Shown: positions 1 through 35,843 of the stretch, in pieces | How positions within the stretch are numbered: the stretch's first letter is position 1 | How the letters are laid out: the number at the start of each line of letters is the position of its first letter | DNA from: Armatimonadota bacterium | Lineage (GTDB): Bacteria > Armatimonadota > Hebobacteria > GCA-020354555 > CP070648 | Direction of reading: 5' to 3' | Assembly: GCA_035527535.1 (NCBI GenBank) | Contig: DATLAK010000076.1 | Location: forward strand, 1 to 35,843 | Length of the DNA: 35,843 nt | The notes under the pieces: model-generated | Seen by the model: only the letters and a program-made list of their open reading frames with translations | Database searches by the model: none | Told to the model about the DNA's origin: nothing | Made by a program: the position numbers and the translations under genes

Positions 1-126
1 CAGTTGGAGGCACAAGTGCGACGCGGCATCCGGCGGGTGCGGCGCACAGACGACCTGGCTTTCGCTTTCCTCAAACACTCTGGACTCTATCCTGAACTAT
101 ATAAGGTATTATGCGAGACTCAATAG
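1..126 (+). CDS. C-terminal fragment of an unknown protein, cut by the window edge
   Basis: Frame 1 is open from the window edge to a TAG at 124-126, giving 41 residues that end in KVLCETQ. The piece is basic at first (QVRRGIRRVRR) and then hydrophobic. No family is recognisable from so little. The next reading frame starts inside it with a 16-base overlap, which suggests two translationally coupled genes. Base composition here is clearly less GC-rich than in the genes downstream. It could be the end of a polysaccharide-biosynthesis gene given the exosortase next door, but that rests only on position. Confidence 0.45.
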   Translation, partial: QLEAQVRRGIRRVRRTDDLAFAFLKHSGLYPELYKVLCETQ

Positions 127-554
127 TTCTTCATTTTCGCACGAATCAAGGAAGCTTGCCTGGCCGTGCAGCATTCTGGGCTGCCATCATAGGGACTATC
201 GCCTTTGGCTTTTACATTCGCTACCTCCTGAAGCGGCAAGGCTGGCAAGCATCGCTACGTCCCTACTTGGCACAGGAACAGGCGTGGAATGGTAAGTTGC
301 CAGGGTGGGTGCGAATCGTGCCGCCGGGCAGATCGGTTTTGGCGTACTTTCGACTCTTCTTCGTTGGTGTTTATGCATTCTTGATTATAGTCTCCTGCTC
401 TCAGCCGGATGCCTCAGTACGTCCCCGATATGTGCCCACTCGTGCGTCGCTGCCCCTTCGCCCAAGCGACGGAGCACACAGTACCGCACACTCGAATCAG
501 CCAAGGGCCAGGACACTAGCACCGCGGAATCAAAGGGGGGAGGCCGTGCCGTAG
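111..554 (+). CDS. hypothetical small membrane protein
   Basis: A 147-residue reading frame with two hydrophobic stretches: about residues 20-40 (AAFWAAIIGTIAFGF) and 75-95 (VLAYFRLFFVGVYAFLII). The C-terminal third is low in complexity, rich in Arg, Pro and Ser, and may not be functional. No family recognised. It overlaps the preceding partial frame by 16 bases. Codon use and GC content differ from the GC-rich genes to the right, so it may be acquired DNA or a decayed gene. It could also be spurious; the two plausible membrane segments are the main support. Confidence 0.4.
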   Translation: MRDSIVLHFRTNQGSLPGRAAFWAAIIGTIAFGFYIRYLLKRQGWQASLRPYLAQEQAWNGKLPGWVRIVPPGRSVLAYFRLFFVGVYAFLIIVSCSQPDASVRPRYVPTRASLPLRPSDGAHSTAHSNQPRARTLAPRNQRGEAVP

Positions 555-618
555 CCTAGCATTTCCGTGACACACGACCTGATTTCGCCCGTCCTGAATT
601 GCGGCGTTTCTCCAGTGC

Positions 619-634
619 TGGCATACTTCTTGCT
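619..634 (+). promoter_or_regulatory. sigma-54 (-24/-12) promoter upstream of exosortase
   Basis: The sequence TGGCATACTTCTTGCT has GG at 620-621 and GC at 632-633 with exactly ten bases between, as in the sigma-54 consensus TGGCAYG-N4-TTGCW. Transcription would begin near 645, about 55 bases before the exosortase ATG. A second element with the same TTCTTGCTG right half precedes the PEP-CTERM gene at 3977. PEP-CTERM systems are known to be linked to the sigma-54 activator pair PrsK/PrsR, which fits; no such regulator gene lies in this window. Confidence 0.6.
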
Positions 635-675
635 GCCACTATTGAGCGAGGCGTCCTTTTGTCGCTGTGATACAT

Positions 676-702
676 CACAGCCGGGGGCGGCTGTGCCACA
701 TG
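676..702 (+). repeat. palindromic repeat element, copy 1 (CACAGCCG/CGGCTGTG)
   Basis: A perfect 8-bp stem, CACAGCCG (676-683) and CGGCTGTG (688-695), with a GGGG loop. It is followed by CCACATG, whose ATG is the exosortase start candidate. Both ends of the element recur at 12784-12834, before the membrane part of the DUF2723 glycosyltransferase gene: CACAGCCGGGGGC on the left and CGGCTGTGCCACATG on the right. This looks like a dispersed REP-like element. It occupies the normal Shine-Dalgarno position of the exosortase gene. Confidence 0.65.
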
Positions 703-1587
703 ATGTCCATCGCAATCTCCCGTCTGAGGATTCCCTCGTTGTCCACGCTTGCCGTAGTCGCCGCCGGCGCGTGGCTCTACGCTCCTGTGGCGGCGGAAAT
801 GGTGCAGGCGTGGCGCACCCAGGATAACGCCTCGCACGGGTTCCTGATCCTCCCCATCGCCGGGTATCTGGTATGGCTCGACCGCGCGAGGATCGCACGG
901 GCGTACCGCGGCGGGGCCACCGCCGCAGGCCTGGCGTGGGCGGGGGTGGCGCTGGTCATGTACCTCGGCGGGCGCTGGATGGAGGTCGAGTTCCTGCCGC
1001 CGCTGTCGCTGGTGCTGATGATCGGCGCGCAGGTGCTCTACTTTGGCGGCTGGGGGGTGCTGCGGGCCTCGGCGTTCCCCTGCGCGTTCCTGCTGTTCAT
1101 GGTGCCGTGGCCGGACCTCCTGGTCGAGTTCCTGAGCTTCCCCATGCAGTTGCTGTCCGCCAAGTACGCCGCGATGCTGATCGGGCTGTTCGGCATCCCC
1201 GTGACGCGCGCCGGCGTTGACCTCCACCTGGCGAGCTACACCTTTAGCGTCGGCGCGCCCTGCAGCGGGATGAAGACGCTGGTGGCGCTGTTGGCACTGG
1301 CGGCGCTGATCGCCCACCTCGCACGCGGGCCGCGGTGGAAGCGGACGGTGTTGTTCGCGTGCGGCGTTCCGGCGGCGCTGCTCGCCAACGTCGTGCGCAT
1401 CGTCATCATCCTGCTCATCGCCACCCTCGTCAGCGCCCGGGCGGCGGAGGGCTTCTTCCATGGCGCCTCGGGGATGCTGGTGTTCGTGATCGCGCTGGCG
1501 GGGCTGCTGGCGACGGGCCGCGCCATGGGCCTGGGTGGGGTGCTCGGCGGGGCGGGCGCGGAGAAGTCGGATGCGGCCACCGGATAG
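700..1587 (+). CDS. xrt: exosortase (PEP-CTERM sorting transpeptidase)
   Basis: A 295-residue multi-pass inner-membrane protein of the exosortase/archaeosortase family. It is predicted to recognise C-terminal PEP-CTERM signals, cut them and hand the protein to the cell surface. The family triad is visible: Cys188 in APCSGMK, Arg233 in NVVRIVI and His254 in FFHGASG, each in a hydrophobic segment. The N-terminal family signature SHGFLILPIAGYLVW is also present. The ATG at 700 (or 703) directly abuts a palindromic repeat, so no normal ribosome site is seen; a GTG at 667 is an alternative start. The 3' end overlaps the EpsI-like gene by 17 bases. A client protein with a PEP-CTERM tail is encoded at 4062. 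The exosortase subtype cannot be named from this view. Confidence 0.93.
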   Translation: MMSIAISRLRIPSLSTLAVVAAGAWLYAPVAAEMVQAWRTQDNASHGFLILPIAGYLVWLDRARIARAYRGGATAAGLAWAGVALVMYLGGRWMEVEFLPPLSLVLMIGAQVLYFGGWGVLRASAFPCAFLLFMVPWPDLLVEFLSFPMQLLSAKYAAMLIGLFGIPVTRAGVDLHLASYTFSVGAPCSGMKTLVALLALAALIAHLARGPRWKRTVLFACGVPAALLANVVRIVIILLIATLVSARAAEGFFHGASGMLVFVIALAGLLATGRAMGLGGVLGGAGAEKSDAATG

Positions 1588-2203
1588 ACGAGCGATAGCG
1601 ATGCTGGGGCTGCTACTGGCTGCGCAGGCGGCGGCCTGGGCAACGCGCCCGGTGGCGCGGCCGCCGAGCCCGGTGGTGGTCGAGCGGGTGCCGCTGCGCA
1701 TCGGCGAATGGCGCGGGCGCGACCTCGGCCCGCTCGAACGCGGGACGCTCGAGATGCTGCAGCCGGATGACTACCTCAACCGGGAGTACGTCAGCGCCCA
1801 CGGGCTGCCGGCGTACCTGGCGGTGATCTACGGCCACCGCAAGACCACTTTCCATTCGCCCGGATTCTGCCTGCTGGGCGGCGGGTGGAATATCGTCGAG
1901 AAATCCCGTTTGCAGCTCGCCACCGCGGGCCGCAGCCGCATCGAGGTCAACCGGTTTCTGCTCGTACGCGGTGATCAGCAGGCGGTGGTGCTCTACTACT
2001 ACCTGCAGGGCAAACGGTCGAGCGCCAGTTGGGTCACGCATCAGCTCTACCTGGTGATGGATCGCGCGCGTCAGCGGTCATCGGCGGGTGCGCTCGTGCG
2101 CCTGACCGTGCCCGTGGTCAGCGATGCCGCGACCGCCACCGGGCAAGGCGCGGACCTGCTCGCCCGTCTCGCCCCCCATGTGGGCGAAGCCATTCGTCCC
2201 TAG
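1571..2203 (+). CDS. epsI: EpsI-like exosortase-associated protein (DUF3485)
   Basis: A 210-residue protein with an N-terminal signal anchor (MLGLLLAAQAAAWA) and a periplasmic EpsI/DUF3485 domain. In many genomes this domain follows an exosortase or is fused to its C-terminus. The characteristic motif is FHSPGFCLLGGGW, with conserved His, Pro, Cys and Gly-Trp; the later segment VLYYYLQGK is also typical. Its biochemical role is not established; it is thought to act in exopolysaccharide production or exosortase function. The ATG at 1571 is preferred because GGAGAAG precedes it and it overlaps the exosortase stop by 17 bases, a coupling arrangement. An in-frame ATG at 1601 is the alternative. 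Confidence 0.88.
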   Translation: MRPPDRRAIAMLGLLLAAQAAAWATRPVARPPSPVVVERVPLRIGEWRGRDLGPLERGTLEMLQPDDYLNREYVSAHGLPAYLAVIYGHRKTTFHSPGFCLLGGGWNIVEKSRLQLATAGRSRIEVNRFLLVRGDQQAVVLYYYLQGKRSSASWVTHQLYLVMDRARQRSSAGALVRLTVPVVSDAATATGQGADLLARLAPHVGEAIRP

Positions 2204-2234
2204 CTCGCGGGACCATCATCAGGGAGGCTGCGAC

Positions 2235-3923
2235 GTGTCCAACCAGCAAGCGGTACCACCACCGGCAGGCGAGCGCCGGAAGCAATCGCGGCTCGCCGGC
2301 GGGGACGAGGTCGTGCCCCGGCGCGCCGATGCGATCGAGGCGTGGAGCCGCACCGTCGTCGTGCACCTGCTGTGGATCGGCGCCGGCGCGGCCGCCCTCG
2401 CCCTGCAGTTCGTGCGCGGCTTCCGCGGCCTCTACCTCAGCGACGCCATGGACCTGGCCCAGATCGGCAGGCACCTGGCGGCGGGCGACGGATACGTCAC
2501 CTCGCTGCTGCGGCCAGCGGCGATCGGCCTGTCCCATCGCCTGCCGGCGCCAGAGCTCTTCCATGCGCCGCTGCACCCGCTCATCCTCGGCCTGGTCTTC
2601 ATCATCTTGCCCGAGACCGACCTGGTGGTGGCGGCGGTATCGGCGTTCTTCTTCGCGGCGACCTTGCCCCTGGTTTACCTGCTGGGGGCCAAGCTGTTTG
2701 ACCGCGCGACCGGCGTGCTGGCGGCCGTCCTGTTTGCGCTGAGCGTGAGCGCACTGGGCTACGCGGTGTCCGGCCTCCACGTCACGCTGTGGGCGTTCTT
2801 GCTTACGCTCGTCGTCTATCTGCTCTACACCAACCCGGGCTCGCGGCGGCGCAGCCTGGCGGCCGGAGCGGTGCTGGGCCTGTGCTGGCTGACCGAGTAT
2901 CTCACCATAGCCCTGGTCGTTCCCGCGCTGATCGGCGCATACTACATGCAGCCCGAGCGTCGGCGGCGCCATCTGGCGTGGTTCGCGGTGGGGCTGGTGG
3001 TGGTGATGGCGCCGTGGTGGGTGCGCAACCTCCGCGTCGCCGGCGATCCTTTTTTCACCCTCGAGCGCTATCAACTGGTCATGTTCACCAGCGCCCACCC
3101 CGGATACCAGTTGCTCAGAAGCGCCGACCCCTCCGCGCTGAAGCTGCCGGCGCTCGTGCTCGACAGCGCGCGGCCGCTGGTCAAGAAAACGATCCTGGGC
3201 CTGGCGTCGGCCTATCGCATCCTACCGCCGTTGGTAGGTCTCTACGTGGTGGCCTTCTTCGTCATCGCCATGATGCGCCGGCTGGGGGCGCCGCGGCCGG
3301 ACCTGGCGCGCAAGACGGTGTTCATGCTGACCGCCTTCATGGTGGCGATCGGCGCGCTGCACAATCCCACCGCCGAGACGTTCTTCGTGCTGGTGCCACT
3401 GATAACGGTGCTCTGCGCGGGGTACTTCCTCGCGCTGGTGCGCGAGTGGATCGGCACCAGTCGGGGGCGTTCGGTGGCGGTGGTGCTGTTTGCGGCGCTG
3501 GCGGCGTATCCCGCCCTCGTCTCGTGGGCGACGCCGCAGCCGAAGGCGCTGCCCAGCCGCGCCAATCTCAACTACCTGCGGGGGCTGGTTGGAAAACACG
3601 CGGTCGTGGTCAGTGATGCCCCGTGGGCGGTGGCGTGGCACGCCCGGCGCTTGGCGGTGTGGCTGCCACTTGCAGGTGAGGACTTCGAGGCGGTGCAGAA
3701 GAGCATCGGCGTTGACGCGATTTACTTCTCGACCCTGCTGAGCTCCTACCCTGCGTCCGAGCAGCCGCTGCTGTGGCAGCGGCTCTATGCCGGGCGCACC
3801 CCGCCGCCCGGCTTCGAGGTTGCGGCGACGCTGCCGCCGGGGGAACTGGTGCTGCTGAAGGAGGAAGCCGCTGCCGGGGGGCGGGTCGGGCCGCCAGAGC
3901 CAGCGGGCAGCGACCGGCCTTGA
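2235..3923 (+). CDS. GT39-like membrane glycosyltransferase (PMT/ArnT superfamily)
   Basis: A 562-residue protein with about ten to twelve hydrophobic helices followed by a soluble C-terminal part of roughly 120 residues. The first luminal/periplasmic loop carries LYLSDAMDLAQIGRHLA, the acidic loop typical of PMT-type glycosyltransferases that use lipid-linked sugars. It is followed by ELFHAPLHPLILG, the usual second loop of the family. Such enzymes move a sugar from a polyprenyl carrier to a protein or glycan outside the inner membrane. The GTG start at 2235 is chosen because AGGGAGG lies eight bases upstream; a longer frame would run back into the EpsI gene. It follows EpsI by 31 bases and is probably co-transcribed. 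The substrate is unknown; glycosylation of PEP-CTERM or surface proteins is a reasonable guess from context. Confidence 0.8.
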   Translation: MSNQQAVPPPAGERRKQSRLAGGDEVVPRRADAIEAWSRTVVVHLLWIGAGAAALALQFVRGFRGLYLSDAMDLAQIGRHLAAGDGYVTSLLRPAAIGLSHRLPAPELFHAPLHPLILGLVFIILPETDLVVAAVSAFFFAATLPLVYLLGAKLFDRATGVLAAVLFALSVSALGYAVSGLHVTLWAFLLTLVVYLLYTNPGSRRRSLAAGAVLGLCWLTEYLTIALVVPALIGAYYMQPERRRRHLAWFAVGLVVVMAPWWVRNLRVAGDPFFTLERYQLVMFTSAHPGYQLLRSADPSALKLPALVLDSARPLVKKTILGLASAYRILPPLVGLYVVAFFVIAMMRRLGAPRPDLARKTVFMLTAFMVAIGALHNPTAETFFVLVPLITVLCAGYFLALVREWIGTSRGRSVAVVLFAALAAYPALVSWATPQPKALPSRANLNYLRGLVGKHAVVVSDAPWAVAWHARRLAVWLPLAGEDFEAVQKSIGVDAIYFSTLLSSYPASEQPLLWQRLYAGRTPPPGFEVAATLPPGELVLLKEEAAAGGRVGPPEPAGSDRP

Positions 3924-3976
3924 GGCAGGCGCCAGGCCGAAAAAATGTGCACCGTACCTACAGTACTAGCCCTTCT

Positions 3977-3992
3977 GGGCACGGTTCTTGCT
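3977..3992 (+). promoter_or_regulatory. sigma-54 (-24/-12) promoter of the PEP-CTERM gene
   Basis: GGGCACGGTTCTTGCT: the GG at 3978-3979 and the GC at 3990-3991 are exactly ten bases apart, and the block GGCACG-N4-TTGCT matches the sigma-54 consensus except for the first T. Predicted transcription start is near 4003, leaving a leader of about 59 bases before the ATG at 4062. The right half TTCTTGCTG is identical to that of the element upstream of exosortase, which suggests co-regulation of sorter and substrate. Confidence 0.72.
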
Positions 3993-4061
3993 GGTATTGC
4001 AGTCGGCACTCGTTGTGCACAATCAAGCAAGGGCAAAGATGGTCCTTCCGGGGAGGCTGAA

Positions 4062-4715
4062 ATGAGAGGAATGCTGATGGTGGCGCTGCTGGTCGTCGCG
4101 CTGGCCCTGTGCGTGACTGCCGCCGGCGCCGATCCGTGGCCGGACTACTACAGCCAGACGACGACGGTCGACTATGTGACGGTGGTGCCGGTGTTCGATG
4201 CGGGGAGCGATACCTGGACCTATCAACTGGGCGTGATTCCGGGCGCGACCGATCCGGTGTACGGAGCGCTTGATCCCACCTACGGCGGGGTCAAGGCGCT
4301 GGTGGTGTACCAGCTCGGGGTTGGCACCGCCCAGGAGCCGAACTACTACGCCGGGGAGCCCAACCCGCCGTACACGACGCGCCCCGGCTGGGACATCAAC
4401 GGCGGCTGGGAAACCCATCCGGCGTCAGGTGGCAATCCGGGCTGGGGAGCGTTCGGCTGGCGGGGGAGCAGCCCGGATTCGTACGTTAATCCAGGCGAAA
4501 CCGACAGCACCAACTTCTGGGCGCATTGGTCGGGCACGCCGGCCGCCGACGATTTCGTCTATCTGGTGCACGTGGCGATCGACTCCTCTCCGGGCGCGAC
4601 ATCTCCGCAGACCTTCTGGGCGCGCATCGGGGAGCCCATTCCCGAACCCGCCTCGCTGGTGCTGCTGGGCGTGGGCGGCGCCGGCCTGTTGGGTCTGCGG
4701 CGCCGCCGCAAGTAG
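4062..4715 (+). CDS. PEP-CTERM sorting-domain secreted protein
   Basis: A 217-residue exported protein. The N-terminus is a clear signal peptide (MRGMLMVALLVVALALC, then AAGA before the mature DPWPDYY). The body is rich in Tyr, Trp, Gly and Pro, without a domain I can name. The C-terminus is a textbook PEP-CTERM signal: IPEPASL, a hydrophobic helix with LLGVGGAGLLGL, and the basic end RRRRK. The exosortase 2.5 kb upstream is the obvious processing enzyme. The ATG at 4062 is chosen over an in-frame ATG at 3945 because GGGAGG sits six bases before it and the signal peptide begins there; the 3945 start would also lie upstream of the sigma-54 element. A terminator follows at 4776. Confidence 0.92.
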   Translation: MRGMLMVALLVVALALCVTAAGADPWPDYYSQTTTVDYVTVVPVFDAGSDTWTYQLGVIPGATDPVYGALDPTYGGVKALVVYQLGVGTAQEPNYYAGEPNPPYTTRPGWDINGGWETHPASGGNPGWGAFGWRGSSPDSYVNPGETDSTNFWAHWSGTPAADDFVYLVHVAIDSSPGATSPQTFWARIGEPIPEPASLVLLGVGGAGLLGLRRRRK

Positions 4716-4775
4716 AGACCGCCCGGCGCCCCAATCGCGGGGGGGCTTGCTCCCGCCCGCTGATGGACGATTTAC

Positions 4776-4810
4776 GAGCCCGGCATCACCTGCCGGGCTC
4801 GTGCCTTTTC
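4776..4810 (+). terminator. intrinsic terminator after the PEP-CTERM gene
   Basis: A 10-bp perfect stem, GAGCCCGGCA (4776-4785) with TGCCGGGCTC (4791-4800), and a 5-base loop. It is followed by GTGCCTTTTC with a short T run. It separates the exosortase cluster from the riboswitch-led surface operon. Confidence 0.75.
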
Positions 4811-4857
4811 ATCGGCCCTGCGCTCCTTGGGTTCCTCTCGGCCGCCGCCGTCAAATG

Positions 4858-4866
4858 TGGAATAAT
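4858..4866 (+). promoter_or_regulatory. candidate extended -10 promoter for the riboswitch transcript
   Basis: TGGAATAAT gives an extended -10 (TG-N-AATAAT, five of six matches to TATAAT) with no convincing -35 upstream. It stands in a local AT-rich patch and would start RNA near 4873, about 75 bases before the riboswitch core. Weak by itself, it gains support from position. Confidence 0.4.
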
Positions 4867-4934
4867 ACCTACGGATCGAATGCCGGGGAAGACCCGGCAC
4901 GGAGGTTTCCCTCGACCGTAGATAACTGATCCAC

Positions 4935-5022
4935 TACTGCTGGATGATAAAGGCAAACCCTTCGTGAGGAGGGGACGCAAAACCACGGGACTCACCGAGT
5001 CAGCCGGGTTGCCAAACAGCGA
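4935..5022 (+). ncRNA. GEMM-I riboswitch (cyclic-di-GMP class I)
   Basis: The conserved GEMM pieces occur in order. AAAGGCAAACC is at 4948-4958. A stem capped by a GNRA-type GUGA tetraloop follows (CCCTTCGTGAGGAGGG). GGGACGCAAAACC, the tetraloop-receptor strand, is next, then a third hairpin GACTC-ACC-GAGTC. AGCCGGGTTGCC (5002-5013) closes the domain by pairing with GGCAAACC. GEMM-I aptamers sense cyclic di-GMP, and a subgroup prefers cyclic GMP-AMP. The base aligned with the selectivity position of the Vibrio aptamer appears to be G, which favours cyclic di-GMP, but that alignment is from memory. A strong hairpin 35 bases downstream can serve as the expression platform for the DUF11 gene. 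Confidence 0.85.
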
Positions 5023-5056
5023 ACCACGGGACCGTCGCAAATTATCGTAGTGTCCT

Positions 5057-5093
5057 AGCTGCCTCTGGCGATTGGCTGCCAGAGGCAGCTTTC
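5057..5093 (+). terminator. 13-bp hairpin, probable riboswitch expression platform
   Basis: The arms AGCTGCCTCTGGC (5057-5069) and GCCAGAGGCAGCT (5078-5090) are perfect complements with an 8-base loop, followed by TTTC. It lies 35 bases after the GEMM aptamer and about 155 bases before the DUF11 start codon. The T tract is short, so termination strength is uncertain. Between 5094 and 5244 there are further GC-rich hairpins but no gene. Confidence 0.6.
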
Positions 5094-5244
5094 ATAGCAC
5101 CAACTCAAGCAGCATCAATACATCAGCACCTCCTTTACCGGCAGTATGGAGACGGCAAGCGCGAGTCGGGCGGTTGCGCCCGGGGGACGCTCAGCCGTCC
5201 GCTCAGCGGGGGAACCGGAACGGACACCCCAGGAGGTGACTGAG

Positions 5245-6153
5245 ATGCGTTGGCTGAACGCCGCGAGCCCTGGAGCAGTCGGGCTGGCGGCCTTGTGTTT
5301 GGTTCTATCCGTCGCGGCCGCACCCCCCGCCCACGCCCAGGGCACGGCCGCCGGCACCGTCATCCAGAATACGGCCAGCCTCAACTTCAATGATGCTGGC
5401 GGCCAGCCGCAGCCGACGGTAGACTCCAGCGCCGCCACGACCACGGTCAGCCACGTCGCCGCCGTCCAAGTGGCGCCGGCGACCGGCGCCAAGGACGGCC
5501 AGAGCGGCGAGGTCCTCTACTACGCCGCGACCGTGACCAACAAGGGCAACGGCCCTGACACCTTCTCGCTGACGGCGGCCTCCGCCAGCAGTCCCGCGTG
5601 GACCGTCGCCATCTACAAGGACGACGGCGCGGGCGGCGGTACCGCCAATGACGGCGTGCACCAGTCCGGGGAGACGAATCTCGCGTCCACCACCGGCAGC
5701 ATCGCCGCCGAGGCCGCCTTCAAGTGCTTCGTCGCGGCAACAGTGCCCGCGGGCGCCGCGGGCGGAACGGTTGACTCCACAACCTTCAGCGCCACCTCCC
5801 AGTTCGACGCCGGCAAGCAGGCGTCCGCCGTGTTCTCGACCACGGTCAAGGCCGCCGCCATGAGCCTGACCAAGGCCGTGGACAAGGCACAGGCTGCGCC
5901 GGGCGAGACGATTCGCTACACCATCACCTACAGCAACGGCGGCGACGCCGCGGCCACCAGCGTGGTCCTGACCGACACCGTACCGTCCGCCGTGACCTAC
6001 GTCGCCAACAGCGTCAAGGTCAACGGCGCCGCCAAGACCGACGCCGCCGACGGCGACAACGTCACGGTCGCCGCGGGCGTGTTAACCGTGAGTCTCGGCA
6101 GCGTGGCTGCCGGCGCTAGCGGGACTATCACCTTCGACGCTACCGTCAAGTAG
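5245..6153 (+). CDS. secreted DUF11-domain surface protein
   Basis: A 302-residue exported protein. A signal peptide (LAALCLVLSVAAAPPAHAQ) ends with a clean AHA-Q cleavage site near residue 32. The mature start GTVIQNTASLNFND is the usual opening of DUF11-type surface proteins. A C-terminal DUF11 domain covers about residues 208-302 (SLTKAVDKAQAAPGETIRY, then YSNGGD, VVLTDTVP and a beta-rich end). DUF11 domains are Ig-like beta-sandwich modules of S-layer or adhesin proteins. The ATG at 5245 has a near-perfect AGGAGGTGA upstream; longer in-frame starts would run into the leader. No sorting signal is seen at the C-terminus. It is the first gene after the GEMM riboswitch, so cyclic-dinucleotide control of surface character is likely. 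Confidence 0.85.
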   Translation: MRWLNAASPGAVGLAALCLVLSVAAAPPAHAQGTAAGTVIQNTASLNFNDAGGQPQPTVDSSAATTTVSHVAAVQVAPATGAKDGQSGEVLYYAATVTNKGNGPDTFSLTAASASSPAWTVAIYKDDGAGGGTANDGVHQSGETNLASTTGSIAAEAAFKCFVAATVPAGAAGGTVDSTTFSATSQFDAGKQASAVFSTTVKAAAMSLTKAVDKAQAAPGETIRYTITYSNGGDAAATSVVLTDTVPSAVTYVANSVKVNGAAKTDAADGDNVTVAAGVLTVSLGSVAAGASGTITFDATVK

Positions 6154-6178
6154 CAGAGCGACTGGCAAGCTGGCAAGC

Positions 6179-6213
6179 ATCCCGGGGCCCGGCTCCGTGC
6201 AGGGCCCCGGGAT
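6179..6213. repeat. perfect 12-bp inverted repeat between the DUF11 and FlgD-Ig genes
   Basis: ATCCCGGGGCCC (6179-6190) and GGGCCCCGGGAT (6202-6213) are exact complements around an 11-base loop. No T run follows, so it is not a classical terminator. In RNA it would form a very stable hairpin 25 bases before the next start codon. It could stabilise the upstream message, attenuate read-through, or be a protein-binding palindrome. Confidence 0.6.
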
Positions 6214-6238
6214 AGATACCCCAGGTTTGGGATCTCGC

Positions 6239-8059
6239 ATGACAGGCTGGCGATACTCGCAGGACGCAGGCAGCAAACCCCGCCCCAGCGGCGGATGGTG
6301 GGTCGCGATTGCCGCCCTGCTGCTGGTGGTGGAGGTATCGCTTCCCACCGGACGTGCGCGAGCGGCGACGACCATCGTCAATACCGCCGCCCTCGGCTAC
6401 GATCTCGCCGACGGGCGTCACACGCTGCTGTCGAATGCCGCGGCTACGGACGTCACCAGCGGGCACTCGATCAAGGGCGTGGTCAAGGACGAAAACGGCG
6501 TGCCGGTGCGCAGCGCGCGCGTGGACGCCAAGAGCAAGAACGCGACCAAAGCGGACGCGGTCACCGCCACCACGGTGACTGACATCGCCGGGACTTATGC
6601 GTTGGCCGGTCTCGCCGCCGGGACCTACGATGTCTATATCACCGCCGACGGCCGCGTCCCCGAGGTGCTGCCGGGGATCACGGTGGGCCCCGATACGCCC
6701 GCCGTCGCGCTCGAGACGCGGGCGCCGGCGGCGGAATCGTGGCCGCGCGGGCTGTACATGGCAGCGCTTCCGTTCAGCTTCGCCAGCCCCGACCTCGGCG
6801 CGGCGTTGGGGCGCGCCTCGGGCCTCAAGGCCGCGCGGTGGGTGCCCGACAAGACGGGCGGCCGCTACGTCTACTACGGCCAGGACGCGGCCTTCCCCGC
6901 AACCGCGCCCGGTTTGGGCTATTGGATACAGGTCGGGCCCGGGGACGTCCTCGGAGTCGCCCAGCCCGGCACCCCGCTTGACGAGAGACGGCCCTACGCC
7001 GTGCCCCTGACGGCGGGGTGGAACATGGTGGGCAACCCGTTCTGCGCCGACCTCGAGTGGGCGGGGGTGGAGGTGCGCGCCAACGGCCAGACGGTGTCGC
7101 TGGAGACGGCGGCGCAGAACAACTGGGTGCGGCCCTATGCGTGGACCTACGACCCCGCCGCGGGCGAATACGTCCTGATGGACGCGGCATATCCGGGGGC
7201 GCGCAGAACCCTGCCCGTGTGGCAGGCGTGCTGGGTGCGGGCGCTGGTTAACTGCGACCTGATGATTGCGCCGCCCGGCGCCGCCGCGAAGAGCGCCACG
7301 GCGGCGACGCGCAGCGTTCAGCCGGCGCCGGCGTGGAGCCTGCAGTTGGTCGCGCGCGTCGGCGAGATGCGGGACAGCTTCAACTACATGGGGGTGGACG
7401 CCAACGCCGCCTCCTGCGACGGCCGAGGTAAGCTGCAGACCCCGCCGCGGCTGTCGCCCTACGTTGATCTGAGCTTCGGCGACGGGCGGGCCGCCGCCGC
7501 GGACCTGGCGACCGATTTCAGGCCGCCGGCGGCAGGCCGCGCGGAGTGGGATTTCGTGGTGCGCTCGGACCTGGCTGACGCCCGCGCCGAGATCACCTGG
7601 CCGGACCTGTCCGAGGTGCCCGACCGCTACCGCATCACCCTGGTGGACGTTGACGCCCAACGGCGGCAGTACATGCGGACGACCGGCTCCTACGTCTTCA
7701 ATACCGGCGCCGGCGGCGGCGAGCGCCACTTCAAGATCGAGGTTGACCCCACGCCGTGGGCGCGACTCCAGGTGGGCAACCTGCAGCAGATGGTGGGGCG
7801 AGCGGCAGGCGCGACCGTAGCTTACGATGTTTCGAGCCCGGCGGCGGTGGACATCGAGATTCGCACCCTGGCGGGACAGTCGGTCAAGGTGCTGGCGCGC
7901 GGGGCCAGGGCCGCGGCCGGCACCAACATGATTACCTGGGACGGCACGGACTCTTCCGGACGCATGATGGCCAACGGCCCCTACCTGTGCGCGATCTCGG
8001 CGGTGACCGAGGAGGGGCAGGCGGTCAAGGGCATGCGGACGATCATTCTCAAGCGTTAA
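6239..8059 (+). CDS. secreted protein with carboxypeptidase-regulatory-like and FlgD-Ig-like domains
   Basis: A 606-residue exported protein. Its layout is: signal peptide to about residue 40 (WWVAIAALLLVVEVSL, then RARA); a mature opening TTIVNTAALGYDLADG that resembles the opening of the DUF11 protein next door; a carboxypeptidase-regulatory-like Ig fold at about 75-150 (SIKGVVKDENGVPV, AGTYDVYITADG); a middle region with GYWIQVGPGD and GWNMVGNPF; and a FlgD-Ig-like C-terminal domain (VDIEIRTLAGQSVKVL, GTNMITWDGTDSSGR) at about 525-606. No enzymatic motif is evident; a structural or binding role at the surface is likely. The ATG at 6239 is preferred over a GTG at 6197 that lies inside a hairpin. 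The next gene begins 13 bases downstream. Confidence 0.8.
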   Translation: MTGWRYSQDAGSKPRPSGGWWVAIAALLLVVEVSLPTGRARAATTIVNTAALGYDLADGRHTLLSNAAATDVTSGHSIKGVVKDENGVPVRSARVDAKSKNATKADAVTATTVTDIAGTYALAGLAAGTYDVYITADGRVPEVLPGITVGPDTPAVALETRAPAAESWPRGLYMAALPFSFASPDLGAALGRASGLKAARWVPDKTGGRYVYYGQDAAFPATAPGLGYWIQVGPGDVLGVAQPGTPLDERRPYAVPLTAGWNMVGNPFCADLEWAGVEVRANGQTVSLETAAQNNWVRPYAWTYDPAAGEYVLMDAAYPGARRTLPVWQACWVRALVNCDLMIAPPGAAAKSATAATRSVQPAPAWSLQLVARVGEMRDSFNYMGVDANAASCDGRGKLQTPPRLSPYVDLSFGDGRAAAADLATDFRPPAAGRAEWDFVVRSDLADARAEITWPDLSEVPDRYRITLVDVDAQRRQYMRTTGSYVFNTGAGGGERHFKIEVDPTPWARLQVGNLQQMVGRAAGATVAYDVSSPAAVDIEIRTLAGQSVKVLARGARAAAGTNMITWDGTDSSGRMMANGPYLCAISAVTEEGQAVKGMRTIILKR

Positions 8060-8072
8060 GGGGCGTTGCAGC

Positions 8073-8459
8073 GTGAGGGGCTGGCGAGGAAAGATCGAGC
8101 ATCACCGCGCGCGGTCGGCGCTGGCGGCCATCGCTTGCGCCGCGGCGGCGCTGGCGCTGCCCGGCTGCGGGGGTGGGGGAGGAGTTACCCCCGCCACCGC
8201 CGTCGTGCAGGGGTATGTGCGCGAGATGACCTCCGACCGCGCCGTGCAGGGCGCGACGGTCGCCATCGCCGCGATCGGAACCACCACCGACGCGCAGGGG
8301 CGTTTTCAACTGGCGGGCGTGCCCACCGGCGCCCGCACCATAACCGTCGAAGCGGCCGGCTACTCGGTCCACACCGAGATCCTGAACATCGCCGCCGGCG
8401 TCACGACCCTACCCGACATCCTCCTCGCCGACAGCCCGCCGCCGCCCCCGGTTCCATAG
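8073..8459 (+). CDS. lipoprotein with a carboxypeptidase-regulatory-like domain
   Basis: A 128-residue protein. A basic N-terminus and hydrophobic stretch (ALAAIACAAAALA) end in the lipobox LPGC, so Cys at about residue 33 should be lipid-modified after cleavage by signal peptidase II. A Gly-rich linker follows. Then comes one carboxypeptidase-regulatory-like Ig domain (VVQGYVREMTSDRAVQGATV, TTTDAQGRFQLAGVPTGA). The tail is Pro-rich (PPPPPVP). The start is GTG. It sits 13 bases after the FlgD-Ig protein and 10 bases before the barrel gene, so the three form one operon. A periplasmic or outer-membrane accessory of the barrel is the simplest inference. Confidence 0.82.
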   Translation: MRGWRGKIEHHRARSALAAIACAAAALALPGCGGGGGVTPATAVVQGYVREMTSDRAVQGATVAIAAIGTTTDAQGRFQLAGVPTGARTITVEAAGYSVHTEILNIAAGVTTLPDILLADSPPPPPVP

Positions 8460-8469
8460 GTAAACGGCA

Positions 8470-11085
8470 TTGCGAGTTGCGCGGGCGCAAGTGAGGGCTG
8501 GCGGCAGGGCGCGAGGCCTGCTGGGGTTGGCGTTGGCGGTTGCGGCGTTGATGGTCAGCGCGCGGCCGCTGTGCGCGGCCGACGTACGCCTGGGGCCGGC
8601 GTCGCTGTCCGTTATCGGCCAGGACTCGCTGACCTTCCGCAAGGAGAGCGTCTCCGGCTCCGAGGCCAATCGCAGCGCCTACCGCTGGGACAACTACTCG
8701 CAGTCCGCCGGCTTCGAGCATCGCACCGACCTCACCATCCACGGCGAGCTCTTGCCCGACCTGCGGGTGGACGCGGCGATCGCCAGCGGCCCCTTCAGCG
8801 CCGGTCACCAGCGGCTGACCTTCACCTTCGACGGCAGCGACGCCGCCGTCGTCGTCGGCGACCTGACGGTGGCCTTCGACCAGACCCTGCTCGCCGGCTT
8901 TCGCCGCAGCCTGCGCGGCATCCAGGTCGAGAGCAAGCTCCCGCGCGGAGCGCTCAACCTGGTCGCCTCGCAGTGCGAACCACTGCTGCGCACAGACACG
9001 CTCTACGGCGGCAATTCGCCCGGCCCCTACTACCTGGCCGCCAGCCCGGTGGTGGACGCCTCCGAAGTCATAGAGATTGACGGCCGCCCCATGCGGCGCG
9101 GCAGCGACTACAGCATTGACTACCAGGTGGGACTGCTGCAGTTCTCGCCCGCCCTCATCATTCCGCCCACATCGCGCATCGTCGTCAGCTACGAGTACGA
9201 CGCCCCAGGCAGTCTGTCCGGCACGCTGATCGGGCTGCGCGCGGCATACCCGGTCGCGCCGGCGCTGAGAATCGGCGCGACCTATCTTACCCTGCAGCGT
9301 CGAGGCGTCGGTGACCCTGCCTCCGCGCAGCGCGAAGACCGCTGGCTCGGCGCCAATTCGCCAGGTCCGTTCACCTTGAGCCACCGGCCCATCGAGCCGG
9401 GCAGTGAGCGGGTGCGCCTGGACGGAATACTGCAGGTATCCGGGCGCGACTACCACATTGACTATGCGACCGGCGCGATCATGTTCCTGGGGCCGGTGCC
9501 GGTGGGAGTTTCGATCATCGTCAGCTACCGCGTGTCCGGCGCCGCGCCGACCGCCACCCCTGACCGGTCATTGGTCGCGCTCGATGCCCACTACACCGCG
9601 GCGGGCTTGGCGCTCGATGCGGAGCTGGCGCAGAGCGCGGGCGCGCCCGGCTCCTCGGGCGCGGCGGTGGCGTTGGGCGCTCGTGGCCAGTGGGATCGCC
9701 TGACGCTGGCGGCCAACGTGCGCAGCTCCGGGGCCGGCTTCGCGCCCTTTGAGTCCGCCGGCCTCAAGCAGAGCTGCAGCGGCTATGACTGGCAGTTGGG
9801 CTTCGAGCCAGCCGCCGGGCTCCACCTCTCCGCCGGCATGCGCGACCAGCGCCGGCCCTACTGCCAGGCGACCGACGCGTCGGGCCCGCTGGTGCGCGAT
9901 CGCAGCCGGGAGCTCAGCCTCGATTTCCGGCGCGCAGGGTGGCCGTCGCTGTCGTACGCCGGATCATGGAGCGTCCTCGACGCCGCCCAATCGGTGCACG
10001 AGAACAGTGGCAACCAACTGCTGACGCTGGGCTATGAGCGCGAGGTGTACGGCATCAAGGCCGCCTATCGCCGCAACTCCTACGGACGCCAGGGCGAGCA
10101 GCCCGCGTCTGCGCAGCCGGCCCTGGCCGACGGCCTCTCGTCCCTCGCCCCGGGTGACTGGGCCCTGCCCTATGCGGGCAGCGGCACGGGCGCCGCCCTC
10201 AGCTTCTGGTACCGACCGGGCTCCGCGCTGAACGTCACCTGTGATCTCGCCCGCAGCGCCATCAACATCAACGACGGCGGCCGCAGCAGCGCCGACAGCC
10301 GGCGCCTGGCTGTTGAGTACGCCCCGGCGGCGAACACCTCGATCAGTGTCGGCTATCGCACAAGCTCAACCGGCGAGACCCTGGCCGCCGACGGCCGGCG
10401 CCTGCCTGGCTCGACCAATCGCAGCCAGCTGCTGAGCATCCGGCACAGTCTCAGGCCCGACCTGTCGCTCAGCCTCGCCTACGACACCCAGATGAGCCAA
10501 GGCGGATACGGCACCGACACCGACAGCGGCGCCGTGAGCCTGGGCATGTGGTGGCAGCCCGCCGCGTCCTTCGCGCTCATCGGGCAGTTCACGCGGCAGG
10601 ATCTCGCCTACCTTGGGGCCGGTGGCAGGTGCTCCAACAACATCACTTCGTTGGGGGCGACGATGGGGCCGTTCGGCCCCGGGGTCAAGCTCGATCTGAG
10701 CTACAGCCGCATGAGCGGCTCCACCAGCGGCGACTTCGGCGCGGGGTATGACGCGCAGTCGGCAGGTCTCGCCGCGTCTACCGGTGACGATGCTGTGGCC
10801 GCCGCCGTGCTGGGCATTCGCGGCACGGCCAATTCGAGCATGCGCGCCCGGCTGAGCTGCGCCCTCGGCGGCAGCCACGAGGCGTACGCCGAGTGGGAAA
10901 TGAGCCGCAATTCCGGCCACTCCGGCGCAAGCGCCAGGCGCGCCGTTGCCCTGGGGTGGGAAGTGGCCCTGGCGCACGCCCTCAGCTTCACGCTTGACTG
11001 GCGGCGGACCGCCGGCATTTCGGCGGATCCCCGATACAGTTACCGCGCGCAGACCATCAGCGGTCGGCTCGGGCTCAAGTTCTGA
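8470..11085 (+). CDS. large outer-membrane beta-barrel protein
   Basis: An 871-residue protein with a signal peptide (LLGLALAVAALMVSARPLCAA). Long runs of alternating polar and hydrophobic residues follow, ending in ISGRLGLKF; a final Phe is the classic outer-membrane-barrel C-terminus. Two copies of a module of about 66 residues lie near the front: residues 178-243 (NSPGPYYL, RGSDYSIDYQVGLLQF, IVVSYEY) and 291-356 (NSPGPFTL, SGRDYHIDYATGAIMF, IIVSYRV). Similar modules occur in SprA-like and other large diderm surface proteins. The start is uncertain: TTG at 8470 is used here and GTG at 8491 is an alternative. It is the last gene of the operon with the lipoprotein and the FlgD-Ig protein. It may export or anchor them; this is inference from context. 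Confidence 0.82.
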   Translation: MRVARAQVRAGGRARGLLGLALAVAALMVSARPLCAADVRLGPASLSVIGQDSLTFRKESVSGSEANRSAYRWDNYSQSAGFEHRTDLTIHGELLPDLRVDAAIASGPFSAGHQRLTFTFDGSDAAVVVGDLTVAFDQTLLAGFRRSLRGIQVESKLPRGALNLVASQCEPLLRTDTLYGGNSPGPYYLAASPVVDASEVIEIDGRPMRRGSDYSIDYQVGLLQFSPALIIPPTSRIVVSYEYDAPGSLSGTLIGLRAAYPVAPALRIGATYLTLQRRGVGDPASAQREDRWLGANSPGPFTLSHRPIEPGSERVRLDGILQVSGRDYHIDYATGAIMFLGPVPVGVSIIVSYRVSGAAPTATPDRSLVALDAHYTAAGLALDAELAQSAGAPGSSGAAVALGARGQWDRLTLAANVRSSGAGFAPFESAGLKQSCSGYDWQLGFEPAAGLHLSAGMRDQRRPYCQATDASGPLVRDRSRELSLDFRRAGWPSLSYAGSWSVLDAAQSVHENSGNQLLTLGYEREVYGIKAAYRRNSYGRQGEQPASAQPALADGLSSLAPGDWALPYAGSGTGAALSFWYRPGSALNVTCDLARSAININDGGRSSADSRRLAVEYAPAANTSISVGYRTSSTGETLAADGRRLPGSTNRSQLLSIRHSLRPDLSLSLAYDTQMSQGGYGTDTDSGAVSLGMWWQPAASFALIGQFTRQDLAYLGAGGRCSNNITSLGATMGPFGPGVKLDLSYSRMSGSTSGDFGAGYDAQSAGLAASTGDDAVAAAVLGIRGTANSSMRARLSCALGGSHEAYAEWEMSRNSGHSGASARRAVALGWEVALAHALSFTLDWRRTAGISADPRYSYRAQTISGRLGLKF

Positions 11086-11258
11086 CCTCAACGAGACATC
11101 ACGCCGCCGCGCGCGGCTGTCCCCGGTGGAACCTCCCCGGGCGCGGTCTCGCGCGCTGCCCTGCACATCGCCGCCAGGAGTCAGGGCCGTCGGCGGCGTA
11201 GTGTACGTGCCATGGGCGCCAGGGTCTCCTGGCGGCCGCAGCGACAGGAGGTGTGATA

Positions 11259-12008
11259 GTGGCTGGCAAGGTGCGCTACGAGGAGATGTTGCCGCACGAG
11301 ATCGTGGAGGCGAGGAGCGCGTGCCCGGTGGTGTACGTGGCCCTGGGCGGGGTGGAGTGGCACGGCGAACATAACTGCGTGGGGCTGGACACGGTGAAGA
11401 TCCACGCGCTGGCGATGAAGTGCGCGCAGGCGCACGGTGGGCTGGTAATGCCGCCGCTGTTCTTCGGCGAACCGCGCGAGAGCCACCTGATGGAGACGCT
11501 CAAGCACTACCATGGGCCGCTCCTGGAGAAGATGGTCCTGCCCGCGGAGAACTTCGCGCCGGGGTACATGTTCGCCTCGATCCTGGAGGAGCACGAGCGC
11601 TACGTGCGCCTGCTCGTACACGTGCTGTTTCAGATGCAGAGCCTGGGGTTCCGGGCGATTGTGCTCATGGCCGGGCACTATCCGCTGCTCAAGCACGCTC
11701 GCGCGGCGGTGGAGCTATACAGCCTGGACGGCGAGTCGCGGGCGTGGGCGTGCACGGGCTACGAGCTGGTGCGGGATGAGATCCCCGACGCGGGCGATCA
11801 CGCGGCGGCATGGGAGACCTCGCTGATGTTGGCGCTGCGGCCCGACCTGGTGGATTTGAGCCGCCTGCCCGCGGGGGATGACCCCAAGGACCTGATTGGC
11901 GTCGTCGGACGCGACCCGCGCAAGTTCGCCTCTGCGGAGTACGGTCGGCAAGGCGTCGAGGCCATCGTGCGGCGCGTCGGCGAAAAGGTGCGGGAGCTGC
12001 TGGCATAG
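11259..12008 (+). CDS. creatininase-family amidohydrolase
   Basis: A 249-residue protein of the creatininase family, metal-dependent amidases that include creatininase, FAPy deformylase and mycofactocin MftE. Metal-site motifs are present in altered form: GGVEWHGEHNCVGLD (Glu, His and Asp ligands), MAGHYP in place of NGHGGN (His retained), and GDHAAAWETS (Glu retained). Changes around the second motif point to a substrate other than creatinine; the true substrate cannot be told. GTG at 11259 is chosen because AGGAGG lies six bases upstream; an in-frame GTG at 11253 overlaps that site. It stands alone between the barrel operon and the HicBA pair. Confidence 0.85.
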   Translation: MAGKVRYEEMLPHEIVEARSACPVVYVALGGVEWHGEHNCVGLDTVKIHALAMKCAQAHGGLVMPPLFFGEPRESHLMETLKHYHGPLLEKMVLPAENFAPGYMFASILEEHERYVRLLVHVLFQMQSLGFRAIVLMAGHYPLLKHARAAVELYSLDGESRAWACTGYELVRDEIPDAGDHAAAWETSLMLALRPDLVDLSRLPAGDDPKDLIGVVGRDPRKFASAEYGRQGVEAIVRRVGEKVRELLA

Positions 12009-12196
12009 GACGGGAGCCGGGAGCGGCGACTAAGCGGGTGCCAAGTGGGATGTGTCCCTCGCAGGAGACGCGGCGACAGAGGACTTGACACCTTTGAGGC
12101 CGAACAAACAGTAACGCTTCGCGCCCCGGCAGCAGCTTCGGCCACGCCAGAGGCGTGCGAGTCTCGCAGGGACAACGCACCATTGAGGAGACGCGC

Positions 12197-12412
12197 ATGG
12201 AATTCACGGTTATCCTGGAAGAGGGCGAGGGTGGCTACATCATCGCCAGTTGTCCATCGCTCCCCGGCTGCCACACCCAGGGTAAGACGGAAGCGGAAGC
12301 GCTCGCCAACATCCGCGAGGCTATCGTCGCCTGCCTGCTTACCATGAATGACCGGGCGCGCCGCGAGGCGGAGAAGAGCAAGAAGCGTCGCTCCGTCGAG
12401 GTGCTAGTGTGA
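12197..12412 (+). CDS. hicB: HicB-family antitoxin
   Basis: A 71-residue protein with the HicB beta-alpha fold: MEFTVILEEGEGGYIIAS, then CPSLPGCHTQGKTEAEAL and IREAIVACLL. HicB folds over the HicA ribonuclease and blocks it. No helix-turn-helix or ribbon-helix-helix follows the fold; the tail is simply basic (KSKKRR). DNA binding for autoregulation is therefore not obvious. GAGGAG precedes the ATG at 12197. The antitoxin gene comes first, 19 bases before hicA. A TTGACA at 12085-12090 with a poor -10 may be its promoter. Confidence 0.88.
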   Translation: MEFTVILEEGEGGYIIASCPSLPGCHTQGKTEAEALANIREAIVACLLTMNDRARREAEKSKKRRSVEVLV

Positions 12413-12431
12413 GGCCCGAGGCGCACAAGTA

Positions 12432-12671
12432 GTGGCCCGGCTACCAGTCATCTCCGGCGACGAGGCCATCAGGGCGTTCGAGAAAGCTGGCTGGGTAAGG
12501 CGGCGGCAGGTGGGCAGCCATGTTGCGCTCGACAAGGAAGGCGAAGGCGCGACTCTCGCGGTGCCGAGGCACCGCGAATTGGACAAGGGTCTGCTGCGCC
12601 GTCTCATCAGGGACGCAGGTCTGAGCATAGACGGGTTTGTCGCGCTGCTGGGGAGAAGAACGGTGCGCTGA
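12432..12671 (+). CDS. hicA: HicA-family mRNA interferase toxin
   Basis: A 79-residue protein with the double-stranded-RNA-binding-like HicA fold. It shows GDEAIRAFEKAGW, then RRRQVGSHVALDK with the catalytic His of the GSH motif, then VPRHRELDKGLLRRLIRDAG. HicA toxins cleave mRNA and tmRNA independently of the ribosome. All family landmarks and the usual length are present, so it is probably active. The start codon is GTG at 12432 with only a weak ribosome site, which fits low toxin expression. It follows hicB by 19 bases. Confidence 0.88.
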   Translation: MARLPVISGDEAIRAFEKAGWVRRRQVGSHVALDKEGEGATLAVPRHRELDKGLLRRLIRDAGLSIDGFVALLGRRTVR

Positions 12672-12725
12672 GGCGTAGGCCGCCGTCACCCTCGCGCCGC
12701 GCGGCGATGTGGAAGAATATAGGCG

Positions 12726-14813
12726 ATGTCGGTCGCCACTTCCACCGAGCGCGAGACGCCGCCGCGCATCGCTCCCGAGCATGCACAGCCGGGGGCCCCG
12801 ATGAATCGGGATTCGGAAACGGCTGTGCCACATGCGCCCGCGCGCCAGACCTCCCGCTGGCGCCGCGATGCAACAGTCTGGGCCATCCCCCTCAGCCTGT
12901 TCGCCAGCGTCCTGGCCGTCTACCTGCGCACCCTGCGCCCGACCTTCGGCTGGCTCGACACCAGCGAGCTCATCACCGCCGCCTACCACCTCGGCATCGG
13001 CCACAACCCCGGCTATCCCACCTTCATGCTCATCGGCCACCTCTTCTCGTGGCTGCCCATTGGCAGCGTCGCCTATCGCCTCAACCTGATGGCGGCGACC
13101 TGCGGAGCGCTGGCGGTGGTGCTGCTCTACTTGGTGTGCCTGCGCGTCACGCGCCCCTCGACTCCGCTGGGGACGGGCAATCGAGTGGCCTCCGTGTTCG
13201 CCGCGCTCACCCTCGCCTTCTCATACACGTTCTGGGACCTGACCACCGAGGCCGAAGTCTATACGCTGCACGCCTGCTTCATGCTGGGGGCACTCCTGCT
13301 GCTCCTGCGCTGGCGCGACGGCGGTCGCGACCGCGACCTCTACCTGGGGTGGCTGGTGGTGGGGGTGAGCCTGGGCAACCACGCCCTGACCGCGCTCATG
13401 ATTCCCGCGTTGGCGCTGCTGGTGCTGTTGAGCCGCGGGTGGCGTGAGCTGGGGCCGCGGCGCATTGGGGGCTGCCTGGGGGCGCTGTTGGCGGGGACGA
13501 TGGTTTACCTGTACGTCCCCCTGCGGGCGCTGGCCAATCCCCCGCCCGAGGTCAACAACCCGCACTCCCTGCATGCGTTCTGGCAGCTCATCAGCGCCCC
13601 CGGCTGCCACCGGTTGATGTTCTCGATGGGGGCGGGCGAGGTCGCCCTGCGCGCGCTGGGCTTCATCCGCCACATTGCGCGCGAGCTGGGGCCATTTGGC
13701 GTTGGTGCCGCCGTCCTCGGCATCGCGTCGGCCCTGCGCGGCAACGCCAGGCTCGCAGCATCACTCCTGCTTCTTCTCGGTCTGGACGTTTTCTACGCGA
13801 TCAACTACGACATCTTCGACATCTACACCTACTTCCTGCCCGCCTACCTGGTGCTGGCGATATTGATGGCGGTCGGGTTACAGCGCGTGCTGGCGTGGGG
13901 GGAGCGGGGGCTGGCCTGGCTTCAGCAGGGGAGAGAGGCCGGCCTCACGCGACCGCGCCGCATCGCCCTGGTGGCGGCCCTGGTGACCTACCTGCCGGTG
14001 TGGGCGTTCAGTGCGAATTTCAGATTGGTGGACGCCAGCCAGGACTACTCCGCCGAGGATTTCGCGCGCAATGCCTTCGCGGTGGCGGCGCCGAACGCCC
14101 TCATCATCGGCGACTGGTGGAGCACCGCCCCCCTGGGCTACCTCAAGCACGTCGAGGGCCTGCGGCCGGATGTCACCCTGTCGGTGGCCCTGTCGTCCGC
14201 CGATCCGGCCGGCGCGCGCCGCGTGCTGCGTAAGGCCTTCCTGGAGTCGTATCCGGCGGTTTACCTCGCCGAGCACCAAACCTCGTGGAAAGGCGAGTTC
14301 AAGCGGCGCTATGCGCACGAGGATATCGGCGACCTCATGCGGGTCTATCCCGACGGCAAGCCGCGGCTGCGCGCCGTCGCCGACGCGACCGCCCCGCGCT
14401 TTCGCTTCGGCGACGCGCTGGGGCTGATCGCCACCACCTGTGAGCCGACGCCGGTCGCCCAGGGCGCGATCCTGCGCGTCACCCACCGGTGGAAGAAGCT
14501 CACGCCCGCGATCGAGCCGCTGGAAACGCTGACCAGCCTGCAGGGCCCCGATGGCGCCGTGTGGCGCGCCCGCTCCGAACTCGCCAACGGTTTCTACGAC
14601 GCCCAGACTTGGCGCCCCGGCGAGGTTGCCGAGGAGCGGCATCTCGCTTTCATTCCCGGCGACGCGCCACCGGGGCAATACTCCGTCACCGTGCGGGTAC
14701 GCTCCCGCGCCGCGAAAAGGGGTCTGGCGCTGTCGGGGACCGGCGCCGATGAATCAACCCTGGAGGTGACCACCGCTGGGGTGCGGATTGTGCCCCGCGG
14801 TGCGCGCAAGTGA
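12726..14813 (+). CDS. DUF2723 membrane glycosyltransferase-like protein
   Basis: A 695-residue protein of the DUF2723 family of multi-pass membrane proteins related to protein O-glycosyltransferases. The family signature opens the membrane part: YLRTLRPTFGWLDTSELIT, then AYHLGIGHNPGYPTFML and GHLF, followed by about ten helices and a soluble C-terminal domain of roughly 270 residues. The loop Asp-Thr-Ser-Glu corresponds to the usual DSGE catalytic-loop motif, with Gly replaced by Thr-Ser context. The first 45 codons before the first helix contain a copy of the palindromic repeat (12784-12834), so the native N-terminus may be shorter. Downstream in-frame ATG at 12801 is inside the repeat. It may glycosylate exported proteins; the substrate is unknown. 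Confidence 0.82.
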   Translation: MSVATSTERETPPRIAPEHAQPGAPMNRDSETAVPHAPARQTSRWRRDATVWAIPLSLFASVLAVYLRTLRPTFGWLDTSELITAAYHLGIGHNPGYPTFMLIGHLFSWLPIGSVAYRLNLMAATCGALAVVLLYLVCLRVTRPSTPLGTGNRVASVFAALTLAFSYTFWDLTTEAEVYTLHACFMLGALLLLLRWRDGGRDRDLYLGWLVVGVSLGNHALTALMIPALALLVLLSRGWRELGPRRIGGCLGALLAGTMVYLYVPLRALANPPPEVNNPHSLHAFWQLISAPGCHRLMFSMGAGEVALRALGFIRHIARELGPFGVGAAVLGIASALRGNARLAASLLLLLGLDVFYAINYDIFDIYTYFLPAYLVLAILMAVGLQRVLAWGERGLAWLQQGREAGLTRPRRIALVAALVTYLPVWAFSANFRLVDASQDYSAEDFARNAFAVAAPNALIIGDWWSTAPLGYLKHVEGLRPDVTLSVALSSADPAGARRVLRKAFLESYPAVYLAEHQTSWKGEFKRRYAHEDIGDLMRVYPDGKPRLRAVADATAPRFRFGDALGLIATTCEPTPVAQGAILRVTHRWKKLTPAIEPLETLTSLQGPDGAVWRARSELANGFYDAQTWRPGEVAEERHLAFIPGDAPPGQYSVTVRVRSRAAKRGLALSGTGADESTLEVTTAGVRIVPRGARK
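12784..12834 (+). repeat. palindromic repeat element, copy 2, inside the DUF2723 gene
   Basis: The left end CACAGCCGGGGGC and right end CGGCTGTGCCACATG are identical to the element before exosortase at 676-702. Here the middle is longer and forms its own hairpin, CCCGAT-GA-ATCGGG (12797-12810). The element lies within the first codons of the DUF2723 gene and is read as protein without a stop. Confidence 0.65.
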
Positions 14814-14984
14814 AGTGTGGGTGCGGACGCGAGTTCTGACTCCTCCCCTTGCAGGGAGAGGGGTTCATCGAGCGCATCCGCGCACCCATTGAGAATGAAT
14901 CCGCCTCCCCGCACTGGAGGCTATCCCCATCCGACACGCCGCCCACCGCCGTTGGTGAGGTAGGACGCCGCCGTCGCTCGCGCT

Positions 14985-16706
14985 CTACGCTCGCGCGCCG
15001 TGCTGACGCAAGAGCGCCGCGACGCTTCTGTCCCTGGCGAAGTGAAACGGGGTCATGCCGTCATCGTTTTGCGCGTCGGCATCGGCGCCGGCGGCCAGCA
15101 GCGCTTTCGCCGTTTCCGCATCACCTTTGGCAGACGCGTAGTGCAGAGCCGTCCAACCGCGGAGCCCACCGGCGTTGACATCCGCTCCCGCCGCGATCAG
15201 GAGCTTCACGCTTTCGGCGTCGCGCCGCACGCTGGCCCGCAGCAGCGCCGTCCAGCCGTCTCGGGACCTGGCGCTGACATCGGCGCCAGCCGCCACCAAC
15301 GCGGACAAGGTTTCACTGGCACTGGCGCCATGACCGGATGCGTCTCTCGCCAAGGGGCCGCACCATGCGCCGGCAAGGGCCAGCGGCGTCGCGCCGTCCT
15401 TGTCCTTGGTGTTCACCTTGGCGCCCGCCGCTAGAAGTGCCCTCACTGACGCGGCATTGCCGCACTCGGCGGCGTAGTGCAGGGCGGTGCGACCGCTTCG
15501 GTCTGCGGCGTTAGCGTCGGCCCCCGCGGTTAGCAGCAACTCAAGGATCTCACTGCGGGCGCCCACCGCCGCGGCTCGGAGTGCGGCGGATATGCCGCGG
15601 CCGTTAGTCGCGTTCGCGTCCGCGCCGTGCGCCAAGAGCAAAGCCACGGTGCGGGGACTGCGCGAAGTAACTGCGCTGAGCAGGAGCCCGGACGGTCCGC
15701 CCGCCGTGGACTGCATCCTTGCCCCGTGGGCGAGCAAGAGCGCCAGGCACTGGGGATCCTTCTTGAAGACAGCCCAGTCTAGGGGCGTGCAGCCGAACTT
15801 GTCGCGGTGGTTCGCATCAGCCCCGCGCGCCAATAGCAGCTTGACGGCCTCGGGGGACTTGCAGGCGGCATACGCGAGGGGCGACCAGCCTCGCTTATCG
15901 GCCGCGTTGATGTCCGCGCCTTTGGCCAGCAGGCGCGCGACGGCGGCCGCGTCCCCACGCGAAGCCGCCCGGTGCAGCGGCGGCATCCGCGCCCCTTCGT
16001 CGCGCCCGAGATACCAGAAGGTCGCCAGCAACACCGCGGTCCCGCCCAGCATGAGCAGCATCCACCCACGCTGGCGCCTGCCCTGGGCGCCAGCGGGCGG
16101 CGCGCGCAAAGCGGTGCCGTCACCGCATTCCACGCAATCGTGCAGCCCAAGTCGTCGCGGCCGCGCCGCCCACAGGAATTGCAGCACCCCCGCCGCCAGC
16201 AGCGCCATTGCCCCGAATACCGCCAGGTCGGCGACGTTGTACGCGAAGTCTCCGGACTTGCCGAACTCGAGGAAGTCCACGCTGTAGCCGAGGCGGACGC
16301 GGTCAAGCAGGATCGCCAGCAGACCACCCCCCAGCAATGCGCACCCGCACTCCGTCAGCACCGACACGCGATACCGCCGACGCACCAGCCGCGGGTAGAG
16401 CACCGCCAGCGCCGCCACCAGTCCCACCGTTGTCGCCAGCAGAGACGGCGAGGACCCGCCGAATCCCAGCCCCATATTCTTCATGTAGGCGATGCGCAGC
16501 CATCCGCCGAAGAACGACGGGGTCGGGTAATGCCACCCATGGCGCATCACCAGCGCCTTCGTCGCCTGGTCGAGCAGGCACACGCCGAGGGCCACCACCA
16601 GCCAGCGCCGGGGCGAACCGAAGCGGCAAAGGTACACCGCCAGCACCGCGATCAGCAAGATCGCGCCCACGATGGGTTGGATCAGCCCCGGTCTCATGGA
16701 TAGCAT
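14985..16706 (-). CDS. signal peptidase II (LspA)-ankyrin repeat fusion
   Basis: A 573-residue fusion. Residues about 30-180 form a lipoprotein signal peptidase II domain: LLDQATK with Asp46, KNMGLGFG with Asn77, VDF with Asp144, and YNVAD with Asn157 and Asp160. The two catalytic aspartates expected for LspA (144 and 160) are both there; the usual NxxDR is changed to ILLDR. One extra helix precedes the four LspA helices. A basic linker with CVEC follows. A sixth helix (about 215-233) comes next, then ten ankyrin repeats (about 243-573; typical HYAAECGN and LLAAGADVN motifs). Positive-inside charges place the ankyrins on the periplasmic side. Ordinary LspA is about 160 residues. ATG at 16706 has GGAAGAG upstream; a TTG precedes it. 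It stands alone, divergent from the sigma-fusion gene. Confidence 0.85.
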   Translation of the reverse strand: MLSMRPGLIQPIVGAILLIAVLAVYLCRFGSPRRWLVVALGVCLLDQATKALVMRHGWHYPTPSFFGGWLRIAYMKNMGLGFGGSSPSLLATTVGLVAALAVLYPRLVRRRYRVSVLTECGCALLGGGLLAILLDRVRLGYSVDFLEFGKSGDFAYNVADLAVFGAMALLAAGVLQFLWAARPRRLGLHDCVECGDGTALRAPPAGAQGRRQRGWMLLMLGGTAVLLATFWYLGRDEGARMPPLHRAASRGDAAAVARLLAKGADINAADKRGWSPLAYAACKSPEAVKLLLARGADANHRDKFGCTPLDWAVFKKDPQCLALLLAHGARMQSTAGGPSGLLLSAVTSRSPRTVALLLAHGADANATNGRGISAALRAAAVGARSEILELLLTAGADANAADRSGRTALHYAAECGNAASVRALLAAGAKVNTKDKDGATPLALAGAWCGPLARDASGHGASASETLSALVAAGADVSARSRDGWTALLRASVRRDAESVKLLIAAGADVNAGGLRGWTALHYASAKGDAETAKALLAAGADADAQNDDGMTPFHFARDRSVAALLRQHGARA

Positions 16707-17167
16707 CAAGGACTCTTCCGCGTAGGGTCACACCCGAGTGGCTAGGCCGCAAGGGCCGCCACGGCGGTCATCAGATGGCTCGGATGACCCAGCCGCGGTC
16801 ACGCCGGGTCCCGCTACCAGGAAGCGGCGCGCGTCCGTTCGGCGCATGTCTCAATTATTCCGCATCCGCGCCCACTGACGGCAGTGGAGCTACAGGCCGT
16901 GGGCGGCAGGATACGCGGCATCCGGTGCCGTAACCACGCATACATTCGCATTCCCGAAGGAGCCGCCATGAGGGAATCATCACCCACCCATCCGCGCGCG
17001 CTGGTGGCGCAGCCGTCCCGGCTGCGAAGTGGCTGGCGGGCGGGACGCCCGCCCCACCGCGCGGTGGACGTCATCGCCACGAGGCGCGTTTGGCCCCCGG
17101 GCGCAGCGGCCGCAATTCGCAGTTCCGGGACTCGGCTGGATTGCATCAATAGCAGCAGAGAGCGAAG
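16707..17167. other. intergenic region between divergent genes
   Basis: This 461-base gap separates the LspA-ankyrin gene (minus) from the sigma-fusion gene (plus). It must hold both promoters, but no strong -35/-10 or -24/-12 pair was seen. A small reading frame (ATG 16968, GAAGGAG upstream, stop at 17190-17192) spans the gap but consists largely of repeat sequence and is not accepted as a gene. The twin-hairpin repeat at 17008-17053 is the main structure. Confidence 0.5.
17008..17053. repeat. twin 8-bp hairpins
   Basis: Two perfect stems lie side by side: CGCAGCCG/CGGCTGCG (17008-17026, 3-base loop) and GGCGGGCG/CGCCCGCC (17035-17053, 3-base loop). The first resembles the CACAGCCG element seen twice elsewhere. 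They look like REP-type dispersed repeats in the leader of the sigma-fusion gene. Confidence 0.5.
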
Positions 17168-18568
17168 TTGGCGGCCACCGACGCGAGCCTGATAAGAGCG
17201 TGCCTCGCCGGCGAGATCGAAGCATTCGGCGAACTCGTTGAGCGCTATCGCAACGCGGTCTACGGGCTGTGCTACGCGCGGGTGGGGGATTTCGAACAGG
17301 CGCGTGACCTGGCGCAGGACAGCTTCGTGTCGGCATACCGGGCGTTGGGCCAACTGCGGGAGCCGGAGCGCTTTCCTGCGTGGCTGCGGACGATCGCCGA
17401 TAACATCTGTAAGGCCGCGCTGCGGCGCCGGCAATCGCCCGAAGAATCATTGGAGGAGAAGGCGCTGCCCGCTGCGGGCGATGTCGCGGAAGAGGTAAGC
17501 GTTCGCCTCGCCGTGCAGGCGGCGCTGCGATCCCTGCCTGAGGACAACCGCCTGGTCGTTTCGCTGTTCTATGTGAACGGCTACACCTGCGACGAAATCG
17601 GAGAGTTCCTGTCGGTACCCGCCAGCACGGTCAAGGGCCGGTTGCGCGCGGGTAGAGCCAGGCTGCGGCGGCGCCTCGCGCCGCTGGTGCCAGAGCTGTT
17701 CCGGGAGAAAGCGCTGCCGCCGGAATTCGGAGGTGAAGTGATGCAACGGATTGGCAAGGTCGAGCTGCGACGGCAGCACTCCGCACCCGTTGTCGTGCTG
17801 AGTACTGAGGCGGGACTAGAGCTTCCCATCTGGATTGGCGAGACTGAAGCCACGGCGCTGTGGCTCGAGCTGGGCGAGAAAACGACGCCCCGCCCCATGA
17901 CCTACGACGTCTTCCTCGAGGCGCTTTCGGCTTTCGGTGTCAGCGTGGAGCGCGTCGAAGTCGCGGAGATCCGCGACACCACGTACATCGCGAGCGTCGC
18001 ATTGAGGCGGGGCGGCGAGACGAAGACTCTGGACGCACGTCCCAGCGATGCCATCAACATCGCTCTGCGGGCCAAGGCGCCTATCTTCGTCAGCGATTCG
18101 CTCGCCAGCATCGTAGACGGACATCCGGCGATGACCGCGGGAATGGCAGAGTTCCAGCCGAAAGAGGCCGGGCCTGTTGTGATATGTACCGGGCATGTCT
18201 TGACGCGAGGTTCGTCGTGGGTAGCAGAGGGGTGCGAGCCCATCCTCCGAGTCGTACGCGTCATCCTCGGCGCGGCCGTGCGTGAGCAAGCAGACCTGAT
18301 TTCCATTCGCCCCGACCGGAAGCGCGCGGACGCGGTGTCGGTTCATTTCCGAATAGGTAGGGAACGTAAGGAGCGCATGAGCATCCCGGTTTATGTGCTT
18401 GCGCCCCTGCGCGAATGCCTGGCCGAGATGGCGGGCGTGGAGCTCAGGCCCGGCGCGCGGCGCCAGACTGGCACCATCCACGCCGTCATCGAAGAGCAGG
18501 GCCGTGACTTTCGGGTGACCTTCAGCCCCACCGCCATCACCATCAAGCCGATGCCCGCAGCACCGTGA
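17168..18568 (+). CDS. ECF sigma factor fused to bifunctional-nuclease and GspE/PilB-N-like domains
   Basis: A 466-residue protein with three parts. Residues about 8-88 are a sigma-70 region 2 (AFGELVERYRNAVYGLCY, ARDLAQDSFVSAYRAL). Residues about 115-170 are region 4 (SLPEDNRLVVSLFYVNGYT, then STVKGRLRAGRARLRRRL). Residues about 192-318 are a bifunctional-nuclease (BFN/DUF151) domain with LPIWIGETEATAL, RPMTYDVFLEAL and DARPSDAINIALR. Residues about 357-458 resemble the N-terminal lobe of GspE/PilB ATPases: ILRVVRVILGAAVREQADLI and SIRP correspond to the family's ASDIHIEP helix-strand, followed by VSVHFRIG and MAGVELRPGARRQTGTI. No Walker motor follows. The start is TTG at 17168 with AGAG upstream. 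No anti-sigma gene is adjacent, so the fused domains may replace one. This is inference. Confidence 0.85.
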   Translation: MAATDASLIRACLAGEIEAFGELVERYRNAVYGLCYARVGDFEQARDLAQDSFVSAYRALGQLREPERFPAWLRTIADNICKAALRRRQSPEESLEEKALPAAGDVAEEVSVRLAVQAALRSLPEDNRLVVSLFYVNGYTCDEIGEFLSVPASTVKGRLRAGRARLRRRLAPLVPELFREKALPPEFGGEVMQRIGKVELRRQHSAPVVVLSTEAGLELPIWIGETEATALWLELGEKTTPRPMTYDVFLEALSAFGVSVERVEVAEIRDTTYIASVALRRGGETKTLDARPSDAINIALRAKAPIFVSDSLASIVDGHPAMTAGMAEFQPKEAGPVVICTGHVLTRGSSWVAEGCEPILRVVRVILGAAVREQADLISIRPDRKRADAVSVHFRIGRERKERMSIPVYVLAPLRECLAEMAGVELRPGARRQTGTIHAVIEEQGRDFRVTFSPTAITIKPMPAAP

Positions 18569-18732
18569 GCACCCCCCCGCTCTCGGGCGGTGGCCAGATA
18601 GGAGCGATGTCTGCCGCGCCCCGCGCCAATCGCTCCCCGTCACATTCCTGTGTGTGATGCTTCCGCGCTGACAGGAGGGCGGTGCGGCACGGCTGAACCG
18701 ATAACGGTAGATACGCTTTGCGGAGGACTGCC

Positions 18733-20124
18733 ATGCGCCGTCAACCCGCTCCCCATCCGTACGACCTGCGCGCGGTGGACGTCATCGCCCGCAAACGCGA
18801 CGGGCTGCCCCTTGAACCCGAGGAGCTGGACTGGTTCATCAGCGCCTATGTCGCCGGCGCCGTCGCCGAGGAGGAGATGGCGGCCTTCCTGATGGCCGTC
18901 TATCTGCGCGGCATGGATGCAGACGAGACCGCCGCGCTGACCATGGCCATGGCCGCCACCGGGAAGCCGGTTGACCTCTCATCCCTCGCCGGGGTCAAGG
19001 TGGACAAGCACTCTACCGGCGGGGTGGGCGACAAGACGACGCTGGTGGTCGCGCCCCTGGTGGCGGCGGCGGGGGCGTCGGTAACGAAGATGTCGGGGCG
19101 CGCGCTCGGCCATACCGGCGGCACCATTGACAAGCTCGAATCCATCCCTGGCCTGAGCTGCGAGATGACGGCGGCGCGCTTCGTACGCCAGGTGCGGCGC
19201 ATCGGCCTCGCCGTCGCCGCCCAGTCCGCTGACATGTGCCCGGCCGACCAGCGCATGTATGCCTTGCGCAACCGCATCGGCGCGGTCGCCAGCCAGCCCC
19301 TCATCGCCGCCTCCATCATGAGCAAGAAGCTCACCGCCGGCGCCGACGCCATCGTCCTCGATGTCAAGTGCGGCGGCGGCGCATTCACGAAGGACCTGCG
19401 CTCGGCGCGGCGGCTGGCGCAGACGATGGTGGAGATTGGCGCGCGCGCGGGGCGACCGACCGCCGCCCTCGTCAGCGACATGAGTCAGCCGCTGGGGTGC
19501 GCGGTCGGCGAAGCGCTGGAGGTGGGGGAGGCGCTCGCGGTGCTGCGGGGCGAGGGGCCGCCGGATGTGCGGGAGCTGAGCCTGGCGCTGGGGGGGCGGA
19601 TGCTGGTGCTGGCGCTGGTCGCGACGGATGAAGCAGACGCGCGGCGGCGGCTGGAGTCCGCCCTCGCCGGCGGCACCGCCGCGGCCAAGCTGCGGGAAAT
19701 GATCGAGGCGCAGGGCGGAGACCACCGTGTGGTTGACGATCCGGCCTTGCTGCCCCGGGCGGAGCGGAAGGTGACAGTGCGCGCGCCTGCCGGCGGCGTG
19801 GTGCGCGCGATTGACGCGCGGGCGGTGGGCGAGATGGCCCAGGAGCTGGTGCGCGACGGCGGGCCGGGCGGGGGAGTGGTGCTGCTGAGGAAGCGGGGTG
19901 ACCGCGTGCGCAAGGGTGAGGCCTTGGCGACCGCTTGCGGCGGCGACGACGCGACGCTACTGGCGAAGGCGCTCGCGGACGCCTTCGCCATCGGCGTGCG
20001 CGCCCCACGGCGTCGGCCGTTGGTGCGAGAGGCAGTCGGCGGGGACTGTCCCTACGTGGACTGTACCCGCCCGGAAGGGGACAGTCCCCATTCGGGGACA
20101 GTCCCTGCGATGATGCCGCGATGA
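18733..20124 (+). CDS. pdp: pyrimidine-nucleoside/thymidine phosphorylase
   Basis: A 463-residue cytosolic enzyme that splits thymidine or uridine with phosphate to the base and (deoxy)ribose 1-phosphate, feeding nucleoside salvage. The family signature is intact: VKVDKHSTGGVGDKT, then MSGRALGHTGGTIDKLES, with the phosphate-binding Lys, Ser and Thr. IMSKKLTAGADAIVLDVKCG also matches. The C-terminal alpha/beta domain has the usual VRAPAGGVVRAID start. GGAGG precedes the ATG at 18733. The last 30 or so residues (from about AVGGDCPYVDC) are not family sequence; they are read from a palindromic repeat (20041-20109) that also supplies the region of the stop codon. Whether it is DeoA or Pdp by specificity cannot be decided. 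Confidence 0.93.
   Translation: MRRQPAPHPYDLRAVDVIARKRDGLPLEPEELDWFISAYVAGAVAEEEMAAFLMAVYLRGMDADETAALTMAMAATGKPVDLSSLAGVKVDKHSTGGVGDKTTLVVAPLVAAAGASVTKMSGRALGHTGGTIDKLESIPGLSCEMTAARFVRQVRRIGLAVAAQSADMCPADQRMYALRNRIGAVASQPLIAASIMSKKLTAGADAIVLDVKCGGGAFTKDLRSARRLAQTMVEIGARAGRPTAALVSDMSQPLGCAVGEALEVGEALAVLRGEGPPDVRELSLALGGRMLVLALVATDEADARRRLESALAGGTAAAKLREMIEAQGGDHRVVDDPALLPRAERKVTVRAPAGGVVRAIDARAVGEMAQELVRDGGPGGGVVLLRKRGDRVRKGEALATACGGDDATLLAKALADAFAIGVRAPRRRPLVREAVGGDCPYVDCTRPEGDSPHSGTVPAMMPR
20041..20109. repeat. GGGGACAGTCCCC palindromic repeat, copy A
   Basis: Nested palindromes of GGGGACTGTCCC and GGGGACAGTCCCC type. The 48-base core at 20062-20109 matches copy B (21508-21555) at 47 of 48 positions. 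Copy A has 13 extra bases (20049-20061) relative to copy B. It lies inside the 3' end of the phosphorylase gene. Confidence 0.8.
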
Positions 20125-20181
20125 AGAAGGCAAGGGCACGGGCCGCAGGGAAGCATACGTGCGCCACAGGGGAGGAACTCG

Positions 20182-21285
20182 GTGTTTGATCCTGGGAAAT
20201 ACAGCGACCGCATGGCCAACAGCCAGCGGCGGATTGATATCACCTCGCGCTTCGAGGAGCCCGACCGCGTACCCATCCGCATCAGCGCGGGCGGCAGCTA
20301 CTGGTGCCGGCTGTTCGGCCACGACATAGCGCAATACTACCGGGATGTCGCGCTGCAGATCGAGGTGCAGCTCAAGGGACTGGAATGGGCGTTCGAGGAG
20401 CTGCGCGACGATCGCACCGGCTGCGCGTTGTTCACCGATCTCGGGCCTGTTGGCGAGGGCCTGCTGTGGGGGTGCGACCTCGAGCGCCCGGCCGGGACCT
20501 CGCCGTGGATCGTGCCCTGCGTGCACACCCTCGAGGACATTGAGCGCCTGCCGATTCCGGACCCCGCCGAGGCCCCAGGCATCCGCTGGGCGTTGGCGCA
20601 GCACGCGCGCATGCAGGAGCTCGCCCGTGCGCGCGGCCTCGCCCTCGACGTCAGCGGCGGCGTGGGGATCCACCCGCCCCTGTCGGCGGCCTGCGCCCTG
20701 GCGCCCGCGGACCGAGTGTACGAATGGATGTACACCGAGCCCGAGCACATCCGTCTGTTTTTCGACAAGTTGCTCGAGGCCTTCTTCCGGCTGAACGAGT
20801 TCAGCAGCCGCCATTTCGGCGTCCGCGAGCAGCGCGCCATCGGCCTCGCCGACGACAACTCGGCGTTCATCTCGGACGAGATGTACCGGCAGATGGTGCT
20901 GCCCTACAACCAGGCGATCTACGACCGCTACGGCAAAGACGAACGCCGGCTGCATGCTGACGGGCCCAACGACCATCACTTCGAGACCTATGCGGAGGTG
21001 CTGAAGCTGACGCACATGGACATCGGCGGGTTCAGCGACATCGCCGCCGCCAAGCGGGCGCTGGCGGGCAAGGTCGTCATGTCGGGCGGGCTCAACTGCA
21101 AGGACCTCTACGGTGATTTCGAAGCGGCGCGGCCTATCATCGAGCGGGCGGTGCGCATCGGCGCCCCGGGCGGGGGGTACATCTTCGCCATCGGCGGCGA
21201 GACTTACCCCGGGGTGAGGCCGGATACGCTTGTTCGCGCCGTCGAGCACGTCGAGGAGATCGGGCGCTACCCGATCACGATCTGA
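20182..21285 (+). CDS. uroporphyrinogen-decarboxylase-like (URO-D superfamily) methyltransferase
   Basis: A 367-residue TIM-barrel protein of the URO-D superfamily, as in MtaA/CmuA-type corrinoid methyltransferases rather than haem-pathway HemE. It shows FEEPDRVPIRISAGG at the N-terminus in place of the HemE RxxxxR start. Later come DDNSAFISDEMYRQMVLPY, LHADGPNDHHF and DIGGFSDIAAAKRALAGKV with VMSGGL, typical of the methyltransferase branch. The likely role is methyl transfer involving a corrinoid protein, but no corrinoid protein is in the window. The GTG start at 20182 has GGGGAGGA upstream. It lies 19 bases before the CooT-like gene, and the pair is flanked by two copies of a palindromic repeat. 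Confidence 0.85.
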   Translation: MFDPGKYSDRMANSQRRIDITSRFEEPDRVPIRISAGGSYWCRLFGHDIAQYYRDVALQIEVQLKGLEWAFEELRDDRTGCALFTDLGPVGEGLLWGCDLERPAGTSPWIVPCVHTLEDIERLPIPDPAEAPGIRWALAQHARMQELARARGLALDVSGGVGIHPPLSAACALAPADRVYEWMYTEPEHIRLFFDKLLEAFFRLNEFSSRHFGVREQRAIGLADDNSAFISDEMYRQMVLPYNQAIYDRYGKDERRLHADGPNDHHFETYAEVLKLTHMDIGGFSDIAAAKRALAGKVVMSGGLNCKDLYGDFEAARPIIERAVRIGAPGGGYIFAIGGETYPGVRPDTLVRAVEHVEEIGRYPITI

Positions 21286-21304
21286 AGCGCGAGGAGCTGA
21301 AACC

Positions 21305-21493
21305 ATGTGTGAATCGAAGGTCTTCCTGGAACAGGCGGGCGAGCGGCGGCTGGTGCTGGAGGATGTCGCCTCGGTCGTCGGGCAGGGCGACGAGTGGCTA
21401 CTGACCAGCATCTTCGGGGAGAAGAAAACCGTGCGCGGGGCGTTGGTGGAGATGCGCCTGCTCGACCACGAGATAGTCTTCCGCGCGGACTAG
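21305..21493 (+). CDS. cooT: CooT-like small nickel-binding protein
   Basis: A 62-residue protein matching the CooT family over its whole length: MCESKVFLE at the start with the conserved Cys2 used for Ni binding at the dimer interface, DVASVVGQGDEWLLTSIFGE in the middle, and VRGALVEMRLLDHEIVF at the end. CooT was described as a nickel chaperone for CO dehydrogenase. Homologues also occur next to corrinoid methyltransferase genes, as here with the URO-D-like gene 19 bases upstream. GAGGAG precedes the ATG. The gene ends 14 bases before repeat copy B. Confidence 0.85.
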   Translation: MCESKVFLEQAGERRLVLEDVASVVGQGDEWLLTSIFGEKKTVRGALVEMRLLDHEIVFRAD

Positions 21494-21499
21494 GCGGGC

Positions 21500-21555
21500 G
21501 GGGACTGTGTACCCGCCCGGAAGGGGACAGTCCCCATTCGGGGGCAGTCCCTGCG
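21500..21555. repeat. GGGGACAGTCCCC palindromic repeat, copy B
   Basis: This copy begins GGGGACTG and contains the 48-base core (21508-21555) that matches copy A with one difference. It lies just after the CooT-like gene, so copies A and B bracket the two-gene methyltransferase/CooT cassette as direct repeats about 1.4 kb apart. Confidence 0.8.
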
Positions 21556-21622
21556 CTGACGCTTTTCGCGTCAGGCGGTGGGTGTTAGCTGACTTAGGTG
21601 ACAATCACGCGCGCAAACGCCG

Positions 21623-21652
21623 TTGACATGCAGGCGGCCATGGGAATAGCAT
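21623..21652 (+). promoter_or_regulatory. sigma-70 type promoter of galT
   Basis: A perfect -35 TTGACA (21623-21628), an 18-base spacer and a -10 candidate TAGCAT (21647-21652, four of six matches). Transcription would begin near 21659, leaving a leader of about 75-85 bases that holds the hairpin and the small upstream reading frame. Confidence 0.5.
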
Positions 21653-21694
21653 AGGTGGTGCAGGCGCGCGCATCACGTCGGTGCGCAGGAGGTC

Positions 21695-21751
21695 ATGAGA
21701 GCCTCTCTACCGCAGTCGCGGTCGGGAGGCTTTCTTGCGGTCCATGGGTGA
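21695..21751 (+). CDS. candidate 18-residue leader peptide upstream of galT
   Basis: ATG at 21695, preceded by AGGAGGT five bases upstream, opens an 18-codon frame MRASLPQSRSGGFLAVHG with TGA at 21749-21751. It runs through the galT hairpin and ends just past the galT start codons, in a different frame. Its strong ribosome site in so short a frame suggests it is translated to control galT. It may instead be a chance frame. Confidence 0.45.
   Translation: MRASLPQSRSGGFLAVHG
21700..21736 (+). terminator. hairpin with T run overlapping the galT ribosome site
   Basis: A two-part stem: AGCCTCTC (21700-21707) with GGGAGGCT (21724-21731), then, inside a single T/C mismatch, ACCGC (21709-21713) with GCGGT (21718-21722). 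The TTTCTT that follows makes it look like an intrinsic terminator or attenuator. The 3' arm contains GGGAGG, the best ribosome site for galT, so the same hairpin could block translation. Confidence 0.6.
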
Positions 21752-22727
21752 ACTCAGAAAGAACCCGTTGACGCGCGAATGGGCGATCATCGCTGACGAC
21801 GGCTCGCATGCGGCCGATGCTGACGCCGCGTGCCCCTACTGTCCGGGCAACGAGTCCGCCTCGGGAGCGGAACTGCTTGCGTATCGCAGCCCCCAGACGG
21901 AGCCCAATATGCCGGGGTGGTGGGTGCGCGTGGTGTCATGCGACGCCTCCCATTTCCGGCCCGACGGCGACCCCGACCGCCACGACGAAGGGATCTACGA
22001 CACCATGCGCGCGATCGGCGCCGAAGAGCTGATCGTCGAGACGCCGAACCACGACCAGGCGGCCCTGATTGTGGACGCGCAGCAGGCGGAGGACGCGCTC
22101 TGGGCATGCCGCGAGCGCTACGCGCATTGGTGTGCGTCGGAATCCACCAAGTCGGTGATTGTGTCGCGCCACTGTCCCGCGCGCAGCCCGGCCCATCCGC
22201 ACTGGCGCCTGCTGGCCCTGCCCATCGTCCCCCAGCGCCTGTGGGAGCTGGCCAAAGGCATGGAGCAGTACTACGACTACCGCGGCCGCTGCGGCATCTG
22301 CCACATCGCGCTGACCGACACCGAAGATGGCCGGCGCCTGGTGGTCGAGAACCGCCACTTCCTGGCAGTGACGCCCTACGCCGCCACCTATTCCTACGAG
22401 ATCTGGATCATCCCGCGGCGTCACCATGGAAGCCTGGCGCGCACCCAGCGCCAGGAGATACAGAGCCTGGCGCGGATCATCGGCGACACCATGAAGGCGC
22501 TCAACGGCGCCCTGCGCGACCCACGCTGCGTCATGACCCTCATGTGCGCACCGTGCAACATCGAGGGCATGGAGCATTTTCATTGGTTCCTGCGCGTACT
22601 ATGCAACGTCGGCGCCCCGACGCGCACCGCGCTCGAGTACGGCATCAACGTCAATCCGGTGACCCCGGAAACGGCCGCACGGCAGTTGCGTCGCGCCGCG
22701 GCCGTGTTGCTTGCGCCCAGGCTGTAG
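21735..22727 (+). CDS. galT: galactose-1-phosphate uridylyltransferase
   Basis: A 330-residue HIT-superfamily enzyme of the Leloir pathway, exchanging UMP between UDP-glucose and galactose 1-phosphate. It starts with the family signature MGELRKNPLTREWAIIA. It has the Zn-site CPYC near residue 33, and a second Zn-binding-like CGIC before VVENRHFLAVTPYA. The active-site HPH is present at residues 154-156, with His156 as the nucleophile. The usual Gln two places later is Arg158 (HPHWR instead of HPHSQ), so catalysis or substrate choice may differ. TTG at 21735 has GGGAGG five bases upstream; ATG at 21744 is the alternative and fits the family start. No galK or galE is adjacent. Confidence 0.88.
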   Translation: MRSMGELRKNPLTREWAIIADDGSHAADADAACPYCPGNESASGAELLAYRSPQTEPNMPGWWVRVVSCDASHFRPDGDPDRHDEGIYDTMRAIGAEELIVETPNHDQAALIVDAQQAEDALWACRERYAHWCASESTKSVIVSRHCPARSPAHPHWRLLALPIVPQRLWELAKGMEQYYDYRGRCGICHIALTDTEDGRRLVVENRHFLAVTPYAATYSYEIWIIPRRHHGSLARTQRQEIQSLARIIGDTMKALNGALRDPRCVMTLMCAPCNIEGMEHFHWFLRVLCNVGAPTRTALEYGINVNPVTPETAARQLRRAAAVLLAPRL

Positions 22728-22757
22728 TGGACGTAGTGCAACCGGCAGCGCCCAGTA

Positions 22758-22799
22758 TCCGGCTACAAGCGGTCCGCGCCCCCGGGGGGCGGGCCGCTG
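22758..22799. other. GC-rich hairpin after galT
   Basis: The segment around 22768-22796 folds on itself (GCGGTCCGCGCCCCC with GGGGGGCGGGCCGC). It has no T run, so termination of galT here is only possible, not shown. Confidence 0.35.
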
Positions 22800-22866
22800 C
22801 ATCGCCGCCCGCGGTGGGGGAACGTGAGGGACACTGGCGGGAATTGAGGTGCCAGAGCCCGCAGCC

Positions 22867-23976
22867 ATGAAGGAATCGGAAATCCTGCGAATCATGATCG
22901 TTGATGCGGACAGTTCCAGCCGAGCTCTGCTGGGTGATATCATGCGATCCGCCGGCTACGAGGTGGCGGAGTTCGGCAGCGCGCACGAGTCGCTGCAAGC
23001 GATGAAGCAGGGCGCGTACGACCTGGTCGTCGCTGACGTGCGCCTGCCGGAGATGAACGCCCCCGACTTCCTCGCCGCCCTCGCCGCGTCAGGAGTGGAC
23101 GTGGCGGCGGTGATGATCACCGAGCCGGAGCTGGCCATCGCCGGTATCGAGTGCCTGCGGGCCGGCGCTGTGGACTGCGTCGCCCGGCCGTTCGACCGCG
23201 AGGACCTGCTGCTGCGGATCAGGCGGGCGGTGGAACGACACTGGCTGCTGGAGGAGAACCAAAGATACCGGCAGGAGCTGGAGACGCGGCTGGGCCAGTA
23301 CGCTCATGACACCCGCCGGCTGTTCCTGGGTGCGGTCGAATCCCTCGCCTCGGCGCTGGAGGCCCGCGATCCCCACACGCGAGGTCACTCAGCCCGGGTG
23401 GCGGACCTGGCGGTCGCCATGGCGCTCCCGCTGGGCCTGTCAGATGAGCAGCGCGAGCGACTGCGGGTGGCCGGCCAGTTGCACGACATCGGCAAGATCG
23501 GCATCCCCGACGGCGTCCTCAAGAAGACCGGGCCCCTCACCCGCCGGGAGCGCGCGCAGATCCAGATGCATCCGATCATCGCGGTCGGCATCCTGTCCCC
23601 CGTGCTCGCCGACGCCGAAACCGTCGCCATCATCCGCCACCACCATGAACGAGTTGACGGCGCCGGCTATCCCGACGGCCTCGCCGGCGCCAAGATGCCC
23701 CTGGGAGCGCGCGTGCTCGCCGCCGCCGACGCCTTCGACGCCATGACCAGCGAGCGGCCTTACCGTGCGGCCTACACCCGGGAGCATGCCTTGGACGAGA
23801 TGCGGCGCTGCGCCGGGCTTCAGCTCGACACCGCCGTCGTCAGCGCCTTCCATGTGCTGCTGCAGCGGCGGGAGAACGGCAAGGACCAGGATCCGCCCCC
23901 GGACGCAAGTGCGGGCGGCAAAGGGCCTCCCTCACCCGAGCTGCCCGGCGCCCCGCCCAACCTCGAGATGAGCTGA
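22867..23976 (+). CDS. response regulator with HD-GYP phosphodiesterase domain
   Basis: A 369-residue two-domain protein. The receiver domain (about residues 8-120) has the acidic pair in IVDAD, the phospho-acceptor Asp57 in VVADVRLPEM and a Thr in MITEPE. The usual Lys-Pro is Arg-Pro (VARPF). A coiled linker leads to an HD-GYP domain (about 155-330) with every metal and signature motif: HTRGHSARV, LHDIGKIGIP, HP, HHHERVDGAGYP and ADAFDAM. HD-GYP domains hydrolyse cyclic di-GMP, so this enzyme may lower the ligand of the GEMM riboswitch at 4935. GTG at 22849 is an alternative start; neither has a strong ribosome site. Its 3' end overlaps the convergent tsaD by 45 bases. The sensor kinase is not in the window. 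Confidence 0.9.
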   Translation: MKESEILRIMIVDADSSSRALLGDIMRSAGYEVAEFGSAHESLQAMKQGAYDLVVADVRLPEMNAPDFLAALAASGVDVAAVMITEPELAIAGIECLRAGAVDCVARPFDREDLLLRIRRAVERHWLLEENQRYRQELETRLGQYAHDTRRLFLGAVESLASALEARDPHTRGHSARVADLAVAMALPLGLSDEQRERLRVAGQLHDIGKIGIPDGVLKKTGPLTRRERAQIQMHPIIAVGILSPVLADAETVAIIRHHHERVDGAGYPDGLAGAKMPLGARVLAAADAFDAMTSERPYRAAYTREHALDEMRRCAGLQLDTAVVSAFHVLLQRRENGKDQDPPPDASAGGKGPPSPELPGAPPNLEMS

Positions 23977-25044
23977 GGCATAGGCGTCCAGGTCGAGGCC
24001 CGCGACGTCGCCGCGACAGTATCGGAAATGCCCTGCGGCGGCGACCATCGCCGCGTTGTCAGTGCACAACTCGGGCGGGGGAAAGCCCACCTCCACCCCG
24101 GCCTCGCTCGCGCCTTTGGCCATCAGCGCCCGCAGGCGGCTGTTGTTCGCCACTCCTCCGGCGACCAGCAGGCGCGCGAACCCCAGGCCTTGTGCAGCGG
24201 CAAGGCTCTTCTCGACCAGCGGCTCCACCACTGCCTCCTGGTAGCTGGCCGCCAGGTCCGCGATTGACCGGCGCTGCGGCTCCGGCGTCTCCCGCAGATG
24301 GCGTGCGAGCGCGCTCTTGACGCCGCTGAAGCTGAAGTCCCAGGTGCCCGGCAGCGGCGCTCGGGGGAACCGCACCGCCCCCGCATCGCCCTCGCGCGCC
24401 GCCGCATCAATGGCGGGACCACCCGGGTAGCCCAGGCCGAGCAACCGCGCCCCCTTGTCGAAGGCCTCGCCCGCGGCGTCATCGCGCGTGCGCCCCAGCA
24501 CCTCGAAGTCGCCGTGCCCCCGCACCGCCACCAGGTCGCTGTGCCCGCCCGACACCACCAGGGCAAGGAAAGGGAAAATAGGGACTGGCTCCTGATTTCT
24601 CTGGAAATCGGTGCCTGTCCCCGTTAGGAAATGCGCGTAGATGTGCGCCTCGATGTGGTGCACCGCCACCAGTGGCAGGTCGTGGGCGAAGGCCACCGCC
24701 TTGGCGAAGCACACCCCCACCACCAGCGAACCCACCAGGCCCGGAGCATGGGTGACCGCAACCGCCGCCACCTGCGGCCACGTGATCCCGGCCTGCTCGA
24801 GGGCCTCCTGCGCGACTGCGCCGATGACTTCGACCTGCTTGCGCGAGGCGATCTCCGGCACCACCCCGCCGAAGCGGCGGTGGAAGCGCTCGGAGGAGGC
24901 GACGACGTTGGAGCGGATGTGCCTGCCGCCCTCGACCACCGCCACCCCGGTCTCGTCGCAGCTGGTCTCGATGCCCAGGATCAGTATTGCTTCCGGCCGC
25001 GGATGGCCGGGGATGGACCCTGATCCGCGTTCATCGGCGTTCAT
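23932..25044 (-). CDS. tsaD: tRNA threonylcarbamoyladenosine transferase TsaD
   Basis: A 370-residue ASKHA-fold enzyme, the catalytic subunit that places threonylcarbamoyl on A37 of ANN-reading tRNAs with TsaB and TsaE. Motifs are intact: ILGIETSCDETG, the metal site HHIEAH, VSGGHSD, GGVANNSRLR and CTDNAAM. It is longer than usual (about 335-345) for two reasons. An insert at about residues 140-155 (TGTGTDFQRNQEPVPI), between HFL and FPFLAL, is read from a palindromic repeat. The first 20 or so residues, including the only ATG in frame, come from another repeat at 25022-25053. The core fold should tolerate both: the insert falls in a surface loop that varies among homologues. TsaB and TsaE are not nearby. 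Confidence 0.95.
   Translation of the reverse strand: MNADERGSGSIPGHPRPEAILILGIETSCDETGVAVVEGGRHIRSNVVASSERFHRRFGGVVPEIASRKQVEVIGAVAQEALEQAGITWPQVAAVAVTHAPGLVGSLVVGVCFAKAVAFAHDLPLVAVHHIEAHIYAHFLTGTGTDFQRNQEPVPIFPFLALVVSGGHSDLVAVRGHGDFEVLGRTRDDAAGEAFDKGARLLGLGYPGGPAIDAAAREGDAGAVRFPRAPLPGTWDFSFSGVKSALARHLRETPEPQRRSIADLAASYQEAVVEPLVEKSLAAAQGLGFARLLVAGGVANNSRLRALMAKGASEAGVEVGFPPPELCTDNAAMVAAAGHFRYCRGDVAGLDLDAYASAHLEVGRGAGQLG
24581..24622. repeat. palindromic repeat inserted in frame within tsaD
   Basis: The 42-base imperfect palindrome runs from GGGACTGGCTCCTGATTTC (24581-24599) to GAAATCGGTGCCTGTCCC (24604-24621). The arms pair apart from two A-A/T-T type mismatches and one bulge. It sits in an A-rich frame (GGGAAAATA on one side). 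It resembles dispersed elements of the GGGACAGGCACC type known from many bacteria (recalled, not searched). Confidence 0.75.
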
Positions 25045-25053
25045 CTGCGGCCA
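25022..25053. repeat. short repeat with tandem GCGTTCATC units at the tsaD start
   Basis: Two adjacent units, GCGTTCATCG and GCGTTCATCT, are followed by GCGGCC. On the minus strand this reads GGCCGCAGATGAACGCCGAT and supplies the ATG of tsaD. The pattern resembles a widespread intergenic repeat (recalled, not searched). Confidence 0.55.
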
Positions 25054-25086
25054 ACTCTTTCTCTGGGTCCCTCATGCGGGCAGCGG

Positions 25087-27120
25087 CTAGGTCTGAAGAC
25101 CGCCGTGGCGGCCCGCAGGGCCTGGCCACTTCAGCTCCCAGCGGTGGCCGCGGCCGTCGTCGAAGCCGGCGGCCTTGGCCCGCGCGTACTCCTCGGCGCT
25201 CACCTCCACGCGCGCCGGGCGCTCGATCACCAGCTCCCGCCCTGCGAAGCACGGCTCCAGGTCGGGCAGGTCGAAGTGCCGCAGCACGCCGGGCACGACA
25301 TGGCGGTCGTTGATGTTAGTGTAGTCGTAGAGGCGCGTCTCCACCACCGCGCGCCACGACGGGATCATGTCGCGGCACACCACTCGGCGCACGCGCGGTT
25401 CGACGGCGGCCGCGAGATAGGCGTGCAGCGCCCCCAGCCCGCACCCGATCATGCATAACTCCCGCGCCGGTTGCAGCTCTTGCAGAGCGAACCGGCAACC
25501 ACGCAGCACATCGAACACCCGCGCGCCGACCGAGGACCCGCCCAGGGCGAAGGCGCTGCTGGCCGCGAAGTACTCGTTATCGCGCGATCCATGGCCGTCC
25601 ACCGCGGTCTTGGGGAAAGAGCGCACACCGCCGACGCCGCGCACGTCAATCAGCACCACCTCGTCCCCCGCCGCCAGCAGCCCCAGCAGGTCGTCGCGAT
25701 AGCGTCCGCAGTCATCCGACCCCTGGGGTAGCACCGCCAGCCACCGGCGCGAGGTGGGGGCGGAGGCCCGGGGGCGATAGTGCACCGCCACCACGCAGAT
25801 GCCGGGCTCGGACCAGAACCACCATCCGGTGCCGGGATGCCCCTCCCACTCTCCCTCGATGAATGGCCGCGGCCGGATGAGCGCGTCGAGCGCCGCGGCT
25901 TCGATGCCGAGCACCCGCTGCACGAGTTCGACCAGTTCCCCCGCCTCCCCCGCAGGCCGGGCGCGATGGCGCTCCAGGTATTCGCCATTCAGTTGGAAGA
26001 CGGTCTTCCCAGGGGCCTGCGGCGACCACGCTGCGAGGTCCCGCTCGTCCAGCGCCGGGTCGGCGAGTTCCCCCCGCCAGCGCTCCTCGCCCCCCAGCCA
26101 GCGGGTGAAGAACCGTACCGCGGCCTGCCGCAGCTCCGGTGAGTAGCGATGCTCGTGGCGCCCGATGGCCACGTCGAGGCGCTCCTCTGCGCCTAGCGCG
26201 CGATAAGCCGCGCGCGCCTGCTCGACCGTCTCCAGCGTCGCCTCGATGGGGAAGAAATCGTGCGCCGCCGCCAGCACCCGGCATGGCCGCGGCGCGAAGC
26301 CGGCCAGGAAGTCGGCGTGATTAAAGCCCTCCCCCTGGAGCCCGACATAGATCTGCTCGTGGTCGTGGGTCTGCCCCGTCTCCATGTAGGTCCGCAGATC
26401 GTGGACATACCCGCCGGGCGCCGCGGCCGCCAGCCGCTCGTCGGCCAGCATCATCTGCATGGTCTGGGTGCCGCCCCCGCTGAAGCCGGTGATGCCGATG
26501 CGATCCGCCTGCACCTCCGGCTGCGCGCACAGGGCGTCCAGCGCCCGCCGGGTATGCCCCACGAAGTAGCGCGCGAGGTAGCCCCCGGTCAACATGCATT
26601 GCACCCCGACGTGCATGTGCTCGGAGACACAGCCCTCGGGGATCTCCGGGTACTCCGCCATCCCCCCCTGGCCGGCGGGGTCGAACGCCAGCACCACCAG
26701 CCCGTGGCGGGCGAGGTCCATGCACACCGCCTGGTACTCAGGGTCGCGCCATGCGCTCAGGTAATGACCGGCACAGAAGAGGACACCGGGCGCGGGGGTC
26801 TCCTGCGCTTCGTGTCGCCATACCGCTGCCGGCGTCCAGCGCCCGGGGAAGGTCTCGATCAACAGCTTGCTGATGGTATATGGCCCATGGCGCAGCTCGC
26901 CGAGCGCGCGCATCTCGCCCCCCGGTGGCAGCTCCGGGACCAGGGCGGCGAAGCGCTCGCGCAGCCACCGCTGGTAAGTGACCACCGCCTCGGGCGTCGT
27001 CAGAGCCGCGCGGCGGGCGCGTCCTACGCGGTCCGCCTCCTCAGCTTGCCGCAGCAGCCTGTCGGTCCACTGCCGTGCCACGTCCTGCACCCAACCCAGG
27101 TATCCGGGGCACACGATCAC
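25087..27120 (-). CDS. tandem alpha/beta-hydrolase (acetyl-xylan-esterase-like)
   Basis: A 677-residue protein with two alpha/beta-hydrolase units. The first (about residues 80-350) has the oxyanion region FCAGHY, a nucleophile elbow GFSGGG with Ser214, an acid candidate in AAAHDFFPIE and His in GRHEHRYSPE. It resembles acetyl-xylan esterase and related family-7 carbohydrate esterases. The second (about 440-660) has the expected strand and elbow at MIGCGLGALHAYLAA, but the Ser position is Gly, so it is probably inactive. There is no signal peptide, so it is likely cytoplasmic. The GTG start at 27120 has AGGAGGGAAG upstream. It follows accA on the same strand after a gap of 106 bases. Confidence 0.78.
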   Translation of the reverse strand: MIVCPGYLGWVQDVARQWTDRLLRQAEEADRVGRARRAALTTPEAVVTYQRWLRERFAALVPELPPGGEMRALGELRHGPYTISKLLIETFPGRWTPAAVWRHEAQETPAPGVLFCAGHYLSAWRDPEYQAVCMDLARHGLVVLAFDPAGQGGMAEYPEIPEGCVSEHMHVGVQCMLTGGYLARYFVGHTRRALDALCAQPEVQADRIGITGFSGGGTQTMQMMLADERLAAAAPGGYVHDLRTYMETGQTHDHEQIYVGLQGEGFNHADFLAGFAPRPCRVLAAAHDFFPIEATLETVEQARAAYRALGAEERLDVAIGRHEHRYSPELRQAAVRFFTRWLGGEERWRGELADPALDERDLAAWSPQAPGKTVFQLNGEYLERHRARPAGEAGELVELVQRVLGIEAAALDALIRPRPFIEGEWEGHPGTGWWFWSEPGICVVAVHYRPRASAPTSRRWLAVLPQGSDDCGRYRDDLLGLLAAGDEVVLIDVRGVGGVRSFPKTAVDGHGSRDNEYFAASSAFALGGSSVGARVFDVLRGCRFALQELQPARELCMIGCGLGALHAYLAAAVEPRVRRVVCRDMIPSWRAVVETRLYDYTNINDRHVVPGVLRHFDLPDLEPCFAGRELVIERPARVEVSAEEYARAKAAGFDDGRGHRWELKWPGPAGRHGGLQT

Positions 27121-27206
27121 GTTGCCTTCCCTCCTTGCACCGGGAGACCCCGGCGGGGTGAGTTCGGCGGCGTCCGCTTGGCGCGTCGCCGGGAATCAAA
27201 GCGCGG

Positions 27207-27224
27207 GCGGCGGGGCCGCCGCCG
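27207..27224 (-). terminator. possible terminator after accA
   Basis: On the minus strand GGCGGC-GGCCCC-GCCGCC forms a 6-bp GC stem directly after the accA stop and is followed by CGCGCTTTGATT. The T run is poor, so read-through to the hydrolase gene is possible. Confidence 0.35.
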
Positions 27225-27226
27225 GG

Positions 27227-28264
<1,038 letters not shown>

Positions 28265-28322
28265 CAGCGGCTCCTCCCGCACCCGCGGAGACGTTCGCGT
28301 GTCACCGTGCGCGCACCTCGCA

Positions 28323-29171
28323 TCACAGCATCCACCGCAGCAGCTTGACGATGGTCGGCTGCAGCTCGCGGCGCTGCAGCACCAGGTCGAGCATGCCGTG
28401 GCGCAACTGGAACTCGGCGGTGTGGGTGCCCGGCGGCAGCTTGATCTTGAGGCTCTGCTCGATCACCCGCGGCCCGGCGAAGCCCACCAGCGCCCCCGCC
28501 TCCGCGAGCATGACGTCGCCCAGGGATGCGTAGCTGGCGAGCACCCCCGCGGTAACCGGATCGGTGAGCACCGAGATGTAGGGCAGCCCCGCCTGCGCCA
28601 GGCGCTGGGCGGCGGCGGCGGTCTTCGCCATCTGCATCAGCGACAGCAGCCCCTCGTGCATGCGCGCTCCGCCCGAGCAGCTGAACAGCACCACCGCCAG
28701 CCCCGCCGCGCTCCCGTGCTCGAAGGCGCGCGCCACCTTCTCGCCCAGCACCGAGCCCATGCTCCCCATGATGAAGCGGTGGTCGGAGGCGCCGATGACG
28801 ACCGGTAGGCCCCCCATCGCCGCCTCGCCCCACACGAAGGCGTCGCGCAGGCCCGTCGCCTGCTGCGCCGCCTGCAGGCGTTCATCGTAGCCGGGGAAAT
28901 CCAGGGGGTTGGCCGGGGCAAGCTCGGCATCGTGCTCGCGAAAGCTGTCGGGGTCGGCCATGAGCGCGATGCGCTCGCGCGCGTCCAGGCGCAGGTGGTG
29001 CGCGCAGCTCTTGCATACGAACAGGTCGCGCTCCAGCTCCTTGCGATAGAGCATGGCGGAGCACCCCGGGCACTTCGCCCACAGGCCGTCGGGGACGTCC
29101 TGGCGCTGGGCGCGCGGATCGGGTGGGGTGCGCCCTGGCCCCGTTGCTGGTGGAGATCCTTCGAAAGACAT
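28323..29171 (-). CDS. accD: acetyl-CoA carboxylase carboxyltransferase subunit beta
   Basis: A 282-residue partner of AccA. The N-terminal zinc ribbon is present with Cys34, Cys37, Cys53 and Cys56 (CPGC and CKSC). Core motifs follow: ERIALMADPDSF, FIMGSMGSVLGEK, SCSGGARMHEG and GFAGPRVIEQ. The motif usually read as LTDPTTGGV is LTDPVTAGV here, a change beside the one seen in AccA. The ATG at 29171 is preferred over upstream GTG codons at 29189-29192. It is the first gene of accD-accA and is divergent from pheA, with 69 bases between the two start codons. Confidence 0.96.
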   Translation of the reverse strand: MSFEGSPPATGPGRTPPDPRAQRQDVPDGLWAKCPGCSAMLYRKELERDLFVCKSCAHHLRLDARERIALMADPDSFREHDAELAPANPLDFPGYDERLQAAQQATGLRDAFVWGEAAMGGLPVVIGASDHRFIMGSMGSVLGEKVARAFEHGSAAGLAVVLFSCSGGARMHEGLLSLMQMAKTAAAAQRLAQAGLPYISVLTDPVTAGVLASYASLGDVMLAEAGALVGFAGPRVIEQSLKIKLPPGTHTAEFQLRHGMLDLVLQRRELQPTIVKLLRWML

Positions 29172-29182
29172 AGACCCCTGCC

Positions 29183-29216
29183 TTGACACCACCCGCCGCC
29201 CTGCGCTAGCTTAATA
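29183..29216 (+). promoter_or_regulatory. candidate pheA promoter
   Basis: A perfect TTGACA (29183-29188) faces pheA. The AT-rich block TAGCTTAATA follows at 29207-29216; TAGCTT at an 18-base spacer is the formal -10, with only three matches. The whole element is in the accD-pheA gap and would put the start of RNA about 20 bases before the ATG. Confidence 0.4.
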
Positions 29217-29240
29217 CCATCTCAGGCGCGGGAGCACGTC

Positions 29241-30305
29241 ATGACCATCGAGCGGGAACGCGCGGCCATAGACCAGATAGACGAGCAGATCCTGGCGCTG
29301 CTCAACCAGCGAGCCCAGCTCGCCCTCAAGATCGGGCGCGCCAAGCGCCGCCGCGCGCGCGCCGAGTTCGATCCGGCGCGCGAGCGCCAGATCTTCGACC
29401 GCCTGATCGCGGCCAACCGGGGACCCCTGCCCGAGGAGGGCCTGCTCAGCATCTATCGCGAGATCATCGCCGTCCACCGCGACCTGGAGATGCCGGCGTC
29501 GGTGGCCTATTTTGGTCCGGCGGGCACTTTCACCCACATGGCCGCGCTGCGCAAGTTCGGCGCGCGGGCGGCGGCGGTTCCCGTCGAGTCCATCGCCGAT
29601 GTCTTCACCCAAGTCGAGAAAAGCCTCACCCGCTTCGGCGTCGTGCCGATGGAGAACTCGACCGAAGGCGTGGTCAGCGACACCCTCGATATGTTCGTCG
29701 AGTCCTCGCTCGCCATCTGCGCGGAGATTTACCTGGACGTGGATCATTACCTGCTGGCTCGCTGTCCGCCCGAGGAGGTTACGCGAATCTACTCGATGCG
29801 TCAAGCCCTGGCGCAGTGCCGGGTCTGGATCAAGACCAACCTTCCGCGCGCCGAGCTGCAAGAGGTCGCCTCCACCGCGCGCGCCGCCCAGCTCGCCGCC
29901 GACGAGGCCGGCGCCGCCGCCATCGCCCCCAGCCTCGCCGCCGGTCTCTACGGCCTCGAGATCATCGGCGAGAAGGTCCAGGACTCGCCCCACAACCGCA
30001 CCCGCTTCCTGGTGGTCGGGCGCCACGGCGAGTCCCGGCCCAGCGGCCGCGACAAGACTTCCCTCATGTTCGCCGTCCACCACCGGGCGGGCGCCCTCTA
30101 CCACGCGCTGGCGGTGCTCGACAAGTACGACGTCAACATGACCATGATCGAGTCGCGTCCCACCAAGAAGACCCCGTGGGAGTACATCTTCTTCGTGGAT
30201 GTCCAGGGGCACGCCAGCGAGGCGCCCGTCGCCCGCGCCATCGAGCAGTTGGCCGCGGAAGCTTTCTTCGTGCGCGTGTTGGGGTCCTATCCCGAGGCGG
30301 AATAG
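29241..30305 (+). CDS. pheA: bifunctional chorismate mutase/prephenate dehydratase
   Basis: A 354-residue P-protein that turns chorismate to prephenate and then to phenylpyruvate. Residues about 1-85 are an AroQ chorismate mutase (ERAAIDQIDEQILALLNQRA, KIGRAKRRR). Residues about 92-270 are prephenate dehydratase with YFGPAGTFTHMAA, GVVPMENSTEG and the catalytic NRTRF. Residues about 280-354 are an ACT domain with the Phe-binding motif ESRP, so feedback inhibition by phenylalanine is expected. The usual SHPQALAQC is SMRQALAQC. GGGAG precedes the ATG. It converges on cdd, with 25 bases between the stops. Confidence 0.96.
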   Translation: MTIERERAAIDQIDEQILALLNQRAQLALKIGRAKRRRARAEFDPARERQIFDRLIAANRGPLPEEGLLSIYREIIAVHRDLEMPASVAYFGPAGTFTHMAALRKFGARAAAVPVESIADVFTQVEKSLTRFGVVPMENSTEGVVSDTLDMFVESSLAICAEIYLDVDHYLLARCPPEEVTRIYSMRQALAQCRVWIKTNLPRAELQEVASTARAAQLAADEAGAAAIAPSLAAGLYGLEIIGEKVQDSPHNRTRFLVVGRHGESRPSGRDKTSLMFAVHHRAGALYHALAVLDKYDVNMTMIESRPTKKTPWEYIFFVDVQGHASEAPVARAIEQLAAEAFFVRVLGSYPEAE

Positions 30306-30330
30306 AGGCGCGCTCGCATGCCGCGCGGCG

Positions 30331-30744
30331 TCACCGCTCCTCGCGGTGGGGGCGCAGGTCGGGGGCGAAGGGCAGCGGATAGAGGCTCGCCAGGCTGACC
30401 TCGCGCCACCCGCCGCGGTGCGCCAGGTAGATCGGCAGGTCGGCGGCAAACTCGCGCAGCACCTGCCGGCAAGCGCCGCAGGGCGGCGTCGGGTCGTCGC
30501 TCTCGGCATAGACGGCGAGCGCGCGAAAGCGCCGCTCGCCGCCGGCGACGGCGCAGCCCACCGCTACCCGCTCCGCGCATACCGTCAGCCCCAGCGATGC
30601 GTTCTCGACGTTGCACCCGTCGTAGGTGCGGCCGCTCTCCGCCAGCAGCGCGGCGCCCACGCGAAACCCGGAGTAGGGCGCGTAGGCCCGCGCGCTTGCA
30701 GCGCGGGCCGCGGCCAACAGTTCCTGTGCTTGCCCCTTCGTCAC
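30331..30744 (-). CDS. cdd: cytidine deaminase
   Basis: A 137-residue zinc enzyme converting cytidine or deoxycytidine to uridine forms. Motifs are complete: NVENAS for ribose binding, TVCAERVA with the Zn-ligand Cys and proton-shuttle Glu, and PCGACRQVL with two further Zn ligands. A tetrameric form is expected at this size. It is the last gene of the pgpH-ybeY-dgkA-CBS-CBS-cdd operon, 27 bases after the CBS gene, an order also seen in Firmicutes and some diderms. A small hairpin CACCGC-TCCTC-GCGGTG (30332-30348) overlaps its end. Confidence 0.96.
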   Translation of the reverse strand: MTKGQAQELLAAARAASARAYAPYSGFRVGAALLAESGRTYDGCNVENASLGLTVCAERVAVGCAVAGGERRFRALAVYAESDDPTPPCGACRQVLREFAADLPIYLAHRGGWREVSLASLYPLPFAPDLRPHREER

Positions 30745-30771
30745 GTCGGTTTCATCCTCCGCCGGTGCGGG

Positions 30772-32133
30772 CTATCGCGCGTCGGCGTCTGTTTGCTCCG
30801 CCTGCGCCGGCGGCGGGGACACGCGGGCAACGTGGAGCTTGTGGATGCGCAGGGCGTTGACCTCCTGCACCCGGATCCGCAGCCCCGAATGCTCGAGCTC
30901 CTCGCCGGCCTGGGGGAGATGCCCCATGCGGTCGAGCACGAAGCCGCCGATGGAGTCGAACTCGCCCTCGGGCAGTTCGACGGCGAAGGCTTCCTCCACG
31001 TCATCCACGCTGGCGCGAGCATCAACCACGCCTTCGCCGGCGCCGGTCATGCGGATCTGCTCTTCCTCACGATCATACTCATCCACGATCTCGCCGACGA
31101 TCTCCTCCAGCAGGTCCTCGACCGTGACCAGGCCGGCGGTGCCGCCGTACTCGTCAATGACGATCGCCATGTGCACGCGGCGCAGCTGCATCTCGCGCAG
31201 CAGGTCGGCGAGCTTCTTGTTCTCGGGAACGCAATGGACGGGGCGTGCCACCGCCGCGAGACTGGGCGCGGGGCGCCCCTGCTGGAGTCGGGCGAGCAGG
31301 TCCTTGGCGTAAACGATGCCGCTGATGTGGTCGAGGTCGCCGTCGTAAACGGGGATGCGCGAGTGGCCGTGCTGGGCGATGACGAGCACCGCTTCAGCGG
31401 GCGACGCCTCCTGCGGCAGACATACCATGTCGGTACGCGGCACCATCACCTCGCGCGCGACCTTGTCCGCGAACTCGATCACGCCGTGGATCAGCTCCGC
31501 CTCCTCCTCCTGCACCTCCCCGCCGCGCTCGCCGGCGGTAACGAGCCGCTTGATCTCGTCATCGGAGAAAGCATGCTCCCGCGGGTGCGAGCCGCCGCCG
31601 AGCAGCCTGATGAGAACCCGCGCCATCAGGAACTGGGCGATGCGGTTGAGCACTGACGCCGCCGGCCGCAGCACGCGGTGCAGCAGCGCCACCGCCCGCG
31701 CCACGCGCAGGGCAACGCGGTCCGCCTGGTGCGCGCTGTAGGACTTGGGGGCGATCTCGCAGCAAGTGATCACCAGCGCCAGCGTGACCACCGAGCTCAC
31801 CGGCACCCAGCCCACACCCCACAGTTGAATGGTGAGGGCGGTGACCAGCGAGGAGGTGACCAGAATCGAGAAATTGATGGCGATGACGAGGCTGCCCAGG
31901 ATCTCCTGGCGGCGCTCGACCAGGTCCACCAGGAGCGCCGCGCGGCTATCGCCCTCGGTGGCGAGCTGACGCACGCGCACCTGGTTGACCGATACCAGCG
32001 CCGCCTCCGCCAGGGACACGAATCCCAGCAGCAGCAGCGCCAGGGCGATGACGACCATCTGCACTACCCCCCCCACCCGGAGGTCGGCCCACACCGCCGC
32101 GGTCAACCATATGAAGCTCAATCCGTCGTCCAT
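30772..32133 (-). CDS. CorC/HlyC-type CBS-domain membrane protein (copy 1)
   Basis: A 453-residue protein. The DUF21/CNNM transmembrane domain (about 1-190) contains SLAEAALVSV, LGSLVIAINFSI and the Glu-Ile-Ala-Pro-Lys-Ser of the family. Two CBS domains follow (about 210-340: [41 protein letters not shown]). A CorC_HlyC C-terminal domain is at about 350-435. These proteins are implicated in magnesium or cobalt efflux; the old label hemolysin is misleading. It is a paralogue of the gene 18 bases upstream; the two likely arose by tandem duplication and diverged. Confidence 0.9.
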   Translation of the reverse strand: MDDGLSFIWLTAAVWADLRVGGVVQMVVIALALLLLGFVSLAEAALVSVNQVRVRQLATEGDSRAALLVDLVERRQEILGSLVIAINFSILVTSSLVTALTIQLWGVGWVPVSSVVTLALVITCCEIAPKSYSAHQADRVALRVARAVALLHRVLRPAASVLNRIAQFLMARVLIRLLGGGSHPREHAFSDDEIKRLVTAGERGGEVQEEEAELIHGVIEFADKVAREVMVPRTDMVCLPQEASPAEAVLVIAQHGHSRIPVYDGDLDHISGIVYAKDLLARLQQGRPAPSLAAVARPVHCVPENKKLADLLREMQLRRVHMAIVIDEYGGTAGLVTVEDLLEEIVGEIVDEYDREEEQIRMTGAGEGVVDARASVDDVEEAFAVELPEGEFDSIGGFVLDRMGHLPQAGEELEHSGLRIRVQEVNALRIHKLHVARVSPPPAQAEQTDADAR

Positions 32134-32151
32134 GGCCAGTGCCGGTCGGTG

Positions 32152-33456
32152 CTACTCCTCGTCTGACGCGGAAGGCTCCTCGGGTGCGGGCAAGGACTGC
32201 TTGCGGGTAATGCGCACCCTGGTCACCCGGCGTCCGTCGAGACCCTCGACGGTGAGCGCCAGGCCCTCCGTTTGCACCCGCGCGCCGAGCTGGGGAATAG
32301 CACCCAGGCGGTCGTAGATGAGCCCGGCGACCGTATCGTAATCACCCTCGGGCAGCAGGATGCCTTCCAGCTGGTTGGCTTCATCAATGCTGAGCTTGCC
32401 GTCCACGACCACGGTGGTTTCATCCACCCGCTGTGCGGATGCCTGTTCGACATCGTACTCGTCGTAGATCTCGCCGACGATTTCCTCCAGCAGGTCCTCG
32501 ACCGTCACCAGGCCGGAGGTGCCGCCGTACTCGTCCACGACGATGGCCAGGCTCTGCTTGCGCTTGCGAAACTCCCCCAGCAGCTCGCTCACTCGCTTGC
32601 GCTCGGGGATGAACGCCGGGCGGCGCATCGCGCGCTCCACCGGCTCGTCCATGCGCTGGTCGTGCAGGTAGGGCAGCAGCGACTTGGCGTGCACCACGCC
32701 GACAATGTGATCGGGGTCGCCATCGTAAACCGGCAGCCGCGACAGCCGGTGCTCGATAGCGAGCTTCACCGCCTCCTTGACGGTCGCGCCGCGTTCGACC
32801 ATCACCATATCCGGGCGCGGCACCATGATCTCGCGCGCGACCTTGTCGCCGAACTCGAAGATGGAGTGGATCATCTCCTTCTCTTCGGGCTCGATGCCCC
32901 CGCGCTCCGCCTCCATCTCGACGATGGTGCGCAGCTCCTCCTCGGTCACCACTTGATCCGGGCGTTGGGTGGCGCCGCCCGCCAGCCGCACCAGGCTGTG
33001 GGCGACCGCGGTGATGAGCTTGACCGGCAGCCACAGCACCCACACCAGCACCCACACCGGGCCCGCCGCCATCCGCGCGACCCGCGCCGGATTGGCGGCG
33101 GCATAGCTGATGGGCGTGACTTCGGAGAAGATGAGGACGATCACCGTCAGCGCGGCGATCGCCGCCACCGGCCCCCAACGCATCCCCAGCCGCTCCGGGT
33201 GCATCGCCCAACTGGTGGCGATGGCCTCGGCCGCGTAGTTGAGTCCGGTAATGGTGACGAGCACCGCGGTCAGCATCATGGTTGGGCGCTCCAGCAGCCC
33301 CACCACCAGGCGCCCGCTCCACGAGCCCTCCGCCGCCAGCCGGCGCAGCCGGTACTTGCCTGCGGACAGCAAGCCGATCTCCGACGCGGAGAAGAATCCC
33401 GACAGCCCGAGGAGCACCACCAATGTGGCCAGCACTCGCCAGTCGTACGCAGTCAT
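32152..33456 (-). CDS. CorC/HlyC-type CBS-domain membrane protein (copy 2)
   Basis: A 434-residue paralogue of the next gene. The DUF21 domain has [20 protein letters not shown] and [11 protein letters not shown] with four helices. The CBS pair shows [25 protein letters not shown] and [19 protein letters not shown]. The CorC_HlyC tail is [21 protein letters not shown]21 proteins of the CNNM/CorC group bind Mg-ATP at the CBS dimer and move divalent cations. ATG at 33456 is used; a GTG at 33495 with GGGAGG nearby would add 13 residues. It lies between dgkA and copy 1. Confidence 0.9.
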
Positions 33457-33522
33457 GCACACCGGGCCCGGCGGGCCCGCTCGCCTCCCTCCCACAACCG
33501 GGCTGGGGTCACGGCCGCCCGC

Positions 33523-34257
33523 TCAACGCTGGGCCCCCAGCACCTGGAATATGAAGACGGTGACCGCGACCGCCCCCACCGCTCCCACGATGACCTCGCG
33601 CAAGGTATGGATCCCCGCCTCAACCCGGCTCTGGCACACCAGCAGCGTGAGGGTGACGGCGGCGCCGACGGCCACGACGTGGGGGCACACGTAGTAAACC
33701 GCGGTCGCCAGAAAGGCCGCCAGCGCGGCGTGGGCGCTGACCACGCCGCCGCGCATCAGCGTCCCCTTGCCGCCTCTGATCTTGGTCACGGCCACCAGGA
33801 TCATGATCAGCACCGCGCCCGCAAGCAGCACGTGCAGGATGTTGGCGGGCCGGTGATGCAGCACCGCGCCGGCGGTGAGTTGGCGCACGCTCCGCCGGTC
33901 GAGGAAGATGAGCGCTCCGACCGTGGCCGCGGTCAGGGTAGCCAGCAGCATGGCGGCCCCGGCGACGTCCTTCGCGATCTTGGCGAGAGGGTGATAGCTG
34001 TCGGTGACGAGGTCTACCGTGACCTCGATCGCGGTGTTGAAGAGCTCCGCCAACAGCACCATGGCGATCACCAGGATGAGCGCGATGACCTCGATCTTCG
34101 TCACCCGCAGCAGCACACTCAGGGCCAGCACCGCCATGGTGGCGACCAGGTGATAGCGCATGTGGCGGTGGGTGCCGATGACGTGCACCAGCCCGTCGAG
34201 CGCGAAACGAAAGCTGTCGAACAGTGATCGCGACTTCATTCCCGGAATGCCAACCAT
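33523..34257 (-). CDS. dgkA: diacylglycerol/undecaprenol kinase fused to a PAP2-like phosphatase domain
   Basis: A 244-residue membrane fusion. Residues about 7-120 are a DgkA domain with the metal and catalytic block ELFNTAIEVTVDLVTD (Glu71, Glu78) and HPLAKIAKDVAGAAML. Residues about 125-240 resemble a PAP2 phosphatase: VSAHAALA in place of PSGH with His176, then SRVEAGIHTLRE, which keeps Ser-Arg-X5-His (Arg211, His217) with Glu in place of the final Asp. The first PAP2 motif is poor. A kinase and phosphatase acting on the same lipid, probably undecaprenol, would set the carrier-lipid pool. ATG at 34239 (MKSRSLFDSFRF) is an equally good start and fits the family better. It follows ybeY. Confidence 0.85.
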   Translation of the reverse strand: MVGIPGMKSRSLFDSFRFALDGLVHVIGTHRHMRYHLVATMAVLALSVLLRVTKIEVIALILVIAMVLLAELFNTAIEVTVDLVTDSYHPLAKIAKDVAGAAMLLATLTAATVGALIFLDRRSVRQLTAGAVLHHRPANILHVLLAGAVLIMILVAVTKIRGGKGTLMRGGVVSAHAALAAFLATAVYYVCPHVVAVGAAVTLTLLVCQSRVEAGIHTLREVIVGAVGAVAVTVFIFQVLGAQR

Positions 34258-34319
34258 CGCCAGCGGGCCGCCGCCGACCGCGGGCCCTCATTGCGGTGGC
34301 GTCTCGGTATCCCTGTGGC

Positions 34320-34805
34320 TCACGGCTCCCCGCGTCCTTGCGCTGCCCGTCTTGCCGGGTCGCCCGACGGCCCCCGGGGCGCAGCCGACCGCCAGATGTC
34401 GCGCCCGCGCCCCAGCATGCGGCGTCGCTCATCATCGGTATCATCGCGCCACCCCGCGAGATGGAGCACCCCGTGGATCGCGAGCAGCGCCATCTCGCGG
34501 TCGCAGGTAATGTGCCGGGCGCGGGCTTGGCGCTGCGCCGCCGGCGCCGAGATCACGATGTCGCCGAGCAGGTGCGGTCCGGGCTCGTCCGGGCACTGCT
34601 GCTGCGGAAACGCCAGCACATCAGTGGTGGCGTCCAGCCGGCGATAGTCGCGATTGAGTTGGCGCATCTCCTGGTCGTCGGTGACGAGTACGCTCACCTC
34701 GACCGCGGACGGCAACCCCTCGGCGACGAGCGCCGCCCGCGCCGCCCGCCGCAGCAGGTCCCTATTGACGCCGCGGACGCGGCGAATCTTGATGAGGATG
34801 GCCAC
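34320..34805 (-). CDS. ybeY: endoribonuclease YbeY
   Basis: A 161-residue protein of the YbeY family, needed for 16S rRNA 3'-end maturation and ribosome quality control. It has LNRDYRRLDATTDVLAFP and GDIVIS, then the zinc motif HGVLHLAGWRDD. The first two His ligands are present (111 and 115), but the third, normally His in GYDH, is Asp121. The metal may still bind, since Asp is a usable ligand. The last 25 residues are a basic tail. The GTG start at 34805 overlaps pgpH by 44 bases, indicating coupling. This pgpH-ybeY-dgkA-cdd order is conserved in several phyla. Confidence 0.93.
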   Translation of the reverse strand: MAILIKIRRVRGVNRDLLRRAARAALVAEGLPSAVEVSVLVTDDQEMRQLNRDYRRLDATTDVLAFPQQQCPDEPGPHLLGDIVISAPAAQRQARARHITCDREMALLAIHGVLHLAGWRDDTDDERRRMLGRGRDIWRSAAPRGPSGDPARRAAQGRGEP

Positions 34806-35843
34806 TTGTGCGGCGCGCTCCCGCCTCCGCCAGTTGGGGATATTCCACGCGCGTATGGAAGATGATGCCCTTGAGCAGGCGCAGGAACGCGTCGGTGATC
34901 GCGCTCAGATCGCGCAGGGTCAGCGGGCATTCGTCGAGCTGGCCGTCCTCCAGGCGTTCGCGCGCGATCTGGCGCACCACCGTCTCCACCCGCGCCGGGG
35001 TCTTGTCGGGCAGGCTCCACACCGCGGCGAAGGTGGCGTCAGCCAGCATCACCAGCGCCGCCTCCCTGGTGGCGGGCTTGGGGCCGGGGTAGCGGAAGCT
35101 GTCCTCCGGCAGCCGCTGACCATGGGAATCGGAGCACGCCTGGTGGTAGAAGAAGCTGACCAGCGTGGTGCCGTGGTGCTGGGCCATGATGTCGCGCACC
35201 ACCCGCGGCAGCCGGTACTGGCGAGCGAGCTCGACCCCGTCCTTGACGTGCGAGGTTATGACCAGGCTGGACAGGGAGGGGGACAGCTGCTCGTGGACAT
35301 TGCCGATGCCCAGCAGCGCCTGGTTCTCGGTGAACAGATAGGGGCGGCGCAGCTTGCCCAAATCGTGGTAGTAGGAGCCGACGCGGGCCAGCAGGCCGTC
35401 GGCGCCGATCGCCTCGGCTCCCGCCTCGGCCAGGTTGGCGACCAGGAAGCTGTCCACGTAGCTTCCGGGCGCCTCGTTGAGCATGCGCCGGCGCAAGGGC
35501 TCGTTGGGATTGGACAGCTCGAGCAGACGCATGTAGGTGGCGATGTCGAATGGTCGCTGGAGCAGGAAGATCCCGCCCACCGCGAGCGCCGGCGCGCCCA
35601 AGCCATAAAACAGGCCGTGCCACGCCTGGCTGACTACCTGTTCGCCGCCCGTGGTCTCGCTGACCAGCAGCACCAACGCCAGGTTGACCGTCCCCAGCAG
35701 CGCGCTCGCCCCGACCAACCGTGAGGGCGGCCAGATGTGACGCACCAGCAGCACCCCCGTCAGGCTGCTGCCGAAGGTGAGCACGGTGAGCGCCAACTGC
35801 CCCTGCGCCATCACCCCTACCAGCAGGCTCGCCACCACCGCCA
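34762..35843 (-). CDS. pgpH: PgpH-type 7TM-HD phosphodiesterase, 5' end beyond the window
   Basis: The C-terminal half of a 7TMR-HD protein; 360 residues are visible and the N-terminal extracellular domain is off the window. Several helices (about the first 95 visible residues) lead to LLELSNPNEPLRRRM, the usual start of the HD domain. HD-domain motifs follow: SYYHDLGKLRRPY, ITSHVKDG, AQHHGTTLVSFFY and MLADATFAA. PgpH enzymes hydrolyse cyclic di-AMP to pApA. The first metal-ligand His, normally in YHHS or YQHS, is Asp here (SYVDSFLVANLAE), so activity is not certain. It heads the operon with ybeY. Confidence 0.88.
   Translation of the reverse strand, partial: AVVASLLVGVMAQGQLALTVLTFGSSLTGVLLVRHIWPPSRLVGASALLGTVNLALVLLVSETTGGEQVVSQAWHGLFYGLGAPALAVGGIFLLQRPFDIATYMRLLELSNPNEPLRRRMLNEAPGSYVDSFLVANLAEAGAEAIGADGLLARVGSYYHDLGKLRRPYLFTENQALLGIGNVHEQLSPSLSSLVITSHVKDGVELARQYRLPRVVRDIMAQHHGTTLVSFFYHQACSDSHGQRLPEDSFRYPGPKPATREAALVMLADATFAAVWSLPDKTPARVETVVRQIARERLEDGQLDECPLTLRDLSAITDAFLRLLKGIIFHTRVEYPQLAEAGARRTSGHPHQDSPRPRRQ

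Follow-up and report, generated by a model that had tools for sequence, protein, structure and literature searches.

The Cd1 riboswitch of Clostridioides difficile is a published OFF switch, whereas the leader of the Geobacter pilM operon acts as an ON switch for cyclic GMP-AMP, both according to the sections of PMC9262584 that deal with them. Several papers restrict the type 9 secretion system (T9SS), which they describe as having a proton-driven motor, either to Bacteroidetes or to the Fibrobacteres-Bacteroidetes-Chlorobi group. In the window, which comprises the whole 35,843-nucleotide stretch of Armatimonadota DNA analyzed, a c-di-GMP-I aptamer and a terminator-like hairpin precede four genes, designated A to D, the last of which encodes a SprA-like outer-membrane barrel (Table 1). 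We propose, with confidence evenly divided, that the riboswitch in this 5′ leader controls a single transcription unit encoding an outer-membrane export module.

Table 1. Coordinates of the features of the locus and the matches that identify them.
Feature	Position	Strand	Evidence
Exosortase (EpsH/XrtA-W type)	700-1587	+	PF09721, E 1.4e-62; TIGR02602, 161.5 bits, over cut-off; G001 ortholog
EpsI-type exosortase partner (DUF3485)	1601-2203	+	PF11984, E 3.5e-37; TIGR02914, 82.3 bits, over cut-off
PMT_2-type membrane glycosyltransferase	2313-3923	+	PF13231; G001 ortholog, 59% identity
PEP-CTERM surface protein	4062-4715	+	PF07589; TIGR02595, over cut-off; 62% identity in G001
Promoter-like motif AAYRTGGAAWA, present in each of the genome's four riboswitch leaders	4854-4864	+	Pattern search
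c-di-GMP-I aptamer, P1 lengthened by GCTG/CAGC	4939-5020	+	Rfam match 4943-5017; extension from reading the sequence
Terminator-like hairpin, 13 bp, then TTCATAG	5057-5090	+	Arms 5057-5069 and 5078-5090, 13 exact pairs
Gene A: secreted protein, DUF11 repeat, 302 aa	5245-6153	+	PF01345, E 1.9e-12; TIGR01451, 66.1 bits; 71% identity in G001
Strong A-B intergenic hairpin without T tract, also in G001	6180-6212	+	Folding of the A-B interval, here and in G001
Gene B: secreted protein, CarboxypepD_reg and C-terminal FlgD-Ig domain	6239-8059	+	PF13620, PF13860
Gene C: lipoprotein with CarboxypepD_reg domain	8073-8459	+	Pfam; lipobox LALPGC from reading the sequence
Gene D: SprA-like outer-membrane beta-barrel, 871 aa	8470 or 8527 to 11085	+	TIGR04189; PDB 6h3i; predicted models; hhalign
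HD-GYP enzyme: response regulator and HD_5	22867-23976		Motifs HDIGK and HHERVDGAGYP

The aptamer and its probable ligand

The covariance scan returned the c-di-GMP-I-GGC family (RF03167) along its full model at 4943-5017 on the plus strand (73.0 bits against a gathering score of 59, E 1.3e-15), the sole Rfam match above the gathering score in the window. The aptamer also passes the c-di-GMP-I model (RF01051; 70.2 bits against a cut-off of 35), and the GEMM-I assignment of an earlier note on this DNA therefore holds under both cut-offs. In the canonical c-di-GMP-I aptamer, the positions around the ligand are G20, A47 and C92; in a by-eye fit to this numbering, the segments AAAGGC, GGGGACGCAAA and TTGCC of the window aptamer carry G, A and C there. 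Because these canonical ligand nucleotides are present, c-di-GMP is likely the ligand. The position linked to cyclic GMP-AMP preference is a G, and the aptamer nucleotides argue for c-di-GMP over cyclic GMP-AMP. Since the GGC variant is the best Rfam model, the aptamer could instead belong to that variant and sense cyclic GMP-AMP or an unknown dinucleotide. The variant name, which reportedly comes from Weinberg in 2017, presumably denotes a G replacing A after GACGC. In the printed Rfam alignment this diagnostic G after GGGGACGC is absent, the window having A where the consensus has G, and A is also found there in the genome's three remaining aptamers. With the wrong nucleotide at the diagnostic site, an orphan-ligand GGC variant was set aside; the G at the cyclic GMP-AMP preference position and the eight GGDEF matches in the genome likewise make another ligand very improbable.

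Four riboswitch leaders, the window's included, are present in the genome, and their common promoter-like motif has 12 sites in this genome (G000) against 0 for the reversed control pattern. The genes led by the other aptamers encode DUF4388, PilM, PilN, PilO, secretin, PilB-type and PilT-type ATPases and a PilC-type protein, as well as minor pseudopilins. Both in this genome and in that of a sister genus (G001), the same aptamer heads the type IV pilus operon as well as an operon of minor pseudopilins; the leader designated C97 is the aptamer before the pilM type IV pilus operon of the window's genome. The covariance scores, the fact that orthologous leaders have kept the aptamer, and these further aptamers in front of type IV pilus genes support, at the level of sequence, the cyclic-dinucleotide control proposed earlier. 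The HD-GYP enzyme to which the earlier note had also drawn attention is indeed encoded in the window; as it lies about 12 kb away and eight GGDEF matches occur elsewhere in the genome, its presence is not specific to the operon, and it was set aside as a dedicated partner.

The terminator-like hairpin and the direction of switching

The 13-bp hairpin that had been read from the sequence proved to be perfectly paired, and none of 2000 dinucleotide shuffles of the leader (5018-5244) reached 13 pairs, the shuffle maximum being 10; the T tract 3′ of it is weak. In G001 a hairpin occupies the same place with a changed sequence. The 5′ arm of the hairpin is complementary to the 3′ strand of aptamer P1, the aptamer-side stretch being GCCAAACAGC at 5011-5020, and this complementarity suggests an OFF switch, as in Cd1. 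Binding of c-di-GMP would stabilize P1 and free the 5′ arm of the terminator, stopping transcription, while in the absence of ligand the 3′ strand of P1 would pair with that arm and the operon would be read.

The direction is nevertheless uncertain, and the folding evidence is mixed, because the thermodynamic fold of the C97 leader retains P1 with the antiterminator at only ~1%, and in the window leader the terminator arm prefers the 5′ strand of P1. It is quite possible, if short of an even chance, that the leader instead switches ON, or works chiefly via another structure, with c-di-GMP raising expression of both the module and the pili: the closely related Geobacter pilM leader, with the same type of aptamer, works in that direction in the relevant part of PMC9262584, and the folds of the C97 and C72 leaders do not contain the proposed antiterminator. 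Against this, complementarity between the arm and the 3′ strand of P1 lies above most shuffles in four leaders (matched by 46, 46, 19 and 3 of 2000), and the G001 fold places most of this pairing at 0.91-0.98. An OFF switch is the direction that we retain, provisionally, for the model below.

Gene content and order of the cluster

The earlier identification of the four products as a DUF11 surface protein, a FlgD-Ig protein, a lipoprotein and a barrel is confirmed, with one revision: the start of gene A is most likely 5245, after AGGAGGTGA, rather than 5146. Although the DUF11 domain of A passes TIGR04226, which models an isopeptide fimbrial domain, with 38.8 bits, A was set aside as an isopeptide-linked pilin, as it ends directly after its last strand and so lacks the expected acceptor Asn. 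A PDB search with A found no relative up to E 0.1. A two-sequence BLAST comparison of the A and B N-termini gives an E of 0.03 only, and a common N-terminal motif is no more than a lead. The family profile of B has matches to the FlgD Ig domain (2e-8) and to the C-terminal domain of PorU (7e-4). FlgD_ig was rejected as a general sorting tail because it occurs only once in the genome. Pilin, chaperone and usher families gave no Pfam match in A to D and no NCBIfam match in A, B and D. For this reason, of the export or appendage system envisaged earlier, the appendage is unsupported, while the export reading gains substance from the predicted SprA-like character of D.

The intergenic gaps measure 13 bases between B and C and 10 between C and D if D begins at the TTG at 8470, in agreement with the spacing first reported. 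The proposed check of gene order in relatives, several of whose genes were located by ORF searches, was carried out: G001 has the aptamer and A-B-C-D in the same order, together with the upstream exosortase/PEP-CTERM genes. Its orthologous aptamer lies 3.5 kb before D, and synteny between the two genomes ends after D. This shared arrangement of the whole cluster supports a single linked operon.

Protein D, SprA and a possible export module

Sequence and predicted fold both point to a relation between D and SprA, the 36-strand type 9 translocon. D matches the SprA family TIGR04189 at 48.2 bits (E 2.4e-13), under the equivalog cut-off of 200; SprA (6h3i, E 0.0028) is its sole phmmer match in the PDB, and hhalign aligns the two over 93 columns with a probability of 98.4% (E 5e-15). 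The region in common comprises a G-x-DY-x-IDY-x-x-G domain and the two strands that follow it. Searched against the PDB, profile A4 returned no SprA and a weak match to a phage-tail protein (E 0.013). Models of D and of its counterpart in a relative (L098) each contain about 35 predicted barrel strands and point to a SprA-type wide barrel fold, although pLDDT values of 76 and 78 do not settle it. Structural alignment ranks SprA first for the window's model (Z 18.7 over 591 residues and 18.4 over 631) and for the second (Z 18.7 over 654 residues).

Alternatively, D could be an ordinary porin or a small-molecule or lipid transport barrel (MtrB-, SlpA- or LptD-like), with A, B and C as independent surface proteins linked by nothing but the c-di-GMP switch. 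The Foldseek E-value places MtrB and SlpA ahead of SprA for both models, and LptD too for the window's; D-type barrels are present in 231 of 291 Armatimonadota genomes, as a housekeeping porin might; and an LptA/LptC-like gene lies near D in one relative (L081). Sequence searches, however, find SprA and none of the MtrB, SlpA or LptD families. The SprA alignments run nearly the full length from N- to C-terminus, covering 530-654 residues against ~230-454 for the other families among the matches listed, where SprA also has the highest query TM-score (0.40 and 0.41 for the two models). Porins equal SprA in Z for the window's model with fewer than half as many residues aligned. A porin or small transporter is judged unlikely, and D as LptD or MtrB was set aside, being without sequence support and with partial structural coverage. 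Usher barrels also appear in the structural lists (PapC, Z 15.4 over 316 residues for D; FimD, Z 17.6 over 352 for L098), and D may yet have an usher fold, although Pfam and NCBIfam gave no such sequence match.

The SprA relation does not make D a member of the T9SS proper, which was rejected: the SprA cut-off was failed, the PorV family has no match in G000 or G001, and the motor protein GldM was not found in any of 61 genomes; a further search with a positive control found it in 2 of 2 Bacteroidota and in 0 of 4 D-bearing Armatimonadota. Weak PorV matches, none over the cut-off, occur in 26 of the 61. In many Armatimonadota, the genes for D and B are near each other; the count rests on 24 positive stretches, 9 of which were used to build the B profile, with L092 and L078 representing one contig and two other contigs also entered twice. 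Among the 14 new stretches, B is downstream of D on the same strand in 12.

In the SprA-like reading of D, A and B would be exported by Sec, and D would act as a compact channel taking B, and possibly A, across the outer membrane. The Ig-like C-terminal domain of B may serve as a T9SS C-terminal domain does, C may be an outer-membrane accessory, and in the family of the window's genome the module and type IV pili would be co-controlled as a single surface programme. More broadly, though we judge this less likely than not, most Armatimonadota may possess a minimal type-9-like export without a rotary motor, in which a SprA-type barrel one third the length of SprA secretes Ig-tailed proteins encoded next to it, and one family may have brought it, along with exosortase genes and a DUF11 surface protein, under the c-di-GMP riboswitch that type IV pili also obey. 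If true, this would be a simpler version of the T9SS translocon, occurring outside the Bacteroidota group, and the presence in most Armatimonadota of a compact SprA-like barrel but not of GldM would be relevant to how the translocon arose and to whether it can operate without the motor. For a phylum with little genetics, the riboswitch also offers a handle, as it marks out type IV pili and a specific group of surface genes.

With Cd1, the window shares the aptamer, the terminator and, by its sequence, a putative antiterminator from the 3′ strand of P1 (as set out in part of PMC9262584); it differs in that the Armatimonadota design, whose OFF direction we infer, would control an exosortase-linked surface/export module and type IV pili. 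The Geobacter pilM leader resembles C97 in having a GEMM-I aptamer before a pilM type IV pilus operon, whereas the leaders described here have canonical c-di-GMP nucleotides and an OFF-like design. As in exosortase/PEP-CTERM surface loci, an exosortase, an EpsI partner, a glycosyltransferase and a PEP-CTERM protein are encoded together, here just upstream of the aptamer; unlike in those loci, the Pfam search found no PEP-CTERM tail in A, B, C or D. Finally, D resembles SprA (6h3i, 8gl6, 8gl8) in its G-x-DY-x-IDY-x-x-G domain and in a predicted wide barrel that aligns end to end, but it has about one third of the ~2400 residues of SprA, scores under the family cut-off and has neighbors that are not T9SS genes.

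The riboswitch-led gene cluster and its ligand class

The window constitutes contig C76 of a 3.24 Mb genome (G000; 192 contigs, 96% complete), and the sole further genome of its family among those searched is G001, from a sister genus. Upstream of the aptamer lie genes for an exosortase, an EpsI partner, a membrane glycosyltransferase and a PEP-CTERM protein, the last followed by a hairpin, read from the sequence, that looks like the terminator of this gene set. Downstream of the 13-bp hairpin come, in order, A (DUF11), B (CarboxypepD_reg and FlgD-Ig), C (lipoprotein) and D (barrel). The earlier note had proposed a riboswitch-led operon and suggested comparing gene order in related genomes: the operon is real and conserved, as G001 presents the same order (exosortase, EpsI, glycosyltransferase, PEP-CTERM, aptamer, A, B, C, D), and its A, B, C and D proteins are 71%, 60%, 40% and 60% identical to those of the window. 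Divergence begins past D, where gene content differs, and the unit therefore ends at D. Between A and B, both genomes (L071 in G001) hold a very stable, conserved hairpin without a T tract, perhaps a site where the operon would yield more A than B-D; such output would fit a structural subunit encoded ahead of its own export genes.

Coordinates of features in the window and in two other stretches of the same genome
Stretch	Feature	Position (strand)
Window	Hairpin and TGCCTTTT after the PEP-CTERM gene	4775-4809
Window	AAYRTGGAAWA	4854-4864
Window	c-di-GMP-I aptamer	4943-5017
Window	CCACGGGAC, part of the P3 5′ strand	4983-4991
Window	Repeat of CCACGGGAC	5024-5032
Window	Arms of the 13-bp hairpin	5057-5069/5078-5090
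Window	Hairpin in the A-B gap	6180-6212 (+)
Window	Signal peptidase II domain fused to a long ankyrin-repeat run	14985-16709 (-)
Window	Bifunctional-nuclease domain fused to sigma-70 factor regions 2 and 4	17168-18568 (+)
L009 (contig C97)	PilB-type ATPase with MshEN domain, after the second riboswitch	4619-6316
L010 (contig C72)	Gene 3 after the riboswitch, PilX_N start joined to a bactofilin domain	7439-8524

The aptamer is the sole RNA above the Rfam gathering score in the window (c-di-GMP-I-GGC, 73.0 bits), and the covariance-model scan likewise returned the anticipated GEMM-I match at this position (c-di-GMP-I, 70.2 bits). The riboswitch is of an already known kind. Four aptamers occur in each genome, and all four of G000 carry A, not the G of the GGC variant, after GACGC or its equivalent. 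We take "GGC" in the variant name to denote the nucleotide after GACGC; with A at that position, the four are read, on sequence grounds, as canonical c-di-GMP sensors, and the higher GGC-model score would reflect some other property, for instance a short P3 stem. The second copy of the P3 segment, just past the aptamer, could compete with P3; it is absent as a repeat in G001.

Switch direction and the sister riboswitches

Judged by downstream genes, three of the four aptamers are orthologous between G000 and G001: the A-D module leader; a type IV pilus operon (DUF4388, PilM, PilN, PilO, secretin, PilB-type ATPase with MshEN, PilT-type ATPase and PilC-type protein), matched in G001 up to the PilB-type gene; and a minor-pseudopilin set made up of two N_methyl proteins and one PilX_N protein. 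The fourth aptamer of G000 precedes a PKD-domain exported protein; that of G001 stands before a reading frame in which one stretch appears pilin-like by eye. MshEN domains bind c-di-GMP, and the pili of G000 may be doubly controlled by this one messenger, through riboswitch and MshEN. Each of the four G000 riboswitches (the window, C97, C72 and C3 leaders) has the motif AAYRTGGAAWA upstream, and eight copies elsewhere bring the genome total to 12, against none for the reversed pattern. By eye, other copies stand ahead of genes for exported proteins, of a response-regulator-like gene and of a membrane-protein gene close to a GGDEF gene. The motif has the look of a promoter element or activator site serving a surface regulon.

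The hairpin after the aptamer is perfectly paired, whereas 2000 dinucleotide shuffles of the window leader gave at most 10 exact pairs. A script picked up terminator-like hairpins in five leaders of the three orthologous pairs; the sixth, the G001 pilus leader, has one that was recognised by eye and whose stem is imperfect. The 5′ arm of the terminator is complementary to the 3′ strand of P1, the same design as in the Cd1 OFF switch of C. difficile, whose antiterminator unfolds the binding pocket according to PMC9262584. Shuffled arms matched the duplex energy in 46 (window), 46 (G001 module), 19 (C97) and 3 (G001 pilus) cases per 2000, in a test that covered these four leaders, preserved base composition only, and used hand-picked stretches from orthologous, hence not independent, leaders. 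In decision-point folds, the P1 3′ strand pairs with the arm at 0.91-0.98 over most of the arm in G001. The window arm favours the 5′ strand of P1 (0.58-0.59, in its last part), likewise excluding P1, and in C97 P1 remains formed, with the antiterminator near 0.01; these two folds count against a Cd1-like OFF design. Overall, we regard it as moderately probable that the module riboswitch is an OFF switch, with c-di-GMP stopping transcription.

Distribution of the module genes

At E 1e-10, hits to the D profile occur in 231 of 291 Armatimonadota genomes, mostly one to three in each, and where relatives of D have named records, the better-scoring ones come mostly from Armatimonadota. A D-type barrel also occurs in L103, recorded as a Methanoregulaceae archaeon and probably a misbinned contig. 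Two families of the window's class (f3 and f4) gave no D-profile match, despite which aptamers are common in them. Among the matches listed, an aptamer adjoins D in G000 and G001 only; in the remaining genomes with both, the listed aptamers are on separate contigs or distant. A was found in the window and G001 only, among 21 sources searched. Neighbours of D in the stretches read include polysaccharide pyruvyl transferase, DUF5693, PEGA/CarboxypepD_reg lipoproteins and B, which is present in 24 of 53 stretches with D (nine of the 24 being sources of the B profile, and some contigs counted twice). In relatives (L077-L084, alignment A3), B carries an additional domain at its N-terminus, with an HxxxH (H-x3-H) and WEEG pattern, that by eye resembles an inactive metallopeptidase and is missing from B of the window and G001.

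Relation of D to SprA and comparison with type 9 secretion

D matches the NCBIfam SprA model TIGR04189 in two stretches (E 2.4e-13; best residues 183-278) at 48.2 bits, below the curated cut-off of 200; the same collection scan gave 2404 bits for an Algoriphagus protein and 166 for one from Elusimicrobia. The model also matches below cut-off in one control genome, that of Thermus composti, so the shared domain reaches beyond SprA. With an E ceiling of 1, a phmmer search of all PDB sequences with D retrieved SprA alone, as two distinct sequences at E 0.0028. A profile of D-type proteins matched a profile built from nine SprA-type proteins with 98.4% probability (E 5e-15); the 93 columns aligned take in the two strands that follow the shared domain.

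AlphaFold2 models of D (pLDDT 76.2, pTM 0.57) and of its relative L098 (24% identity; pLDDT 78.1, pTM 0.65), built from the same 29 sequences, both have 8 + 2 + 25 = 35 barrel strands, as counted from the printed strands, and carry one inserted domain after strand 8 and another after strand 10; the SprA barrel has 36 strands according to PMC10994853. VIA-align ranked SprA first for both (D: Z 18.7, 591 residues, rmsd 7.0, and Z 18.4, 631 residues; L098: Z 18.7, 654 residues, rmsd 8.3). For the window's D, several porins come level with SprA in Z (at 17.6 or less), mostly over about 230-300 aligned residues, with one receptor at 395. Foldseek E-values favoured MtrB and other barrels for both models, and its query TM-score was highest for SprA among the rows shown (0.40, 0.41). 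Because rmsd is high and model confidence middling, the barrel shape in these predictions is tentative.

The literature searched, with most subscription journals outside it, yielded nothing joining Armatimonadetes, riboswitch and c-di-GMP, nor, among the matches listed, SprA together with Armatimonadetes; PMC12204202, found for Armatimonad and T9SS, is unrelated in its accessible text. The earlier note's idea of an export system gains weight from the SprA relation, which it had not seen, although function is inferred throughout. D would work like SprA or descend with it. GldM was found in none of 61 genomes, and a positive control by the same search detected it in both Bacteroidota and in none of four D-bearing Armatimonadota; PorV-family matches were sub-cut-off in 26 of the 61, above cut-off in none, and absent from G000 and G001. 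By these two features the D system is not a T9SS: it differs from type 9 secretion in its missing GldM and PorV matches and has in common with it the relation of D to SprA.

Follow-up and report, generated by a model that had tools for sequence, protein, structure and literature searches.

Signal peptidase II, or LspA, is regarded as a housekeeping enzyme with one job and as an antibiotic target. Its family (PF01252, TIGR00077; structures 5dir, 6ryo and 6ryp) is built on a four-helix core with beta-cradle strands and carries the motifs DQxxK, a second motif with an asparagine, DR, VDF and NxAD, the last two of which hold the catalytic aspartates. For the S. aureus enzyme 14 highly conserved residues have been given, and the mutants D118N, D136N and R110A have 0% activity, N133A 3% and N52A 7% (Olatunji et al. 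2020, PMC6952399). Organisms that make LspA inhibitors have additional lspA copies, a precedent for second copies that are insensitive to such compounds (PMC8689077). As for ankyrin repeats outside the cytoplasm, KatB of Pseudomonas aeruginosa is reported to need AnkB, an ankyrin-like protein of the periplasm, for optimal activity (Howell 2000, as cited in PMC2830190).

Here a gene is described that joins these two elements in one protein, termed LspA2-Ank. It lies within a 35,843-nucleotide stretch of Armatimonadota DNA (the window), which is contig C76 of a 3.24-Mb draft genome in 192 contigs (G000). Positions 14985-16709 of the minus strand form a single uninterrupted open reading frame encoding 574 residues from a TTG at 16709 or 573 from an ATG at 16706, with a Shine-Dalgarno-like GGAAGAG that ends 6 bases 5' of the ATG; the gene, as supported by frame and Pfam, is given as 14985..16706, and all features below are on the same strand. 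(Residue numbers count from the TTG and are 1 higher than the ATG-based numbers of the preliminary description.) Pfam assigns residues 40-174 to Peptidase_A8 (E 1.7e-20; 74.2 bits against a cut-off of 25) and the region from about residue 244 to the C-terminus to ankyrin families (best E 8.7e-54), which bears out the original description of an LspA domain fused to ten ankyrin repeats. The core, also recognised by profile match, occupies 16188..16592. The repeats (residues 243-574; 14988..15983), delimited by Pfam, an AlphaFold2 model, fold search and repeat alignment, start at residues 243, 274, 306, 340, 373, 406, 439, 485, 518 and 551, and the seventh contains a longer insertion. Two further helices flank the core: one after it (residues 208-236; 16002..16088), which was already noted and is supported by hydropathy, by AlphaFold2 and by a second fusion laid out alike, and another hydrophobic helix before it (residues 10-29; 16623..16682), which had been overlooked and is indicated by hydropathy, alignment and the AlphaFold2 model, of low confidence there.

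Judged by its domains, the gene is a new architecture within a known enzyme family. The preliminary description knew of no such fusion, and no report of an LspA (or signal peptidase II)-ankyrin fusion was found in open-licence PMC texts, which leaves room for a prior report elsewhere. A single frame combines an LspA domain with a different protein also at locus L051 (444-3689, 1082 aa); unlike LspA2-Ank, however, this is an ordinary LspA with the motif NLIDR, whose N-terminus is joined to isoleucyl-tRNA synthetase.

A second gene ordered as extra helix, LspA core, extra helix and ankyrins occurs in Armatimonadetes bacterium CS1-C002 (G008, contig WVXJ01000104.1). The LspA parts of the two fusions are 54% identical and their ankyrin parts share 150 of 330 residues (45%), collinearly from the first repeat to the last, the G008 fusion being closer to the ankyrin half of the window gene than every other ankyrin protein compared. 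This collinearity implies that the fusion arose in a common ancestor of the two families, or was transferred as a whole gene, and was then maintained. Because a separate metagenome-assembled genome encodes an equal architecture, the false join of two genes that had been named as a possible refutation is ruled out. More generally, that an assembly error or frame artefact joins two genes has a negligible probability: G000 is a many-contig draft, but no support for such an error was found, the frame is open, the GC3 values of the two halves are alike (0.86 and 0.80), and the same layout recurs in G008. The fusion is known from these two genomes only. It is not present in G001, a family relative of G000 whose genome is one contig, and no LspA-ankyrin fusions beyond the two were recognised among the matches listed for 291 Armatimonadota genomes. 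Of the other long LspA frames in Armatimonadota that were considered as candidates, L105, L106 and L107 result from read-through in a shadow frame of the upstream gene, and L138 is actually an IleS-LspA frame. No relatives of the fusion were found in viral contigs, and a phage or mobile origin was rejected on that ground.

G000 holds two more LspA-like genes, namely an ordinary copy on contig C33 beside an ileS-like gene--the second lspA for which the preliminary description had advised a search--and a divergent third copy on contig C84. Because an ordinary lspA adjoins ileS in the same genome, the fusion product is not the housekeeping LspA. A maximum-likelihood tree sets ten sequences, termed here LspA2, apart (support 100/100) from ordinary LspA, both that of this class and that of other phyla, and pairs the LspA halves of the two ankyrin fusions with support of 92/77. 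A profile built from eight LspA2 sequences gives its own members 258-336 bits, the G000 C84 and G001 copies 123-149 bits and ordinary LspA at most 85 bits, leaving a clear gap; among solved LspA structures it matches 6ryo (E 2.8e-13) and 5dir (E 2.9e-12). Of the 14 genomes in the class, 8 carry LspA2; these belong to families f1, f3 and f4, and f2 lacks it. When contigs of 84,980 species were scanned, the best matches after members of the class were ordinary LspA proteins at about 27-38% identity. By tree, profile and scan, then, LspA2 is a paralogue clade found only in one Armatimonadota class, and nearly all other Armatimonadota genomes have a single ordinary lspA. The unfused members (51-57% identity) and a further G008 copy, G008b, share with LspA2-Ank the extra N-terminal helix, which is common to the clade and missing from ordinary LspA, and the motif IxxDR; they differ from it in having no ankyrins, in having nnrDE upstream, and in having a zincin-like protein, predicted to be cytoplasmic, either downstream or fused. 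Two estimates for unfused LspA2 (dN 0.09 with dS 0.60, and dN 0.15 with dS 0.77) correspond to purifying selection. One genome of another Armatimonadota family (G249; L137, G249:C211) has a second divergent LspA that has an extra N-terminal helix and keeps the Asn106 of NxxDR; it is possibly an outgroup to LspA2.

Against the TIGR00077 lspA model the window protein reaches 43.8 bits, the G008 fusion 46.9, G012b 52.9 and the G000 C84 copy 37.6. Because 43.8 bits falls below the NCBI equivalog cut-off of 73.95, whereas the ordinary G000 copy scores 94.9, the window protein is not an lspA equivalog; it is accordingly placed within the A8 superfamily but outside the orthologous lipoprotein signal peptidases.

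The motifs originally read in the window gene (DQATK, KNMGLGFG, SVDF, YNVAD and ILLDR) are present as stated, and its catalytic residues, formerly Asp144 and Asp160, are Asp145 (16275..16277; Asp118 of S. aureus LspA, in the VVDF motif) and Asp161 (16227..16229; Asp136, in the NxAD motif). The protein keeps 11 of the 14 conserved residues, the exceptions being Asn106 to Ile, Val116 to Ser and Phe132 to Tyr. Residue mapping (PMC6952399) places ILLDR (residues 133-137; 16299..16313) in the position of NxxDR, with Ile133 corresponding to Asn106, and with Asp109 and the essential Arg110 retained. Across all ten LspA2 proteins the equivalents of Asp21, Asn52, Gly102, Arg110, Asp118, Asn133 and Asp136 are invariant, and the Lys25 position is Lys or Arg. 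The Asn106 position, by contrast, is occupied by Ile in nine proteins and by Leu in the tenth, as against Asn in all 38 ordinary LspA sequences compared; the Gly54 position, unchanged in those 38, is Gly, Ala, Glu or Leu; and the Phe132 position is mostly Tyr. The change of Val116 to Ser is confined to the window gene, and Asp109 is lost in the two f1 copies G001c and G000c. Because the ordinary sequences were picked with patterns around VDF and NxAD, their conservation at those motifs is partly built in, which is not so for Asn106 and Gly54. In these alignments IxxDR is a clade-wide signature and not the quirk of a single gene. This strengthens the early suggestion that ILLDR marks a specialised enzyme, in that the motif typifies a class-restricted clade in which none of the ten members has Asn106; that the protein acts as an enzyme is probable from its residues. 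Retention of the catalytic residues together with a changed pocket is more readily explained by a specialised peptidase than by a dead enzyme.

The AlphaFold2 model of the fusion (mean pLDDT 84, with low values N-terminal to residue 30 and at about 191-196) predicts helices at residues 10-29, 34-56, 87-110, 117-140, 159-190 and 208-236 and strands at 71-78, 143-149 and 155-157, in beta-cradle order, followed by the ankyrins. The order of helices and strands is thus predicted to be that of LspA. A full-length fold search was swamped by the ankyrins, matching ankyrin structures (e.g., 6mol, rmsd 2.6) and returning no other matches; the model of the paralogue G008b superposes on S. aureus LspA 6ryp with a TM-score of 0.76 over the target and an rmsd of 2.4. 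Arginines cluster in the loop that joins helices one and two and in those following helices three and five; the remaining loops have no such clusters. Because these arginine-rich segments would be cytoplasmic, because the orientation of LspA is known and because one helix is added after the core, the ankyrins are predicted to lie on the periplasmic side, in agreement with the earlier charge-based placement. The free-standing proteins nearest to the ankyrin half (in G013, G010 and G003) are small and have one N-terminal membrane helix, an anchor that is consistent with a periplasmic ankyrin domain.

Elsewhere in the class, L112 (G011) and L119 (G005) encode spermidine-synthase-like membrane proteins that have several helices and end in ankyrin repeats, and each of the f2 genomes G002, G004 and G006 gives 19-24 ankyrin matches. 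Hence the class often attaches ankyrins to membrane proteins, a habit that the preliminary description had missed; the ankyrin part of the fusion may be a generic module, and any claim that it is tailored to LspA is tempered accordingly. Three single-helix anchored ankyrin proteins (L126:4333-5343, L127:5494-6450 and L128:4620-6095) align collinearly with the fusion's ankyrin half, and the gene for each adjoins one for a similar exported-looking protein with the motif AL.GG.T.AR..... Legionella ankyrin proteins were rejected as an identity for this half: the NCBIfam matches are far below cut-off and reflect the generic ankyrin consensus.

Within the window the fusion stands alone between two plus-strand genes, one for a TMEM260-like glycosyltransferase and one for a sigma-factor/bifunctional-nuclease fusion; the G008 fusion lies before genes for a membrane protein of 272 residues and a type II secretion-like ATPase. 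The two fusions have no neighbours in common and therefore indicate no partner. Synteny was also rejected as a functional guide, the two flanking genes of the window showing no shared neighbourhood in G001, G008, G010 or G012. The flanking sigma-factor gene (17168-18568, plus strand) encodes a protein that unites regions 2 and 4 of an ECF-type sigma factor with a bifunctional-nuclease (BFN) domain and a C-terminal domain, the last being matched by separate homologues over residues 353-458; the window also encodes a HicB-HicA type toxin-antitoxin pair (12155-12671, plus strand).

The unfused LspA2 genes have a partner, which, like the paralogues themselves, the preliminary description had overlooked. 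In G003, G005, G007, G010 and G012 LspA2 lies downstream of nnrDE, with a short gene resembling acpS in sequence ahead in several genomes. In five f3 genomes it is followed, often with overlap, by a gene for a zincin-like protein of 139-158 residues with HE[LI][FY]HH and a downstream Glu (L015:1926-2369, L016:5042-5461, L017:5967-6386, L018:1608-2039 and L019:6402-6839); in G008b (L013:5414-6469) this protein, predicted to be cytoplasmic, is fused to the C-terminus of LspA2. The partner has no NCBIfam match and a weak match to Pfam Zincin_1 (E 0.017, below cut-off), and the zincin half of G008b has no PDB match by fold search, so that the HExxHH...E layout and the Zincin_1 match are the grounds for a putative ImmA/IrrE-like identity. 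Beside the f1 copies of G001 and G000 C84 the partner is retained but HExxH is gone (ATEIFRYLQ, AIELYRYLE; L102:6420-6974, L014:5353-5910). Its decay, together with the loss of Asp109 from f1 LspA2, makes the two proteins appear to have co-evolved; the f1 changes correspond to joint decay or to a changed role. LspA2 and the zincin seem to form a pair of peptidases, as yet undescribed, in an nnrDE operon. The ankyrin form has no zincin; its added helix would instead switch the membrane side.

The reading favoured here, at a probability of about one half, is that LspA2-Ank is an intramembrane aspartyl peptidase that has become specialised, with a changed specificity, and that its ankyrin solenoid lies in the periplasm and binds there to a client or regulator. 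The core would be a four-helix membrane aspartyl peptidase with its two aspartates where the inner membrane meets the periplasm; the post-core helix would bring the chain back to the periplasm, where the ten repeats would form a solenoid beside the active site. The housekeeping LspA beside ileS would carry out ordinary lipoprotein maturation, and LspA2-Ank would be a second active peptidase with an altered pocket (Asn106 to Ile, and Gly54 variable in the clade), the solenoid binding a particular periplasmic client or regulator and either delivering it to the peptidase or gating the peptidase. AnkB would be a likeness in that its periplasmic ankyrin repeats support an enzyme; it differs in being a separate protein with an unrelated partner and no peptidase fusion. 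That the ankyrins hold lipoprotein substrates, as first proposed, is a guess. A broader and decidedly tentative proposal is that LspA2 represents a new branch of intramembrane aspartyl peptidases, freed from lipoprotein signal peptides and serving as a module for regulated proteolysis, in which most members would be paired with or fused to a cytoplasmic zincin (a two-peptidase relay), and in the ankyrin form its place would be taken by ankyrins acting in the periplasm as a receptor to sense or recruit clients.

The specialised-peptidase reading has to contend with the fact that Asn106 is among the 14 conserved LspA residues, so that its loss could reduce cleavage. LspA2 might accordingly be inactive or a very poor cutter and serve to display the solenoid, the working part, either as a membrane anchor or as a pseudo-enzyme that binds lipoproteins. 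This is a possibility held at low confidence, one with which the clade-wide loss of Asn106, the loss of Asp109 in G001c and G000c, the variable Gly54, the sub-equivalog score and the occurrence of ankyrins on a single plain membrane anchor in class-mates all agree; yet both catalytic aspartates and other essential residues are invariant in ten divergent proteins, which a dead scaffold would not need, and a one-helix anchor would suffice, as the free-standing relatives indicate. The mostly intact pocket and the frequency of ankyrin-membrane protein fusions in the class would also suit a redundant, ordinary lipoprotein signal peptidase with a chance ankyrin tail of no special importance. Such redundancy is unlikely, given that the ten repeats and added helix are collinear over their full length across two families, that Asn106 is lost throughout the clade, and that the genome already has a housekeeping copy. 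Changed pocket residues might, finally, make LspA2-Ank an inhibitor-insensitive second LspA that guards against globomycin-like compounds, like LspA3/LspA4 of Myxococcus xanthus; this is quite improbable, as the neighbours examined include no biosynthetic cluster and as it leaves both the ankyrins and the zincin partners of the unfused copies unexplained.

On the favoured reading LspA2-Ank would be a rare enzyme bearing an ankyrin solenoid at the periplasmic face. The LspA2 set, with its unfused, zincin-fused, ankyrin-fused and decayed members, offers natural material for testing what determines LspA specificity. More generally, a clade that has kept the catalytic dyad, changed the pocket and gained binding or protease partners suggests that the LspA fold has been reused at least once.
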